Positions 1 to 64,000 of a stretch of 64,000 bases of DNA are shown here, piece by piece. The position numbers and the translations under genes were made by a program. Each line of letters starts with the position of its first letter. Positions within the stretch are counted from its first letter, which is position 1. Origin of the DNA: Thiogranum longum. GTDB lineage: Bacteria > Pseudomonadota > Gammaproteobacteria > DSM-19610. The stretch is from the NCBI RefSeq assembly GCF_004339085.1, contig NZ_SMFX01000001.1:943227-1007226 (forward strand), read 5' to 3'. The notes under the pieces are model-generated. The model was not told where the DNA came from and ran no database searches. It saw only the letters and a list, made by a program, of their open reading frames with translations.

Positions 1-112
1 TTTCCGCCTGGATGGGTGAGGGCTGCTCATAACCCACATCTTCAATGGCCTTGAGCAGTGCGGGGGCAAGATCCAGTTCGGAAAAACTGGTGGCGTGTTT
101 TGAATCTGACAT
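1..112 (-). CDS. DEAD-box RNA helicase, N-terminal fragment
   Basis: The reading frame starts with ATG at 112 on the minus strand and runs off the left edge, so only 37 residues are visible. They include an aromatic-x-x-L stretch (SFSELDL) followed by GYEQPSPIQAE, which is the Q motif that opens DEAD-box RNA helicases such as DeaD/CsdA, RhlE and SrmB. The Q motif reads the adenine of ATP. These enzymes unwind short RNA duplexes during ribosome assembly, mRNA decay or cold adaptation. The fragment is too short to choose between subfamilies. The gene lies 31 bases downstream of the SulP gene on the same strand and could be read through from it. Confidence 0.72.
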   Translation of the reverse strand, partial: MSDSKHATSFSELDLAPALLKAIEDVGYEQPSPIQAE

Positions 113-143
113 TGTCTGTATTCCCGTGGTCCGGTCGAAAGCG

Positions 144-1676
144 TCAGGCGAGTTCGTCTACCGCTATATGATAGCGCGGATCTTCCATAACGTTTACTTC
201 TACCAGGTCGCCGGCTTTGTGCAGGACCTTGACACATTCCGGGCTAAGGTGGCGCAGGTGAAGGGTTTTTCCGGCATTCAGGTAGCGTTCGGCCAGCGAG
301 TCGATGGCATCGATTGCCGAGTGATCCATGACGCGCGAATGCTGGAAGTCGATAATAACGTCATCAGGGTCTTCCCTGATATTGAAAAAGTCCTGGAAAT
401 TCTTGACCGAGGCAAAAAACAGCTGGCCATGCAGTTCGTAGACTTTCGAGCCGTTTTCGTCAATATGGCTATCGACGCGTATGTGTTTGGCATGTTCCCA
501 GGCAAACACCAGCGCGGACACAATCACGCCAACAACCACAGCGATCGCCAGGTCCGATATAACGGTGACGGCGGATACCAGTACCAGCACAAACGCATCA
601 CTGGCCGGGATTTTGCGGATAATACGCAGGCTTGACCATTCAAAGGTGCTGATAACGACCATGAACATCACACCGGTCAGGGCCGCAAGCGGGATTTTTT
701 CGATCAGGCCCGAGGCAAACAGGATAAACAGCAACAGGAACAGTGCGGCGCTGATGCCGGACAGCCGGCCACGTCCCCCGGAATTAATATTGATAATGCT
801 CTGGCCGATCATGGCGCAACCGCCCATACCACCAAACAGCCCCGTGACACTGTTGGCTACGCCCTGGCCGATGCACTCACGGTTGCCCTGGCCGCGGGTT
901 TCGGTGAGTTCGTCGATCAGGCTCATGGTCAGCAGGGATTCGATCAGGCCGATGGCAGCAAGAATAACCGAGTAGGGCAGAATAATTCTCAGTGTTTCCA
1001 GGTTGAACGGCACCATCGGGAGGTGAAACTCCGGCAGGCTACCGGCAATCGACGCCAGGTCACCCACGGTGCGGCTATCCAGGCCGACGAAGATTACCAG
1101 CAGGGAAACGGTCACAATGGCTGCCAGCGATGAAGGTACAGCCGTGGTCAGTTTCGGCAGGTACTTGATGATGAGCATGGTCAGCGCAACCAGGCCCAGC
1201 ATGATCCACAGTGCTGGACCCTGCATCCACTGAAGGTTGCCGGCCTGATCCTCGATTTTGAAGTTGTTCAGCTGGGCAAGAAAAATGACAATCGCAAGGC
1301 CGTTGACGAAACCCAGCATGACCGGGTGCGGCACGATACGAATAAACTTGCCGAGCCTTAACAGACCGACGCTGATCTGTATAACGCCCATCAGCACGAC
1401 AGCAGCGAACAGGTATTCGACACCATGCCGGGCCACCAGGCTGACCATGACTACGGCGAGTGCACCGGTTGCACCGGAGATCATCCCTGGTCGGCCACCA
1501 ATCACTGCGGTAATCAGTCCGACCATGAAAGCCGCATACAGTCCGACCAGTGGTGCGACACCGGCCACAAAAGCAAATGCCACCGCCTCGGGCACCAGCG
1601 CCAGGGCGACGGTCAGGCCGGACAGGATATCGTTCTTGGGGCAGCCCCTTTCGGTGCATTCGAAGTTAAAAAGCAT
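144..1676 (-). CDS. SulP-family anion transporter with STAS domain
   Basis: This 510-residue protein has about ten to twelve hydrophobic segments across residues 15-395, followed by a soluble STAS domain at about 398-500. The N-terminal part ([22 protein letters not shown]) is the typical SulP opening. SulP proteins move sulfate, bicarbonate, chloride or dicarboxylates across the inner membrane; the substrate cannot be fixed from sequence, and a bicarbonate carrier of the BicA type is as possible as a sulfate permease. The ATG at 1676 follows a GAGG ribosome site six bases upstream. It lies 109 bases downstream of the ArsR-rhodanese gene on the same strand, so sulfur-responsive co-transcription is possible but not shown. 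Confidence 0.85.
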
Positions 1677-1785
1677 GGACGCCCTCTAAGGCATGGGAAA
1701 TCAACGGCGGAAAAGCCGACAATATTAGCATATTAAGAGCCGCTAAACAAAAGAGCCGGCGTGAATGGGATGTTCCAGACCCTGG

Positions 1786-2454
1786 TCAGCTTGAGCCCGT
1801 CTTGACGGGCAGGCCAGCAGTCTTCCATTCCGGGTAACCGTCTTCCAGGCGTCGTGCCTTCAAACCCCTCTCTCTTAAACGCGCAACGGCGTCATAGGCG
1901 AGTACACAGTGCGGGCCACGGCAATAGGCTACAATTTCCTGGTCAGGGTTAAGCGCCATGAGGTGATCTTCCAGCTCGGAGAGCGGAACGTTGATCGCGC
2001 CAGCAACGTGTCCAGCGGCATATTCTTCGGGCGGCCGGACATCCAGCACCGTGACCAGGCCATCCCGCACGCGTTCGAGGAGTTCCTGGCGGGGCAGGGG
2101 TTCCAGTTCATCCTTGACGGTCAGGTAAGTATTGACCAGTTTTTCCACATCGGCCACATGGCGTTCAGCGACACCGCGCAGGGCATCGAGAAGGCCGATC
2201 ACGTCATCGCCGCTCAGGGTATAGAACACCTTCAGCCCTTCCTTGCGGCAGCGCACCAGACCCGCCTGGCGTAGCTGCTGGAGGTGCTGCGAGGTGTTGG
2301 CGACGGTCAGGCCCGACACTTTGGCCAGTTCATCCACGCTACGCTCGCCTTGGGCAATATATTCCAGCAATTCCAGTCGGTTGGCATTGCTCAAAGCCTT
2401 GCCGACCCGGGCGAACTGGACAAATAAATCATGTTTGAAGTTGTGGCTTGACAT
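1786..2454 (-). CDS. ArsR/SmtB-family repressor fused to a rhodanese domain
   Basis: This 222-residue protein has two domains. Residues about 5-95 form an ArsR winged helix (SVDELAKVSGLTVANTSQHLQQL), and residues about 115-215 form a rhodanese domain with the loop CRGPHC carrying the catalytic cysteine. Rhodaneses carry persulfide sulfur, so the fusion suggests a repressor that responds to sulfane sulfur or a related oxidant. The HTH part has a single cysteine (LVRCRKEG); I do not see the two-cysteine pair used by SqrR and BigR, so sensing may depend on the rhodanese loop. I chose the internal ATG at 2454 because it begins the conserved fold; an in-frame start at 2484 would fall inside the palindromic operator. 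It is divergent from the 2571-8111 operon. Confidence 0.87.
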   Translation of the reverse strand: MSSHNFKHDLFVQFARVGKALSNANRLELLEYIAQGERSVDELAKVSGLTVANTSQHLQQLRQAGLVRCRKEGLKVFYTLSGDDVIGLLDALRGVAERHVADVEKLVNTYLTVKDELEPLPRQELLERVRDGLVTVLDVRPPEEYAAGHVAGAINVPLSELEDHLMALNPDQEIVAYCRGPHCVLAYDAVARLRERGLKARRLEDGYPEWKTAGLPVKTGSS

Positions 2455-2477
2455 AATCCCGGCATCGATTAATATAT

Positions 2478-2499
2478 TATTCAACTAATCTATTGAATA
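2478..2499. promoter_or_regulatory. Candidate ArsR-type operator, perfect 7-bp inverted repeat
   Basis: The sequence TATTCAA, eight bases, TTGAATA forms a perfect inverted repeat in the AT-rich gap between the ArsR-rhodanese gene and the divergent hydroxylase operon. Its core ATTC-N8-GAAT is the half-site arrangement reported for SqrR and BigR, the persulfide-sensing ArsR repressors. It starts 24 bases upstream of the repressor ATG and ends 71 bases before the hydroxylase ATG, so one bound dimer could control both directions. Confidence 0.72.
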
Positions 2500-2570
2500 G
2501 TTTGCATCTAAAATGAATTATAGCAGGTGGCCGGTTGGGGGCAATCTGCAAGACCAGAGGGCAAGTGTCC

Positions 2571-3431
2571 ATGAATCTGAACGATTTCATTATGGCCAAC
2601 GAAGTACCGATCCGGCTGGGTTTCTTTCTCGGCATCTTCGCGGTCATGGCGTTGTGGGAAATGATCTCACCTCGTCGGCAGTTGAAGACGTCCAAAGCTG
2701 TGCGCTGGGCCAATAACCTGGGGCTGGTTTTTTTCAACAGCTTTATCCTGCGTCTGGTGTTCCCTGCGGCGGCAGTAGGCATGGCGGTGTTTGCCCGTGA
2801 GCAGGGCTGGGGTCTGTTCAACTATATCGATGCCCCTTTCTGGGTGGCCGTGCTGGCTTCCGTGGTGGTGATGGATTTCTTTATCTGGTTACAGCATGTG
2901 ATGGTGCATGCCGTCCCGCTGCTGTGGCGTTTCCACCGCGTACATCATGCCGACCTGGATTATGACGTCACCACAGGTGCACGCTTCCATACCCTCGAAA
3001 TACTGCTCTCCATGCTTATCAAGTTTGCCGTGATCATGCTACTGGGACCGCCGATCGTGGCTGTCGTCGTTTTTGAAGTGCTGTTGAACGCCACCGCCAT
3101 GTTTAATCACGGTAATGTGCGCCTTCCTGAAACAGTTGATCGTTTTCTTCGGCTTATCGTTGTTACACCGGACATGCATCGCGTACATCATTCTGTCGAA
3201 GACGATGAAACCAACAGTAATTTCGGTTTCAACCTGCCCTGGTGGGACCGTTTGTTCGGCACTTACCGCGCTCAGCCACGTGCCGGGCATGAAGGTATGA
3301 CGATTGGCATCCGTACCTTCCGCGATGACAAGTGGTGCAGCTGGCTGCCGGGTATGCTGGCGATTCCCTTTGTGGGCAAGGTACAGGGTTACGCAATCAA
3401 TCGCCGCGAATGGAAAGACAATCATGAATAA
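2571..3431 (+). CDS. Sterol desaturase / fatty acid hydroxylase family membrane protein
   Basis: The 286-residue protein has several transmembrane segments and the histidine boxes of the membrane di-iron hydroxylase family: HVMVH, HRVHH and a second HRVHH near the C-terminus, with further histidines (ARFH, FNHGN) between. These ligate two irons that activate oxygen for hydroxylation or desaturation of a lipid. The substrate is unknown. The ATG at 2571 was chosen because the fold starts there; upstream codons are not family-like. It is the first gene of a plus-strand operon facing the ArsR-rhodanese repressor, and its 3' end overlaps the next gene by eight bases. Confidence 0.85.
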   Translation: MNLNDFIMANEVPIRLGFFLGIFAVMALWEMISPRRQLKTSKAVRWANNLGLVFFNSFILRLVFPAAAVGMAVFAREQGWGLFNYIDAPFWVAVLASVVVMDFFIWLQHVMVHAVPLLWRFHRVHHADLDYDVTTGARFHTLEILLSMLIKFAVIMLLGPPIVAVVVFEVLLNATAMFNHGNVRLPETVDRFLRLIVVTPDMHRVHHSVEDDETNSNFGFNLPWWDRLFGTYRAQPRAGHEGMTIGIRTFRDDKWCSWLPGMLAIPFVGKVQGYAINRREWKDNHE

Positions 3432-4389
3432 CAATCACCTTATGCGCATTGCCCTGTTTGTCGGGCTTGTTGCTGCGATTACACTGGCCGTAATTTACCG
3501 CGACCGCTTCGATGGCGCAGCACTGGAGGCCTGGGTGCATGACGCCGGGCCGGTAGCACCTTTGTTGTTCATGCTGGCTTACGCGCTGGCTGCTGTGCTG
3601 TTTCTTCCCGGCTCGGTGCTTACCCTGGCGGGTGGCGCATTATTTGGTCCTGTACTGGGTACGGTTTATAACCTGGCAGGCGCCACCCTCGGTGCTACCC
3701 TGGCCTTTCTGATTGCACGTTACCTGGCTTCGGACTGGGTGGCTGAAAAAGCTGGCGGTCGAGTGAAACAGTTGATCAACGGCGTTGAAGGCGAGGGCTG
3801 GCGGTTTGTTGCCTTTGTGCGCCTGGTGCCTTTATTCCCGTTCAACCTGTTGAATTACGCACTGGGCCTTACGCGGTTGCGATTGTCACATTACATCCTG
3901 GCGACGGCCGTGTTTATGTTGCCGGCCGCGGTTGCCTTCACCTACCTGGGTTATGCCGGGCGTGAAGCCGTTGCCGGGGGCGAGGGAATGATCCAGAAAG
4001 GCCTCATGGCACTGGCCTTGCTGGCCGTCGTTGCATTTTTACCGCGCCTGATTGCCAGTTTGCGCAGTGGTCCCATGATCGACACAGAAACCTTCAAACA
4101 GATGCGTGATACCCGCAAGGATTTGCTGGTACTCGACGTGCGGACCGCCGGTGATTTTGTCGGTGAGCAAGGTCATATCGAGGGGGCCGTCAATATCCCG
4201 GTCGAAGAACTTGAACAGCGTATGGATGAACTGGGTGATTACCTTGAGCGCCCGGTCGCCATTGTATGCCGAACCGACAAACGTTCCGCAAAGGCGGAAC
4301 TGCTGTTGGCAGAGGAAGGCTTTGCTGACGTGCACGTGGTGCGCGGAGGCATGACAAAGTGGATAGATGCAGGCCTGCCCGTGGTTTGA
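3424..4389 (+). CDS. TVP38/TMEM64 (VTT/DedA-like) membrane protein fused to rhodanese
   Basis: The 321-residue protein combines a VTT domain (residues about 40-190, with FLPGSVLTLAGGALFG and FVRLVPLFPFNLLNYALGLT) with further membrane segments and a C-terminal rhodanese domain (about 225-320) whose loop reads CRTDKRS with the catalytic cysteine. VTT proteins act in membrane lipid or small-molecule transport and are often encoded beside pyridine-nucleotide disulfide oxidoreductases, as here (6038-7450). A rhodanese tail on a VTT protein suggests that it handles or senses sulfane sulfur at the cytoplasmic face. The ATG at 3424 overlaps the end of the preceding gene, which implies translational coupling. 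Confidence 0.85.
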   Translation: MNNNHLMRIALFVGLVAAITLAVIYRDRFDGAALEAWVHDAGPVAPLLFMLAYALAAVLFLPGSVLTLAGGALFGPVLGTVYNLAGATLGATLAFLIARYLASDWVAEKAGGRVKQLINGVEGEGWRFVAFVRLVPLFPFNLLNYALGLTRLRLSHYILATAVFMLPAAVAFTYLGYAGREAVAGGEGMIQKGLMALALLAVVAFLPRLIASLRSGPMIDTETFKQMRDTRKDLLVLDVRTAGDFVGEQGHIEGAVNIPVEELEQRMDELGDYLERPVAIVCRTDKRSAKAELLLAEEGFADVHVVRGGMTKWIDAGLPVV

Positions 4390-4438
4390 CGACAAGCGAC
4401 TGTGTGCAGGTCGTGTGAGTTATCCAAAGGAGGTTGTT

Positions 4439-4681
4439 ATGAATACTGACATTAGCATTGCTGACATTGTGGTTCACCTGCATCCTGATGCGACACCTGA
4501 GTGCAAAGGCCAGATCGAGGAAGGACTGAGGGCAAAAGACGGTGTGGTCTCGGTACATTTTAACGAGGAAGACCATCCGCATGCCCTGGTAGTAGCGTAT
4601 AACCCCGAGGCAGTTAACTCGCAATCATTACTCGCGGAGATCAGGAAGTGTGACGAGAAAGCAGTCATGGCAAGCTTCTAG
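4439..4681 (+). CDS. Small HMA-fold-like protein lacking the CxxC metal site
   Basis: An 80-residue protein starts after a strong ribosome site (AAAGGAGG, five bases before the ATG). Its pattern of strand-helix-strand segments, including IVVHLHPDATPEC, DGVVSVHF and HALVVAYNPEAV, resembles the ferredoxin-like fold of heavy-metal-associated domains and of anti-parallel stress dimers. The two cysteines (residues 22 and 70) are far apart, so the usual CxxC metal site is missing. A histidine- and acid-rich stretch (FNEEDHPHAL) might replace it. The gene lies between the VTT-rhodanese and cytochrome genes. The function is not known. Confidence 0.6.
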   Translation: MNTDISIADIVVHLHPDATPECKGQIEEGLRAKDGVVSVHFNEEDHPHALVVAYNPEAVNSQSLLAEIRKCDEKAVMASF

Positions 4682-4777
4682 TTGCATTTGGCCGTCATCA
4701 AAAATGTCTCTACTACCCGTTATTACGATACCTTGCACTTGCGGGTCAAGGCATTGCAATGACGGGGTTTTTTAATT

Positions 4778-6019
4778 ATGAAGAGAGCGTTTTATGTGTT
4801 GCCGGTTTTGTTGCTGGCCATCTTCCTGGCCTGGCGCTTTATCCGGCCGCTGAATATCTTTGTCGTCGATGATCGCTTTGCCTGGCCGGTCGATACCACA
4901 CAAGCACCGCCGGTGCTGGGCGCATTGAGTGCAGGCGATTGTGCCGTTTGTCATCCGGCTTTCCATGAGGAGTGGCGTACCACGATCCATAGCCAGGCCT
5001 GGACTGATCCTTATTTCCAGGCTGACTGGCAGTTTGATGAATCGCAACATATTTGCAGGTTGTGCCATACGCCGCTCGACCGTCAGCAGCCGCACCGGAT
5101 ATTGGGATACCGCGACAAGGACAAGTGGGATCCGGTTTTGGTGGACAATGCAGATTTTGATCCCGGGCTTCAGCACGAAGGTGTGACCTGTGCCGCCTGT
5201 CATTATCGGGAGGGAAAAATCGTGGGTGTACTGGGGAATACCGATGCACCTCACCCGGTAAAGAAACTGGAAGATCCAAATCAGGTGTGTGTGCGTTGTC
5301 ACATTGTGGAAGGTGATCGCTGGGATACCTTCTTCCGTTTCCCGCCTTGCGGAACAGTGGCCGAGATTCGTTCCAGCACCCTTAATGGACTGACGCCGGC
5401 GGAATCCAGGTCAATGCCACTAGATAAGATCACTGGCAATACCGGCGAGGTGACGATGACCGATACCCGTTCGCTGGGTTGTGTGCAGTGCCACATGCCA
5501 CTGCTTGAACGCCCCCTGGTGGAAGGTGGGAAGGTGCGCCCGACACGGCAGCATTTATGGCGTGGTGGCCATGAGCCGGCGATGGTCAGGCAGGGGCTGG
5601 AGGTCAGGTTTGAAGAAGCGGACAAACAGGCCGGTGAACAACAATTTGTTTTGACCATCACCAATACCGGTGCGGCACACTATATTCCCACCGGGACACC
5701 CGACCGCTACCTGAGTATTGAGCTGCGTGTTCTGGACACTGCAAGCCGGGTTTTGAAGGTAGAAAAACATACAATCAAGCGCACGGTTATGTGGCGCCCC
5801 TTCATTGTTGACCTTTGGGATACCCGTTTGCCGCGCTGGCAACCCCGAAGTTATACCTTGTCGGTCCCCGAAGACGGTCAGCATAAACCGGCAGTTGTTG
5901 AAGCTGTTGTGCGGTACCATTTGCTGAATGAACGTCGACGCAAGCGAATCGGCTATAAGAACAGCGAGCCAATCGAATTTGAAGTCTTTCGCGAAAGACT
6001 TTCTCCGGGCGCCGGTTGA
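4778..6019 (+). CDS. Membrane-anchored pentahaem cytochrome c (cytochrome c554-like)
   Basis: The 413-residue protein begins with an uncleaved-looking signal anchor (residues 1-25) and has five CxxCH haem-binding motifs: CAVCH 55-59, CRLCH 93-97, CAACH 138-142, CVRCH 171-175 and CVQCH 235-239. Residues after about 290 contain no haem motif and look like a beta-rich domain. This layout matches the cytochrome c554/c-prime superfamily of periplasmic electron carriers and multihaem oxidoreductases. A further cysteine at 191 is not part of a haem motif. The neighbouring flavoprotein and rhodanese genes suggest a role in sulfur or redox electron transfer, but neither donor nor acceptor can be named. 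Confidence 0.84.
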   Translation: MKRAFYVLPVLLLAIFLAWRFIRPLNIFVVDDRFAWPVDTTQAPPVLGALSAGDCAVCHPAFHEEWRTTIHSQAWTDPYFQADWQFDESQHICRLCHTPLDRQQPHRILGYRDKDKWDPVLVDNADFDPGLQHEGVTCAACHYREGKIVGVLGNTDAPHPVKKLEDPNQVCVRCHIVEGDRWDTFFRFPPCGTVAEIRSSTLNGLTPAESRSMPLDKITGNTGEVTMTDTRSLGCVQCHMPLLERPLVEGGKVRPTRQHLWRGGHEPAMVRQGLEVRFEEADKQAGEQQFVLTITNTGAAHYIPTGTPDRYLSIELRVLDTASRVLKVEKHTIKRTVMWRPFIVDLWDTRLPRWQPRSYTLSVPEDGQHKPAVVEAVVRYHLLNERRRKRIGYKNSEPIEFEVFRERLSPGAG

Positions 6020-6037
6020 ATCACAAGGGGGACAAGG

Positions 6038-7450
6038 ATGAAAGCACGTGATCTGGTTATTCTTGGCGGCGGCGCCGGCGGGCTTGTGGTTGCCAGCGTA
6101 GCGGCGCAGCTCGGGCTGAAAGTCACACTGATTGAAAAAGCCGACAAGCTGGGTGGCGACTGCCTGCACTACGGCTGTGTGCCCAGCAAGACACTTATCC
6201 ATGCCGCCCGGGTTGCATCGCTGATGCGTCGCGGTCCCGAATTCGGCTTGCCGGCCTGCGAAGCGGATGTGGACCTTGGTAAGGTGGCCGATCATGTGCA
6301 GTCTGTAATCGAGCGCATCCAGGTACACGATGACCCGGAACGTTTCAGAAGTTACGGTTGCGAAGTGCTGTTTGGCATGGCCGCGTTCATTAATCCCCGC
6401 AAGGTACAGGTCAATGACCAGGTGATCCGGGGCAGGCGGTTTGTAATTGCAACCGGATCACAACCCTTTGTGCCACCGATTGAGGGCCTGCAAGATGCGG
6501 GCTACCTGACCAACGAAGACCTGTTCGCTTTACGCGATCTGCCCCGGCGACTGGTCGTGCTGGGTGGTGGTCCGGTTGGCCTGGAGATGGCGCAGGCTTT
6601 TGCGCGTCTTGGTAGTCAGGTTACTGTTGTTGAACGTTTGCCACATCTCCTGCCACAGGAAGACCCGGAAGTGGCGGATGCCTTGCGGACACAGCTTGAG
6701 TCGGAAGGGATGGTTATACACGTGGCTACGACAGTCGAACGTGTTTCCCGGGACGGATATACAACGCTTGTTGGATGCAGTGAAGGGCTGACACTGGAAA
6801 CCGATGCATTACTGGTCGCGGTCGGGCGTCGTCCCGTGGTCGAGGGTCTGGGTCTGGACATGGCAGGTGTCGTACATACAGAAAAGGGTATTCCGGTGGA
6901 CCGGCGACAACGGACTTCACAGAAACATATCTATGCCTGCGGTGATGTGTGCGGGCCATACCCGCTGACACACATGGCAGAATACCAGGCCGGTATCGTA
7001 ATCGGCAACGCGATCTTCCGGGTACCGAAGAAAACCGATTACCGGGTGGTTCCCTGGGTAACCTATACTGATCCTGAGCTGGCGCGGGTGGGCATGACAG
7101 AACAGCAGGCGCGCGACACGGGTATCGAACCCGAAGTACTGCGCTTCCCTTTCCAGGACATCGATCGTGCGATTACCGACAGGGAAACCGCCGGCCTTGC
7201 CAAGCTGGTTGTACACAAGAAAAAAATACTCGGTGCATCCATACTCGGCCCGCATGCCGGGGAGCTGATTCATGAAATCGCGCTGGCCATGAAGACCGGC
7301 GCCAATATCGGAGACATTTCGGCCACCATCCATGCCTACCCGACACTGGCGCAGGTCCACCGGCGCACAGTCAATACATTCTATGGAAAGAAACTGTTCA
7401 GCCCGGGTACCCGGCGACTGGTTAAGTGGATTAACCGCCTGGTGCCCTGA
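6038..7450 (+). CDS. FAD-dependent pyridine nucleotide-disulfide oxidoreductase (MerA/Lpd-like)
   Basis: The 470-residue protein has the class I disulfide oxidoreductase layout: an FAD-binding glycine motif at residues 8-20, the redox-active disulfide GGDCLHYGCVPSKT with C42 and C47, an NAD(P)-binding motif (VVLGGGPVGLEMAQAF) and a C-terminal dimer domain with HAYPTLAQ supplying the HxxP catalytic pair. It lacks the N-terminal HMA domain and the C-terminal vicinal cysteine pair of mercuric reductase, so MerA is not supported. Operon context, with a VTT-rhodanese protein and a multihaem cytochrome, suggests reduction of a sulfur or thiol substrate. It starts 18 bases after the cytochrome gene. 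Confidence 0.86.
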   Translation: MKARDLVILGGGAGGLVVASVAAQLGLKVTLIEKADKLGGDCLHYGCVPSKTLIHAARVASLMRRGPEFGLPACEADVDLGKVADHVQSVIERIQVHDDPERFRSYGCEVLFGMAAFINPRKVQVNDQVIRGRRFVIATGSQPFVPPIEGLQDAGYLTNEDLFALRDLPRRLVVLGGGPVGLEMAQAFARLGSQVTVVERLPHLLPQEDPEVADALRTQLESEGMVIHVATTVERVSRDGYTTLVGCSEGLTLETDALLVAVGRRPVVEGLGLDMAGVVHTEKGIPVDRRQRTSQKHIYACGDVCGPYPLTHMAEYQAGIVIGNAIFRVPKKTDYRVVPWVTYTDPELARVGMTEQQARDTGIEPEVLRFPFQDIDRAITDRETAGLAKLVVHKKKILGASILGPHAGELIHEIALAMKTGANIGDISATIHAYPTLAQVHRRTVNTFYGKKLFSPGTRRLVKWINRLVP

Positions 7451-7463
7451 AAAGGTTGCCACA

Positions 7464-8111
7464 ATGAAAAGCACTACGGGTCCGGCCGCCTACGAAGCCT
7501 GGTATCACGCGCCACGTGGCCAATGGATTGCCGAACGTGAATTTACGCTTCTGAAAAGCCTGCTCAGACCCGAAGCTGGAGCTTCACTGCTGGATGTCGG
7601 TTGTGGAACCGGTTATTTTAGCCGTCGTTTATCCCGGCCGGGTTTGTCGGTGACCGGAATTGACCCGGATCCCGAGGCACTGGAATTTGCCGGGATGCAA
7701 GGTGAAGCTGTTCATTACCTGCAAGGGAGTGCTCTGGAGCTGCCATTTCCCGATAATGCATTTGACTATACGACTGCCGTGACCAGTCTGTGTTTTGTTG
7801 ATGACCCGATAGCGGCCTTGCAGGAAATGTGGCGTGTCACCCGTCGTGCATGTGTACTCGGGTTGCTTAACCGTCACAGTCTGCTATACCGGAGAAAAAA
7901 AGGGCAGGGCAGTTATTCCGGTGCTCGATGGGATACACCCGGTGAGGTTCTGAAGACATGGGTGCCTGTGCTCGCACCGACACCTGGTGAAATTATTCTA
8001 CGTAGTGCTGTTTTTCTTCCCCAAGGGTCACTTATAGCACGCTGGTGTGAACAATTGACGCCGAATACGCTTCTCCTGGGTGGTTTTCTGGCAGTCGGGT
8101 TGAGGAAATAA
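7464..8111 (+). CDS. Class I SAM-dependent methyltransferase
   Basis: This 215-residue protein has the SAM-binding motif LLDVGCGTGYF near residue 40, followed by an acidic residue at the end of the second strand (VTGIDPD) and a DDPIAAL/MWRVTR region typical of the UbiE/Methyltransf_11 group. The substrate is not evident. The ATG at 7464 lies 13 bases after the stop of the flavoprotein gene, so it is probably the last gene of the operon starting at 2571. Two other upstream in-frame starts would overlap that gene extensively and are not needed for the fold. Confidence 0.83.
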   Translation: MKSTTGPAAYEAWYHAPRGQWIAEREFTLLKSLLRPEAGASLLDVGCGTGYFSRRLSRPGLSVTGIDPDPEALEFAGMQGEAVHYLQGSALELPFPDNAFDYTTAVTSLCFVDDPIAALQEMWRVTRRACVLGLLNRHSLLYRRKKGQGSYSGARWDTPGEVLKTWVPVLAPTPGEIILRSAVFLPQGSLIARWCEQLTPNTLLLGGFLAVGLRK

Positions 8112-8183
8112 CCTCGTCTTTCTTCCGGTGGCTGGCCAGTAGTATTGTGTTTTGCACTCAAAAACTGGTGTAGTATTCAGACG

Positions 8184-8483
8184 ATGATTATGGCACTTGC
8201 AAAAACCTGCGCTGGACGCCGCCTGGTTTACCAGGCGTTGATCCTGGTGTTCCTGTGTGCGCAGTCGCTTGCATCTGTGCACCGGCATGAGGCCGGCCAG
8301 GTGTCCGGTCATGACTGTGCCCTGTGCGTATATGCCACTCATGCCAGTCATGCTATTCCGTCTACTGGAATGGTGCTTCCAGTGGTGGTTTTGTGTTCCT
8401 TCGATGTGACGATACCGTACATTTCTCCGATACCGGAAATTTCGTCTTCCTTCCGCTCCCGCGCGCCACCTCCCGTCGTTTAG
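8184..8483 (+). CDS. DUF2946-like small periplasmic protein
   Basis: This 99-residue protein has a hydrophobic N-terminal segment (residues about 13-28) that could serve as a signal peptide. It is followed by VHRHEAGQVSGHDCALC, in which H-x-H, H and CxxC resemble the metal-binding signature of DUF2946 proteins, found next to copper and zinc transport genes. The ATG at 8184 was preferred over an earlier one because it places the hydrophobic segment close to the N-terminus. It precedes an outer-membrane protein and metal ABC transporter genes on the same strand. Confidence 0.6.
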   Translation: MIMALAKTCAGRRLVYQALILVFLCAQSLASVHRHEAGQVSGHDCALCVYATHASHAIPSTGMVLPVVVLCSFDVTIPYISPIPEISSSFRSRAPPPVV

Positions 8484-8571
8484 TACAAATTCCTGTTTCT
8501 TCTTTTTCGTGTTGTAAGCGCATGGCGCATTGCATACGCGATTGATCGATTTTTGTATTGGGAGACCCATC

Positions 8572-9894
8572 ATGCTTGCAAGGAGAGTTGTATTTATGGC
8601 GCTTGCCGTTGCGGCGTCTGGCGTACTGGCTGCTTCACCAGAAGACATTGAAGCGTTGCACCGGGAACTATCGGATATACGCGCAGCCTATGAGGCACGC
8701 GTCAAGGCACTCGAAACGCGTATTGAATTACTTGAGAAAAATACGCAGCAGCAGAGTGCGGCTTCCGTACCGCCTGTTACTGTTGCTCCGGTTGCGCAGG
8801 AACGCGCCAACGATTTCAATCCCGCTATCAGTGTGGTGTTGACCGGTACCCTGGCAGACTTTTCTTCAAATAATGACGCGAGGGTGCCCGGCATGATGTC
8901 CGGCGGCGAGTCTGATCCCGGTGTTGAGGGTTTCTCGGTCGGCGAGTCCGAGCTGAATATCACCGCCAACATCGATGATCGCTGGCTGGGCAACCTGACG
9001 CTGGCGGTGTCGGATACCAGCGAGTCTACCGAGGTCGGTGTTGAAGAAGCCTGGTTTCAGAGTCTGGCATTACCTTACGATCTGACTTTCCGTGGTGGTC
9101 GTTTCTTTTCTGCAGTTGGTTACCGCAATGAGTTTCATGCGCATGCCGATGACTTTGTCGATCGTTCACTGGCGTACCGCATGTTTCTCGGCGGGCAATA
9201 CCTCGATGATGGTGTACAGCTGCGCTGGCTGGCGCCGACCGACCCGTTCCTGGAGTTCGGTGCCGAGTATCTGCGTGGCGACAATTTCCCGGCCGCCGGT
9301 GCGGGGCACCAGGGCCGGGGTGTCTGGGATGTGTTTGCACATGCCGGTGGCGATGCGGGTATCAGTCACAGCTGGAAGGCCGGTATTTCATGGATGGCGG
9401 CGCGCGCGAAGGATCGTGACTCGGTTGATGGCAGCCAGTTCAATGGTGATGTGAGGCTGGCCATTGCCGATGCTGTCTGGAAGTGGGCGCCGAACGGCAA
9501 TAGCTATCGACACAGTGCGAAACTTGAAGGTGCGTTGTTCTGGCAAAACCAGGACGGACGTTTTCGGCCTGCCGGTGGCGGCAGTCTGCCGTACGACGAA
9601 GACCAATCGGGCGGTTATGTCAATGCGGTTTACAAGTTTATGCCGCAGTGGCGCACCGGCCTGCGTTATTCGTGGCTGAACGCCGGTAACCCGGGTGCGG
9701 CGTTTGACGGAACGACACTGGACCCGCTCGGCGAGTCACCGGATACCTGGTCGTTGATGGTGGACTGGTCGCGAAGCGAGTTCAGTCGATTGCGACTGCA
9801 ATACAGTCGTGACAACTCGGATGTTCGGGCGGTGGATCGTCTTTATCTTCAATACATATACAGTATGGGTGCGCACGGCGCGCATCCATTCTGA
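8572..9894 (+). CDS. Outer-membrane beta-barrel protein with N-terminal coiled coil
   Basis: This 440-residue protein starts with a cleavable signal peptide (cleavage likely after GVLA, about residue 20). A short coiled coil follows (residues 24-62, rich in E, L, R and A heptads). The rest is made of alternating aromatic/hydrophobic strands, with many tyrosine- and tryptophan-flanked turns, and ends in phenylalanine, the usual recognition residue for outer-membrane assembly. Such coiled-coil porins are found beside metal uptake genes; a role in zinc or manganese entry is inferred only from the adjacent binding protein and permease. The ATG at 8572 follows GGGAG. Confidence 0.7.
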   Translation: MLARRVVFMALAVAASGVLAASPEDIEALHRELSDIRAAYEARVKALETRIELLEKNTQQQSAASVPPVTVAPVAQERANDFNPAISVVLTGTLADFSSNNDARVPGMMSGGESDPGVEGFSVGESELNITANIDDRWLGNLTLAVSDTSESTEVGVEEAWFQSLALPYDLTFRGGRFFSAVGYRNEFHAHADDFVDRSLAYRMFLGGQYLDDGVQLRWLAPTDPFLEFGAEYLRGDNFPAAGAGHQGRGVWDVFAHAGGDAGISHSWKAGISWMAARAKDRDSVDGSQFNGDVRLAIADAVWKWAPNGNSYRHSAKLEGALFWQNQDGRFRPAGGGSLPYDEDQSGGYVNAVYKFMPQWRTGLRYSWLNAGNPGAAFDGTTLDPLGESPDTWSLMVDWSRSEFSRLRLQYSRDNSDVRAVDRLYLQYIYSMGAHGAHPF

Positions 9895-9905
9895 AGGAGT
9901 TGGTC

Positions 9906-10805
9906 ATGTTGCGTTTTATGCTCTGGTTCGGTGTGCTGTTCAGCTTGCCACTCCCCGTTATGGCTGCGATTTCCGTGTTTGCCTGCGAGCCCGAATGGGC
10001 CGCGTTGACCCGGGAGATCGCGGGTGAACAGGTGAAGGTGTCATCGGCAACCAACGCCTTGCAAGACCCGCATCACATACAGGCACGACCGAGCCTGATT
10101 TCGCGTATGCGTAAAGCCGACCTGGTGATATGCACGGGCGCCGGTCTCGAAGCCGGCTGGCTGCCGCTGTTGTTACGGCGGGCAAATAATCCACAGATTC
10201 TGCCCGGGCAGCCGGGGTACGTGGAGGCGTCGTCAGCTGTTACGTTACTCGATCGACCACAGCGGCTGGACCGTGCCCAGGGCGATATTCATGCTTCGGG
10301 TAACCCGCATATCCAGATGAACCCGAATAACCTCACAGCCGTTGCCCGGTTGCTTGCACAACGCCTCGCTGTCGTTGATCCGGAACATGCCGGGCAGTAC
10401 AGGAACAACCTCGATGACTTCCTGCAGCGTTGGCAGGCCGCTATCTCGCGCTGGGAGAAACAGGCCGCACCGCTTAAAGGTATGGCGGTTGTCGTGCAGC
10501 ACAACAGCTGGCTGTATCTTGAGCAGTGGCTGGGTCTGAAGCAGGTGGCCACGATTGAACCGAAGCCTGGCGTGCCACCCAGTAGTGCCGATCTCGCGCG
10601 GCTGGTCAGGACACTGGAGCAGCATCCGGCCAGCGCGATACTGCACGCCGCTTACCAGGACGACCGCGCATCGAAGTGGTTGTCCCGGCATACCGGTATT
10701 GCGGAGGTTTCATTACCGTTTACCGTGGGTGGCTCGGAAAAAGCCAATGATCTGTTTGGTCTCTACGATGATACGCTGCAGCGGTTGCTGGCGGTTGTGC
10801 CATGA
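9906..10805 (+). CDS. Metal ABC transporter substrate-binding protein (ZnuA/TroA family)
   Basis: The 299-residue protein has a signal peptide (residues 1-20 ending PVMA) and the cluster 9 binding-protein fold for Zn2+ or Mn2+. Likely metal ligands are the histidines in DPHHIQARPS, GNPHIQMNPN and VVQHNSW and an acidic residue in YQDDRAS. The histidine-rich loop of classical ZnuA is absent. It delivers the metal in the periplasm to the permease encoded next. I chose the ATG at 9906 because AAGGAG lies seven bases upstream; a TTG two codons earlier would be inside the ribosome site spacing. Confidence 0.86.
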   Translation: MLRFMLWFGVLFSLPLPVMAAISVFACEPEWAALTREIAGEQVKVSSATNALQDPHHIQARPSLISRMRKADLVICTGAGLEAGWLPLLLRRANNPQILPGQPGYVEASSAVTLLDRPQRLDRAQGDIHASGNPHIQMNPNNLTAVARLLAQRLAVVDPEHAGQYRNNLDDFLQRWQAAISRWEKQAAPLKGMAVVVQHNSWLYLEQWLGLKQVATIEPKPGVPPSSADLARLVRTLEQHPASAILHAAYQDDRASKWLSRHTGIAEVSLPFTVGGSEKANDLFGLYDDTLQRLLAVVP

Positions 10806-11572
10806 TGCAGGCGCTGGTGGATCTGGATGTCATTGTTATGCCGATGCTGGCAGGGGTGCTGGTTATCGCCACTCACGTGCCGCTGGGGCGCGAGGTGTTG
10901 CAGCGCGGTATCATTTTTATCGATCTCGCGGTTGCACAGATCGCCGGCCTGGGCGTGATTGCGGCAGGCGTGATGGGCTGGGAGGTCGGTGGCTGGGCAA
11001 CCCAGGCAGTCGCGGCTGGCAGTGCATTGCTCGGCGCCATTCTGATCCGGGGTTTTGAGCGCTACTGGCCGGAGACGCAGGAAGCGCTGATCGGTATCAC
11101 CTTTGCCATGGCGGCGACCGGGGGCTTGCTGTTGTTATCCGGTAATCCTCACGGTGCAGAGCACGTCGCAGACCTGCTGACCGGGCAACTGTTGTGGGTC
11201 GATATAGATCAGCTCAGGCTTGTTGCCCTGGTGTACCTGCCGGTGCTTGTGCTGTGGTACTGGCTGGGACCGGGGCGTCTGCGTTTCTATCTGTTGTTTG
11301 CCGTTACGGTGACAGCTTCGGTGCAGCTGGTGGGTGTTTACCTGGTGTTTTCAAGCCTGATCATCCCGGCTGTTGCGGTCAGACGATTGCAAGGCCTGCC
11401 GGCCGTTGTGGCGGGGACCCTGCTGGGTGTGCTTGGCTACGCCGGTGGACTGGTCTGCTCGCTGAAATTCGATTGGCCGGCGGGGCCTACCGTGGTGTGG
11501 ATGCTGGCCATCACGGGTCTGTTATCCGGCGCTGTTATCGCACGCTTTCAGTCGCGCCGGATGCCGGCCTGA
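10802..11572 (+). CDS. Metal ABC transporter permease (ZnuB/ABC-3 family)
   Basis: This 256-residue, mostly hydrophobic protein matches the ABC-3 permease family. It has seven to eight membrane segments, and the stretch around HVADLLTGQLLWV followed by VYLVFSSLIIPAVAVRRL is the conserved family core. The ATG overlaps the stop of the binding-protein gene by four bases, showing translational coupling. No ATP-binding subunit is encoded upstream or downstream: the gene converges on the pyruvate dehydrogenase beta gene 18 bases away. A ZnuC partner must therefore be encoded elsewhere, or this locus is incomplete. Confidence 0.86.
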   Translation: MMQALVDLDVIVMPMLAGVLVIATHVPLGREVLQRGIIFIDLAVAQIAGLGVIAAGVMGWEVGGWATQAVAAGSALLGAILIRGFERYWPETQEALIGITFAMAATGGLLLLSGNPHGAEHVADLLTGQLLWVDIDQLRLVALVYLPVLVLWYWLGPGRLRFYLLFAVTVTASVQLVGVYLVFSSLIIPAVAVRRLQGLPAVVAGTLLGVLGYAGGLVCSLKFDWPAGPTVVWMLAITGLLSGAVIARFQSRRMPA

Positions 11573-11590
11573 AGGGAAGGGTGATGATTT

Positions 11591-12586
11591 TCAACCCGAT
11601 CGGGATGCTGTGCCTGTCAATTGAACCGCAGCCGAGACAATATCCTCCACCCGGGGAATACTCGCCGCTTCCAGTTCAGCATTGAAGGGTGTCGGCATGT
11701 CCAGTCCGGCAACCCGTACCGGTACGGCATCCAGGTCAAAAAAGCAGCGTTCGGTCAGGCCGGCAGCGATCTCTGCGCCTGCACCGGCGAACCGGCAGTC
11801 TTCCTCGACCACCACCAGCCTGTGTGTCTTGTGCAGCGACCTGGCGCAAGTCTCCCAGTCAATCGGACTCAGGCTGCGCAGATCGATCACTTCGGCCTGG
11901 ATGTTCTGTTCCGCCAGTTGCTGCGCAGCCTCGACAGCCAGGTTGGCCATTCTTGAGTAACTGACAAGGGTCAGGTCCGTGCCTTCTCGACGTACGATTG
12001 CCTGGTGCATGGGTGGTGGCGGTGTAACAGGATCCAGTTTGCCTTTTTCAAAGTACAGTAACTCATGTTCCAGTACGATGACCGGGTCATCACTGGCAAT
12101 GGCCTGGCGCAGTTGCCACCAGGCATCCTGTGGTGTGGCGGGTACCACAATGCGCAGGCCGGGGACGTTCATCAGGGTGTGCTCGAGTCGCTGTGAGTGT
12201 TGTGCAGCAAGCTGCCGGGCAACACCGCCCGGCATACGAATCACCAGCGGCATGGGAAACTGTCCGCCGGACATAAAGGGAATCTTGGCGGCCATGTTGA
12301 TAATGGCATCGAGTGCCAGTAGTGCAAAGTTGATGGTCATGATTTCCACCACCGGCCGCATACCGGTGAGTGCGGCACCCACACCCAGGCCGGTAAACCC
12401 GCCTTCCGAGATCGGTGTGTCGCGAACACGCCATTCACCGTATTTTGCATACAGTCCCTCGGTTACACGGTAGGAGCCACCATACAGGCCCACGTCTTCG
12501 CCGAGCGTAAACACCGATTCATCACTCGCCATTTCAATATCGAGTGCCCGGTTCAGCGCCTGCCAGAGCATCAGGTTTTCAGTCAT
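11591..12586 (-). CDS. pdhB: Pyruvate/2-oxoacid dehydrogenase E1 component, beta subunit
   Basis: The 331-residue protein has the transketolase pyrimidine-binding domain (FTLGEDVGLYGGSYRVTEGL, then GGFTGLGVGAALTGMRPVVE) and the C-terminal transketolase domain (VEAAQQLAEQNIQAEVIDLRSLSPID). With the alpha subunit it forms the thiamine-diphosphate E1 enzyme that decarboxylates pyruvate and acylates the lipoyl group of E2. The start at 12586 overlaps the alpha gene by eight bases. No E2 or E3 gene follows. Acetoin or branched-chain oxoacid dehydrogenase E1 is an alternative; neighbours in acetyl-phosphate metabolism favour pyruvate. Confidence 0.86.
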   Translation of the reverse strand: MTENLMLWQALNRALDIEMASDESVFTLGEDVGLYGGSYRVTEGLYAKYGEWRVRDTPISEGGFTGLGVGAALTGMRPVVEIMTINFALLALDAIINMAAKIPFMSGGQFPMPLVIRMPGGVARQLAAQHSQRLEHTLMNVPGLRIVVPATPQDAWWQLRQAIASDDPVIVLEHELLYFEKGKLDPVTPPPPMHQAIVRREGTDLTLVSYSRMANLAVEAAQQLAEQNIQAEVIDLRSLSPIDWETCARSLHKTHRLVVVEEDCRFAGAGAEIAAGLTERCFFDLDAVPVRVAGLDMPTPFNAELEAASIPRVEDIVSAAVQLTGTASRSG

Positions 12587-13649
12587 GGTGTGATGCCTCC
12601 AGCAGGGTTTCATGTCGACGATTGCAGTACAGACTGTCCCGGGCATCCTGCAGGGTGGGTGACGGGCTGGACAGTGCAAACTGTACGGCATCTTCTACCA
12701 CGTCATCGATTTCACGCCGGACATTTTCAATGTGCTGTTCATTGAAGTGCCCGGTGGCCGAGACGTGGCACACCAGCTGGTCAACCAGGTCAGGCCCGGC
12801 AGCGGCAATTTCGGCCTGGCTGGGGTATCCGATCCCGGCTTCATGGATAACGGTTTCTACCGGGTCGCGACTGGCCTGGGAACTGACTTCCGAGCGCGGT
12901 CGGTAGTTGCCTGCGTCGGCCATCGAGTGACCGCGGAAACGGTAGGTTTCAAATTCCAGCAACTGGGGGCCATTGCCGGCACGGATTTTTGCCAGTGCGT
13001 GCCGTGTGGCTTCGTAGACATTAATCACATCCATGCCATCGAGTTTTTCGGCCGGGATATTATAGGCGCAGGCACGCTTGTAGACGTCCACCACGGCGGA
13101 ATGACGATGAATTTCTGTGCCGATCTGGTAATGGTTGTTCTCACAGACGAACAGCACAGGCAGGTTCCACAGTGACGCCATGTTCAGTGCTTCATGGAAT
13201 GTGCCCTGGTTGACAGCGCCGTCACCGAAAAAGCAGATGACAGCTTCGGGCAGATCACGCAGTGCAATGCTGTAGCCTATGCCGGTGGCAACCGGGAAGG
13301 TTTCGCCAACGATAGCGTAGCCCCCCATGAAGCGGCACTGCTTGTCGAACAGGTGCATGGAACCCCCCATGCCTTTGCAGATACCGTCCCGGCGCCCGAA
13401 CAGTTCCGCCATTACCTGGCGAGCCGGGATACCGCGCACCAGCGCGTGTACGTGTTCGCGGTAGGTGGTGATCAGATAATCACTGGGCTCTGCGGCATGG
13501 ATGACGCCGACCGCTACCGCTTCTTCACCGGGGTACAGGTGCAGAAAGCCGGCAATATTGCCATTGCTGTATTCCTGTGCAGCACGTTCTTCGAATGCAC
13601 GCGCCAGTAGCATGTCATATAAAAAGCGGTGCAGGGTATCTCTGTCCAT
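12579..13649 (-). CDS. pdhA: Pyruvate/2-oxoacid dehydrogenase E1 component, alpha subunit
   Basis: This 356-residue protein carries the thiamine-diphosphate motif GDGAVNQGTFHEALN...ENN, the substrate loop CKGMGGSMHLFD and the regulatory-loop region YRFRGHSMADAGNYR. It starts at the ATG at 13649, one base before the stop region of the AhpD-like gene; two extra in-frame upstream codons would overlap that gene and are not conserved. It works with the beta subunit encoded next. The gene order AhpD-like, E1 alpha, E1 beta, all on the minus strand, forms one operon behind the regulated promoter at 14031-14073. Confidence 0.88.
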   Translation of the reverse strand: MDRDTLHRFLYDMLLARAFEERAAQEYSNGNIAGFLHLYPGEEAVAVGVIHAAEPSDYLITTYREHVHALVRGIPARQVMAELFGRRDGICKGMGGSMHLFDKQCRFMGGYAIVGETFPVATGIGYSIALRDLPEAVICFFGDGAVNQGTFHEALNMASLWNLPVLFVCENNHYQIGTEIHRHSAVVDVYKRACAYNIPAEKLDGMDVINVYEATRHALAKIRAGNGPQLLEFETYRFRGHSMADAGNYRPRSEVSSQASRDPVETVIHEAGIGYPSQAEIAAAGPDLVDQLVCHVSATGHFNEQHIENVRREIDDVVEDAVQFALSSPSPTLQDARDSLYCNRRHETLLEASHHD

Positions 13650-13650
13650 G

Positions 13651-13998
13651 TCAGCTGGCTTCCGGCAGGAATTCATTAATCGCATCCAGCAGCGGTGTCA
13701 GGTACATGTAGGCAGGCCCGCCGTGCATGATAACCGCCATAAAGCCGGCTTCCATGATTTCATCCCGGCTTGCACCTGCCCTGGCGGCCTGTTCGACGTG
13801 GAAGGCGATACACCATTCACACTGGGCCGCCACGCCGAGTGCAACATTGATCAGCTCCTTGTCGCGGATGCCCAGTGCCTTGCCGGATTCTGCCTTGCTG
13901 AGGAAACCAAGAAAGGCGTTGGTTTCAGTCGGGTAGTCCTTGCGCAGGGATTTCGTCAGCGCCATGACCTCATCGAGTTTGTTCTGCATCCTGCCCAT
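13651..13998 (-). CDS. Carboxymuconolactone decarboxylase / AhpD-family protein
   Basis: The 115-residue protein has the AhpD core, including CEWCIAFH with C60, C63 and H67, which in AhpD forms a peroxidase-linked disulfide centre. AhpD in mycobacteria links lipoylated E2 of the pyruvate dehydrogenase complex to a peroxiredoxin. Finding this protein at the head of an E1 alpha/E1 beta operon is consistent with a similar redox role with a lipoyl partner, but that is inference. The ATG at 13998 lies seven bases after GAGGAG. The predicted transcript start, near 14024, gives a short leader. Confidence 0.8.
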   Translation of the reverse strand: MGRMQNKLDEVMALTKSLRKDYPTETNAFLGFLSKAESGKALGIRDKELINVALGVAAQCEWCIAFHVEQAARAGASRDEIMEAGFMAVIMHGGPAYMYLTPLLDAINEFLPEAS

Positions 13999-14030
13999 CG
14001 GGGTTCTCCTCGGGAAAGCGGTTAGCGGTT

Positions 14031-14073
14031 ATTCTGCGTGAAGCAGTGCGCCGGTGATGCAACCTGGGTGACA
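14031..14073 (-). promoter_or_regulatory. Crp/Fnr-type class II promoter for the AhpD-pdhA-pdhB operon
   Basis: The palindrome TGCAACCTGGGTGACA occupies 14058-14073. Exactly 21 bases further in the direction of transcription begins the -10-like hexamer CAGAAT (14036 to 14031, minus strand). This puts the palindrome centre at -41.5 relative to a start near 14024, about 26 bases before the ATG at 13998. The same spacing recurs at seven other promoter orientations in the island. Confidence 0.82.
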
Positions 14074-14087
14074 ATCGGCCGCATGAT

Positions 14088-15110
14088 TCAGGCGGCAGGT
14101 TCCATGTCGGGCCGGTATTCGCCAAGCATGGCCAGGTGATTCAGGCGTGCGCGTTCCAGTAGCGCCTTCTGGGCGGCGGGGACATTCTCCGGTTTACCCA
14201 ACCAGGCATGAAGTGCCGTTTGCTGCAGGGCACGTCCGTAGGAAATGCTCAGCCGCCAGGGCGAGTCAGCCCCTTGCCGGTTCAGCGCATTCAGGTTGGC
14301 GGTAGCTTCTTCCGGTCCCTGTCCACCGGACAGGAAGTTAATACTTGGAACGGCCGCCGGCACGGTGCGACGCAGCACCCTGAGGGTGGCTTCGGCCACT
14401 TCATCCGGCTCGGCACGACGGCAGTCCTTGCCGGGCAGTACCATATTCGGTTTCAGGATCATCAGTTCAAGCGCCACGTGGTGGCGGTGCAGGGCGTGGA
14501 ACACCGCATGTTGCACGGCTTCTGTGACCTGCGCATGACGGTCGATGTCGTGATCACCATCCATCAGGACTTCCGGCTCGACAATCGGCACCAGTCCCTC
14601 AGCCTGGCAGACAGCGGCATAGCGCGCGAGCATTTCCGCGTTGGCCTCGATGCCGTGTTGTGACGGGTTATGTTTTTCGATGGCGTAGACCTCGCGCCAC
14701 TTGGCGAAACGTGCACCCTGTGCTTTATAGGTCTTCAGGCGATCAGCGAGACCGTCGAGCCCCTGGGTGATGAGGTCGCCGGGTGACAGCGCCAACGGGA
14801 CCTTGCCCTTGTCGACCTTGATGCCGGGGACGATCTTTTGTGCCCAGGCCGCTTCCGGTATGGTTTTTCCGTCTGGTGTGTTCTGTCCAAGGGTTTCTTC
14901 AAACAGAATGATTCCGCTGATGTATTCACCGAGGCCTTCGGTTGTCACCAGCAGGCTGCGCCAGGCGCGCCGGGTTTCTTCTGTTGATTCAACGTTAATC
15001 GCCTTGAATCGCTTGGCAATGGTCGGTGAGCTTTCATCAGCGGCGAGGATGCCACGACCTTTTTGCACCATATCCCTGATCGTGTTTTCAAGTTCGCTCT
15101 GGTATTCCAT
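14088..15110 (-). CDS. Fructose-bisphosphate aldolase, class I
   Basis: The 340-residue protein is a class I, Schiff-base aldolase of the animal/plant type: GRGILAADESSPTIAKRF near residue 20, the catalytic lysine in LMILKPNMV (K220), and SINFLSGGQ further on. It cleaves fructose 1,6-bisphosphate to dihydroxyacetone phosphate and glyceraldehyde 3-phosphate in glycolysis or gluconeogenesis. The ATG at 15110 follows AGGAG eight bases upstream. It is the last of four genes (phosphoketolase, gpmA, acyl-phosphate transferase, aldolase) read from the promoter at 19238-19280. Class I enzymes need no metal and suit a stress or secondary role. Confidence 0.9.
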   Translation of the reverse strand: MEYQSELENTIRDMVQKGRGILAADESSPTIAKRFKAINVESTEETRRAWRSLLVTTEGLGEYISGIILFEETLGQNTPDGKTIPEAAWAQKIVPGIKVDKGKVPLALSPGDLITQGLDGLADRLKTYKAQGARFAKWREVYAIEKHNPSQHGIEANAEMLARYAAVCQAEGLVPIVEPEVLMDGDHDIDRHAQVTEAVQHAVFHALHRHHVALELMILKPNMVLPGKDCRRAEPDEVAEATLRVLRRTVPAAVPSINFLSGGQGPEEATANLNALNRQGADSPWRLSISYGRALQQTALHAWLGKPENVPAAQKALLERARLNHLAMLGEYRPDMEPAA

Positions 15111-15155
15111 ATCGTGTCTCCTGTTCACAATATTCAAATCAGTACCTGTTTCCTG

Positions 15156-16094
15156 TCATTCCGGCGTTGGCCAGTGGTGGTGCATGAGTACGGCAATAGC
15201 CGCCGAGGCCAGGCGTGCCGCTGGCGGGTCAGAACGCGATGGCAGCATGATGGGCACCCTGGCACCGACGACAATACCGGCGAGTGTTGCACCGGCCAGG
15301 TACTCCAGATCCTTGGCGAGGATGTTGCCGGCATCGAGATCGGGTGCAAGCAGGATGTCCGCCTCACCTGCAACGACACTGACAATGTGCTTGGTATTGG
15401 CCGCGTCCCGGGAAATGGCATTATCGAACGCCAGCGGACCATCCACGATGGCGTGCCGGATCTGACCCCGTTCGGCCATCTTGCTCAGGCAGGCGGCATC
15501 TATGGTCGAGGGGATGGCAGGTTTCACCACCTCAACCGAGGACAGGGCGGCGACTTTTGGCGTGTCGACACCCAGCAGCCTCGCCAGGTGCACGGCGTTT
15601 TGCACAATGTCAGCTTTTTCCATGAGTCCCGGGGTGATATTTATCGCCGCATCGGTAATGAAAAGCAGCTTTCTGTAGGTGGGAAGATCAGCCACAAAAA
15701 CATGACTGACCCGCTGTCCGCCACGTAGCGTTTTGAGTACCGGGTGCATCAGTGTGTCGGTATGAATCCAGCCCTTGGCGAGGGCGTCGGCTTCACCGCG
15801 TGATACCAGCTCAACGCCAAGTGCGGCAGCTTCTTCCTCGCTGCTGACCGGGTGAATATCGCGTTCATCCGGTGGCGGGCATGCGAGTGTCTCGCAAATC
15901 TGCCGGATACGCTCAGGCTGGCCGATAAGACTCGGGTCGATCAATCCCTTTTCACGTGCTTCCAGCATGCCTTCCAGGACATGCGATTCACCCGCATCCA
16001 CAACCGCAGTCCTTAATGGCGGGAAGGCTCTGGCCTTTTCGATAAAGCGTTCCAGTCGTTCCCCGGTCGAGGCGTTCTGCTCAGGCGTGTTCAC
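15156..16094 (-). CDS. Phosphate acetyl/butyryltransferase
   Basis: The 312-residue protein belongs to the Pta/Ptb transferase family (FVADLPTYRKLLFITDAAINITPG and LLAPDLDAGNILAKDLEYLAGA are family cores). It interconverts acyl-CoA and acyl-phosphate, here most likely acetyl-CoA and the acetyl-phosphate made by phosphoketolase. I place the start at the GTG at 16094 because AAGGAG lies nine bases upstream; an ATG at 16127 would overlap gpmA by 47 bases and has no obvious ribosome site. Its length fits the short, single-domain Pta/Ptb type. Butyryl specificity cannot be excluded. Confidence 0.83.
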   Translation of the reverse strand: MNTPEQNASTGERLERFIEKARAFPPLRTAVVDAGESHVLEGMLEAREKGLIDPSLIGQPERIRQICETLACPPPDERDIHPVSSEEEAAALGVELVSRGEADALAKGWIHTDTLMHPVLKTLRGGQRVSHVFVADLPTYRKLLFITDAAINITPGLMEKADIVQNAVHLARLLGVDTPKVAALSSVEVVKPAIPSTIDAACLSKMAERGQIRHAIVDGPLAFDNAISRDAANTKHIVSVVAGEADILLAPDLDAGNILAKDLEYLAGATLAGIVVGARVPIMLPSRSDPPAARLASAAIAVLMHHHWPTPE

Positions 16095-16788
16095 GGCTGT
16101 TATCTCCTTCAAGAACGCGTTTTTCAAGCAGCGTCATGTTCGCATCGAAATCATAACAGTGCGGTGTACCGGTCTTCAGTTCGTAAGCCAGGATCTGCGC
16201 CGGCGTCATCTTTTCAATATGCATGATCATGGCGCGCAACGAATTGCCGTGCGCCGACACCAGTACATGCCGGCCCTGTTGCAGGTGCGGAACGATATGT
16301 GAATTGAAATAGGGGAGTGTACGTTCCGCCGTCATGGCAAGGCTCTCGCCGTTGGGTGGCGGAACGTCATAACTGCGTCGCCAGATATGTACCTGTTCCT
16401 GCCCGAACTGTTCGCGGGCCCTGTCCTTGTTCAGTCCCTGCAGGTCGCCATAATAACGTTCGTTCAGTTTTTCGGAGACGTAGATTTTTAATTCCTTTTT
16501 TTCCTCTTCTGTCGGCACGAAGTGCTCGTACCACTCGCTACCTGTCTCGTGCACACGGAGATACTGGTTGCAGTGCCGGTTCAGTTTCAGGATTTCATAC
16601 AGTGTGTCCTGGGCGCGCAACAGTGCCGAGGTGAATGCCAGGTCAAAATGCTGGTCGGTCAGCCGCGCGGCAGCCTGCTGTGCTTCCTCTGAACCATGCT
16701 GGCTGAGCCCGACATCGATCCAGCCGGTAAAGCGGTTTTGCTGGTTCCAGATCGACTGGCCATGGCGTATGAGTGTCAGGCGTCCCAC
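16081..16788 (-). CDS. gpmA: 2,3-bisphosphoglycerate-dependent phosphoglycerate mutase
   Basis: This 235-residue protein has the histidine phosphatase motif LIRHGQSIWN, with the phosphorylated histidine at residue 9, the acidic and arginine residues of the GpmA active site (RYYGDLQGLNK) and the second histidine in VSAHGNSLR. It interconverts 3- and 2-phosphoglycerate in lower glycolysis. The start codon is GTG at 16788, five bases after GGAG. It sits twelve bases downstream of phosphoketolase and overlaps the next gene, so the four-gene cluster is one transcription unit. Confidence 0.9.
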   Translation of the reverse strand: MGRLTLIRHGQSIWNQQNRFTGWIDVGLSQHGSEEAQQAAARLTDQHFDLAFTSALLRAQDTLYEILKLNRHCNQYLRVHETGSEWYEHFVPTEEEKKELKIYVSEKLNERYYGDLQGLNKDRAREQFGQEQVHIWRRSYDVPPPNGESLAMTAERTLPYFNSHIVPHLQQGRHVLVSAHGNSLRAMIMHIEKMTPAQILAYELKTGTPHCYDFDANMTLLEKRVLEGDNSREHA

Positions 16789-16800
16789 AGGATCTCCAGG

Positions 16801-19182
16801 CTACTGCCAGCTCCAGTTACGGATTTCCGGCATGTCCTGACCGTGATCGGTAATGTACTGCTTGTGTTCGATCAATTTGTCGCGCATGAGTTGTTTGAGA
16901 TAGACCCCTTTCGAACCCAGCCCTTCGACCCGGTTGACAACATCCTCGACCAGGTGGAAGCGGTCGAGCTCATTCATTACGGCCATATCGAACGGAGTGG
17001 TGGTTGTGCCTTCTTCCTTGTAGCCGCGCACGTGCAGGTTGTGATGATTGGTGCGACGGTACGTCAGGCGGTGAATCAGCCAGGGATAGCCGTGAAATGC
17101 GAACACAATCGGTTTGTCGGCGCTGAACAGGGTGTCGAAGTCGGAATCACTGAGGCCGTTCGGGTGTTCTTCTCTGGGTTGCAATGTCATCAGGTCGACG
17201 ACGTTAACGACACGAATCTTCAGCGCTGGAAGATGTTCGCGCAGCAACTTCACGGCCGCAAGCGTTTCTATCGTCGGTACGTCACCGGCGCAGGCCATGA
17301 TGACATCGGGGTTACTTTCCGCATCATTGCTGGCCCATTCCCAGATGCCGATGCCGGCATGACAGTGCCGGATTGCGGCATCCATGTTCAGCCACTGTGG
17401 TTCGGGCTGCTTGCCGGCAATGATAACGTTGACCAGGTCGCGGCTGTTCAGGCAACGATGGGTAATACACAGGGCGGTATTGGCATCCGGTGGCAGGTAG
17501 ACACGTACAATGTCGGCCTTTTTGTTCACCACGTGGTCGATAAAGCCAGGATCCTGGTGTGAGAAGCCGTTATGATCCTGCCGCCAGACATGTGAGGTAA
17601 GCAGGATGTTCAGAGAAGCAATCGGTCGCCGCCACGGGATTTCCTTGCTGACCTTGAGCCACTTGGCATGCTGGTTGAACATGGAATCCACAATATGGAT
17701 AAAGGCCTCATAGCAGGAAAACAGACCGTGCCTGCCGGTCAGAAGATAACCTTCCAGCCAGCCCTGGCAGGTATGTTCGGAAAGAATTTCCATCACCCGG
17801 CCGTCGGGTGACAGGTGGTCATCATAGTCGTAGGTTTCTGCTTCCCAGGTTCTGTTCGTGACTTCAAGCAGTGCGCCGAGACGATTGGAAACGGTTTCAT
17901 CCGGTCCCATGACGCGGAAGTTGTTTTGTTCGGCATTCAGCGTCATGACATCGCGCAGGAAGTCGCCCATACGCCGGGTGGCTTCACCGGTCGAGGCGCC
18001 GGGCGTCGGTACGTCAAAGGCGTAATCACGGTAGTCCGGTACTTTAAGATCACGTAGCAGCAGTCCGCCATTGGCATGCGGGTTACTGCCCATGCGGCGT
18101 TCACCGTGCGGGGACAGGTCGGCCAGTTCCGCGATCAATCGTCCGCTACTGTCAAACAGGGCTTCAGGTCGATAGCTTTTCATCCACTGTTCAAGGATAC
18201 GGATATGCTCCGGCTTTTCTGCCAGTTGTGCAAAAGGCACCTGGTGGGAACGCCAGTAGTCTTCGAGTTTCAGGCCATCGACTTGTTTCGGGCAGGTCCA
18301 GCCCTTGGGTGTGCGCAGGATAATCATCGGCCAGCGTGGACGAGGCATGATGTCGCCGCTACGTGCCTGTTTCTGGATACTGTGGATGTCCTCGATGACC
18401 TTGTCGAGTGTGGCAGACATGGCCTGGTGTACTGCATGAGGATCGGATCCTTCAATCAGGTACGGGGTGTACCCGTAGCCACGGAACAGGTCCATCAATT
18501 CATCACGACTGATACGCGCCAGGACGGTCGGGTTGGCAATCTTGTAGCCGTTCAGATGCAGGATCGGGAGTACGGCACCATCGCGCTGCGGATCCAGGAA
18601 TTTATTGGAATGCCAGGCCGTCGCGGCAGGGCCGGTTTCTGCTTCACCATCGCCGACCACGCAGGTAACGATCAGGTCAGGGTTATCAAAGGCCGCTCCG
18701 TAGGCATGGCTTAATGAGTAGCCCAGTTCACCCCCTTCATGGATCGAGCCGGGCGTTTCCGGTGCCGTATGGCTGGGAATACCGCCGGGAAACGAGAACT
18801 GCTTGAACAGGCGCTTCATGCCGGCTTCGTCCTGCGTAATATTGGGATACAGCTCGCTGTAACTTCCCTCTAGGTAGGTGTTGGCTACCAGTCCCGGTGC
18901 TCCGTGACCCGGGCCGGTGACATAAATCATGTTCAGGTCGCGTACACGGATCACCCGGTTGAGGTGGGCGTAGATCATGTTCAGACCGGGCGTGGTGCCC
19001 CAGTGCCCCAGCAGACGGGGCTTGATGTGTTCAAGTGACAGGGGCTGTTTGAGCAACGGGTTGTCCAGCAGGTAGATCTGCCCGATGGAAAGATAATTGG
19101 CGGCGCGCCACCAGGCATCGATCAGCTCGAGTTCACGGCTGTCGAGTGGTGTGTCCGTTAGCGTAAAATGCGATGCGATCAT
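16801..19182 (-). CDS. xfp: Xylulose-5-phosphate/fructose-6-phosphate phosphoketolase
   Basis: The 793-residue protein is a full-length phosphoketolase. It has the N-terminal domain with [14 protein letters not shown] and [18 protein letters not shown], the thiamine-diphosphate motif [10 protein letters not shown], and [12 protein letters not shown] and [25 protein letters not shown] in the later domains. It splits xylulose 5-phosphate or fructose 6-phosphate with phosphate to acetyl-phosphate plus glyceraldehyde 3-phosphate or erythrose 4-phosphate. The ATG at 19182 begins the conserved region; residues encoded further upstream are not family-like and run into the promoter. Acetyl-phosphate can then go to acetate through AckA (19926-21113) with ATP gain, or to acetyl-CoA through the transferase encoded in the same operon. 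Confidence 0.93.
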
Positions 19183-19237
19183 CCCGGATGTCCCTGTCTG
19201 TCTGTAGTGAGTTGCGCTCACTTGTCGCGTCCCGGGA

Positions 19238-19280
19238 ATTCTGCGCGCGTCCGCTACGTCTGGCTGTAACCTGGGTGACA
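19238..19280 (-). promoter_or_regulatory. Crp/Fnr-type class II promoter for the phosphoketolase operon
   Basis: The palindrome TGTAACCTGGGTGACA lies at 19265-19280. The hexamer CAGAAT (19243 to 19238, minus strand) begins 21 bases after it, identical in sequence and spacing to the pdh promoter at 14031. The predicted start is near 19231, 49 bases before the phosphoketolase ATG. In the plus direction the hexamer at the same distance (TGTGGT) is not -10-like, so the site seems aimed at phosphoketolase; a TATATT at 19307-19312 may serve the plus-strand gene. Confidence 0.82.
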
Positions 19281-19363
19281 GCCATAGCATAGTTGGCGAC
19301 CTGTGGTATATTCTGTAATACATAAAAACATTTTTAAAACAGCCCGGAAAAGGAGTGCATGTG

Positions 19364-19867
19364 ATGAGACGTTTATATTTTCTTCTACCCAATGTGGAAG
19401 TTGCGCATAAGGTGGTCGATGAATTGCTGCTGGCGCGTGTTGAGGAGCGTCATATTCATGTCATCGCACCGGAAGGGGTGTCGCTGGGAGATCTGCCAGA
19501 GGCGTCGCTGCTGCAAAAAAGTGATTTTATTCCCGCTGTGGAACGAGGTGTGGCCCTGGGCGGGGCAACCGGGGTGCTGGCGGGTCTGGCCGCAGTTGCC
19601 ATGCCAGGTGTCGTGATTGCCGGCGGTGCGTTGCTGGCCATGAGCCTGCTGGGTGCCGGTATGGGTGCCTGGCTGGGTGGTATGATTGGTATGGATGTAG
19701 ATAATACCCGTGTGAAGGAATTCCAGTCAGCGATTGAAAAAGGCGAGCTGCTGATGATGGTCGATGTGCCAAAAGACCGGGTTAGTGAAATTGAAGAACT
19801 GGTCAGGAAACACCATCCTGATGCTGACTTCGAAGGCACCGAGCCGACAATCCCCGCTTTTCCGTAA
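19364..19867 (+). CDS. DUF1269-type general stress protein
   Basis: The 167-residue protein has a predicted alpha/beta N-terminal part ([19 protein letters not shown]), a central hydrophobic glycine/alanine-rich stretch (residues about 62-108) that could insert into or span a membrane, and a C-terminal alpha/beta part ([21 protein letters not shown]). This is the pattern of the DUF1269 / general-stress-protein 17M group; the biochemical function is unknown. The ATG at 19364 follows AGGAG eight bases upstream. It is divergent from phosphoketolase. Two related proteins are encoded at 21734-22324 and 37674-38189. Confidence 0.72.
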
Positions 19868-19925
19868 CAGCAGTACGTCCCTGCGACGGCAGGACGATAC
19901 AGGCCCGGGTGTGCAAGTTCGGCTA

Positions 19926-21113
19926 TCAGTTCCCGGCTTGTAATGACAGCGTTGCAAGTGTATGCCGGGCAATCATCAGTTCTTCATTGGTGGGAATAAC
20001 ACGGGCTTCAACCTGACTCCCGGGTTTATTGATACATGATATGCCACGGGTATTGGCAGCTTCATCGAGTTCCAGCCCTAGCCACTTGCAACCGGCAGCG
20101 ACGGCGGAACGTATCCTCGGGCTGTGTTCACCGATACCGGCAGTGAATACCAGCCCGTCAATGCCCCCCAGTGCCGCCGCCAGCGAACCGATGGCGCGTA
20201 CCGTGTGGTGAACAAACAGATCAATTGCAAAGCGGGCTTTTGCTTCATTTGAGTCGAGCAGTGTACTCATGTCGTCGCTGATACCGGATACACCCAGCAG
20301 ACCCGACTCGAAGTAGAGCAGGTCAGAAATCGCCTGCGATGTCATACCCTGTTGCAGGAGATAAAGTACCACGGCCGGGTCAATACTGCCGCTGCGGGTG
20401 CCCATCGGGATACCATCCAGCGGTGTGAAGGTCATTGTGGTGGCGACGCTGTGACGCTGATGCATGGCGCACAGGCTGGCCCCGTGTCCGAGGTGTGCAA
20501 CAATAACCCTGCCGTCTGCTTTTTCACCCAGGTGATCGGGAAGCACGCTGGCGATATATTCATAAGACAAGCCGTGAAAACCATAGCGCCTTACATTATT
20601 CAATGCTTCCCGGTCCGGAAGTGCGAACTGCTGTTCTACTTCTGCGCGCGTGCTGTGGAACGCGGTATCGAAACAGGCAACCTGGGGGAGGTTCGGCTGA
20701 AGCTTCTGTAGTGCAGCAATACCTGCCAGGTTGGCTGGTAGATGATTGGGTGCAAGTGGCGTCAGTGTATCCAGGTAGTGGAGTACATCGTTGGTGACAG
20801 GGACCGGTTTGTTAAAGCGTGTTCCACCATGCACCATGCGATGGCCAACAGCGGTCAGCGTTGCGTCCCCGGCCTGTTCCGACAACCATGTCATCAGGGT
20901 GGACAGCGCCTGCTCGTGGTCTTGAAGGACCACGGGCACCTCACGGGTTCGTCCATTCTCAGAAACCCGGAAACGACTTTCCTGTCCAATGCCACTCATC
21001 AGGCCACGACAGCGCTCCTGCAGCGAGCTGCGATCTACGCCGGTAAACAGGGTAAATTTCAGGCTGGAAGACCCACTGTTGATCACCAGCAGGTTGTCGC
21101 GGCCGGTCGTCAT
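19926..21113 (-). CDS. ackA: Acetate kinase
   Basis: The 395-residue protein has the acetate kinase signature VINSGSSSLKF near the N-terminus, the catalytic region GHRMVHGGTRF and ADGRVIVAHLGHGASLCA, and the C-terminal GLVFTAGIGEHSPRIR. It converts acetyl-phosphate and ADP into acetate and ATP. Together with phosphoketolase this yields ATP from sugar phosphates without respiration. It starts six bases after the small YvlD-like membrane protein gene and is read from the promoter at 21552-21594. Confidence 0.94.
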   Translation of the reverse strand: MTTGRDNLLVINSGSSSLKFTLFTGVDRSSLQERCRGLMSGIGQESRFRVSENGRTREVPVVLQDHEQALSTLMTWLSEQAGDATLTAVGHRMVHGGTRFNKPVPVTNDVLHYLDTLTPLAPNHLPANLAGIAALQKLQPNLPQVACFDTAFHSTRAEVEQQFALPDREALNNVRRYGFHGLSYEYIASVLPDHLGEKADGRVIVAHLGHGASLCAMHQRHSVATTMTFTPLDGIPMGTRSGSIDPAVVLYLLQQGMTSQAISDLLYFESGLLGVSGISDDMSTLLDSNEAKARFAIDLFVHHTVRAIGSLAAALGGIDGLVFTAGIGEHSPRIRSAVAAGCKWLGLELDEAANTRGISCINKPGSQVEARVIPTNEELMIARHTLATLSLQAGN

Positions 21114-21119
21114 GCCGGA

Positions 21120-21524
21120 CTAGATGTTGTACATCGGGTGCCCGGTACTCATATGCATCCAGTACACCGTATCGAACATAAGCCACTGGACGAAGATAAA
21201 ACCGACAATGGCCAACAGCGCCATGATGATGGCAGCGAGTACAGCATCACCAAAACGCTCGACCTCGAATCCCGGCACGATGGCGGCAGTGAGTTTCAGC
21301 ATCACTGCGTTGATCAGGAGGGCAAACAGGCCGAATGTGAATACCGTAAGCGGTAACGTGAGAAACCAGAGGATTGGCCGGATCACCGCGTTGAAAATGC
21401 CCAGTACCAGGGCCGCCAGTAGCAGGCTGCCGGCCGAATCTGCCTTTACGCCACCCACCATGAGTGTTACCAGCCAGAGTCCCAGCGCGGTTATCAGCCA
21501 TATCACCAGAAACCCGACTAACAT
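21120..21524 (-). CDS. Phage holin family 4 / YvlD-like membrane protein
   Basis: This 134-residue protein consists almost wholly of four hydrophobic segments (from FLVIWLITALGLWLVTLMV to LLAIVGFIFVQWLM), with the internal motif LGIFNAVIRPILWFLTLPLTVFTFGLF that marks the YvlD/holin-4 group. These small inner-membrane proteins are widespread and poorly understood; the name holin is only a family label and no phage genes are near. The ATG at 21524 begins the conserved part. It is the first gene before ackA, about 21 bases after the predicted transcript start. Confidence 0.78.
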   Translation of the reverse strand: MLVGFLVIWLITALGLWLVTLMVGGVKADSAGSLLLAALVLGIFNAVIRPILWFLTLPLTVFTFGLFALLINAVMLKLTAAIVPGFEVERFGDAVLAAIIMALLAIVGFIFVQWLMFDTVYWMHMSTGHPMYNI

Positions 21525-21551
21525 TTTTCCTGCTCCTGTGAATTTCGGTGC

Positions 21552-21594
21552 ATTTTGCCTGCTCCTTTCTGGTGGGGCTGTAACCTGGGTGACA
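21552..21594 (-). promoter_or_regulatory. Crp/Fnr-type class II promoter for the YvlD-ackA operon
   Basis: The palindrome TGTAACCTGGGTGACA at 21579-21594 is identical to the phosphoketolase site. The hexamer CAAAAT (21557 to 21552, minus strand) begins 21 bases after it. The predicted start is near 21545, 21 bases before the ATG at 21524. The same palindrome also fits a plus-strand promoter. Confidence 0.82.
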
Positions 21595-21621
21595 ACGCCA
21601 CAGGATGATCGGTGGTAGATT
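21579..21621 (+). promoter_or_regulatory. Crp/Fnr-type class II promoter for the 21734-23732 genes, sharing the palindrome
   Basis: Reading the palindrome at 21579-21594 in the plus direction, the hexamer TAGATT at 21616-21621 again begins 21 bases after it. The predicted start is near 21628, about 106 bases before the ATG at 21734. One bound dimer could therefore drive both directions. Confidence 0.65.
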
Positions 21622-21733
21622 GAGTGTCGACGCCGGATCATGATAAATGATTACACGGGGTCCATGCTACAAGTATCCCGCCGCACAGTATTCGCGGCAT
21701 GACAGCAGTTCCGTGAAACCGGGGAATACACCT

Positions 21734-22324
21734 ATGAGTGATACAGACAAACCGACAGCTGCTGAAGGCAAGCCACCACGCCTGGTGCTGGCGTGTGGCA
21801 TATTCAACGATGAAGCTTCTGCGAGGCGTGTGGTGGAAAAGCTTATCGAGGATGATTTTCCCATGGACCAGTTGTCGCTGCTGCACCGCTCCGGCGGTGA
21901 GGGCGACGATATGCTTGGCCTCGCCTTTACCAATACCGAAGAACGCGTGAAAGTGTGGGGTGAGCACGGCGCAGCCTGGGGTGCGCTGTGGGGCCTGCTT
22001 GCCGGTGCGACGGGCCTGTTTATGCTGCCAGGCATTGGGCCACTGCTTGCAGCGGGACCGGTTGTCGAGGCACTGGGTGGTGCAATTGCCGGGGCGGCTT
22101 TGACCGGTGGTGCCATGGCCGGTGCTGCGGCCCTGACACAGTTGGCCAGCGCCTTGCACCGCATGGGCGTGCCGGATGCGGATATCGAAATGATCCACGA
22201 TGCTATTCAGCAAGGACGATACGCCGTCATTTTGCACTGCACGCCCGACCAGGCCGAGCACTGTGCCATGCGTCTTGGCTGGGCGGGTGCAGATCCGGTC
22301 GTTACCATGCCGATAGCACATTAA
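21734..22324 (+). CDS. DUF1269-type general stress protein with glycine-rich membrane segment
   Basis: The 196-residue protein resembles the 17M/DUF1269 stress family. An N-terminal alpha/beta segment (VLACGIFNDEASARRVVEKLIEDDF) is followed by a long glycine/alanine-rich hydrophobic centre (residues about 80-145) and a C-terminal alpha/beta segment (DAIQQGRYAVILHC). The central part looks like a pair of membrane-inserting helices. Biochemical function is unknown. It precedes the beta-CASP hydrolase gene by ten bases, so the two are probably co-transcribed. Confidence 0.72.
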   Translation: MSDTDKPTAAEGKPPRLVLACGIFNDEASARRVVEKLIEDDFPMDQLSLLHRSGGEGDDMLGLAFTNTEERVKVWGEHGAAWGALWGLLAGATGLFMLPGIGPLLAAGPVVEALGGAIAGAALTGGAMAGAAALTQLASALHRMGVPDADIEMIHDAIQQGRYAVILHCTPDQAEHCAMRLGWAGADPVVTMPIAH

Positions 22325-22334
22325 AGGAGTATCA

Positions 22335-23732
22335 ATGAAAATCTTGTTTCATGGTGCCGACCGGGGCGTAACCGGTTCCTGCCACATGGTCGAATGTGCC
22401 GGAAAACGCATTCTGATTGATTGTGGACTGTACCAGGGCGGACATGAGCTGGTGGAGGAGAATTCCGCGCCTTTCGGGTTTGATCCCGCAGATATCGACT
22501 ATCTGCTCCTGACCCATGCCCATCTTGATCATTGCGGACGAATACCGCTGTTGGTTAAACAGGGTTTTAACGGCGAGATCATCACTACCCCGGCATCGGC
22601 CGAACTGGCGCGTCTGGTGATGCTGGATTCTGCCGGTCTTCAGGAAGAGGAAGCACGTTACCAGTTACGCAAGGCGCGCCGTCATGGTGGCAACCATGGC
22701 AGGAATGTAGAGCCACTCTATACCACGCTCGATGCGCTCAACAGCCTCGAATATTTTGGCAGGCATGCAGCGTATAACGAAGCCCTGCGACTCGACGGTG
22801 GTATCGATGCAACTTTTATCGATGCCGGACATATCCTGGGGTCCGCCAGTATCGTGCTGGATCTCGAAGAGGAAGGGCGCAAGCATCGTGTACTGTTTTC
22901 AGGAGATCTTGGTTACAGTGGCAGGGCAGTACTGCGTGACCCGGTCAGTCCGCAACAGCCTGTCGATACCGTGATCATGGAAACAACCTACGGGGACCGC
23001 CTGCACAAACAACTCGAGCCATCCATCCATGAGTTGTACGCCGTGATAAACGAAACTGTCCGGCGTGGCGGCAATATTATAATCCCAACGTTCGCGCTGG
23101 AGCGCGCCCAGGAAATACTGTATTACCTGCGAGAGGGTGTGAAGGATGGACACATCGAACACTTTACCAATGTCTTTCTCGATTCGCCCATGGCCATATC
23201 CGCCACACAGATCTTCCGGCGGCACCCGGAATGTTTCAACAAGGAGACACTGAAAATCTTCGACGGAGGTACAGACCCCTTTGACCTGCCCGGGCTGCAC
23301 TTTACCCGTGAGACGGCGGAATCCATGGCGATAAACCAGATCGACGGTGGTGCGGTGATTATGGCGGGTTCAGGTATGTGCACCGGTGGGCGCGTTCGTC
23401 ACCACCTCAAGCACAATCTGTGGCGGCAGCAGAACAGTATTGTCTTTGTCGGCTATGCCGCACAGGGCACGCTGGCACGCCGTATAATTGATGGCGCTGA
23501 ATCGGTGCGTATATTTGGTGAGGAGATTCCGGTGAAGGCCAGCATCCACACCATTGGTGGATTCTCCGCGCACGCCGATCAGGCAGAATTACTGGCCTGG
23601 CAACAGCGAACCGGAAATCCGGCAACAACCTTTCTGGTTCACGGTGAAGAAGACGCTATGAAGGCATTTTCCCGCAAGTTAAGTCATACAAAGGTAGAGA
23701 TGCCAGAACTGCACCAGCGTTATGATCTTTGA
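22335..23732 (+). CDS. MBL-fold / beta-CASP RNA-processing-type hydrolase
   Basis: The 465-residue protein has the metallo-beta-lactamase zinc motif THAHLDHCGRIP, a beta-CASP domain in the middle (FTNVFLDSPMAISATQIFRRHPE), and the C-terminal RNA-metabolising region (AGSGMCTGGRVRHHLKHNL and TIGGFSAHADQAELLAW). Related proteins are CPSF73-like RNA endo- or exonucleases. The likely substrate is RNA, but a stress-specific target is not visible. A clean ribosome site, AAAGGAG, precedes the ATG. It converges with the proton-pumping ATPase gene two bases apart. Confidence 0.87.
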   Translation: MKILFHGADRGVTGSCHMVECAGKRILIDCGLYQGGHELVEENSAPFGFDPADIDYLLLTHAHLDHCGRIPLLVKQGFNGEIITTPASAELARLVMLDSAGLQEEEARYQLRKARRHGGNHGRNVEPLYTTLDALNSLEYFGRHAAYNEALRLDGGIDATFIDAGHILGSASIVLDLEEEGRKHRVLFSGDLGYSGRAVLRDPVSPQQPVDTVIMETTYGDRLHKQLEPSIHELYAVINETVRRGGNIIIPTFALERAQEILYYLREGVKDGHIEHFTNVFLDSPMAISATQIFRRHPECFNKETLKIFDGGTDPFDLPGLHFTRETAESMAINQIDGGAVIMAGSGMCTGGRVRHHLKHNLWRQQNSIVFVGYAAQGTLARRIIDGAESVRIFGEEIPVKASIHTIGGFSAHADQAELLAWQQRTGNPATTFLVHGEEDAMKAFSRKLSHTKVEMPELHQRYDL

Positions 23733-23733
23733 T

Positions 23734-26325
23734 TCAGCGATTGCGCAGGATACGGTAGGCCTGGATTTTTACTGCGTCGTTGATGACAAACCAGAGCAGG
23801 GCGTAGGCCCAGATACCCAGTGCGTATTCCCAGCCAATTGGCGTGACGAATATCCCGTATACCGCGATCAGTGTGCCGAGGATTTCAGTGCCAAAGGTGG
23901 CACCGAACAACAGGCCTGACGGGTAGGGGCGTTTCCAGAACCAGTCATCGATACGCGTGACATACAGCGTGCTGTGACCGGCAATGATCAGCTTCAGGAA
24001 CAGCAGTGTTTGAATCAGTTCCTCGGGCAGGCCGTTTTTTTGAAGGATATAAAACAGCAGGAAAGACGATATAACGCCTGTTACGCCCAGTGCACTGGAA
24101 ACTGTCAACAGTTCGCTCATATTCCAGCGCACCGGCTTTCTGTCCACGCGGGTGTTGTCGTAGGCAATAGCGAGTATCGGAATATCGTTGAGTAGTGCCA
24201 GCAGAATGATCATCAACGCCGTGATCGGGTAGAAATTAAACACCACAATTGACAGCGTCATGAACAGGATGATGCGTATCGTTTCCGCAATGCGGAACGT
24301 TGCATAACTTTTCATCCGCTCAAAGGTGATGCGTGCCTGCTTGGTGGCTTCGTTAATGACGGACAGGCCGGGTGCGGTCAGGATAATATCAGCCGCTGCG
24401 CGTGCGGCATCGGTGGCGTTGGCCACGGCAAAGCCGCAGTCGGCTTTTTTCAGTGCCGGGGCGTCATTGACGCCATCGCCGGTCATGGCGACCAGGTGAC
24501 CGCCTTTTTGCAGCGTATCGACAATGCGGTACTTGTCTTCCGGTACGACTTCGGCGAACAGGTCGACATCCTCGATCATGTCGATGATGGCCGATTCGTG
24601 GGTGTAGATGAACTCGCGTTCCAGCAGGCGCGTGTCGTAAAGTTGTTCGAGTGTCTCCATGACTTCATCAGCAAAATGCCGGGCTTCCGATTGCGAAACA
24701 TCACCTTTGAGGCGCGAGTAGATGGCCGCAGACAGGGCCGATGTCAGCGTCAGCAGTTCCTGGCTTCCGCTACCGGTCAACTGTTTTGAACGGATGGTTT
24801 CGCCTTCCAGCCCCAGCAGTCGGCCGACTTCGCGGGCAATGGCAATGTGGTCGCCGGTGACCATTTTGACGCGTACACCGTAGTCGCGCATGTCCGCAAT
24901 GACCTGGGCGGATTCCGGGCGGGGTGGGTCGTAGAGGGGGATCAGGCCAATCAGTTGCAGTGGCTGGTCAGCCGGTTTCCGGCCCACCGCCAGCGTGCGA
25001 TATCCCTTGCTGGCAAGCTGGTCGACCAGTGTGTTGACAATGGCGGCTTCTTCATCCGGTAGTTCCGCCATCTCCGCCAGCACCTGGGCAGCGCCTTTTA
25101 CGGCGGTGAACGTTTCACTGTCCGTTTCGATTGTTGCTTCGGTTCGCTTGCGTACCGGGTCAAAGGGGATGAAGTGAGTTTGACGATAGGGCGCCAGATC
25201 CATGTCCGGCAGCTTTTCATCGATATAGTGGAATATCGGTAATTCAATCGGGTCGTTGTTTTCCAGGCGCGAGGCAAGTGCCGCGACCAGGAACAGCTCG
25301 GGGATGTCATGTCCATCAAGTACTACCGGTTCCGCGACCTGCATACGGTTCTCGGTCAGCGTACCGGTCTTGTCGCTGCAGAACACATCGACACCGGCCA
25401 GCTCCTCGATGGCGGTGAGTTTTGATACTACCGCCTGGCGGCGAGCGAGATTCATGGCGCCGACCGCCATAGTGACTGAAAGCACTGCAGGCAGGGCGAC
25501 AGGAATTGCTGCAACCGTCAGTACCAGTGCGAAACGGATTATCTCGATCAGCTCGTCGCCCCTGAACAGCGATACCAGTATGATCAGCAGCACCAGTGCA
25601 ACGGTGATCAGGATGAGGAAATTACCAATCTGGATAACCATTTTCTGGAAATGGCTGCGTTCTTCCAGTTGGGCCCGGGCGACCAGCGAAACCACGCTGG
25701 AGAAGCGCGTGTTCATGCCGGTATTGATGACCACAGCCAGCATTTCACCCTGCTTGACGATGGTATTCGCATAGGCGACTTCATTGATCTTTCGGCTGAC
25801 CGGCAATGACTCACCGGTCAGCGCAGACTGGTCGATAAGCAGGTAGTCGCCGGAAACCAGCTGGACATCCGCAGGTACGATATCGCCGATACGCAGTCGC
25901 ACCAGGTCACCGGGCACCAGATCCCGGGCCGGTATGACCTTCGTTATCCCGTTGCGCATCACGGTAACCTGGCGCGCCATTCTTGCTTTTAGCGCTTTCA
26001 GGGCATTCAGTGCGCGATGTTCCTGGAAAAAATCGAGGCCTGCATTGACCAGCAACATGACCAGGATGATCACGAAGTCTTCCCACTTGCCTGCCAGCGC
26101 AGACAGCACAGCTGCGGCCTCGATCATCCACGGGATGGGAGCCCAGAAACGCCGGAAAATCCGGTGCCAGAGCGGTTCTTCGCGTTCTTCTATTTCGTTG
26201 GGGCCGTATTTCTCGAGACGCTGCTTTACTTCGGCATCGGTCAGTCCGGCGGCCGGATCGACATCCAGCGCCTTCAGGGTCTCGGCGACGCTTTGTTGTG
26301 CGTAAGTATCAGTGTCCTGGGTCAT
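23734..26325 (-). CDS. P-type (IIIA) plasma-membrane proton-pumping ATPase
   Basis: The 863-residue protein has the complete P-type ATPase layout: actuator domain with LTGESLPV, phosphorylation motif CSDKTGTLTEN with D318, nucleotide-binding domain, hinge MTGDGVNDAPALKKADCG, and about ten membrane segments. The sequence matches the H+-exporting PMA1-type group (IIIA) rather than metal or calcium pumps: it lacks the CPx metal site and has PVALPAVLSVTMA in the fourth segment. It would use ATP to extrude protons and hold membrane potential when respiration fails. The ATG at 26325 follows AGGA. It has its own regulated promoter at 26368-26410. Confidence 0.9.
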   Translation of the reverse strand: MTQDTDTYAQQSVAETLKALDVDPAAGLTDAEVKQRLEKYGPNEIEEREEPLWHRIFRRFWAPIPWMIEAAAVLSALAGKWEDFVIILVMLLVNAGLDFFQEHRALNALKALKARMARQVTVMRNGITKVIPARDLVPGDLVRLRIGDIVPADVQLVSGDYLLIDQSALTGESLPVSRKINEVAYANTIVKQGEMLAVVINTGMNTRFSSVVSLVARAQLEERSHFQKMVIQIGNFLILITVALVLLIILVSLFRGDELIEIIRFALVLTVAAIPVALPAVLSVTMAVGAMNLARRQAVVSKLTAIEELAGVDVFCSDKTGTLTENRMQVAEPVVLDGHDIPELFLVAALASRLENNDPIELPIFHYIDEKLPDMDLAPYRQTHFIPFDPVRKRTEATIETDSETFTAVKGAAQVLAEMAELPDEEAAIVNTLVDQLASKGYRTLAVGRKPADQPLQLIGLIPLYDPPRPESAQVIADMRDYGVRVKMVTGDHIAIAREVGRLLGLEGETIRSKQLTGSGSQELLTLTSALSAAIYSRLKGDVSQSEARHFADEVMETLEQLYDTRLLEREFIYTHESAIIDMIEDVDLFAEVVPEDKYRIVDTLQKGGHLVAMTGDGVNDAPALKKADCGFAVANATDAARAAADIILTAPGLSVINEATKQARITFERMKSYATFRIAETIRIILFMTLSIVVFNFYPITALMIILLALLNDIPILAIAYDNTRVDRKPVRWNMSELLTVSSALGVTGVISSFLLFYILQKNGLPEELIQTLLFLKLIIAGHSTLYVTRIDDWFWKRPYPSGLLFGATFGTEILGTLIAVYGIFVTPIGWEYALGIWAYALLWFVINDAVKIQAYRILRNR

Positions 26326-26367
26326 GTTCGAATCCTGGGTTGAAAGTACGGGATACGGGATTCTGCA

Positions 26368-26410
26368 AGACTAGCGTGATTTTCTTCCCTGGCCTGCAAC
26401 CCAGGTGACA
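26368..26410 (-). promoter_or_regulatory. Crp/Fnr-type class II promoter for the proton ATPase
   Basis: The palindrome TGCAACCCAGGTGACA lies at 26395-26410. The hexamer TAGTCT (26373 to 26368, minus strand) begins 21 bases after it. The predicted start is near 26361, about 36 bases before the ATG at 26325. The site lies in the 104-base gap behind the LpxR-like gene. Confidence 0.78.
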
Positions 26411-26429
26411 GGCCGGCCCTGTCAGTTGC

Positions 26430-27503
26430 TTACAGCTTCCACTCGAACATGAGGGTGCCAAAGGCATTATCGGCATCCTCTGCGGCATCGATACTGGCGG
26501 TTTCCACCGTATCGGTAGTGAAGGTCCAGTCCATGTGCGCACCCCAGCGTGGCGTTTCATAGTGAAAGCCGATGTTGAGCATAAACACGTAGGGCTCCTT
26601 GTCGATGCTGTGGCTGTTCTGGAAAACGTTACCGTCCAGTAAAAGATTATGTGCAATGGCTATGGCCGAAGCGGTAATAGAAGTATACAGGGATGGTTCA
26701 GATGGCAATGCCGGTGACAAGGTGGCGTCATAAATCATGCTGTGCCCGATTGGATCCGGGTAGTAGGTGAAGCCTCCGGGTATGTTCCGGCCAATGCGGG
26801 TTTCCAGGCGCACGGCTGCCAGCGTAAACAGGGTGCCCAGTGCGGCGTGCCCATCGATCGTGGCATCCCACTTCAGGCCTGAAGGACCGCCGCCGCGGTA
26901 AAACTTCTTCTTGCGCATGTAATTCACGTTGAGTACAGGCTCGCTGTTCAGCTGGTTGTTCCAGCCTTCCGCTTCATTCACACCCAGCAGTCTGTGAACA
27001 AAATTCTGCGAAGGTTCGCCCAGTGCGGCAGGGCCAACGACGCCCAGCGTTAATTCGATGCCGTGAAATGTTTCATCGTTGTAGGTGATCCAGGTGCTTT
27101 GCACGGCAATGATGGCGGCGTAAGGTACATCATCCTTGATGAGTTTCGACTCGCTGAGCCTGGCCGGTGTCTGAATGATTTGCCCGATCGACAGGTTGAA
27201 ACGTTTGTACAAGTTGTCATTCTGCAGGCCTGGCAGTCGTCCACCGAGCCTGGCCAGTTGTTGTGCCGGCGATTCAAGCCGTGCCCAGTCATCGCCTGTC
27301 GCCGAGTGATACTGGAAACTCCAGCCGCTGGAAAACTGGTTATCCGACCCGACAAACAGGTCATTATCAAACTCGAGCCGGTACTTGGCGGCTTCTCTCA
27401 GGTGGAGGTTGGCGTTACCGGTTGGCGCCGCCTGAGCCGATTCCTGGCAAGCGGACAGGATTATCAGTATCAGGAGCGAAAACAGCGGGGTTGGGTAGCT
27501 CAT
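26430..27503 (-). CDS. LpxR-like (DUF2219) outer-membrane lipid A deacylase family protein
   Basis: The 357-residue protein has an N-terminal signal with a possible lipobox (LSAC at about residues 16-19). After it come the family motifs: LEFDNDLFVGSDNQFSSGW and LTLGVVGPAALGEPSQNFVHRL, which include the Asn-Asp and His residues of the LpxR active site. The rest is beta-rich, ending in WKL. LpxR removes the 3'-acyloxyacyl chain of lipid A in the outer membrane. Specific substrate cannot be proved here. The start at 27503 is preferred; an earlier in-frame start would overlap the palindrome at 27539-27554. Confidence 0.8.
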   Translation of the reverse strand: MSYPTPLFSLLILIILSACQESAQAAPTGNANLHLREAAKYRLEFDNDLFVGSDNQFSSGWSFQYHSATGDDWARLESPAQQLARLGGRLPGLQNDNLYKRFNLSIGQIIQTPARLSESKLIKDDVPYAAIIAVQSTWITYNDETFHGIELTLGVVGPAALGEPSQNFVHRLLGVNEAEGWNNQLNSEPVLNVNYMRKKKFYRGGGPSGLKWDATIDGHAALGTLFTLAAVRLETRIGRNIPGGFTYYPDPIGHSMIYDATLSPALPSEPSLYTSITASAIAIAHNLLLDGNVFQNSHSIDKEPYVFMLNIGFHYETPRWGAHMDWTFTTDTVETASIDAAEDADNAFGTLMFEWKL

Positions 27504-27538
27504 TATCCAGGTATTCCTGCCAGGTTTTGCCGTGCACA

Positions 27539-27581
27539 TGTAACCCAGGTGACAGCAAAAATAACGTTGATAGTCTAGGCT
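27539..27581 (+). promoter_or_regulatory. Crp/Fnr-type class II promoter for the Usp fusion gene
   Basis: The palindrome TGTAACCCAGGTGACA lies at 27539-27554 and TAGGCT at 27576-27581 begins 21 bases later. The predicted start is near 27588, 31 bases before the ATG at 27619. The hexamer at the same distance on the minus strand (GGAATA) is not -10-like, so the LpxR-like gene is probably not driven from this site. Confidence 0.78.
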
Positions 27582-27618
27582 TTGTATCAGTTTAACACAT
27601 GCGCTCAGGAGTGCTCAC

Positions 27619-28440
27619 ATGTTCGAAATCATACCGGTTAACGAAGAAAATATTCTTGCATTCAAGGCCAGTGGGAAGCTGACTGACAAGGACTACAAGA
27701 CCTTTTTGCCGAAACTGGAAGCGCTGATACGTGAGTATGGCGTTATTTCCCTCTATGTCGAGCTGGAGGATTTCCAGGGCTGGGAACCCGGTGCGGCATG
27801 GGACGACTTGCGTTTCGGTCTTCAGCACGACAAGGATTTCAAGCGTATTGCCATTGTCGGGGATAACGCTCTCGAGCACCTGGGTGTGGGGCTTGCAAAC
27901 TTTTTTACCCATACCGAGATGCGTTTCTTTGACAAGTCCGAGGCTGACAAGGCCTGGGACTGGCTGAGAGAGAAGCCCGAGCAGAAGGACAGGGTCAGGC
28001 CAGTGACGCCCTACCGGAATATTCTGCTGGCGACCGACTTTTCTGTCTGGTCAGAGCGTGCAGCGCACCGGGCACGGGAATTATGTACACAATATGACGC
28101 GAAGCTGCATGTACTGCACATAGTAGAGCCATTGGTGTTTTATTACGACGACTATGATCCGATACTTGCCAGTATGCCGCTGAACGACGAGACGCAGATT
28201 GTGCAGGCCGAAGACAGTATGAAGAAGTTTGCCGAGCGTACGCAACTGGGCAAGGATACCGACCTTGAGGTGCAGTGGGGCACACCAAAGTGGTCTATTG
28301 TTTCCTGGGCGCGTGAAAAAGCTGTTGACCTGATCATCGTCGGTTCACACGGACGGCATGGTATAGAGCGCCTGCTGGGCTCGGTCAGCAGTGGTGTGCT
28401 GCACCAGGCGCATTGTGATGTGCTGGTCGTGAAACCCTGA
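27619..28440 (+). CDS. SpoIIAA-like (STAS-related) domain fused to universal stress protein domain
   Basis: The 273-residue protein has two domains. Residues 1 to about 125 match the SpoIIAA-like/DUF3478 fold (ENILAFKASGKLTDKDYKTF, LYVELEDFQGW). Residues about 130-273 form a universal stress protein domain (NILLATDFSVWSERAAHRAREL and the C-terminal VDLIIVGSHGRHGIERLLGSVSSGVLHQAHCDVLVVKP, with the GxxG-x(9)-G(S/T) ATP-binding pattern). Usp domains bind ATP and aid survival in energy starvation. The SpoIIAA-like part may add a protein- or lipid-binding switch. It follows an independent class II promoter and converges with the permease gene. Confidence 0.86.
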   Translation: MFEIIPVNEENILAFKASGKLTDKDYKTFLPKLEALIREYGVISLYVELEDFQGWEPGAAWDDLRFGLQHDKDFKRIAIVGDNALEHLGVGLANFFTHTEMRFFDKSEADKAWDWLREKPEQKDRVRPVTPYRNILLATDFSVWSERAAHRARELCTQYDAKLHVLHIVEPLVFYYDDYDPILASMPLNDETQIVQAEDSMKKFAERTQLGKDTDLEVQWGTPKWSIVSWAREKAVDLIIVGSHGRHGIERLLGSVSSGVLHQAHCDVLVVKP

Positions 28441-28442
28441 TA

Positions 28443-29759
28443 TCAGTCTTCATCAGGACGAAGGATACAGCGGCGCTGGCTGAACAGCAGCTCTGCGGCG
28501 ATAATTGCAAGGTACATTATACCGATCCAGTACAGGCTCTCGCGGCTGGTTTCCCACAGGTAGAATACCAGTGCCAGCCATGAGGCCAGAGACAAAAGCA
28601 GGCCTGCCAGCGGCAACAGGGCATTGCCACCGGTTTTATCCCGCAACAGGCAGGCCGACAGGTTGATCAGGGCGAAGATCAGCAGGAACGTAGAGCTGGC
28701 AAATGATGAAATGATCGTCAGGTTGGCGGTGTTCACGAACACCAGTGTCACCAGGGTAATGGCGATCAGGCTGAACCAGGGGATATTGTTCTGCCGGCGC
28801 CGAAAGCCAAAGGCCGACGGCAGGGCTTTTTGTGTCGCCATGATCATACCCAGCCGAGCGGTGCCGAACAGGGTGGCATTGATGGCAGAGGCGGTAGAAA
28901 ACAGTGCTGCAAGCCCGATCAGCTGAAAGCCGGCCTCGCCCAGGAAAGGTTTGGCTGCCACGGCCAGTGCATATTCCTTGTAACGTGTTATTTCATCCGG
29001 CAACAGGTTTCCTGTTGCCACAATCGAGACCAGAACATAAATGGCGATGGTAACGGCAATCGACCACATGATGGCACGCGTCAGGTTTCGCTGCGGGTCT
29101 TCCATTTCGTTAATGGCATTGGGAATCAGTTCGAAGCCTTCGTAGGCTACAAAGATCAGTGCTGCCCCCATCACAACACCACCGTACCCCTGGTTGAAAA
29201 CCGGCAGCAGGTGGTCGGACCTGACATAGAACAGGCCTATCACGGCAAACAGCCCGAGGATAATGACCTTGATGGTTACAATCACCAGTTCACTGGTGCC
29301 GCTTGCCTTGATGCCGTACAGGTTTACACCAAGAAAGCTCAACAGAATAAGCGTTTCCAGGAAATGATGCACAGCCGGGTTTGCCCCGTCGGCGCCCAGC
29401 ATGGCACTGCCATAGACGCCGAAGGTAAAAGCATACAACGACAGGGTGCCGACATAGCCAACGAGCAGTAGCCAGCCACCAATCGCTGCAACATTCTGGT
29501 TACTGAAGGCGTGTTCGATAAACGTGAAGCTGCCACCACTGGACTGGTAGACCAGTCCCAGCCGGGCGTAGGACAGGCCGGTCAGCAGGGCGATACAGCC
29601 GCCCAGTGCAAAAGCAATCGGTGCCGCGTGGCCGGCCTGTGCAATGGCCAGACCGAGCACGGAGAAGATCCCGCCGCCCACCATGCCGCCTATACCCATG
29701 GCGATAACTTCTTTCAGGGTGAGCTTGCTGTCCCCGTTTCCGGATTGTCCGTTTGCCAT
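28443..29759 (-). CDS. APC-superfamily amino acid permease
   Basis: The 438-residue protein has about twelve membrane segments. The first carries the APC substrate-binding glycine motif GGMVGGGIFSVLGLAI, and the sixth contains AYEGFELIPNAINEME, similar to the GxG/FEG region. It moves an amino acid or amine with protons or by exchange; the substrate is not evident. It is the last gene of the dnaJ-cbpM-ppsA-hdeD-glgP operon, 38 bases behind the glucan phosphorylase. In this company an amino-acid-linked acid tolerance or carbon supply role is possible. Confidence 0.84.
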   Translation of the reverse strand: MANGQSGNGDSKLTLKEVIAMGIGGMVGGGIFSVLGLAIAQAGHAAPIAFALGGCIALLTGLSYARLGLVYQSSGGSFTFIEHAFSNQNVAAIGGWLLLVGYVGTLSLYAFTFGVYGSAMLGADGANPAVHHFLETLILLSFLGVNLYGIKASGTSELVIVTIKVIILGLFAVIGLFYVRSDHLLPVFNQGYGGVVMGAALIFVAYEGFELIPNAINEMEDPQRNLTRAIMWSIAVTIAIYVLVSIVATGNLLPDEITRYKEYALAVAAKPFLGEAGFQLIGLAALFSTASAINATLFGTARLGMIMATQKALPSAFGFRRRQNNIPWFSLIAITLVTLVFVNTANLTIISSFASSTFLLIFALINLSACLLRDKTGGNALLPLAGLLLSLASWLALVFYLWETSRESLYWIGIMYLAIIAAELLFSQRRCILRPDED

Positions 29760-29797
29760 GTGCAGGCCCTGGTGAATGGTTGTTAAGCAGCGAGGCT

Positions 29798-32311
29798 TCA
29801 GGTGTACCAGTAAACCGGGCTGGCTTCGAGCGGGATTGCCACTTTCGGGAAAAACGGGACGACGCGTGGTGTGTAATCCGTAATCGGCCGGTTTGCAGGT
29901 ACGCTACCCGTGTAGGTAAAGGCGTTAACAGCACCGGCCAGTGGTGGACCGCACTGTAATCTGCTGCGCACCGGTGCGCCCCCGTCGATACCTTCTGCGT
30001 AGAGTTCGACCTGCACGGCTTCCACCGGTACATCGTCGAGGTAGACCTGGACCTCGAACTGATATGCGTCGCCACGGGTGGTTTTGCTGACATTGCCAAA
30101 GTGGATGCGCGGGCTGTGACGCAGCAGTGTGTCGTGCCAGCGTTCGATGGCAGACACCTGTTCAGGGTTGTCGCGACGATCGCGATAGTTATCCGCGAGC
30201 GACAGGTAATAGTTTTCCGTGTACTCACGTAACATACGGTTGGTGGAATACTGCGTGGTCAGACATGCCATGCTTTCACGCATCCGGTTGACCCATTCCT
30301 GCGGAAGCCCGAGCTCGTCACGCTGGTAAAAGCAGGGGACGACCTCGGTCTCCAGGATACGGTACAACTCTCCGGCCTCGATGACATCCTGTGATGGCGC
30401 ATGCTCCAGCCTGTCACCTATCGCCCAGCCCACGTCCGGCGTCCAGGCCTCGGCCCACCAGCCGTCCAGTTCGGACAGGTTGAGTCCACCATTGACCAGC
30501 ACCTTCATGCCGCTGGTGCCACTGGCCTCCCAGGGTCTGCGCGGTGTATTGATCCAGACGTCCACGCCCTGTGTAAGCCGGGCGGCCACGTCGAGGTCAT
30601 AGTCTTCGATAAATACCACACGGTCCCAGACCTGGTATGTCGAGATAAAATCATGCCACTGACGCAGCATGGTCTTGCCATCGTTATCGCGCGGGTGTGC
30701 TTTGCCGGCAAGAATCAATTGTACCGGGCGGTCACGGTTTGTCAGCAGACGTAACAGGCGTGCCGGGTCCTGCAACAGCAGGTTAGGTCGTTTGTATTCA
30801 GCGAAGCGACGGGCAAAACCCAGTGTCAGGGCATCCGGTTCCAGTATTTCACTGCACTGGCTGGCATCGGGGCGTGTGGCGCCACGGCTGCATTGCTGAT
30901 GTGCGAGGCGGCGGCGAACAAACTCTACCAGTCGCTGCCGGCCGGTGGTGCGGAATTGCCAGAGTGTTTCATTCGATACCTTGCGCAGATCCTCCTCAAC
31001 CGTTTCCAGCGTGCCCAGCCAGCGGGACTTTCCACAGCTTTCGGTCCACAGGGTGTCGGCAGCAGCCGAGTCCCAGCTCGGGACGTGTACGCCGTTGGTG
31101 ACGTGACCAACAGGGACTTCGGCCTCGGGCCAGCGCGGAAACAGTGGCAGGAAAATCCGTCGGCTGACTTCTCCGTGCAGGCGACTGACACCATTCACGG
31201 CACCGGCACCGCGTAACGCGAGGTAGGCCATGTTGAACCCTTCGTGCAGGTTACCCGCATGGCTTCGACCCAGTGTGAGCAGTTCATCAATGCTGATTTC
31301 CATCTGCTCCGCGAGGGTGCCGAGGTACAGGCTTGTCAGTTCGGGTTCAAATACATCGAAGCCGGCGGCGACCGGTGTATGGGTTGTGAACAGGTTTCCG
31401 GCCCGGGTGGCACGTAGCGCATGGCGGAAGCTGACCTTGTAACGCTGCATGAATAAACGGCAGCGTTCGAGTATGGCGAATGCAGCGTGTCCCTCGTTGA
31501 GGTGGCATACGGGACTATCGATACCCAGGGTTTCCAGCAGTCGCCAGCCACCGATACCAAGCGCCATTTCCTGTTGCAGGCGCATTTCATGGCCACCACC
31601 ATACAGCTCGCTGGTGATACCGCGGTCGCCGGGGTCGTTCAACGGATCATTGCTGTCGAGCAGCAGCAGGGTACGACGTCCAACCTGCGCCCGCCAGGTG
31701 CGAAGGTCCAGGTTACGCCCGGGCAGTTCGATACTGATGCGTACCCACTCGCCCTGGTCATCGCGCAACGGTACAACGGGCAGCATGGTCGGGTCATTAT
31801 AAGGATAGAACTCGATCTGCTCACCGTGCACGTTCAGTGCCTGGCGGAAGTAGCCGCGCTGGTATAAAAGCCCGATTCCGATGACAGGCACATCGAGGTC
31901 GCAAGCCGTTTTAAGGAAATCACCGGCCAGTACGCCGAGGCCGCCGGAGTAAATGGGCAGGGACTCACAGATGCCGAACTCCATGCTGAAGTAGGCGATG
32001 TGTCCCTTGAAATCACCGTCAATCTCACGTGAAAACCAGGACTGTTCGGCAAAGTGCGCTTCGCGTGCGTCCAGTTGTTTTTGTAACAGGTCAAGGAAGT
32101 CCCGGTCTTCGGCCAGTGTGCCAAGCCGCAAGTCGGATACTGTCTCGAGCATCAGCCAGGGGTTGGCGGTTTTATCCCACAGCTCCGGGTCGAGTTGACG
32201 CCACAGTACATCGCTGCCATGGTGCCAGCTCCAGCGCAGATCAAGCGCCAGCGTAACCAGCCCATGCAGTGCATCGGGCATGGAACGCGGCAGGTAATGT
32301 CCAGTTTGCAC
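29798..32311 (-). CDS. glgP: Alpha-glucan (glycogen) phosphorylase
   Basis: This 837-residue protein is a glycogen/starch phosphorylase of the short bacterial-archaeal class: LALDLRWSWHH, the glucosyltransferase core GLGVLAGDFLKTACDLDVP, and the pyridoxal phosphate lysine in EASGTSGMKVLVNGGLNLSELDGW. It releases glucose 1-phosphate from alpha-1,4-glucan, which saves ATP compared with hydrolysis. The GTG at 32311 gives the conserved N-terminus; an ATG ten codons later is possible. Its presence implies a stored glucan, although no glycogen synthase lies in the window. Confidence 0.9.
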   Translation of the reverse strand: MQTGHYLPRSMPDALHGLVTLALDLRWSWHHGSDVLWRQLDPELWDKTANPWLMLETVSDLRLGTLAEDRDFLDLLQKQLDAREAHFAEQSWFSREIDGDFKGHIAYFSMEFGICESLPIYSGGLGVLAGDFLKTACDLDVPVIGIGLLYQRGYFRQALNVHGEQIEFYPYNDPTMLPVVPLRDDQGEWVRISIELPGRNLDLRTWRAQVGRRTLLLLDSNDPLNDPGDRGITSELYGGGHEMRLQQEMALGIGGWRLLETLGIDSPVCHLNEGHAAFAILERCRLFMQRYKVSFRHALRATRAGNLFTTHTPVAAGFDVFEPELTSLYLGTLAEQMEISIDELLTLGRSHAGNLHEGFNMAYLALRGAGAVNGVSRLHGEVSRRIFLPLFPRWPEAEVPVGHVTNGVHVPSWDSAAADTLWTESCGKSRWLGTLETVEEDLRKVSNETLWQFRTTGRQRLVEFVRRRLAHQQCSRGATRPDASQCSEILEPDALTLGFARRFAEYKRPNLLLQDPARLLRLLTNRDRPVQLILAGKAHPRDNDGKTMLRQWHDFISTYQVWDRVVFIEDYDLDVAARLTQGVDVWINTPRRPWEASGTSGMKVLVNGGLNLSELDGWWAEAWTPDVGWAIGDRLEHAPSQDVIEAGELYRILETEVVPCFYQRDELGLPQEWVNRMRESMACLTTQYSTNRMLREYTENYYLSLADNYRDRRDNPEQVSAIERWHDTLLRHSPRIHFGNVSKTTRGDAYQFEVQVYLDDVPVEAVQVELYAEGIDGGAPVRSRLQCGPPLAGAVNAFTYTGSVPANRPITDYTPRVVPFFPKVAIPLEASPVYWYT

Positions 32312-32327
32312 GAGACCCGACTACGCG

Positions 32328-32876
32328 TCAGATGACGGAGGACTTGCGTAATGCCCAACCGATGATAATCAGTGCCCAGCCATCAAACACCAGGCTGATA
32401 CTGACATACAGCCCGACCAGCCACAGTGAGGTTTCCGGCCACCCGACAAGAAACAGGATGGCCAGTGCCAGTGATACAATGCCGTTAAAGACCATCCAGC
32501 CCCAGCCACTGGCCGGACGAATAGCGCTTGCCAGAGCGAAACTGCCAAATGCATCAAGCAGCAGGTAGATCGACAGTAACATGCCAACAGCGGCTACGCC
32601 GGATAATGGATAGAACAGCATCAGGCCACCACTTACGATCAACAGTACCGGTTTCAGCCAGTCCATGAAGTTGCGGGCGTTGTATTGCCAGGTATGGTAG
32701 GCCCAGAACAGCCCGCCGGCAATCATCAGCCAGGCAATCAGGACACTGGTACCGAGTGAAACGACGGTTGGCAGCAGTATACCCACCGTGCCGAGTATGG
32801 CGAGCAGGATGCCGGTAATCAGGGTATAGCGGCCGAGGGTTCCTGGTGTTGGTAATGCAGGTTCTGGCTGGTTCAT
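32328..32876 (-). CDS. HdeD / DUF308 membrane protein
   Basis: The 182-residue protein has six hydrophobic segments in the HdeD pattern (LITGILLAILGTVGILLP, MIAGGLFWAYHTWQ, VLLIVSGGLMLFYPL, AVGMLLSIYLLLDAF, VSLALAILFLVGWP, SLWLVGLYVSISLVFDGW). HdeD is linked to acid resistance in E. coli; its biochemical activity is not known. The ATG overlaps the ppsA stop by four bases, and glgP begins 16 bases after its end. Confidence 0.85.
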   Translation of the reverse strand: MNQPEPALPTPGTLGRYTLITGILLAILGTVGILLPTVVSLGTSVLIAWLMIAGGLFWAYHTWQYNARNFMDWLKPVLLIVSGGLMLFYPLSGVAAVGMLLSIYLLLDAFGSFALASAIRPASGWGWMVFNGIVSLALAILFLVGWPETSLWLVGLYVSISLVFDGWALIIIGWALRKSSVI

Positions 32877-35287
32877 TCTTTGCTCCTTGTTGATTCGAGT
32901 TGAAGAACATGTCGAGTTGTTGCCAGCACGGTATCGGGGTTGAGGCTAATGGAATCAATACCGGTTTCGACCAGGAATTCCGCCATTTCCGGGTAATCGG
33001 AAGGCGCCTGCCCGCACAGGCCGGAATGCTTGCCGTTGCGTCGCGCGCCTTCGACGGCGAGGCGAATCATTTCTTTTACGCCAGGGTCGCGTTCGTCAAA
33101 GTCGAAGGAAACGATTTCGGAGTCGCGGTCGACGCCCAGTGTGAGCTGGGTCAAATCGTTCGAGCCAATCGAAAAACCGTCGAACAGTTTGGCAAACGCA
33201 TCGATCTGGATGACGTTGTTGGGGATCTCGCACATGACATAAACCTGCAGACCGTTGTCGCCGCGACCAAGGCCATTGTCCGCCATGGCCTTCAGTACCC
33301 GTTCGCCTTCTTCCACCCGCCGGCAGAAAGGGATCATAAGAATGACGTTGGTCAGCCCCATGTCGTTGCGTACACGTTTCATGGCGGCGCACTCGAGAGC
33401 AAACCCTTCGGCGTAATCGGGGTGTGTGTAACGTGAGGCACCCCGGAAACCCAGCATGGGGTTGTCTTCCTGCGGTTCGAAAAAGCCACCGCCGATCAGT
33501 GAGGCGTATTCGTTGGACTTGAAGTCCGACATGCGCACCACCACCGGCCTGGGCCAGAAGGCAGCGGCAATGGTACCCACACCTTCGGAAAGGTGTTTGA
33601 TAAAGAACTCGGTAGGGCTGTCGTAACCACGGCACAGGCTGTCGATCTGTTCGCGCTGGGCAGGGTCACGCACGCGCTCCGGGTGTAACAGGGCCATCGG
33701 GTGTGCCTTGATGGACTGGTTGATGATAAATTCCATGCGCGCCAGGCCCACGCCATCGTTGGGCAGGAACGAGGTCTTGAATGCCAGGTCGGGGTTGCCC
33801 AGGTTGAGCATGATACGGGTTTTTGGCCGCGACAGTTCGCCGAGGTCGGTGGTTTCACAAACGTAGTCCAGTTTACCGGCATAGACACGACCGCGGTCGC
33901 CCTGTGAGCAGTCCACCGTGACAGGTTCCCCGTCGGGGATAACCGCCGTGGCGTCGTCACAGCCGACAATGGCAGGAATACCCAGTTCACGTGCGACAAT
34001 GGCTGCGTGACAGGTGCGGCCACCACGGTTGGTGACAATGGCGGCGGCAATTTTCATCACCGGTTCCCAGTCCGGGGTGGTGGTATCGGCAACCAGTACT
34101 TCACCGGCCTGAAAGGTATTGAGCTGGCTGAGGTCACGGATCAAACGTGCATTACCACTGGCGATACGGGTGCCAACGGCATTACCAGTGGCGAGCACTT
34201 TGCCTTCTTCCCTGAGATGAAACACTTCGAGCATATTGCCGGTGACCTGCGAGGCGACTGTCTCAGGGCGGGCCTGGACCATATACAGTTCACCATCGAT
34301 GCCGTCTTTCGCCCACTCCATATCCATGGGTTTATCGTGACCCGCCTGACGACTGTAGTGCTTCTCGACCTTGATGGCATACTCGGCCAGTGTCAGTACA
34401 TCCTCATCGGAAACACAGAAACGCTGCCGGTCTTCGCGCGGTGTTGGTACGTTGCGTGTTGCCTCACGGGTACGCCCGGTGGCATAGATCATTTTGATTT
34501 TCTTCGAGCCCAGCTGGCGGCGCAGCACTGCGCGGTGGCCCTGTTCGAAGGTGGGCTTGTGGACGTAGAACTCATCAGGATCCACGGCACCCTGCACAAC
34601 ATTCTCGCCGAGCCCGTAGGCGCCTGTAATAAATACGACATCACGGAAGCCGGTTTCGGTATCCAGCGAGAACATCACGCCACTGGAAGCCAGGTCGGAA
34701 CGTACCATTTTCATGACGCCAATCGACAGGGAAACCTTGAAATGATCGAAGCCCTGGTCGACCCGGTAGTGAATGGCCCGGTCGGTGAACAGGCTGGCGA
34801 AACAGCGGCGGCAGGCATCGATCAGTTGTTCGTCGGTTTCGATGTTGAGGTAGGTATCCTGCTGGCCGGCAAAGCTGGCGTTGGGCAGGTCTTCCGCGGT
34901 AGCGGAACTGCGCACGGCGACGCTGATGTCGCCTTTGTACTGTGATTTCAGTGTGTGGAAGGCTTCCAGTATCTGTTCGCGCAGCGGGTCCGACAGGCCT
35001 GCAGCGTAGACAATTTCGCGTGCCTGTGCGCCGCATCGCGCCAGCTCATCGACATCATCGGGGTCAAGGGTGTTGAGGACGCCGTGTAATTTTTCCCACG
35101 CACCGGCATCATCGAGCATGCTGCGATAGGCTTCGGCCGTAATGGCAAAACCGTTGGGTATTTTTACTCCCTGCGGCGTGAGTTCGCGGTACATTTCACC
35201 CAGCGAGGCATTTTTGCCCCCGACCAGGGGAATGTCTTCGATGCCGAGCTCTTCGAACCAGCGGATATAGCGTTTTTTGTTGCTCAT
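32873..35287 (-). CDS. ppsA: Phosphoenolpyruvate synthase
   Basis: The 804-residue protein has the three domains of PEP synthase: the ATP-grasp-like N-terminal domain (LVGGKNASLGEMYREL, VAVRSSATAEDLPNASFAGQ), the phosphohistidine domain with GGRTCHAAIVARELGIPAIVG (catalytic H427), and the C-terminal PEP-binding barrel ending CGQAPSDYPEMAEFLVE. It converts pyruvate and ATP to PEP, AMP and phosphate for gluconeogenesis. In a glucan-breakdown operon it may run in reverse or feed pyruvate carbon back to sugar phosphate. The ATG overlaps the CbpM-like gene by four bases. Confidence 0.92.
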   Translation of the reverse strand: MSNKKRYIRWFEELGIEDIPLVGGKNASLGEMYRELTPQGVKIPNGFAITAEAYRSMLDDAGAWEKLHGVLNTLDPDDVDELARCGAQAREIVYAAGLSDPLREQILEAFHTLKSQYKGDISVAVRSSATAEDLPNASFAGQQDTYLNIETDEQLIDACRRCFASLFTDRAIHYRVDQGFDHFKVSLSIGVMKMVRSDLASSGVMFSLDTETGFRDVVFITGAYGLGENVVQGAVDPDEFYVHKPTFEQGHRAVLRRQLGSKKIKMIYATGRTREATRNVPTPREDRQRFCVSDEDVLTLAEYAIKVEKHYSRQAGHDKPMDMEWAKDGIDGELYMVQARPETVASQVTGNMLEVFHLREEGKVLATGNAVGTRIASGNARLIRDLSQLNTFQAGEVLVADTTTPDWEPVMKIAAAIVTNRGGRTCHAAIVARELGIPAIVGCDDATAVIPDGEPVTVDCSQGDRGRVYAGKLDYVCETTDLGELSRPKTRIMLNLGNPDLAFKTSFLPNDGVGLARMEFIINQSIKAHPMALLHPERVRDPAQREQIDSLCRGYDSPTEFFIKHLSEGVGTIAAAFWPRPVVVRMSDFKSNEYASLIGGGFFEPQEDNPMLGFRGASRYTHPDYAEGFALECAAMKRVRNDMGLTNVILMIPFCRRVEEGERVLKAMADNGLGRGDNGLQVYVMCEIPNNVIQIDAFAKLFDGFSIGSNDLTQLTLGVDRDSEIVSFDFDERDPGVKEMIRLAVEGARRNGKHSGLCGQAPSDYPEMAEFLVETGIDSISLNPDTVLATTRHVLQLESTRSKE

Positions 35288-35589
35288 CGTCCATGGCCTC
35301 GCAGTTGTATACGCAGTGTTTCTATCTCTTCGAGCAGGTCCAGCGCCAGCGCCACACCGGCAAGGTTGACCCCCAGGTCGCGTTGCAGTCGTGCAGCCAC
35401 CAGCGCCCTTTGCAGGGACACAGCGCTGAAGTACCAGCGTTCCGGGGAAGGGCCGCTGGGTTCAAGGACACCTTCATCCACCAGCTCGATAACCCATTCG
35501 GCATGTCGTGAGCAGGCCCGGCACAGTTCACCCAGTGACATCTGTGTCTGTTCGTCGATGACTACGCCATTCAGTATGTTTGTCGGCAT
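35284..35589 (-). CDS. cbpM: CbpM-like chaperone modulator
   Basis: This 101-residue protein has a MerR-like helix-turn-helix-related fold (MSLGELCRACSRHAEWVIELVDEGVLEPSG...WYFSAVSLQRALVAARLQRDLGVNLAGVALALDLLEEI). CbpM in E. coli binds and inhibits the J domain of CbpA, encoded just upstream here with a six-base gap. That neighbouring makes the CbpM assignment firm. It is then overlapped by ppsA. Confidence 0.82.
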   Translation of the reverse strand: MPTNILNGVVIDEQTQMSLGELCRACSRHAEWVIELVDEGVLEPSGPSPERWYFSAVSLQRALVAARLQRDLGVNLAGVALALDLLEEIETLRIQLRGHGR

Positions 35590-35595
35590 GGCTGC

Positions 35596-36549
35596 TTACA
35601 CTCCCAGTTTGCTGCGTGGGTTGAATGCCAGTTCCTGCTCCATCTTGCGATACAGCGCTTTTGCCTCATCGGTATTTGCCGGTGGCAGGACGATCTGCGG
35701 GATAACATAGATGTCACCTGGCGGTGTGCCCGGGATACCCCGGCCTTTCAGGCGCAGTTTCTGCCCGCTGCGGGTGCCTGCAGGGATTTTCAGGTCAACC
35801 GATCCCTTGGGTGTGGGTGTTTTAACCGTCGCACCCAGCGCCGCTTCCCAGGGCGCAACCGGCAGGTCGAGATACAGGTCACGGCCCTCGATACGGTACA
35901 GCGGGTGAGGTTTGAAATTGATCTCGAGGTACAGGTCGCCAGCCGGTCCTTCTCCCATGCCGGGCGAGCCCTGACCGGTCAGCCGGATGCGTTGGCCTTC
36001 CTTGACACCTTTCGGGATCTTGATGTTCAGAGTGCGTTCACGGTTTACCACGTGGCCACTGGCGTCCAGCTCGGGATGGCGCAGGGTAATCGTGCGTGTT
36101 GCACCATTAAAGGCATCTTCGAGATCAATCAGGACCTTGGCATGGTGGTCTTCGCCACGCGCATGGTAGCCGCCGCGCCGCTGTCCACCGCCACGTGCGC
36201 CAGCGAATCCCTGGCCAAACAAGGACTCAAAAAAGTCACTGTAATCGCCGGCGTCACCCGCGGTGAAGCCGCCACCCCCAAATTCAAAGCCGGCATCCCA
36301 GTCCGGTGGCGGGTTGAAATCGGAACCGGCTTTCCAGTTGGCACCCAGTTGGTCATAGGCTGCACGTTTTTCAGGGTCTTTCAGGACTTCGTAGGCTTCA
36401 CCCACTTCCTTGAAGCGTTCCTCGGCGTCGGATTCCTTGCTGACATCCGGGTGATACTTGCGCGCCAGCTTGCGGTAGGCGCGCTTGATCTGATCCTGGG
36501 TGGCGTCACGCTCCACACCCATAATTTTGTAATAGTCTTTGAATTCCAT
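35596..36549 (-). CDS. cbpA: CbpA / DnaJ-class co-chaperone
   Basis: The 317-residue protein has an N-terminal J domain (residues about 4-70 with the HPD triad in YHPDVS), a Gly-rich linker (GGGGFTAGDAGDYSDFF...GARGGGQRRGG) and two C-terminal DnaJ substrate-binding domains (VLIDLEDAFNGATRTI to the C-terminus). It lacks zinc-finger cysteine repeats, so it is of the CbpA type, which stimulates DnaK and may bind DNA. It is the first gene of the six-gene operon and sits 107 bases after the predicted transcript start. Confidence 0.92.
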   Translation of the reverse strand: MEFKDYYKIMGVERDATQDQIKRAYRKLARKYHPDVSKESDAEERFKEVGEAYEVLKDPEKRAAYDQLGANWKAGSDFNPPPDWDAGFEFGGGGFTAGDAGDYSDFFESLFGQGFAGARGGGQRRGGYHARGEDHHAKVLIDLEDAFNGATRTITLRHPELDASGHVVNRERTLNIKIPKGVKEGQRIRLTGQGSPGMGEGPAGDLYLEINFKPHPLYRIEGRDLYLDLPVAPWEAALGATVKTPTPKGSVDLKIPAGTRSGQKLRLKGRGIPGTPPGDIYVIPQIVLPPANTDEAKALYRKMEQELAFNPRSKLGV

Positions 36550-36662
36550 GTACGGCTCCGATGAGCGGCTAGATTATGTGTGCCCGGTAAATGGTGGCGA
36601 GACAGGCCGGTTTCAAGCAGGCCCGGACACAGAGCCGATGACACGGCAGATATTTGCGGGGT

Positions 36663-36705
36663 AGCGTACCATCGGTTGCCGGCCGGGGGTGTCACTTACG
36701 TGACA
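36663..36705 (-). promoter_or_regulatory. Crp/Fnr-type class II promoter for the cbpA-cbpM-ppsA-hdeD-glgP-permease operon
   Basis: The best palindrome of the set, TGTCACTTACGTGACA (perfect six-base arms), lies at 36690-36705. TACGCT (36668 to 36663, minus strand) begins 21 bases after it, aimed at cbpA. In the plus direction the corresponding hexamer is GTCGCA, so the adjacent crp-like gene is probably not activated in the same way; the same site could still autoregulate it. Confidence 0.78.
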
Positions 36706-36776
36706 GGGTGTCCGGTTTTGTTGCCTGTCGCAAGCTGTGCGACAATCCACGTCCGAACATTTCCGGAGCTGCCAGC

Positions 36777-37532
36777 ATGAAAAGGGATATGGCGTACTAC
36801 ACGCACTGCAAGAACCGGCTTGCCCGCTCACCCTTGTTTACCGGTCTGTCAGACGAGCTGATGGACGATATGCTGGAGATGTTCCGGCGCGACAGCTGGC
36901 GCCGGGGCGTGCAGCTGGATCCCTCCCTGTTTCAGCAGCGCCTGTTCCTGTTGGTCGACGGCCGTGTCGAGGTGACGCGTATCAATCCACAGACCGGTCG
37001 CAGCATTACCCTGTTCCTGCTCGGGCCGGGTGACGGCATTGACATGATTACGCTCCTCAACGACAGACCGCATGAAATGACGCCGGTTGCGCTCGATGAT
37101 GTCAGCCTGATTTCTGTACCGCTCGGCGATGCCAGGGCGTGGCTGGAAAAACACCCCGAGTTCAACCGGAATTTCCTGCCTTACCTGGGAGAGCAGATGC
37201 GCAAGCTGGAGGATCTGGCAACCGATCTTGCCCTGCACGACACCATGACACGTCTCGCGCGGCTGATTCTCCGTCACGTGAAGCCCTGTAATAGTGGGCC
37301 CACCACGGGAGAACGTTCATTACACCTGATCAATGACCTGCACGACGAGTCGCTGGCGCGCATGGTCGGCTCTGTTCGGCAGGTCGTGAACCGGCATCTT
37401 CAGCACTGGCGCAAGCAGGGTATTCTGCACAAGCGGCATTTCCAGACCGTGGTGACAGAGCTGGAATCCCTGCAGGACTACGCCGATGAGTCACCGACAC
37501 ACGGTGATACGGAGAAAACAGGCAGCCAGTAA
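36777..37532 (+). CDS. Crp/Fnr-family transcription regulator, proposed controller of the island
   Basis: The 251-residue protein has an N-terminal cyclic-nucleotide-binding-type domain (residues about 20-125), a dimer helix (about 130-165) and a C-terminal winged helix with recognition helix GSVRQVVNRHLQ (R201, Q202, R206). R-Q matches CooA, known to read TGTCA half-sites, whereas Crp and FNR have R-E or V-E. It lacks the Crp cAMP-pocket pattern (GEL...ERSA is here GIDM...RPHE), the four FNR cluster cysteines (only C11 and C171 occur), and the CooA haem ligands. The signal is unknown. The ATG at 36777 follows GGAG eight bases upstream. Confidence 0.87.
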   Translation: MKRDMAYYTHCKNRLARSPLFTGLSDELMDDMLEMFRRDSWRRGVQLDPSLFQQRLFLLVDGRVEVTRINPQTGRSITLFLLGPGDGIDMITLLNDRPHEMTPVALDDVSLISVPLGDARAWLEKHPEFNRNFLPYLGEQMRKLEDLATDLALHDTMTRLARLILRHVKPCNSGPTTGERSLHLINDLHDESLARMVGSVRQVVNRHLQHWRKQGILHKRHFQTVVTELESLQDYADESPTHGDTEKTGSQ

Positions 37533-37545
37533 ATCCTGCCATCAC

Positions 37546-37570
37546 GGCCCTGATTTACGACAGGGTGCTT
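37546..37570 (+). terminator. Weak possible terminator behind the Crp-like gene
   Basis: CCCTG and CAGGG form a short stem with an eight-base loop, followed by TGCTTTATTTT. The stem is only five pairs, so termination is uncertain. It lies between the Crp-like stop and the promoter at 37598. Confidence 0.3.
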
Positions 37571-37597
37571 TATTTTCCCCGGGGTTCCCCTGGTGAT

Positions 37598-37640
37598 TGT
37601 CAGTCAGGTGACAGACCTGCTTCCCGGAATGAGTCACATT
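37598..37640 (+). promoter_or_regulatory. Crp/Fnr-type class II promoter for the 37674 gene
   Basis: The palindrome TGTCAGTCAGGTGACA lies at 37598-37613. CACATT at 37635-37640 begins 21 bases later. The predicted start is near 37647, 27 bases before the GTG at 37674. Confidence 0.74.
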
Positions 37641-37673
37641 ATCCTCATAGAGCGGGTAAGAGGAGGTCGTTGA

Positions 37674-38189
37674 GTGTCTGACATTAATAGCTGTGTGGCG
37701 GTATATGACCTTCAGCAACAGCTCGAAGATTCCATCGCTGCATTGCAGCGCAATGGTTATGATCTGAAAAAAGTGTCTGTTATCGGCAAAGGTGGTTACA
37801 GCGAACAGCACCACTTTGCACTCATCTTGTCCCGGGGTATGCCCAGATTCCACGGAGAGCAGGCTGACTTCTGGAACCGTGTACACGCATTACTTGGCTC
37901 AGCGGGATTTTTCTGGGCGCCGGGTTTTGGCCCGTTTACGGTTGCGGGCGCCATTGTCACCGTATTAACCGGCAAGCCGGACAGAAAGCTGATTGGAGGG
38001 AAACTCCATCGGCTGGGTATGGGTCTCTATGCCGTGGGTCTGTCGGGCGACAGTGCATTGCACTATGAGTCCGTGGTTGACCAGGGCCGCCTGATACTGA
38101 TTGTGCAGGGCCCCCGTGACGAGGTGGAACGGGCCAGTGAAACAATCGCCAGGACAGAAAGTACAGAAATGGCCGTGCACGCCGCCTGA
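37674..38189 (+). CDS. DUF1269-type general stress protein
   Basis: The 171-residue protein begins with GTG at 37674, seven bases after AGGAGG. It has the general-stress 17M/DUF1269 layout: an N-terminal alpha/beta segment (CVAVYDLQQQLEDSIAALQRNGYDLKKVSVIGKG), a central hydrophobic, glycine-rich stretch (residues about 66-105) and a C-terminal segment (LILIVQGPRDEVERASETI). It is the third paralogue in the island and sits directly behind the seventh palindrome. Function is unknown; it could damp membrane or ribosome activity in stress. Confidence 0.72.
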   Translation: MSDINSCVAVYDLQQQLEDSIAALQRNGYDLKKVSVIGKGGYSEQHHFALILSRGMPRFHGEQADFWNRVHALLGSAGFFWAPGFGPFTVAGAIVTVLTGKPDRKLIGGKLHRLGMGLYAVGLSGDSALHYESVVDQGRLILIVQGPRDEVERASETIARTESTEMAVHAA

Positions 38190-38244
38190 TCAATATCCCT
38201 ACTTTCCTCAATCTTGTTTTCCCTCGCTAAAAGGCGCATAAGTA

Positions 38245-38269
38245 ATACCTGAGCATTTTTGTCAGGTAT
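38245..38269 (+). promoter_or_regulatory. IscR type-1-like operator at the suf promoter
   Basis: The 25-bp sequence begins ATACCTGA and ends TCAGGTAT, a perfect eight-base inverted repeat around a nine-base AT-rich spacer. It fits the E. coli IscR type 1 consensus (ATASYYGACT...AGTCRRSTAT) at most positions, with differences near the inner edges. A candidate -35 TTGTTT (38214-38219) and -10 CATAAG (38237-38242) with a 17-base spacer put the operator across the transcript start, a repressing position. No iscR gene is in the window. Confidence 0.68.
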
Positions 38270-38283
38270 TCCTGCAGGGGTTC

Positions 38284-39738
38284 ATGGCGATGGCGGCGAA
38301 CAACAAGGCAGTCAGTGAGCTGGTACAGACGGGTTATGCGCAGGGATTTGTCACCGAGATTGAATCGGACACTCTGCCGCCGGGTCTGGATGAATCCGTC
38401 GTTCGTGCCATTTCCGAGAGAAAGCAGGAACCGGACTGGATGCTGGAGCGCCGGCTCACGGCTTTCCGCCATTGGCAGGGCATGCACGAGCCTGCCTGGG
38501 CGCATGTACACCATGCCCCGATTGATTTTCAGTCGATTTCGTATTACTCCGCACCGAAGCGCAAGGGTAGCGGTCCGGCGAGCCTCGACGAGGTCGACCC
38601 GGATCTGATCGAAACCTATAACCGTCTCGGTATCCCGTTGCAGGAACAAAAGGCGCTCGCCGGGGTGGCCGTGGATGCCGTGTTCGACAGTATTTCTGTG
38701 GCGACGACATTTCAGAGCAGCCTTGCCGGGGCCGGGGTGATTTTCTGTTCCATTTCCGAGGCAATACGTGAATACCCGGAACTGATACAACGCTACCTGG
38801 GTTCGGTTGTCCCGCACACGGATAATTTCTTCGCGGCGCTGAATTCGGCCGTGTTCAGTGATGGCACGTTTGTCTATATACCGGAAGGCGTGCGTTGCCC
38901 GATGGAGTTGTCCACCTATTTCCGTATCAATGAAGCCAACACCGGCCAGTTCGAGCGCACACTGATTGTCGCCGAAGCGGGCAGTCATGTGAGTTACCTG
39001 GAAGGTTGCACGGCACCGATGCGCGATGAAAACCAGCTGCACGCTGCCGTTGTTGAACTGGTTGCGCTGGAAGATGCGCGTATCCGGTATTCCACCGTGC
39101 AGAACTGGTATCCCGGTGATGAGCAGGGTCGCGGTGGTATCTATAACTTTGTGACCAAGCGCGGTGACTGCCGGGGTGACCGGTCACATATCTCCTGGGC
39201 GCAGGTGGAAACCGGCTCGGCCATTACCTGGAAATACCCGAGCTGTATTTTGCGAGGCGATGATTCAATTGGCGAGTTTTATTCCGTGGCAGTAACGCGC
39301 GGCCGGCAGCAGGCTGATACCGGGACCAAGATGATTCACCTGGGGCGTAACACGCGCAGCACCATTGTATCCAAGGGCATTTCTGCGGGGCATGGACAGA
39401 ATACCTACCGTGGTCTGGTGCGCATGAGCGCACGCGCAGCCCATGCGCGTAACCATACGCGTTGCGATTCACTGTTGCTGAATGATCATTGCGGTGCGCA
39501 CACGGTGCCGTATATCGAAGTGCGTAACCCGACCGCCCGCGTTGAGCACGAGGCGACCACATCGAAAATAGCCGAGGACCAGCTTTTCTATTGCCGACAA
39601 CGCGGGATGTCGGAAGAAGACGCCGTGTTCATGATTGTCAACGGGTTCTGCAAGGAAGTGTTCAACGAGTTGCCGATGGAGTTCGCCGTCGAGGCACAGA
39701 CATTACTGAACATCACACTGGAAGGTGCGGTTGGCTGA
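38284..39738 (+). CDS. sufB: Fe-S cluster assembly scaffold SufB
   Basis: The 484-residue protein matches SufB throughout, from [13 protein letters not shown] and [15 protein letters not shown] to the C-terminal [35 protein letters not shown]. It forms SufBC2D with the two next gene products and assembles Fe-S clusters under iron starvation or oxidative stress. The ATG at 38284 follows the IscR-like operator by 15 bases. Confidence 0.95.
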
Positions 39739-39761
39739 GCGTATTCGAAAAGGAGTGTGCC

Positions 39762-40517
39762 ATGATGCTGTCTATAAAAGACCTGCATGTCGAAGTCGAA
39801 GGGAAACCTGTTCTGAAAGGTGTTGACCTGAACCTGAATGCAGGCGAAGTGCATGCGATTATGGGTCCGAACGGGTCGGGCAAGAGCACACTTGCGCACG
39901 TGCTGGCGGGGCGTGACGGTTACCGGGTTACGCAGGGCGAGATTTGCTACCAGGGTGAAAACCTGCTGGACATGGATACCGAGACGCGCGCCCGCAAGGG
40001 TGTGTTTCTGGCCATGCAGTATCCGGTAGAATTGCCCGGCGTTAACAACATGACTTTCCTGCGCGAATCACTGAATACTATCCGTTGCGCACGGAATGAA
40101 AGTGAACTGGATGCCGGCAGTTTTATACGCCTGGCGAAGCAACATGCAGAACAACTCGGGCTGGACCCGACTCTGTTGAAGCGTAACGTTAATGCAGGCT
40201 TTTCCGGTGGCGAAAAGAAGCGTAACGAGATTCTGCAGATGGCCCTGCTGGAGCCAGCCCTGGCGATTCTCGATGAGACCGATTCCGGCCTGGATATCGA
40301 TGCGTTGCGCGTCATTTCAGACGGCGTCAATGCGCTGCGCGGTCCGGGCCGCACTATTTTGCTGATTACGCATTACCAGCGTCTGCTCGAGCATATTGAA
40401 CCGGACCGGGTCCACGTGCTGATGGGTGGCCGTATGGTGCGTTCCGGTAATCGTGAGCTTGCGCTGGAGCTTGAACGCAGGGGTTATGGCTGGCTGGCGG
40501 GTGGGATAGCCGCATGA
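39762..40517 (+). CDS. sufC: Fe-S cluster assembly ATPase SufC
   Basis: The 251-residue protein is an ABC-type ATPase with Walker A GPNGSGKST, signature FSGGEKKRNEILQM and Walker B LAILDETDSGLD, typical of SufC. It powers conformational change in SufBC2D. The ATG at 39762 lies six bases after AGGAG; a second ATG follows at once. It overlaps sufD by four bases. Confidence 0.94.
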   Translation: MMLSIKDLHVEVEGKPVLKGVDLNLNAGEVHAIMGPNGSGKSTLAHVLAGRDGYRVTQGEICYQGENLLDMDTETRARKGVFLAMQYPVELPGVNNMTFLRESLNTIRCARNESELDAGSFIRLAKQHAEQLGLDPTLLKRNVNAGFSGGEKKRNEILQMALLEPALAILDETDSGLDIDALRVISDGVNALRGPGRTILLITHYQRLLEHIEPDRVHVLMGGRMVRSGNRELALELERRGYGWLAGGIAA

Positions 40518-41854
40518 CGGACGAACTGACACAGCGGCGCTGGTTCCGGAGCGCGGCAAATCAGGCCGGCCTGGCAGCGGGGCAACGGGCCGACGATTGC
40601 CTTGCAAGGATGCGTCATCATGCAGTTGCATTGCTGGATGCATTGCCGCTGATTGAACGCAAACAGGAAGACTGGCGCTACACGCCAATCGACAGTTTAC
40701 TGGCCGAGGACTGGTATCTCGATGACATTCCTGCCGACCTGTCACCCACTATTGACGGTGACGCGTTTATATCGCCAGCCGACACATGGCGGCTGGTGCT
40801 GGTTAACGGGCGCTTCGCTGCCCACCTTTCCAATGTGGAACACCTTCCGGGTGGCGTCATGTTTGGCAGCCTGCGCGATTACATGAAGCACAGTCCCGGG
40901 CAGGTGGAAAACTGGCTGGGTTCGGTTGCGGGACAGGGAGGTCATCTTTTTAACGCACTGAACAGCGCATTGATCGACGACGGTCTGTTTCTGCATGTGG
41001 CTGAAGGCGTATCTGTCGATCGTCCGATAGCGTTAATTTGTCTCGGTGCTGCCCGCGAGCAGGCCAGCCTGGTACCGGTACGCAATCTCGTGGTGCTCGA
41101 GTCCGGCGCAAAAGCAGAACTGGTCGAGTATTGTACCGGTGAAGCAGAAGCCCGTTATTTTTATAATGGTATAAGTGAGATCCTTCTGGATGCCGGGGCT
41201 GACCTGAGTCACGTCCGCATTCAGAACGAAGCACCTGGCGCCAGGCACCTGGGAAGTGTATTTCTGTCACTTGATGCCGGCAGTCACTATCGCAGTGTGC
41301 CGCTGATGCTGGGTGGTTCCTGGTCAAGGGTGGAATTCCGGATCGGCTTCTGCGATGAAGCTGCCCACTGTGAACTCGACGGTCTGTATACCGTCGGTGA
41401 CGGACAGCTTTCTGATGTGCACATCAATATTGAACACAGCGTGCCATCCTGCAAAAGCCGGGTCAACTTCCGGGGTGTGCTGTACGGAAAGGGGCGTGGT
41501 GTATTTGATGGCTGTATTCATGTGGGCGAGTCTGCGCAGCATACGGATGCACAACTGCGAAATGATAACCTGATGTTGTCCGAACATGCGGAAGTCGACA
41601 CCAAGCCACGGCTGGAAATCGATGCAGACGATGTGGCATGCAGTCACGGTACAACCGTCGGTCAGCTGGATCCGCAGCAGGTGTTTTACCTGCGTTCCAG
41701 AGGGCTGGATGAAGTGGCTGCCCGGACCATGCTGGCGTCGGGATTTGCCGCAGAAATCATTCAGTCGCTCGATGATGAAAGACTTCGTGAAAAAGCAGGC
41801 GCGCTATTGTGCCGCACGCTTGACCTGTCGGGTGCGCGGGAGGCGTCGGTCTGA
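40514..41854 (+). CDS. sufD: Fe-S cluster assembly protein SufD
   Basis: The 446-residue protein is a SufD: an N-terminal helical part (KQEDWRYTPIDSLL), a beta-helix core with NALNSALIDDGLFLHVAEGV, and a C-terminal region (HGTTVGQLDPQQVFYLRSRGLDEVAARTMLASGFAAEII). It pairs with SufB as the scaffold and takes part in iron entry. Start and end overlap neighbouring suf genes closely. Confidence 0.92.
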   Translation: MTDELTQRRWFRSAANQAGLAAGQRADDCLARMRHHAVALLDALPLIERKQEDWRYTPIDSLLAEDWYLDDIPADLSPTIDGDAFISPADTWRLVLVNGRFAAHLSNVEHLPGGVMFGSLRDYMKHSPGQVENWLGSVAGQGGHLFNALNSALIDDGLFLHVAEGVSVDRPIALICLGAAREQASLVPVRNLVVLESGAKAELVEYCTGEAEARYFYNGISEILLDAGADLSHVRIQNEAPGARHLGSVFLSLDAGSHYRSVPLMLGGSWSRVEFRIGFCDEAAHCELDGLYTVGDGQLSDVHINIEHSVPSCKSRVNFRGVLYGKGRGVFDGCIHVGESAQHTDAQLRNDNLMLSEHAEVDTKPRLEIDADDVACSHGTTVGQLDPQQVFYLRSRGLDEVAARTMLASGFAAEIIQSLDDERLREKAGALLCRTLDLSGAREASV

Positions 41855-41856
41855 AC

Positions 41857-42282
41857 ATGGCGAGCCTCGACGACATTGTTGAGAACTTCAACCTTCTCGG
41901 TGACTGGGAACAGCGTTACCTGTATCTCACCGAGCTCGGCAAAAAATTACCTGCCATGCCGGACGAACTGAAGACCGGTGATAATCGCGTCAAAGGCTGC
42001 ATGAGCAAAGTCTGGGTCAGTGCCTGTCATGACGAGGGGGATGCGTCACGCATACGTTTCCACGGAGACTGCGACACCAGTACCATCAAGGGTGTGCTTG
42101 CAATTCTCATTGAACTGGCATCGGGCCGGACTGCCGAGGAGATAGAGAAACTTGATGTCGACGAAGTGTTTGAACGTCTGCACCTCTACGAACACCTGTC
42201 ACCCAACCGTCATGTGGGTGTTTACGCGATTGTTGAGTTAATGAAACAGCAGGTGCGCGGGCTGGCGAAGGAGGTCGCCTGA
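41857..42282 (+). CDS. sufE: Sulfur acceptor protein SufE
   Basis: The 141-residue protein has the SufE fold and the sulfur-accepting cysteine in VKGCMSKVWV (C48). It accepts persulfide sulfur from a cysteine desulfurase and passes it to SufB. The cognate SufS, normally encoded between sufD and sufE, is missing, so another desulfurase such as IscS would have to serve. It ends the four-gene suf operon. Confidence 0.9.
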   Translation: MASLDDIVENFNLLGDWEQRYLYLTELGKKLPAMPDELKTGDNRVKGCMSKVWVSACHDEGDASRIRFHGDCDTSTIKGVLAILIELASGRTAEEIEKLDVDEVFERLHLYEHLSPNRHVGVYAIVELMKQQVRGLAKEVA

Positions 42283-42319
42283 CACCTCAGTTCTGACATG
42301 AATCTTCCGTACAGGTGCA

Positions 42320-43792
42320 TCAGGAAGAACAGCTGACCGAAATACCCTGTGCCCAGTCAGGTGGCTCGGCGGCATAGTGATCAAATTCCGGGTTGTCATC
42401 GAAGGGGTTTTTCAGCAGCGTCATGAGGCGCCCGATTTCGCTGAAGTCCTGTTCGTCTCGCGCCTTGCGGATAGCGTTCTCGGCCAGGTAGTTGCGCAGG
42501 ATATATTTCGGATTGACCTGTTTCATGCGCTGGCTGCGTGCTTCGGGCACGCATTTCTCATGCTCCAGACGCGCCCGATAATGGCGCAGCCAGGTATCGA
42601 TGGCATCGCGGTCGGTAAAAAGGTCGCGCAGTGTTTCGAGACCATTCGGTTCCGATAACTGCCGGAATACCCGCGTGTAGTCGGCGCGGCAGGAGGCCAT
42701 CACCCCGAGCAGGGTTTCACACAGCTCCTTGTCTTCCGGACGGGCGGTTTGCAGCCCGAGTTTTTCACGCATGCGTTCCGCGTAGGCGTCTATGTACAGT
42801 GCCTGGTAGCGGTCGAGGGCTTCGCGGGCCAGCGCTGCGGAAGTTTCCGCTTGTGTATCGATCAGGGGCAGCAGCGCCTGTGCCAGGCAACTGAGATTGA
42901 ACAGTCCGATATGCGGCTGCTGGTCAAAAGCGTAGCGCCCGCTGTGGTCCGAATGATTGCATATAAACCCCGGGTCATAGGCATCGAGAAAACCGAAGGG
43001 GCCATAATCCAGCGTTAATCCCAGCATAGACATGTTGTCACTGTTCATCACGCCGTGCGCAAAACCCACGGCCTGCCACTGTGCAATCAGGTTGGCCGTG
43101 GAGGCGATGGCCGTTTCGAGCAGGGCAAGGAAAGGATTGTCGGATTCCACAAGATCGGGGAAATAGTGCTTCAGCGTGTAGTCGGCCAGCGCACGCAGGT
43201 CATCGTGGCGCTCTTCGTAATACAGGTACTCAAAGCTGCCAAAACGGATATGGGTGGGCGCCATGCGCACCAGCATGGCACCGGTCTCGATTTGTTCCCG
43301 GTATACCTCTTCATCGCTGTCGATCAGGCACAGGGCGCGCGTGGTGGGTATGCCCAGTCCGTGCATGGCTTCGCTGCACAGGTATTCCCGGATCGTGGAG
43401 CGCAGTACGGCACGTCCATCACCGCCGCGTGAATACAGCGTCTTGCCGCCGCCCTTGAGTTGCAGGTCCCAGCTTTGCCCGTCATCGTTGCGTACCTGGC
43501 CGAGCAGAATGGCGCGTCCGTCACCGAGACGTGGCACATACTGGCCGAACTGGTGACCGGCATAGCACATGGCCAGTGGCTGGCAGTCGGGCAGCAGTTG
43601 TTTGCCGGATACGAAGTCGAGGAACTCCGGTGTATTCGCCTGGCCGGGATCCAGGTCGATCAGTGCGGCGGCGTCGGCATTGAAGTGAACCAGGCGGGCG
43701 TTTTCCAGCGGCTGTGGCGAATGCCCGGACAGGCAGATTTCCGGCAGACTGGCGTAGTGGTTTTCGAACCGGAGTTGCTGGAGTGATTTCAT
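42320..43792 (-). CDS. selO: Protein adenylyltransferase SelO (YdiU)
   Basis: The 490-residue protein is a SelO pseudokinase: YAGHQFGQYVPRLGDGRAILLG, LKGGGKTLYSRGGDGRAVLRS, GFAHGVMNSDNMSMLGLTLDYGPFGFLD with the reversed-nucleotide-binding residues, and a C-terminal CSS in which cysteine replaces the selenocysteine of eukaryotic SelO. It AMPylates proteins, with redox-linked targets in E. coli. I use the ATG at 43792; a GTG six codons upstream is possible, and neither has a strong ribosome site. Confidence 0.9.
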   Translation of the reverse strand: MKSLQQLRFENHYASLPEICLSGHSPQPLENARLVHFNADAAALIDLDPGQANTPEFLDFVSGKQLLPDCQPLAMCYAGHQFGQYVPRLGDGRAILLGQVRNDDGQSWDLQLKGGGKTLYSRGGDGRAVLRSTIREYLCSEAMHGLGIPTTRALCLIDSDEEVYREQIETGAMLVRMAPTHIRFGSFEYLYYEERHDDLRALADYTLKHYFPDLVESDNPFLALLETAIASTANLIAQWQAVGFAHGVMNSDNMSMLGLTLDYGPFGFLDAYDPGFICNHSDHSGRYAFDQQPHIGLFNLSCLAQALLPLIDTQAETSAALAREALDRYQALYIDAYAERMREKLGLQTARPEDKELCETLLGVMASCRADYTRVFRQLSEPNGLETLRDLFTDRDAIDTWLRHYRARLEHEKCVPEARSQRMKQVNPKYILRNYLAENAIRKARDEQDFSEIGRLMTLLKNPFDDNPEFDHYAAEPPDWAQGISVSCSS

Positions 43793-44005
43793 GGAGCGGA
43801 CGGGTTGCACCTGATATTTCTGATGAAACTATCATATCGGAAACCGGCCGGCGGCTTCACACACATTCAATAGTGGATTGAGTGGAGTACGGGCGGTGCC
43901 GCCGTGTCCGGAAAACCGGAAGTCCTCAACGGTTATCAAACGTATTGTGGTGTTTGGTGTAATATGGCGCGTACTTTCCCACAACGTTAATTCTGCAGGT
44001 GACGC
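43793..44005. promoter_or_regulatory. Divergent promoter region between selO and amrS
   Basis: This 213-base gap has candidate -10 hexamers TATGAT for selO (43836 to 43831, minus strand) and TAATAT for amrS (43960-43965, plus strand). No matching -35 or operator is obvious. Confidence 0.35.
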
Positions 44006-45070
44006 TTGACCGCCCCCCAACAATACCAGCTTGTCGAAACACGCCTGCAGGAGAAGCTTGCCAACGGCACCACGCGCTGCAACCTGTGCCTGTGGCGTTG
44101 CAAAATCGGTCACGGCCAGCGCGGCTTCTGCCAGGCGCACGTGAACCGCGATGGCACCCTGTATAACCTGTCCTACGGCATCCTTTCATCGATCGATATT
44201 GACCCCATTGAGGACAAGCCGGTAAAGCACTACCGTCCCGGTACGCAGGTGATGTCCGTGGGTAGTTACGGTTGCAGCTTCCGCTGCGGCGGTTGCCACA
44301 ACCTGGATATTTCCTGGGGAGTGAAGGCACTGGACGAGCTGGCGCGCGGTGAATCGCGTGAAGCCTGGGTGCCGCCGCAGTCGCTGGTCGATTCAGCGTT
44401 GCGCGCCGGTGTGCAGGGTATTGCCTTTACGTATTCAGAGCCGGCCGTGTGGCTGGAATACATCATTGACGTGGCAAAGCTGGCGCACGAGGCGGGGCTG
44501 TACACCGTGTACGTGTCCAACAGTTTCGTCACCGATGAGGCGCTGGAACTGGCGGCGCCGCATATCGATGTATTGTGCTCGGATATCAAAAGCCTCAGTG
44601 ATGCGTTCTACCGTGAAATCTGCAAGCCGGCACGGGTCGAGCAGGTGCTGCACTCGATTAAAAAGGCCCAGGAACTGGGTATCCATGTGGAAACCCGGAC
44701 CAATATCATCCCCGGCAAGAACGATGATCCGGAAGAGCACTACCGTATCGCCTGCTGGGTGCGTGATAACCTTGGCAAGGACAGTCCGTGGCACATAACG
44801 CGTTTTTTCCCGGCCTACAAGCTCAGCGACGTGCCGCCTACCCCGGAGTCCAGCCTGTTCGCGGCCCGCGATGCCGCACAACGCGCCGGGCTTACGAATA
44901 TTTACGTGTATAATGACAAGGGTTGCGACTGCGCGGCCGAGAATCGCCCGGTGTCATTCTATCTTGGCGCCAGCGAGGACGAGATACACGAGGTCAGGAA
45001 GTGCGCGGCGAGTTGCTGTGGCGACGATGGCGTACTGCTGAAAAAATACGAACAGAACCTAACCGATTAA
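44006..45070 (+). CDS. amrS: AmmeMemoRadiSam-system radical SAM enzyme AmrS
   Basis: The 354-residue protein has the radical SAM Cx3Cx2C motif GCSFRCGGC (C90, C94, C97), an N-terminal cysteine cluster (C25, C28, C32, C42) and the AmrS landmark SSIDIDPIEDKPVKHYRPG. The C-terminal region adds DKGCDCAAE and KCAASCCGDDG, a likely second metal or cluster site. AmrS is normally encoded with Memo (AmrB) and AMMECR1 (AmrA) genes, but none is nearby. The start is TTG at 44006 with a short AGG ribosome site. Confidence 0.86.
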   Translation: MTAPQQYQLVETRLQEKLANGTTRCNLCLWRCKIGHGQRGFCQAHVNRDGTLYNLSYGILSSIDIDPIEDKPVKHYRPGTQVMSVGSYGCSFRCGGCHNLDISWGVKALDELARGESREAWVPPQSLVDSALRAGVQGIAFTYSEPAVWLEYIIDVAKLAHEAGLYTVYVSNSFVTDEALELAAPHIDVLCSDIKSLSDAFYREICKPARVEQVLHSIKKAQELGIHVETRTNIIPGKNDDPEEHYRIACWVRDNLGKDSPWHITRFFPAYKLSDVPPTPESSLFAARDAAQRAGLTNIYVYNDKGCDCAAENRPVSFYLGASEDEIHEVRKCAASCCGDDGVLLKKYEQNLTD

Positions 45071-45091
45071 CAACCCGTTCAGGAAATCGAC

Positions 45092-45379
45092 ATGACGAGA
45101 ATGGTGCAGTGTGTGGTACTCAAGAGAGAGGCGGAAGGGCTGGACAAGCCGCCGCATCCGGGTGAACTGGGTATCCGTATCTATGAGAATGTTTCGCAGG
45201 AAGGCTGGAACCAGTGGCTGGAACGCCTGACAACGATCATTAACGAAAACGGTCTGACCACGGCTGACGAAAAGGCCATCGAGCTGATCGAGAAACACAT
45301 GCAGGGTTTCTTCTTCGGTGAAGGTGATTATGGCCAGTTACCGGCCGGGTTCCAGCAGGCGGCGGGTGGCAAGAAGTAA
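45092..45379 (+). CDS. yggX: Fe(2+)-trafficking / oxidative damage protection protein YggX
   Basis: This 95-residue protein matches YggX along its length: MVQCVVLKREAEGLDKPP, GELGIRIYENVSQEGWNQWLE and MQGFFFGEG, with the single cysteine near residue 7. YggX protects Fe-S clusters and aids iron handling under oxidative stress. It lies 21 bases after amrS, probably in the same transcript, close to other Fe-S genes. Confidence 0.92.
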   Translation: MTRMVQCVVLKREAEGLDKPPHPGELGIRIYENVSQEGWNQWLERLTTIINENGLTTADEKAIELIEKHMQGFFFGEGDYGQLPAGFQQAAGGKK

Positions 45380-45388
45380 CACAAGCCC

Positions 45389-45468
45389 GTCATTGCGAGC
45401 GAAGCGCGGTAATCTCTCTCAGCCTGGTGCGAGACTCAAAAAGATTGCCGCGCTTCGCTCGCAATGAC
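45389..45468. repeat. Palindromic repeat, family A (GTCATTGCGAGC...GCTCGCAATGAC), copy 1
   Basis: A near-perfect 27-bp inverted repeat (26 of 27 pairs) encloses a loop with CAGCCTGGTGCGAGAC. It lies between the convergent yggX and ATP-grasp genes, where it could terminate both. Copy 2 lies at 51462-51540. Confidence 0.86.
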
Positions 45469-45485
45469 AGGTATACGGGACAAAC

Positions 45486-46745
45486 TCACAGGTCCGTTGG
45501 TCCACCTTCGATACGCAGTAACGGCGCCACCACGAAGTTCAGTTTGTCGCAGGCTTCCCGCAACGCGCGGGTGACCTCATCCGTGCTGTTGCCACTGGCG
45601 AACAGGTAACCGGGGTACTGGTTACCTTCCGGTAGCGGTACCAGTTCGTTACCGTCGCGAATAATGATATCCACGCGGTCGATATATCTGACCTTGCGCG
45701 CGGCTTCTATACCTTCCACCCGGCGCAGTATGCCGCCTTTGCGGATTGGCAACATCATCACCCCGCGGGCTTTTTGCGAGGGGCGGTTCGCCAGTGGTTG
45801 CCCGATGGCCAGCGAAATCACCAGTTCTTCCAGATTGAAATCACTGCCCTGGTCGAGGATACGCGCGCAGTCACCGCCGATGGTGCGCGAGGCAACTTCC
45901 AGTATCCACGCGTCCTGTTCATCGACACGCAATTCAGCATGCACCGGGCCGGTGGTCAGGCCATAGGCTTTGCAGGCACGGGCGACATTGTGTTCGATGC
46001 GCGCCTGCGTTTCGGCATCGAGTTGAGAGGGCGTGACGTAGATGGTTTCCTCGAAGAAGGGACCGGTCAACGGGTCGGGTTTGTCGAACAGGGTCAGGGT
46101 GGTTAGCCGGCCTTCGTGCAGGAAGCCTTCGTAGGCCACTTCAACTCCGTCGACATAATGTTCCACCAGCAGGTTTGATTGCAGGAACGGGTCGGTCTGT
46201 TCAGCCAGGATAGGCCTGATGCGCTCACAGGCGGCGATGAATTCGTCCAGGTTATCCACGCGTATCACGCCGCGGCTGGCCGACAGGTTGAGCGGTTTGA
46301 TGACGCACGGCCAGGGCATGCCCTGGGCCTGTCTTTCGAGGGGTTTTTGCAGGTCGACAAGGCTGTGCATGGGCACCGGGCAATCGGCCAGCGCCAGGTG
46401 AGCACGTGCCAGATCCTTGCGTCGTGACAGGCGTGCAGCTTTGGGGGGATTATGCGGCAGGCCCAGTGCCTGCGCCGCCATGGCGGCCAGTTCGACAGTG
46501 CTGTCGTCACTGCCGAGAATGCCGTCGAAAGGGGTCAGGTCAGCCTGCCGGAGAATATCCTGCAGTGCCGTTTCGCTGTCATCCGGGTCGATGTGCAGAC
46601 CACTGGAAACTTCGCTGATAAGGGAGTGTTTGCCGCGCGAGGCGATCAGCGTATCGACACCCATTCGCCGGGCGGCGAACAGGTAGGGTGCGATACGGTA
46701 GCTGCCCGGTTGGGCAACCAGGAGTAGACGGCGTGTCAGCCGCAA
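45486..46745 (-). CDS. ATP-grasp domain enzyme of unknown specificity
   Basis: The 419-residue protein has the ATP-grasp layout (CVIKPLNLSASRGVIRVDNLDEF as the ATP-binding lysine/glycine loop, VAYEGFLHEG and HAELRVDEQDAWILEVASRTIGG as the magnesium-binding core). It is like D-Ala-D-Ala ligase/carbamoyl-phosphate-type ligases that join a carboxylate to an amine. No substrate can be named. It starts ten bases inside the A-type Fe-S carrier gene, so the two are co-translated. Confidence 0.8.
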   Translation of the reverse strand: MRLTRRLLLVAQPGSYRIAPYLFAARRMGVDTLIASRGKHSLISEVSSGLHIDPDDSETALQDILRQADLTPFDGILGSDDSTVELAAMAAQALGLPHNPPKAARLSRRKDLARAHLALADCPVPMHSLVDLQKPLERQAQGMPWPCVIKPLNLSASRGVIRVDNLDEFIAACERIRPILAEQTDPFLQSNLLVEHYVDGVEVAYEGFLHEGRLTTLTLFDKPDPLTGPFFEETIYVTPSQLDAETQARIEHNVARACKAYGLTTGPVHAELRVDEQDAWILEVASRTIGGDCARILDQGSDFNLEELVISLAIGQPLANRPSQKARGVMMLPIRKGGILRRVEGIEAARKVRYIDRVDIIIRDGNELVPLPEGNQYPGYLFASGNSTDEVTRALREACDKLNFVVAPLLRIEGGPTDL

Positions 46746-47113
46746 CCGCCGCCGGCTGCGCCACAGGCACCGCAGGTACCGGCGCCGCCGGTATTGGCGA
46801 ACACGTTCTTGAACACAAAGCTTTTGTTCACGCCCTGGGTTTTGAAGTCAATTTCCACGCCTTCCAGAAAGCCCAGTGCCACGGCATCGACATAGATATT
46901 CATGCCGTCATTTTCCAGAACACAATCGTAGTCGTTGGGCTGTTCGACAAACGTCATGCCGTAGGTCATGCCACCACAACCGCCGCCGGAGACAAAAATG
47001 CGTACACCGTTGACGGCATCTTCATTTTCGGTAAGCGCGATCAGCTGCTCGACGGCTTCCGGAGAAACCTTGATTTCATCAGTTAATTTCGGGTTGTACT
47101 GTACTTCGGACAT
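46736..47113 (-). CDS. A-type Fe-S carrier (IscA/ErpA-like) with altered C-terminal cysteines
   Basis: The 125-residue protein has the HesB/IscA fold with the first ligand cysteine in SGGGCGGMTY (C46). The canonical C-terminal CGCG is replaced by CGACGAAGGGCG, giving C114, C117 and C124. It should still carry Fe-S clusters or iron, yet the CxxC-x6-C tail is unusual. An extra cysteine (C64) lies between. It is followed by an overlapping ATP-grasp gene. Confidence 0.82.
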   Translation of the reverse strand: MSEVQYNPKLTDEIKVSPEAVEQLIALTENEDAVNGVRIFVSGGGCGGMTYGMTFVEQPNDYDCVLENDGMNIYVDAVALGFLEGVEIDFKTQGVNKSFVFKNVFANTGGAGTCGACGAAGGGCG

Positions 47114-47217
47114 ATTAAGGTCACCGTGGTTGTATATCTGTCTGTATAGCGACAGTTTACCACGCCTTCCGGCTTTTCAACTACTCTCCGTGCAGAAAGG
47201 GAATTGCTTCAGGGTAT

Positions 47218-48084
47218 TCAGACCCTGTGCAGCAGTGACTGCAAGGCAAGCGCTGCATTCGACAGCGTGCGTTCCCGGTGCGTGACAACGCCCAGAGTGC
47301 GCTGTAGCTGAAGCGCCGGCACAGGGATGTGCTTCAGCTGCCCATCCAGCATGGTCAGGGGCAGCAGGCTCCAGCCAATGCCGACCGATACCAGCATCCG
47401 TATGGTTTCCAGGTAATTTGTCGAGAGCGCCACGTCGAGCACGGCGCCGGCCTTGCTGAAGGCCTGTTCGGCGATCTGGCGTGTGTAGGTGCCGGTGGCA
47501 GGAAGAATGGCCGGATGTTCGAGCAGGGCAGACAGCGTTGTGATGCGCTTGCCGGAAAGCGGGTGTTCGCGTGAAACGACAATGCCCAGCGGGTCTTCCC
47601 ACACCGGGTCGAGAGCGAGATTTGGCGAAGGGTCGGGCGGCAGGGTGACGATGGCCAGTTCCAGTTCCCCGTGTTCAACGGCCACACAGGCCGCTTCGGA
47701 ATCCATAAAACGAATATCCAGCCGGACGTCCGGGTGTTGCTGTGTAAACGTTTTCAGGGCCGGCGGTAAACGGTGCAAGCCGATGTGGTGGCTGGTGGCG
47801 AAGCGTAGCGTGCCGTGTACCTCACCACTGAGGTTGGAAATGGCGCGCACACTGTCCTCGATTTCTACCAGGATAGTGCGCGCCCGCGGTTGCAGGGCAC
47901 GGCCGGCTTCGGTGAGTGATACCGTGCGACCAATGCGGTCGAAAAGACGTGCCTCCAGTTCACTTTCCAGCGCGGCAATGCGTTTGCTGACAGCGGGTTG
48001 GGTCAGGAACAGGCGTTCCGCGGCCACTGAGAAGGAGCCGGCATCGGCGACCGCGAGAAAAGCCCTGAGCGAGGCGATATCCAT
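47218..48084 (-). CDS. LysR-family regulator divergent from leuC
   Basis: The 288-residue protein has an N-terminal winged helix (LRAFLAVADAGSFSVAAERLFLTQPAVSKRIAALE) and a C-terminal substrate-binding domain (GTLRFATSHHIGLHRLPPAL onward). It starts at the ATG at 48084. In Pseudomonas an LysR gene occupies the same place upstream of leuC, so it probably regulates leucine synthesis or a nearby gene, but the ligand is not visible. Confidence 0.88.
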   Translation of the reverse strand: MDIASLRAFLAVADAGSFSVAAERLFLTQPAVSKRIAALESELEARLFDRIGRTVSLTEAGRALQPRARTILVEIEDSVRAISNLSGEVHGTLRFATSHHIGLHRLPPALKTFTQQHPDVRLDIRFMDSEAACVAVEHGELELAIVTLPPDPSPNLALDPVWEDPLGIVVSREHPLSGKRITTLSALLEHPAILPATGTYTRQIAEQAFSKAGAVLDVALSTNYLETIRMLVSVGIGWSLLPLTMLDGQLKHIPVPALQLQRTLGVVTHRERTLSNAALALQSLLHRV

Positions 48085-48173
48085 ATTCCATATAGTAATA
48101 CAAAATATAAAAAATATGAATTGGAGTTATTTATGCTTAAGCCGTAGGATTGCCTCACAGTCAGGAGGTAAGG
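48085..48173. promoter_or_regulatory. AT-rich LysR/leuC intergenic region
   Basis: This gap contains ATTC...GAAT spaced over 37 bases (48085-48121) with CATAT...ATATG inside, an arrangement suitable for an LysR dimer-of-dimers. TATGCT near 48132 may be the leuC -10. Confidence 0.4.
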
Positions 48174-49589
48174 ATGAGCGGCAAGACACTCTACGACAAG
48201 TTGTGGGACACGCACCTGGTGCGCGAGGACGAGAACGGCACCGGTCTTATTTATATTGACCGGCACCTGGTACACGAAGTGACCTCGCCGCAGGCCTTCG
48301 AAGGCCTGCGGATCAGCGGACGCAAGTTGTGGCGTACGGACAGCGTACTGGCCGTGCCGGATCACAATGTTCCGACCACACAGCGTGATCAGGGCGTGAA
48401 AGGTATCACCGACCCGGTTGCACGCATCCAGGTGGAAACCCTGGACAGTAACTGTGAGAGCTTCGGTATCACCGAGTTCCACATGAACGACGCACGCCAG
48501 GGCATTGTGCATGTCATTGGCCCGGAGCAGGGTGCAACCTTGCCCGGCATGACGGTGGTGTGTGGCGATTCGCATACTTCAACACACGGTGCGTTCGGCG
48601 CCATGGCGTTTGGTATCGGTACCTCCGAAGTCGAGCATGTGCTTGCCACCCAGTGCCTGATCCAGAAGAAATCGAAAAACATGCAGGTGCGCGTGGAAGG
48701 CGAACTCGGCGAAGGCGTAACGGCCAAGGATGTAGTGCTCGCCATTATCGGTAAAATCGGCACGGCCGGTGGTACAGGTCACGCGATCGAGTTTGCCGGC
48801 AGCGGCATCGAGTCCCTGTCCATAGAGGGACGCATGACGGTGTGCAATATGGCGATTGAAGCCGGTGCGCGTTGCGGCATGGTGGCCGTGGACCAGAAGA
48901 CTATCGATTATGTCACCGGCCGGCCATTTGCGCCGAAGGGTGAGATGCTGGAGCGCGCCATCGAGAACTGGCGTGATCTGCACAGTGACCATGATGCGGT
49001 GTTTGATAGCGTGGTGACATTGAAAGCCGAAGATATCCAGCCGCAGGTTACCTGGGGGACTTCTCCGGAAATGGTGACGCCGGTCAACGGTGTGGTGCCG
49101 GACCCTGCACAGGAAAGTGACAGTGTGAAGCAAACCGGAATGCAGAAGGCGCTCGAATACATGGCGCTGCAACCTGGCATGCCGGTCACGGATATAAAAA
49201 TCGACAAGGTGTTTATCGGTTCCTGCACCAACTCGCGGATTGAAGATTTGCGCGAAGCCGCTGCTGTGGCGAAAGGCCGTAAAGTGGCGGATAACATCAT
49301 GCTCGCCATGGTGGTGCCGGGGTCGGGTCTGGTCAAACAGCAGGCCGAGACAGAGGGGCTGGACAAGGTCTTTATCGAAGCCGGTTTTGAATGGCGTGAA
49401 CCGGGTTGCTCCATGTGCCTTGCCATGAATGCAGACCGTCTGGAGCCGGGGGAGCGTTGCGCCTCGACCTCCAACCGCAATTTCGAGGGTCGCCAGGGCG
49501 CCGGAGGGCGAACGCACCTGGTCAGCCCGGCAATGGCGGCCGCGGCGGCAGTGGCCGGCCACTTTATTGATGCGCGTGAGCTGGTTTGA
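48174..49589 (+). CDS. leuC: 3-Isopropylmalate dehydratase, large subunit
   Basis: The 471-residue protein is Leu[33 protein letters not shown], the cluster-binding cysteines in [15 protein letters not shown] and GCSMCLAMN. It isomerises 2- to 3-isopropylmalate with LeuD. The ATG at 48174 follows AGGAGG five bases upstream. leuA is not nearby. Confidence 0.95.
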
Positions 49590-49613
49590 GCGCGCGAACA
49601 GGCGAATAGCGAT

Positions 49614-50261
49614 ATGGAAAAATTCACAACACTCGACGGACTGGTGATGCCGCTCGATCGACCCAATGTCGATACCGATGCCATCATCCCCAAGCAATAC
49701 CTCAAGTCGGTCAAGCGCAGCGGCTTTGGTCCCAATGCGTTCGATGACTGGCGCTACCTCGACCCGGGCGAGCCTGGCGAGGATCACAGCAAGCGGCGCC
49801 TGAACCCGGACTTTGTCATGAACCAGCCGCGTTACCAGGGTGCGCAGATCCTGCTCGGACGCGAGAACTTCGGTTGTGGTTCTTCACGCGAGCACGCCGT
49901 GTGGGCGCTGGAAGATGCCGGCTTCCGGGTGGTGATCGCGCCGGGCTTTGCGGATATCTTTTTTAATAATTGTTTCAAGAATGGTGTGCTGCCCATTGTG
50001 CTGGATGCGGAAGTGATGGACCGTCTGTTCACCGATGTCGAGACCAACGAAGGCTATCGTTTGAAAGTGGATCTTGAAACGCAGACCATAACCACGCCGG
50101 AAGGTGAAGTGATGGGCTTTGAGGTCGATGAATTTCGCAAGTACTGTCTGCTCAACGGGCTGGATGATATCGGTCTGACCTTGCAGTATGCCGATGAAAT
50201 TCGCGCCTACGAGCAACGCCGTCGCGCTGAAACGCCCTGGTTGTTTAGCGGTATAAGCTGA
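49614..50261 (+). CDS. leuD: 3-Isopropylmalate dehydratase, small subunit
   Basis: The 215-residue protein is Leu[21 protein letters not shown] and [18 protein letters not shown] are the active-site family signatures. It completes the isopropylmalate isomerase with LeuC, encoded 24 bases upstream. Confidence 0.94.
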
Positions 50262-50277
50262 GGACGCTTTGTTTCCC

Positions 50278-50343
50278 GTCATTCCGGCGGATGCCGGAAT
50301 CCATGTGCTCGGCGTTATGGATGCCGGCCTGCGCCGGCATGAC
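50278..50343. repeat. Palindromic repeat, family B (GTCATTCCGGC...GCCGGCATGAC), copy 1
   Basis: The element begins GTCATTCCGGC and ends GCGCCGGCATGAC, with two internal GC-rich hairpins (ATGCCGGAATCCAT and ATGGATGCCGGCC). It sits between leuD and leuB. Copy 2 lies at 59547-59614. Confidence 0.8.
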
Positions 50344-50380
50344 GTTTAAATAACTTACTTGATGGCAGGAATGAACGACC

Positions 50381-51451
50381 ATGAAAAAAATTCTGATTCT
50401 CCCCGGTGACGGCATCGGCCCGGAGATTGTTGCGGAAGCCGTGAAAGTGCTGGACCGGCTGAAGGCCGATGGCCTGTCGGTGGAGCTGGAACAGGGACTG
50501 GTGGGTGGTTCTGCCTATGACGCAAAGGGCCACCCGTTGCCGGAAGACACCCTGGCACAGGCGCGTGAGGCGGATGCCATTCTGCTCGGTGCTGTTGGCG
50601 GGCCGCAGTATGAGTCACTGGACCGCCCGTTACGTCCGGAGCAGGGTCTGCTGGGTCTGCGCGGGGAACTGAAACTGTTTTCCAACCTGCGCCCGGCGAT
50701 TCTCTACCCGCAACTGGCAGAGGCCTCGACACTGAAGACTGAGGTTGTGTCCGGACTGGATATCATGATCGTGCGCGAACTGACCGGTGGCATTTACTTT
50801 GGTCAGCCGCGCGGTGTGCGTACGCTCGACAACGGTGAGAAGGAGGGCTTCAACACCCTGGTATACCGTGAGTCGGAGATTGAACGTATCGGTCGTTCCG
50901 CGTTTGAAATTGCGCAGAAACGCGGCAAGCGCCTGTGTTCGGTAGACAAGGCCAACGTGCTGGAGGTGACCGAGTTGTGGCGGCAGGTTATGTTGCGCCT
51001 GGCGAGCGATTACCCGGATGTCGAATTGAGTCATATGTACGTGGATAACGCCGCCATGCAACTGGTACGGGCGCCCAAACAGTTCGACGTGATGGTAACC
51101 ACCAACCTGTTCGGTGACATCCTGTCCGATGCCGCCGCCATGCTGACCGGCTCGATAGGTATGCTGCCGTCGGCTTCGCTGGATGCGGATGGCAAGGGCA
51201 TGTACGAACCGATTCACGGTTCTGCACCGGACATTGCCGGGCAGGGCGTGGCGAACCCGCTGGCGACAATATTGTCGGTTGCGATGATGCTACGCTACAG
51301 TTTTGGTCAATCGGAACCGGCCGAACGCATTGAAGCGGCCGTCGGCAAAGTGCTGGACCAGGGGTTACGCACACCGGATATTGCTGCCGAAGGGCAGGCA
51401 AGTGTGGGTAGCGCAGAGATGGGCGATGCCGTGGTGGCAGTGCTGGATTAA
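50381..51451 (+). CDS. leuB: 3-Isopropylmalate dehydrogenase
   Basis: The 356-residue protein has [16 protein letters not shown] near the N-terminus, the substrate-binding [14 protein letters not shown] and the cofactor region [19 protein letters not shown]. It oxidises 3-isopropylmalate with NAD+. It follows leuD across the family B repeat. Confidence 0.95.
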
Positions 51452-51461
51452 TTTTTGCCTC

Positions 51462-51540
51462 GTCATTGCGAGCACAGCGAAGCAATCTCCTGCAGCCTGG
51501 CGCCAGACCAGAGAGATTGCTTCGCTGTGCTCGCAATGAC
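51462..51540. repeat. Palindromic repeat, family A, copy 2
   Basis: A perfect 28-bp inverted repeat (GTCATTGCGAGCACAGCGAA... and its complement) surrounds a 23-base loop with CAGCCTGGCGCCAGAC, nearly the loop of copy 1. It lies between leuB and asd and could form a strong RNA hairpin. Confidence 0.9.
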
Positions 51541-51572
51541 AGAGTAAGAGACAAGAGAGAACAGGAGTCATT

Positions 51573-52595
51573 ATGAGTCGTACATTTGATGTCGCCGTGG
51601 TCGGCGCCACCGGTGCAGTCGGTGAAGTTATGCTGGAAATTCTTGCCGAGCGTAATTTCCCGGTCGGCAAGGTCTATCCGCTGGCCAGCGAACGTTCCGC
51701 CGGCAGTAAGGTACAGTTCGGCGACAAAATGCTCACCGTACAAAATCTTGCCGAGTTCGATTTTTCCAGGGCGCAGATCGGCCTGTTCTCTGCCGGTGCC
51801 TCTATATCAAAGGAATATGCGCCAAAGGCGGCCGCAGCCGGCTGCGTGGTTATCGATAACACCTCGCAGTTCCGTTACGACGATGAAATCCCGTTGGTGG
51901 TGCCGGAGGTCAACCCGGAAAAGATTGCCCACTACAAGGACCACGGTATTATCGCCAATCCCAATTGCTCCACCATCCAGATGTTGGTCGCGCTGAAGCC
52001 GATCCACGACGCCGTAGGCATCGAGCGCATCAATGTCTGTACCTACCAGGCGGTATCCGGCACCGGTAAGGATGCTATCCAGGAACTGGCAACCCAGACA
52101 GCCAACCTGTTGAATACAAAAGATCTGAAGGCTGAGGTGTATCCAAAGCAGATCGCCTTCAACGTGTTGCCGCATATCGATGTTTTCCAGGAAAACGGTT
52201 ATACCAAGGAAGAAATGAAAATGGTCTGGGAGACGCATAAGATCATGGACGACGAGAGTATCCTGGTGAATCCCACCGCGGTACGCGTGCCGGTGTTTTT
52301 CGGTCATTCCGAGGCACTGCATATCGAAACGTGCGACAAGATGACCGCCGATCAGTGTCGTGAGCTACTGGCGAGTTCGCCGGGCATCGAGATCATGGAT
52401 GAACGCAAGGATGGCGGCTATCCTACAGCCGTTACCGAGGGTGCAAACAGTGACACGGTCTACGTTGGCCGCATTCGCGAAGATATCTCGCATCCCAGAG
52501 GTTTAGATTTATGGGTGGTCGCCGATAATGTGCGCAAAGGGGCAGCCCTTAACAGTATTCAGATCGCTGAAATACTGGTAAAAAACTACCTCTGA
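51573..52595 (+). CDS. asd: Aspartate-semialdehyde dehydrogenase
   Basis: The 340-residue protein has the NADP-binding VVGATGAVGEVMLEIL, the active-site cysteine in ANPNCSTIQM (C132) and GTGKDAIQEL. It reduces aspartyl phosphate to aspartate semialdehyde for lysine, threonine and methionine. Gene order leuB-asd-fimV matches Pseudomonas. Confidence 0.95.
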   Translation: MSRTFDVAVVGATGAVGEVMLEILAERNFPVGKVYPLASERSAGSKVQFGDKMLTVQNLAEFDFSRAQIGLFSAGASISKEYAPKAAAAGCVVIDNTSQFRYDDEIPLVVPEVNPEKIAHYKDHGIIANPNCSTIQMLVALKPIHDAVGIERINVCTYQAVSGTGKDAIQELATQTANLLNTKDLKAEVYPKQIAFNVLPHIDVFQENGYTKEEMKMVWETHKIMDDESILVNPTAVRVPVFFGHSEALHIETCDKMTADQCRELLASSPGIEIMDERKDGGYPTAVTEGANSDTVYVGRIREDISHPRGLDLWVVADNVRKGAALNSIQIAEILVKNYL

Positions 52596-52702
52596 GCGAG
52601 TCTGTTCAGCGGGGTTTGGGCTGCCAGTGGATGCACATGGTCCGGTCGGGAGAACGGCCGGGTTCGCTTGTGGATGCGAACTAGGGAAAAAAGGGGACTT
52701 TT

Positions 52703-55195
52703 ATGTTCAGGAAATCGGCCTTGGCAATGGCAATGCTGGGCGCATTGACCACAGGAAACGTGGTTGCTCTGGGACTCGGCGAAATTGATCTTAAATCAGC
52801 GCTGAATCAACCACTTAATGCAGAAGTTGAGCTGCTCTCCGCGACTGATGCGGAAATGCAGGAACTCAAGATCTCCATGGGTTCGCCCAGGGCTTTCGAA
52901 CAGGCCGGTATTGATCGTCCGCTGTTCCTCTCCAAACTCAAATTCAATGTGGTCCGCAACGATGCGGGGAAACCGGTGGTGCAGATCACCAGTCGCGAGG
53001 TGATACGCGAACCGTTCCTGGACTTCCTGATGGAAATTTCCTGGAGCAAGGGACGCTTGTTGCGCGAATACACGGTACTGGTCGATCCCCCGTTGACCAT
53101 GCCGGCCGCGGCGCCTGCAGTACAGGCACCCGCCGCACGGGTAGCCCCTGTGCAGTCAGCTCCCATTACCTCATCAGCAAGGGTTCGCAACACAGGCCGT
53201 ACGCCGCATCCCGTCGCGCCTGGGGAATATGGACCCACCAGACGTAACGATACACTTTGGCAGGTTGCACGACAGGTGCGGCCTGATGAGGGTGTCAGCA
53301 TAGAACAGACCATGCTGGGTCTTTTACGTGCCAACCCGGAAGCTTTTACTGGAAACAACATCAACAATCTCAAGGAAGGATATGTCCTGCGGGTACCGTC
53401 GCGTGATGAATTGACCTCTCTCAGCAGAGCGGAGGCGCGACGCGAGAGTCGTGCCCAGTACGAAGCATGGCGTGCCAGGCGAAGTGGTAAGGTTAACCGC
53501 ACGCAGTTATCTGATAATTCGGCTACAGCCCCGGGCGAAGCAGGCCAGTCAGCGGTTGCCGCCGAGCCAAGCCTGCAACTGGTCGCTCCCGAGGGCTCCG
53601 GCGCAGCCAGTGCTACGGGAAGCGCCGAAGGCGCTGCAGAACTCGATGCACTGAAGCGTGAACTGATCATGGCCAATGAGGCCATGGAAGCACAACGTCG
53701 CCAGAGTGATGACATGTCCGGTCGTCTTGCGGTGCTTGAAGAACAGATCCAGAACATGCAGCGACTGATTCAGTTAAAGGACGAAGCACTGGCACAATTG
53801 CAGGCCCAGGCTGGTGCTGGATCGGCCGTTGTCGGGGAAACAACGGCTGAAGTGACTGCTCCGGCTGAAACTTCAGGAGAGGTTCCGGCAACAGACGTGG
53901 TGGCTGGGGAAGTCGATGCTGATACGGCAGGTGCCGCGGCTGCAGTCGAAGAGGCAGGCATTGCCGAAACGACAGATAGCATGGCAGAAGCCATCGATGG
54001 TGATGTGACACCTCCTGCTGATGCAGCGGGTACTGAGGCAGACGTGGTGGTTGACGTGACTGAAGAGGTTGCGACTGAAGCTGAGCCGGAGCCGGTTGTC
54101 CCGGTTGTGCCGGATACCGCAACTACGCCAGGTTTTGTCGACCGCCTGATGAACAATCCGCTGTGGCTGGGCAGCGGTATGGCAGTACTGGCTTTGCTGG
54201 CATTCTTTGGTCTGCGTCGCAAGCGTAGCGTTGAAACCGAGTTCCAGGAAAGCATCCTGCAGGCATCCGGCAGTGAGTCTGCCCAGGCCTCAGACAGTGA
54301 AATCGTTTCCACGGCATCAGGTGATTCATCGACCGGTGAATCCTCCCTGTTGTCCGAGTTTGCAGTCAGCGACATGGGCTCCATGCGTAACGATGGTGAG
54401 GCTGACCCGCTGGCCGAGGCCGATGTCTACCTGGCTTATGGACGCTTTCAGCAAGCAGAGGATTTGATTGCCGATGCGCTGGAAAAGGATCCACAGAACG
54501 AAGAGCTTAACCTGAAGATGCTCGAAGTTTTCCTGGCTTCCAGAAACCAGCCAGGGTTTGACGGGCATGCTGAACTGATTCTTGCTCGACTGGAAAATAC
54601 CGATGACCCGGTGTGGCTGAAGGTTGCCGAGATGGGTCGTGAGATCAGCCCGGAAAATCCGATCTATCAACCGGGTGGTGCTGTTTCTGAAACCATGGGA
54701 GATATCGACTCACTCAATGACGATGTCGAGTTTGACATGGGCGAGTCGGGTGGTGATGAGACCCGTGAGCCCGAGGCTGCGGCACAGGACAGTGAAGAAG
54801 AGGGTCTGGATTTTGACCTTGGCCTGTCTCTTGATGCGGACAAGGAAACCGGTGAAGACACGCCGGACAGTGTTGAATTTACGCCAACAGATGAAGCGGC
54901 TGTATCAAAACTGGATGTCGACATGGACAGCATTGAGTCCGATTCGATCGAGCAGGAGAATACGCTGGACTTCGATATCGACAGTCTTGATCTTGACGGC
55001 TCTGATGAGCCCGAAGAGTCCGGGGATGGTGAGCTGGCCGATATGGATGAAATATCCACCAAGCTTGACCTGGCCCGAGCCTACATTGATATGGGTGACC
55101 CGGACGGCGCCCGCAGTATTCTCGATGAAGTGATCGAGGAGGGCAGCGACGATCAAAAGGACGAAGCCCGCGGCATCATGGAACAGATTGCCTGA
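52703..55195 (+). CDS. fimV: FimV/HubP-type polar landmark protein
   Basis: The 830-residue protein has a signal peptide, a FimV N-terminal domain (GEIDLKSALNQPLNAEVEL), a LysM-like peptidoglycan-binding segment (about residues 175-235), a coiled coil (about 315-370), a single membrane segment near residue 490, a long acidic cytoplasmic region and the C-terminal FimV/TPR-like helical motif (SLTKLDLARAYIDMGD pattern, ending in DEARGIMEQIA). It organises type IV pili, flagella or chromosome poles. Low-complexity composition accounts for several antisense open frames. Confidence 0.9.
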   Translation: MFRKSALAMAMLGALTTGNVVALGLGEIDLKSALNQPLNAEVELLSATDAEMQELKISMGSPRAFEQAGIDRPLFLSKLKFNVVRNDAGKPVVQITSREVIREPFLDFLMEISWSKGRLLREYTVLVDPPLTMPAAAPAVQAPAARVAPVQSAPITSSARVRNTGRTPHPVAPGEYGPTRRNDTLWQVARQVRPDEGVSIEQTMLGLLRANPEAFTGNNINNLKEGYVLRVPSRDELTSLSRAEARRESRAQYEAWRARRSGKVNRTQLSDNSATAPGEAGQSAVAAEPSLQLVAPEGSGAASATGSAEGAAELDALKRELIMANEAMEAQRRQSDDMSGRLAVLEEQIQNMQRLIQLKDEALAQLQAQAGAGSAVVGETTAEVTAPAETSGEVPATDVVAGEVDADTAGAAAAVEEAGIAETTDSMAEAIDGDVTPPADAAGTEADVVVDVTEEVATEAEPEPVVPVVPDTATTPGFVDRLMNNPLWLGSGMAVLALLAFFGLRRKRSVETEFQESILQASGSESAQASDSEIVSTASGDSSTGESSLLSEFAVSDMGSMRNDGEADPLAEADVYLAYGRFQQAEDLIADALEKDPQNEELNLKMLEVFLASRNQPGFDGHAELILARLENTDDPVWLKVAEMGREISPENPIYQPGGAVSETMGDIDSLNDDVEFDMGESGGDETREPEAAAQDSEEEGLDFDLGLSLDADKETGEDTPDSVEFTPTDEAAVSKLDVDMDSIESDSIEQENTLDFDIDSLDLDGSDEPEESGDGELADMDEISTKLDLARAYIDMGDPDGARSILDEVIEEGSDDQKDEARGIMEQIA

Positions 55196-55220
55196 TCCGG
55201 ACTTGACCCGTTAAGGATGC

Positions 55221-55244
55221 AGGGGCGCTTCGGCGCCCCTTTTT
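55221..55244 (+). terminator. Rho-independent terminator after fimV
   Basis: AGGGGCGC and GCGCCCCT pair around a TTCG tetraloop and are followed by a run of T. It lies 26 bases behind the fimV stop. Confidence 0.9.
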
Positions 55245-55337
55245 GTTGCGCCGGTCCATGTGGTTTCCATGCAGATTGTGTCTTGACTGTCTTTGCGCCA
55301 GGTAGGATAAAAGGCATAGTTTTCCACGGAGCGCACA

Positions 55338-56003
55338 ATGGACTTTCCCGCTGAGCTGATCCCCGCCGGTTTGCTGTGGCCGGCAAACGCCCTGTTTGCG
55401 ATGGCGCTGCTGATCGCACTGCGGCGTGCGCCCCTCGCGCGCCTGCTCGAGAACCATTTTTCCAACCTGTTCTTTGCCGCCTGCGTGATGCTGCTGGTGC
55501 TGTGGAACACCCGTGCCGGTGTGCTGCCGGCGCTCAATTTCCACCTGCTGGGCATGACGGTCGTGACGCTGATGTTCGGCTGGCCGCTGGCCATGCTGGC
55601 GGTACTGGTGGTGCTGGTCGGCAGCAGCTTCTATACTGACACCGGTTTTGCCTCGCTGGGCATCAATGCCCTGGTGATGGGCGCTATCCCGGTACTGGTG
55701 ACCACCGTCTTGCTGCGTTTTGCGCAGCGGCGGCTGCCACATAACTTTTTTGTTTATATCTATGTCAATGGTTTCCTGGCGGCGGGACTTTCCATACTCT
55801 TGTCCAGCCTGGCCGGCGCCGGTGTGATGCTGGCGAGTGACGCGGCCAATGCCGCCTGGCTGAGTTACCAGTACTACCCGTACTTTCCGTTGATTTTCTT
55901 TGCCGAAGCCATTGTTAACGGCATGGTAATGACGGCGCTGGTTGCGCTAAAGCCTGCCTGGGTATGCAGCTTTGACGATGCACGCTATATTCACAACAAG
56001 TAG
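55338..56003 (+). CDS. CbiM-like membrane protein (ECF transporter permease-type)
   Basis: The 221-residue protein has six or more hydrophobic segments and the pattern LPALNFHLLGMTVVTLMFGWPLAML and SLGINALVMGAIPV resembling CbiM-type substrate components. It lacks the usual MHIPDG N-terminus that binds cobalt, so metal transport is doubtful. It stands alone between fimV and truA, where Pseudomonas has no such gene. Confidence 0.65.
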   Translation: MDFPAELIPAGLLWPANALFAMALLIALRRAPLARLLENHFSNLFFAACVMLLVLWNTRAGVLPALNFHLLGMTVVTLMFGWPLAMLAVLVVLVGSSFYTDTGFASLGINALVMGAIPVLVTTVLLRFAQRRLPHNFFVYIYVNGFLAAGLSILLSSLAGAGVMLASDAANAAWLSYQYYPYFPLIFFAEAIVNGMVMTALVALKPAWVCSFDDARYIHNK

Positions 56004-56032
56004 CGCTTTCTCATAAACAAACCGGACATTGC

Positions 56033-56812
56033 ATGCGTGTTGCCTGTGGAGTGGAATATGACGGCGCCGGTTATTCCGGCTGGCAGGCGCAGCCGCACGC
56101 ACCTTCCGTTCAGTCAGTCGTCGAGAAGGCCTTGTCGAAGGTCGCCAACCACCCGGTGCAGTTGTGCTGTGCCGGGCGTACCGATGCCGGCGTGCACGCC
56201 ACACACCAGGTCGTTCACTTTGAAACCACGGCGGAGCGCCGGGAATGCGAATGGTTGCTCGGCAGCAACGCCAATCTTCCCGATGACGTCACCCTGACCT
56301 GGGTGCGCGGTGCAGATGACGATTTTCATGCACGGTTTTCCGCCGAGGCACGCAGTTACCGCTATGTCGTTCTCACGCGCGAGGTACCGAGCGCGTTGCT
56401 GCGACGGCGGGTGACCTGGGTACACGAAACACTGGATGCAGAACGTATGCAGGCGGGCGCCCGTTACCTGCTCGGCGAACACGATTTTTCGTCATACCGC
56501 GCCACGGCCTGCCAGGCCAAAAGCCCGGTGCGTACCGTGCACCGGCTGGATATCTGTCGTCAGGGTGATTTTATCTACCTGGATATCCAGGCCAATGCCT
56601 TCCTGCACCACATGGTGCGCAATATCGCCGGGGTGTTGATGGCCATTGGCCGGGGCGAGCAGGAGCCGGTGTGGGCGCAGGAAATCCTCGAACACCGGGA
56701 CCGCACCCGCGGCGGGGTGACGGCGCCGTCCGGCGGTTTGTACCTGGTCGGGGTGCAATACCCGACGCGCTTCAATCTGCCAGAACAGGGCATGTTGCCG
56801 GTATTTGGCTGA
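56033..56812 (+). CDS. truA: tRNA pseudouridine(38-40) synthase
   Basis: The 259-residue protein has the TruA motif CAGRTDAGVHATHQVVHF with the catalytic aspartate D51, and QANAFLHHMVRNIAGVL. It modifies uridines 38-40 in the tRNA anticodon arm. Confidence 0.94.
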   Translation: MRVACGVEYDGAGYSGWQAQPHAPSVQSVVEKALSKVANHPVQLCCAGRTDAGVHATHQVVHFETTAERRECEWLLGSNANLPDDVTLTWVRGADDDFHARFSAEARSYRYVVLTREVPSALLRRRVTWVHETLDAERMQAGARYLLGEHDFSSYRATACQAKSPVRTVHRLDICRQGDFIYLDIQANAFLHHMVRNIAGVLMAIGRGEQEPVWAQEILEHRDRTRGGVTAPSGGLYLVGVQYPTRFNLPEQGMLPVFG

Positions 56813-56908
56813 ACACCGGTTAAACTCTCGAAACCGCGGCGAAACACCCCGAAACAGGCCGGTTTCTGGTAGCATACGCGGCTTGTTGCGTCGTGCCGGA
56901 TGAAGGTC

Positions 56909-57538
56909 ATGCGAACCCGTGTCAAAATCTGTGGGATAACCCGAGCGCAGGACGGTCAGGCGGCCGCGCAGGCCGGGGCTGACGCTATCGGGCTGGTCTT
57001 TTATGCCTCCAGTCCGCGCTACGTGGAGCCGCAGCAGGCAGCGGCTATCTGCGCGGCCCTGCCGCCGTTTGTCAGCGTGGTGGGGCTGTTCGTGAATGCC
57101 CCGCGTAAACAGGTCGAGGCAGTACTCCAGCAAGTACCCATCGATTTGTTGCAGTTTCACGGTAACGAGACTGCCGACCAGTGTGAAGGTTTTGGCCGGC
57201 CCTATATCAAGGCAATCGGTATGAAGGATGGCGTTGATGTCGCGGCGCAGGTGCAGGCGCACCCGAATGCCGGCGGGTTTCTGTTAGATGCCTGGCAGCC
57301 GGATATTCACGGTGGTGGCGGTGTGGCTTTTGACTGGACGCAGGTGCCTGCAACGGGCGAACGACCTGTCATACTGGCTGGCGGACTTGCGCCCGACAAT
57401 GTTGAGCAGGCCATACGTCAGACCCGACCCTGGGCCGTCGATGTCAGCAGTGGCGTCGAGCAGGACAAGGGCATCAAGTCGGTGCAAAAAATTGAAGCAT
57501 TTATACGAGGTGTAGTACGTGGCGACACAATGCAGTGA
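56909..57538 (+). CDS. trpF: Phosphoribosylanthranilate isomerase
   Basis: The 209-residue protein starts [11 protein letters not shown], the TrpF signature, and has LLQFHGNE and the phosphate-binding [17 protein letters not shown] near its end. It is the fourth step of tryptophan synthesis. I chose the ATG at 56909 after GAAGG; an ATG three codons earlier is possible. Its 3' end overlaps trpB by 20 bases. Confidence 0.94.
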
Positions 57539-58733
57539 TTTATCCGGGTTGCCGGATGCCGACGGGCATTTCGGACCGTATGGCGGAAAGTTCGTTGCCG
57601 AGACCCTGATGGGGCCGCTGGAAGAGCTTCGGCAGGCTTACGAAAAGTTTTGTGGAGATGCAGATTTTCAGCGTGAGATAGACGAGGACCTGGCGCATTT
57701 TGTCGGACGCCCGTCACCGCTCTACCACGCCGAACGCTGGAGCAAACAGCTGGGTGGTGCGCAAATCTATCTCAAGCGCGAAGACCTGAATCACACCGGC
57801 GCGCACAAGGTAAACAACACCATCGGCCAGGCGCTGCTGGCAAAACGCATGGGCAAGAAACGCGTCATTGCCGAGACCGGCGCCGGACAGCACGGCGTGG
57901 CAACGGCAACCGTGGCGGCGCGTTTTGGTATGCAATGCGTCGTCTACATGGGTGCGGAAGATATCCAGCGCCAGGCCATCAACGTGTACCGCATGCGTCT
58001 GCTGGGTGCCGAGGTGGTGGCGGTGGAGTCCGGTTCAAAGACGCTCAAGGATGCCCTCAACGAGGCAATGCGTGACTGGGTAACCAATGTCGACGATACC
58101 TTCTACATTATCGGTACCGTGGCTGGCCCACATCCTTACCCGGCGATGGTGCGTGACTTCCAGACTATTATCGGACGTGAGGCACGCGCACAGATGATGG
58201 AGCGGGTCGGTCGTCTGCCCGATGCGCTGATCGCCTGTGTGGGCGGTGGTTCCAATGCCATTGGTCTGTTCTATCCGTTCCTGGAAGATAAAGATGTTGC
58301 CATGTACGGTGTGGAAGGCGGGGGTGACGGTATTAAAAGTGGTCGCCATGCGGCGCCGCTGTGTGCCGGTAATCCCGGCGTTTTGCACGGTAATCGCACC
58401 TATCTTATGGAAGACGCCGACGGTCAGATCATCGAGACCCATTCCGTCTCGGCCGGCCTGGATTACCCGGGCGTCGGTCCCGAGCACGCCTGGCTGAAAG
58501 ACTGTGGTCGCGCCCAATATGTCGCTGCCACGGATCAGCAGGCGCTGGATGCGTTCCACGATCTGACGCGAACCGAAGGCATCATTCCGGCACTCGAGTC
58601 CAGCCACGCGCTGGCTTATGCCAAACAGCTTGCGCCTACGCTCGACAAGGACAAGATCCTGCTGGTGAACCTGTCCGGTCGTGGCGACAAGGACATCCAT
58701 ACCGTGGCCGGGCTGGAGGGCATCAAGGTATGA
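57519..58733 (+). CDS. trpB: Tryptophan synthase beta subunit
   Basis: The 404-residue protein has [14 protein letters not shown] with the pyridoxal phosphate lysine K97, [12 protein letters not shown] and [14 protein letters not shown]. It makes tryptophan from indole and serine. The GTG at 57519 lies eight bases after GAGG and inside trpF. Confidence 0.96.
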
Positions 58734-59536
58734 GTCGTATTCCCGCCCGTTTCGACACGCTTCGCAGCAAGGGCCGTAAAGCGCTGATACCCTATATAAC
58801 CGCCGGCGATCCACAGCCCGACGTGACGGTGCCGCTGATGCATGCGCTGGTAAAAGCCGGGGCCGACCTGCTGGAACTCGGTGTGCCGTTTTCTGATCCG
58901 ATGGCGGACGGCCCGGTGATCCAGGCCGCCTGTGAACGTGCGCTGAAGCATCACATCAGTTTGCACCACGTGCTGGAAATGGTGCGGGAATTTCGCCAGA
59001 CGGATAGCGAAACGCCGGTGATCCTGATGGGCTATCTCAACCCGATCGAGGTCATGGGCTACGAGACTTTCGCAAAGGCGGCAGAATCTGCTGGTGTTGA
59101 CGGTGCGTTGACCGTGGACCTTCCGCCGGAAGAAGGCTGTGAACTGGTCGCTGCCCTGAAAACACACGGAATTGATACCATTTTCCTTGCTGCACCGACC
59201 AGCAGTGATGAACGTATCCGTCTGATGGCGAAAAACGGTGGTGGTTTCCTATACTATGTCTCCTTCAAGGGTGTGACCGGTGCCAACCGGCTGGATGTGC
59301 AGTCCGTAAAGAACAAGCTGGACCAGATTCGCGCCAATACGGATTTGCCGGTGGGTGTAGGTTTCGGGATTCGCGATGCCGAGTCGGCCGCACAGGTCGC
59401 AGGCGTGGCCGATGCCGTGGTGGTTGGCAGCGCACTGGTGAATCGCATTGCGGCGCTGGTGGATGAGCCGGCCCGTATCGTGGCAGAAGCGCCACAGGTA
59501 ATCGCCGAAATGCGTGCGGCGATGGACGCGAGTTAA
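58730..59536 (+). CDS. trpA: Tryptophan synthase alpha subunit
   Basis: The 268-residue protein has [30 protein letters not shown] and the glycine-rich [13 protein letters not shown]. It releases indole for TrpB. The ATG overlaps the trpB stop by four bases. Confidence 0.95.
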
Positions 59537-59546
59537 TCCGTCTCCC

Positions 59547-59614
59547 GTCATTCCGGCGCAGGCCGGAATCCAGAAAACACCACGGAACCGGATGCCGGCC
59601 TGCGCCGGCATGAC
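59547..59614. repeat. Palindromic repeat, family B, copy 2
   Basis: The element begins GTCATTCCGGCGCAGGCCGG and ends with GCCTGCGCCGGCATGAC, mirroring copy 1. It lies between trpA and accD. Confidence 0.82.
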
Positions 59615-59654
59615 GGACAAACTTAAGCCTTATAGTGAGTAAAGGTGCATATAA

Positions 59655-60521
59655 ATGAGCTGGTTTGAAAAACTGATGCCTTCGCGCATCAGAACCGATA
59701 ACAAGGACAAGCGCGCTGTGCCGGAAGGCCTGTGGAGCAAGTGTCCGGCCTGTGATGCGGTGTTGTATCGTGCTGAACTGGAGCGTAACCAGGATGTCTG
59801 CCCCAAGTGCGACCAACACATGCGCATCGGTGCGCGACGGCGTCTCGATCTGTTTCTCGATCCGGAACCACGCGAGGAAATCGGTGCCGAAGTATTACCG
59901 GCTGACCCGCTGAAGTTCCGTGACAGCAAGAAGTACATCGATCGCTTAAAGGCGGCCCAGAAAGCGACAGGTGAAACTGATGCATTAATTGCCATGCGTG
60001 GCCAGGTGGAAGGTATTCCACTGGTTGCCGCCGCTTTTGAATTCGGCTTTATGGGTGGTTCCATGGGTTCGGTGGTCGGCGAACGTTTTGTGCGTGCCGT
60101 GAGCAGCAGTCTGGATCACAATATTCCGCTGGTATGCTTTTCAGCCAGTGGTGGCGCGCGCATGCAGGAAGCCCTGTTCTCGCTGATGCAGATGGCCAAA
60201 ACCAGCGCTGCACTGGGGCGTCTTTCAGGAGCCGGCATACCGTTTATTTCTGTCATGACCGATCCTACCATGGGCGGTGTGTCTGCCAGTCTTGCCATGC
60301 TCGGTGACGTTAATATTGCCGAGCCCAAGGCCCTGATCGGTTTTGCCGGTCCGCGCGTGATTGAGCAGACTGTGAGAGAAACCCTCCCGGAGGGTTTTCA
60401 ACGCAGTGAGTTCCTGCTTGAACACGGTACCGTGGATCTGATTATTGATCGCCGTGAAATGCGTGAGCGAATTGCGTCGTTGTTGTCTATGCTCACGCAC
60501 CGCGAACCGGTTAACCAGTGA
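59655..60521 (+). CDS. accD: Acetyl-CoA carboxylase carboxyltransferase beta subunit
   Basis: The 288-residue protein has the N-terminal zinc ribbon CPACD and CPKCD (C30, C33, C49, C52) and the carboxyltransferase core [37 protein letters not shown]. It starts fatty acid synthesis with AccA. Confidence 0.95.
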
Positions 60522-60528
60522 GCCTCTC

Positions 60529-60563
60529 CCCCGTCAATGAGCGCTAGCGAAGCAATGACGGGG
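60529..60563. repeat. Degenerate family A-like palindrome
   Basis: CCCCGTCA and TGACGGGG flank AATGAGCGCTAGCGAAGCAA, which keeps the GCGAAGCAATGAC part of family A. It lies between accD and folC. Confidence 0.5.
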
Positions 60564-60582
60564 CCAGGTATTCTCTTAGACC

Positions 60583-61857
60583 GTGACCCGTTTTAACACC
60601 CTGTCTGACTGGCTTGCCTGGCAGGAGACACTACACCCGCGCACCATTGACCTCGGCCTGGACCGTGTAGCGGCGGTCGCCCGCAAGCTCGATTGTCTGC
60701 AACCGGCGCCCGTTGTTGTCACCGTTGCCGGCACCAATGGCAAGGGCTCGACACTGGCCATGCTGGAAGCTGTTTTGCGTCGTGCCGGTTACCGTACAGG
60801 TTGTTACACCTCACCCCATCTGTTGCACTACAACGAACGACTGCGTATTGACGGTGAAGTGGTCGCTGATCATCGCTGGTGTGATGCATTTGCGCATATC
60901 GACCGGCAGCGTGGGGAAACTTCATTGACCTACTTCGAGTTCGGGACACTGGCCGCGCTGGATATCATGCAGCGTGGCTCACTGGATGTCGCGTTACTGG
61001 AAGTCGGGCTGGGCGGTCGCCTGGATGCGGTCAACATCGTGGATGCGGATGTGGCGATCGTGACGTCAATCGGGCTGGATCATACCGACTGGCTGGGTGA
61101 CACGCGTGAAGCGATCGGTCTGGAAAAAGCCGGTATTTTTCGTGCCGGCCGGCCGGCGATATGCGGTGATGCTTTCCCGCCGGACAGTCTGCTGGAGAAG
61201 GCGGTCGAGGTGGCTGCAGACCTGCAGGTGATCGGGCGTGACTTTCGTCTGCGCCACAGCGGCAAGCGCTGGCACTGGCAGGGCAGGGACAGCCATTACC
61301 AGGACTTGCCCTGGCCAGCCTTGCCGGGTGCCCACCAACTGGCCAATGCCGCTACTGCACTGGCAGCACTCGAGACTTTGAACGATCGCTTGCCGGTAAC
61401 AGAGTCTGCAGTGGTCGGTGGGCTGAAATGGGTGGCTTTGCCAGGGCGTGTCCAGGTATTGCCGGGTAAAGTGGAACAGGTACTGGATGTGGCCCATAAT
61501 GCCCAGGCTGCGCTGGCACTGGTAGACGCCTTGCGGCATCGGCCGTTGTCCGGTGCCACGCATGCGGTGATTGGCATGATGCGCGACAAGGATATTGACG
61601 CCTTTGTCGAGGCACTGCGCGGGCAGGTGGACCACTGGTATCCGGTAGGTCTGGACGTGGATCGTGCGCTTTCGCCGCAACAGTTTACGGCGCACCTGCA
61701 ACAAACACATGCAGACGGGCCGGTGACCATCTGCCCGTCGGTTGCCGAAGCACTTGAGGCGCTGGCGGGTCAGGTGCAGACCGGTGACCGGATACTGGTG
61801 TGTGGATCGTTTTACACGGTGGCGGAATGGTCCGCACTCGATACAAATTTTGACTGA
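60583..61857 (+). CDS. folC: Dihydrofolate synthase / folylpolyglutamate synthase
   Basis: The 424-residue protein has the ATP-binding loop VAGTNGKGSTLAMLEA, YTSPHLLHYNERLRIDG and DVAHNAQAALALVDAL of the Mur ligase-like FolC family. It adds glutamate to dihydropteroate and folates. The start appears to be GTG at 60583 without a clear ribosome site. Confidence 0.93.
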   Translation: MTRFNTLSDWLAWQETLHPRTIDLGLDRVAAVARKLDCLQPAPVVVTVAGTNGKGSTLAMLEAVLRRAGYRTGCYTSPHLLHYNERLRIDGEVVADHRWCDAFAHIDRQRGETSLTYFEFGTLAALDIMQRGSLDVALLEVGLGGRLDAVNIVDADVAIVTSIGLDHTDWLGDTREAIGLEKAGIFRAGRPAICGDAFPPDSLLEKAVEVAADLQVIGRDFRLRHSGKRWHWQGRDSHYQDLPWPALPGAHQLANAATALAALETLNDRLPVTESAVVGGLKWVALPGRVQVLPGKVEQVLDVAHNAQAALALVDALRHRPLSGATHAVIGMMRDKDIDAFVEALRGQVDHWYPVGLDVDRALSPQQFTAHLQQTHADGPVTICPSVAEALEALAGQVQTGDRILVCGSFYTVAEWSALDTNFD

Positions 61858-61870
61858 CTGGGCAACCGGG

Positions 61871-62479
61871 ATGGACGTTCTCTTGAAGCAAAGACTGGTA
61901 GGCGCGATAGTACTGGTAGCACTGGGTGTAATTTTTATCCCCATGTTGCTGGAAGGCCCGAATCGAACACTGGTGCCGGAGATGGACAAAATACCGGAGC
62001 CTGAAACCCTGGCGCCGGAACTGCCACTGGAACCCTTTCCCCCGCTTCGTGAACCCGTACCGGCAAGTCGGGCCATCCTGACAGAGCCTGCCGGCGCCAA
62101 AGTCGCGCAACAGTCCTCTCCGCCGACGCAAGCCGTTGAAGAACCAGTGCCTGCACCAGAGCCGGCTGTGATTGTGCCGCCAGCGCCCGTCGCGGCACCG
62201 GCAAAGCCCCTGCCGATTGAAAAGCCGGTAACCGAGCCACTTAAAGGTAGCTGGGTCGTGCAGGTAGTCAGTCTGTCGAGTGAATCGAATGCCCTGGCGT
62301 TGCGGGACAAACTGCGCAAGGGCGGTTTTGCGACCCAGGTCGAGCAGGTGCGGGTGGATGGCAAGGCCCGCTACCGGGTGCGCGTTGGACCTTTCCTGGA
62401 TCGTGCCGAGGCGGACCGCGTCAGAAAACAGGTCGCGGAGCGTTTCGACCAGAATGGCCGGGTAATGTCGTATCCGTAA
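61871..62479 (+). CDS. dedD: DedD-like SPOR-domain septal ring protein
   Basis: The 202-residue protein has one membrane segment (residues about 8-26), a proline-rich linker and a C-terminal SPOR domain (WVVQVVSLSSESNALALRDKLRKGGF...RVGPFLDRAEADRVRKQ). SPOR domains bind denuded peptidoglycan at the septum. It stands in its standard place between folC and cvpA. Confidence 0.88.
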   Translation: MDVLLKQRLVGAIVLVALGVIFIPMLLEGPNRTLVPEMDKIPEPETLAPELPLEPFPPLREPVPASRAILTEPAGAKVAQQSSPPTQAVEEPVPAPEPAVIVPPAPVAAPAKPLPIEKPVTEPLKGSWVVQVVSLSSESNALALRDKLRKGGFATQVEQVRVDGKARYRVRVGPFLDRAEADRVRKQVAERFDQNGRVMSYP

Positions 62480-62571
62480 TTAATCGTTCGCCTTCACTGT
62501 CCTGCTTCGAGTAAAATACCGCCATTGCGACATCGGCCTGAGAGGCCCGGGATATACATGCAGGTTCTGGT

Positions 62572-63063
62572 TTGATCTGGGTCGATTACTTCATTCTGGC
62601 GATCATCACAATTTCTGCGCTACTGAGCTTGTGGCGCGGATTTTTCAAGGAAGCACTGTCGCTGGTGACCTGGGTAGCGGCATTGTGGGTGGCGATGCTG
62701 TATTTCGGTGATTTCAGCGGTTACCTGTCGCAGTGGATCGAAACCCCGTCAGTACGCCGATGGGTGGCGTTTGCCGTTCTGTTTGTGGCGACAGTCATTG
62801 CGGGTGGCGTAGTGAATTTCCTGGTTGGCAAGCTGGTGGAGAAATCCGGGCTTAGCGCGACTGACCGGGCGCTGGGTATGGTGTTTGGTGTGGCACGTGG
62901 TGCCGTAATCGTGGCCGTACTGGTAATGCTGGCAGGATTGACATCAGTGCCGCAGGATCCCTGGTGGAACGAGTCGCTGCTGCTGGCGCATTTTCAGGAC
63001 ATGGCGATGTGGTTGCGCAGTTTTCTGCCCGCCAGCATCGCGGAAAACATTCAATTCGGGTAA
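62572..63063 (+). CDS. cvpA: CvpA-family membrane protein
   Basis: The 163-residue protein has four hydrophobic segments and the CvpA motif DYFILAIITISALLSLWRGFFKEALSLVTW, with GMVFGVARGAVIVAVLVML later. It is linked to colicin V production and envelope stress. The start is TTG at 62572. It precedes purF as usual. Confidence 0.88.
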   Translation: MIWVDYFILAIITISALLSLWRGFFKEALSLVTWVAALWVAMLYFGDFSGYLSQWIETPSVRRWVAFAVLFVATVIAGGVVNFLVGKLVEKSGLSATDRALGMVFGVARGAVIVAVLVMLAGLTSVPQDPWWNESLLLAHFQDMAMWLRSFLPASIAENIQFG

Positions 63064-63078
63064 GCGAAGGTCGGGCTT

Positions 63079-64000
63079 GTGTGTGGCATAGTCGGTATTG
63101 TTTCAAATGGTGCGGTCAATCAGTCAATTTATGACGCGCTGACCATTCTCCAGCATCGCGGGCAGGACGCTGCCGGTATCATGACCTGCGAGGGTAGTCA
63201 GCTCTACCTGCGCAAGAGTAATGGTCTGGTGCGCGATGTCTTTCACACCCGCCACATGCTGCGGCTGCGCGGCAAGATGGGCATAGGTCATGTCCGTTAT
63301 CCCACGGCGGGTTGTGAAAGTTCGGCAGAAGCCCAGCCTTTCTATGTGAATTCACCCTATGGCCTGACGCTGGCACACAATGGCAACCTGGTGAATGCCG
63401 AGTCGCTGAAAAAGAATCTGTTTCGCGAAGATCTGCGTCATATCAATACGGATTCCGATTCTGAAGTATTGCTCAATGTGTTCGCCCATGAGTTACAGCG
63501 GCGTGGCAAGTTGCGCATCAATGCCGATGATGTGTTTGCTGCCGTCTCCGGCGTGCACCAGCGCTGCAAGGGTGCATATGCAGCGGTGGCCATGATTACC
63601 GGTTTCGGAGTCGTGGCATTCCGTGACCCGCACGGTGTGCGGCCACTGGTGTATGGCCGCCGTAAAAACAGTGAGGGCTATGATTACATGGCGGCTTCCG
63701 AGAGCGTCGCACTCGACTCACTGGGTTTTGAGCTGATCGATGACGTACGCCCGGGCGAGGCGGTATTTCTCGGTTACGATGGCAGTATCGTAACGCGCCA
63801 GTGCGCCGATCAACCATCATATTCGCCGTGTATATTCGAACACGTCTACCTGGCGCGTCCTGATTCCATTATTGATAATGTCTCTGTCTACAAGGCGCGT
63901 TTGCGCATGGGCGAGGCGCTGGCAGAAAAGATCGAGCGTGAACGTCCGCAGCACGATATCGACGTCGTGATCCCCATCCCGGATACCAGCCGCACGGCAG
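63079..64000 (+). CDS. purF: Amidophosphoribosyltransferase, 5' part
   Basis: The frame starts with GTG at 63079 and leaves the window open, giving 307 residues. [10 protein letters not shown] with the catalytic cysteine after the initiator, [22 protein letters not shown] and AHNGNLVN are the glutaminase signatures; [11 protein letters not shown] begins the phosphoribosyltransferase part. It is the first step of purine synthesis. AAGG lies just upstream of the start. Confidence 0.95.

Follow-up and report, generated by a model that had tools for sequence, protein, structure and literature searches.

Genomic organization of the island

The window, meaning the whole stretch of DNA that was analysed, comprises 64,000 nucleotides of the Thiogranum longum genome (C1:943227-1007226 of 2.92 Mb in one contig) and holds an island of metabolic and stress genes together with the gene of a Crp/Fnr regulator (Table 1). 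The gene following the regulator codes for a YflT-like protein of unassigned function, which is present in 19 stretches around relatives and stands after the regulator in most of them, with a site immediately upstream. The site equivalent to that at 37598 is conserved in orthologues, 20-100 bp past the stop codon of the regulator gene, and the YflT-like gene is probably the most constant target of the regulator. Directly after the island lies a SufB/SufC/SufD/SufE-like Fe-S assembly cluster (38284-42282), with no motif site seen upstream. No described regulator of this island was found in the literature searched.

Table 1. Genes and candidate regulator-binding sites of the island (window coordinates; +32 denotes bp from the site centre).
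Feature	Position	Strand	Remark
Pyruvate/acetoin dehydrogenase E1 alpha + beta	11591..13685	-	
Candidate site TGTCACCCAGGTTGCA	14058..14073	-	CAGAAT at +32 towards small ORF and E1 genes
Class I fructose-bisphosphate aldolase	14088..15137	-	
Phosphate acetyl/butyryltransferase	15156..16127	-	
Phosphoglycerate-mutase-like protein	16081..16788	-	
Phosphoketolase	16801..19392	-	True start codon probably further downstream
Candidate site TGTAACCTGGGTGACA	19265..19280	.	CAGAAT at +32 towards phosphoketolase
Acetate kinase	19926..21113	-	
Candidate site TGTAACCTGGGTGACA	21579..21594	.	-10-like hexamers at +32 on both sides, TAGATT / CAAAAT
MBL-fold beta-CASP RNase-like protein	22335..23732	+	
P-type plasma-membrane H+-ATPase	23734..26325	-	
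Candidate site TGTCACCTGGGTTGCA	26395..26410	-	TAGTCT at +32 towards H+-ATPase
LpxR-like outer-membrane protein	26430..27539	-	
Candidate site TGTAACCCAGGTGACA	27539..27554	+	TAGGCT at +32 towards USP gene
SpoIIAA-like + universal stress protein (USP)	27619..28440	+	
Amino-acid permease	28443..29759	-	
Glycogen phosphorylase-like protein	29798..32311	-	Named by inspection, not scanned
HdeD-like membrane protein	32328..32876	-	Profile match
PEP synthase	32873..35287	-	NCBIfam match
CbpM-like MerR_2 modulator	35284..35589	-	Profile match
CbpA-type DnaJ co-chaperone, divergent	35596..36549	-	Profile match
Candidate site TGTCACTTACGTGACA, between cbpA and regulator	36690..36705	.	TACGCT at +32, cbpA direction
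Crp/Fnr regulator, 251 aa, R201-Q202 helix	36777..37532	+	Pfam, predicted structure
Candidate site TGTCAGTCAGGTGACA, before partner gene	37598..37613	+	CACATT at +32
Conserved downstream partner, 171 aa, YflT-like stress protein	37674..38189	+	Below Pfam cut-off

Sensor residues of the regulator

Both the cNMP_binding and the HTH_Crp_2 domains of the regulator exceed their Pfam cut-offs, which places the protein in the Crp/Fnr superfamily. It reached no NCBIfam equivalog, the top one being FtrB (32.7 bits, cut-off 211), and NtcA (28.9, cut-off 245) and the CRP equivalog (22.2, cut-off 266) also stayed below threshold. Of the named relatives at the loci retrieved, a Thiohalobacter MAG comes closest, its protein being 89% identical. 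The predicted structure (pLDDT 88.9) is most similar, among solved ones, to mycobacterial CRP and GlxR, with about 22% identity and Z of about 24; CooA scores lower (Z 19.2).

The references to which the regulator was aligned were CRP and FNR of E. coli, CooA of R. rubrum and DNR of P. aeruginosa, those for CooA and DNR being checked against PDB chains. In this alignment the recognition helix reads G198-S199-V200-R201-Q202-V-V-N205-R206, and the R201-Q202 pair that the initial annotation had noted after Gly-Ser matches R180/E181 of CRP and R177/Q178 of CooA. The three losses claimed in the same annotation were likewise found: the CooA haem ligands C75/H77 are replaced by D89/I91, the CRP positions G71/E72/R82/S83/T127/S128, of which E72, R82, S83, T127 and S128 make the cAMP phosphate/ribose contacts, by D89/M90/H99/E100/L144/E145, and the FNR-type Cys cluster is absent, with C11 and C171 as the only cysteines. 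M. tuberculosis cAMP-CRP and GlxR, which are nearest to the regulator by sequence and fold and share the Asn that follows the helix Arg-X-X-X, differ from it in the same pocket (E72/R82/S83/T127/S128 in E. coli numbering against M/H/E/L/E) and in carrying Glu instead of Gln at position 181. Judged by sequence, the three classical sensor sites, for cAMP, CooA-type haem and the FNR Fe-S cluster, are excluded, but not every ligand. The proposal of a necessarily different signal stands with regard to these three sites and goes too far in its "must", since haem with other ligands or ligand-free activity is possible.

Conservation within the family points to positions that could matter for sensing. 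D89 is kept in all 16 near orthologues, where position 91 is V, I or A. C11 is likewise kept in 16/16 near orthologues and in 19 of the 26 members carrying the Arg-Gln pair (the R-Q clade), and is missing in the clade with Val at position 202. H99, which stands at the position of CRP R82, is kept in 37 of the 44 family members, and no Cys or His is invariant across all 44. C11 and H99 are conserved candidates for a new sensor, and D89, H99, E100 and E145 of the pocket are strongly conserved within the R-Q clade.

The conservation of C11 and H99 would also fit a haem-based sensor of gas or redox state, responding to CO, NO or O2 through ligands unlike those of CooA (e.g. C11, H99, H167). The haem site of a Crp/Fnr protein can differ from that of CooA, as in DNR, and an O2 or NO cue would go well with targets in fermentation and stress. 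We nevertheless regard such a sensor as unlikely, given the lack of an invariant Cys or His in the family and of C11 in the Val clade, the presence of a separate DNR-like protein in the genome, and the finding that neither Ni-CO dehydrogenase (PF03063) nor Hcp had a match there. A comparably low probability is given to a ligand-free activator that is permanently able to bind DNA and is regulated through its abundance, as reported for DdrI, which shows that ligand-free Crp proteins exist (PMC11253593). In its favour, the cAMP pocket has lost the phosphate-binding Arg and the Glu to other residues, and a site precedes the regulator gene; against it, the conserved pocket positions of the R-Q clade suggest selection on the pocket.

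Phylogenetic position and distribution

The tree took in CooA, CRP, FNR and DNR. The family of the regulator formed one clade (support 100/99) that excludes all four. The CooA pair was separate from the family (100/99), and DNR paired with another protein of the host genome (100/99) and not with the regulator. R-Q members formed a single group of 26 (100/100) nested in the family; in the Val clade the helix reads GSVRVVVNRQ, with V replacing Q202 (R-V members). As CooA lies outside the family and the R-Q group is nested inside it, Gln202 is derived from Val and the likeness to CooA is convergent. Of 369 genomes sampled from the class Gammaproteobacteria, 24 contained a member of the family, as did 2 of 398 genomes from the phylum, both again Gammaproteobacteria. 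On sequence grounds, the regulator is a member of an uncharacterised gammaproteobacterial Crp/Fnr subfamily, and not a CooA.

In the Val clade, two family regulators often occur in tandem and come from two distinct branches of the tree (loci L049, L052, L066, L068 and L070, at G094:C87:2555-3963, G090:C3:1843-3269, G229:C99:15980-17472, G197:C283:8849-10326 and G083:C177:37181-38274, respectively).

Besides the DNR-like protein, the host genome encodes a separate CRP, in which the cAMP motif is intact, and an FNR that has kept its cysteines. A diverged true CooA or cAMP-CRP orthologue, for which the R-Q pair and the nearest folds could be quoted, is hardly credible next to this genuine CRP, the missing haem and cAMP residues and the separate clade. 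With CooA, the CO sensor of Rhodospirillum rubrum, the regulator shares the Crp fold, the helix Arg-Gln and TGTCA half-sites, the pair being convergent and not diagnostic. It differs in the ligand positions, the branch, the lack of Ni-CODH in its genome and a left half-site that is often TGTAA. DNR and FNR belong to the same superfamily and govern low-oxygen programmes in other bacteria, of a flavour similar to the regulon considered here, but the regulator has no Fe-S cysteines and differs from them in helix and site.

The sole close paralogue of the regulator in the genome lies at C1:613472 (54% identity, helix RQVVNK). The remaining Crp/Fnr proteins have E or V, never Q, after the Arg, or lack the Arg. 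Two of these proteins adjoin each other at G000:C1:1470013-1471195 (L072, L073), with Cys in the N-terminus or a loop and E or V at the position of CRP 181.

Candidate binding sites

TGTCA/TGACA halves, reported in the initial annotation for the sites of the island, are indeed present. The 2.9-Mb genome has only four perfect copies of TGTCA-N6-TGACA, two of them flanking the regulator gene (36690, 37598) and a third 2.4 kb beyond the close paralogue. Asymmetric variants of the form TG[T/C]AACCYRGGTGACA stand before island genes at 14058, 19265, 21579, 26395 and 27539. When up to two mismatches were allowed, TGTMACCYRGGTGACA had 20 forward matches across the genome and its reversed control 2. 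Within 353 kb (20 stretches around R-Q members), the perfect palindrome was found 29 times and the next best permuted half-site 8 times; it was found 0 times in 75 kb, in five stretches around R-V members. Nearly all sites around R-Q members lie 20-130 bp upstream of an island gene. Those of the orthologues precede the genes of phosphoketolase, acetate kinase, PEP synthase, glycogen phosphorylase (the phosphorylase-like orthologues in L015 and L023), H+-ATPase, USP and CbpA.

As a genome-wide marker the bare palindrome proved weak. It rises little above background, with 0-6 occurrences per genome for the reversed control, so what speaks for the sites is the extended motif together with their placement beside the regulator and island genes. 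One R-V genome, G096, has seven perfect palindromes although its family member carries Val202, and another TGTCA-binding factor may be present there.

Outside the window, TGCAACC..GGTGACA sites stand before a second H+-ATPase gene (G000:C1:1223800, L099) and a DUF1451 zinc-ribbon gene (1209536, L098), both of which are likely distant members of the regulon.

The sites could also serve mainly another regulator, either the paralogue at C1:613472 or a different Crp/Fnr protein of the genome. The paralogue, with its RQVVNK helix and the nearby TGTCA site, could bind some of them. This explanation is quite improbable, as the single-member genomes G011 and G308 show the same sites and the other Crp/Fnr proteins lack the Arg-Gln pair. 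Heterodimers of the paralogues, considered as a source of the asymmetric TGTAA...TGACA sites, were rejected because genomes with one family member share those sites.

Recognition helix and site specificity

CRP uses E181 to contact the cytosine that pairs with G4 of TGTGA (PMC11253593), and the residues at CRP 180 and 181 track site bases across the family (PMC1274295). Gln at the 181 position is already known in NssR and in HcpR of P. gingivalis (PMC1274295), so the R-Q pair is not a CooA signature. Of the description of the helix as CooA-like, the shared residue pair remains, and the implied kinship does not. The HcpR/NssR rule (PMC1274295) recurs here in a new subfamily, as Gln versus Val at the 181 position.

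An exact five-base palindrome scan around R-V members yielded nothing useful because their motif is asymmetric. This motif, TGTAACCCWGGTAGCA, was recognised by inspection of the upstream regions of R-V relatives, where it stands before island genes. Genome-wide it was present in 9/9 near R-V genomes (control zero), in 0/7 R-Q genomes and in 0/5 others, namely three distant R-V genomes and two relatives without the regulator; for the more distant R-V members (f151), no motif was found. Conversely, TGTMAYCYRGGTGACA had 2-14 matches per genome in R-Q genomes, 0-3 in R-V genomes and 1-2 in the two regulator-less relatives. Genome G733, examined once the helix-motif rule had been framed, holds a member with 39% identity and an RQVVNK helix, and has TGTCACATATATGACA 223 bp upstream of the regulator gene. 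The predicted pairing of the R-Q helix with TGTmA-N6-TGACA sites was thus borne out by conserved sites, their absence in Val202 relatives and their presence in an out-of-sample genome. Since Gln202 arose once in the tree, where other helix or wing residues also changed, the link of the motif to residue 202 itself is one that we infer.

Promoter architecture

In 18 of the 40 R-Q sites oriented to a downstream gene, the distance from the site centre to a TATAAT-like -10 hexamer is exactly 32 bp. The background is 0.9 per offset, and 2000 shuffles gave about 0.8 and never more than 7 at any offset. T, A and T occur at the equivalents of -12, -11 and -7 in 27, 29 and 32 of the 40 sites, respectively, and nine sites have the +32 hexamer on the opposite side too, as expected of divergent promoters. 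R-V sites show the -10 at +32 in 9/17 cases and in 0 on their other side. Because the -10 hexamer is centred at -9.5 and stands 32 bp away, the site centre falls at -41.5, which is where CRP and FNR are known to act as class II activators. Taken from predicted -10 hexamers, the spacing is that of class II activation.

At site 36690 the hexamer at +32 faces cbpA and no -10-like hexamer is found at +32 towards the regulator, so this site probably serves cbpA.

Proposed regulon and signal

The genes that have sites or belong to the conserved island are those of E1 dehydrogenase, class I aldolase, phosphotransacetylase, phosphoglycerate mutase, phosphoketolase, acetate kinase, P-type H+-ATPase, MBL RNase, USP, LpxR, permease, HdeD, PEP synthase, CbpA/CbpM, the glycogen-phosphorylase-like protein and the YflT-like partner. 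Such a content suggests ATP production from sugar phosphates and glycogen along with proton and protein protection, which would fit a shortage of energy or of electron acceptors.

We consider it probable that the regulator is a cAMP-independent class II activator of the Crp/Fnr superfamily, controlling an energy-starvation and fermentation regulon and representing the type member of its subfamily. Its dimer would bind TGTMACCYRGGTGACA (M = A or C) at the island promoters, with the site centre at -41.5, and recruit RNA polymerase in class II style. This would turn on a survival programme for energy or electron-acceptor shortage, made up of phosphoketolase/acetate kinase/phosphotransacetylase, glycogen and PEP metabolism, the proton pump and stress proteins. 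Whether the half-site has A or C as base 4 may depend partly on Q202, as G4 depends on E181 in CRP. The input would probably be a small molecule, or a change of redox state or occupancy in the beta-roll pocket (D89, M90, H99, E100, L144, E145), tied to the shortage. More tentatively, the subfamily founder could read a new energy-status signal in the remodelled pocket (D89, H99, E100, E145) and command the phosphoketolase-fermentation/starvation regulon through class II promoters, with Val/Gln202 as a specificity switch. RedB of Rhodobacter capsulatus, to which the regulator is likened by description, represents another uncharacterised Crp/Fnr subgroup linked to energy limitation (PMC9603854), with a 12-bp non-palindromic AT-rich motif.

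If the proposed activator model is true, TGTCACCTGGGTGACA and TGTAACCTGGGTGACA would be bound, and TGTGA-N6-TCACA and TGTAACCCTGGTAGCA would not. An uncharacterised group of regulators is now tied to a defined motif, to one kind of promoter architecture and to a coherent regulon that several families of gammaproteobacteria share, among them relatives with titles that name them as sulphur oxidisers. The two sister clades would represent a natural DNA-specificity switch (Val/Gln at 202), with a convergent resemblance to CooA, and the question of what Crp/Fnr proteins without cAMP, haem or Fe-S sensing respond to becomes directly testable.
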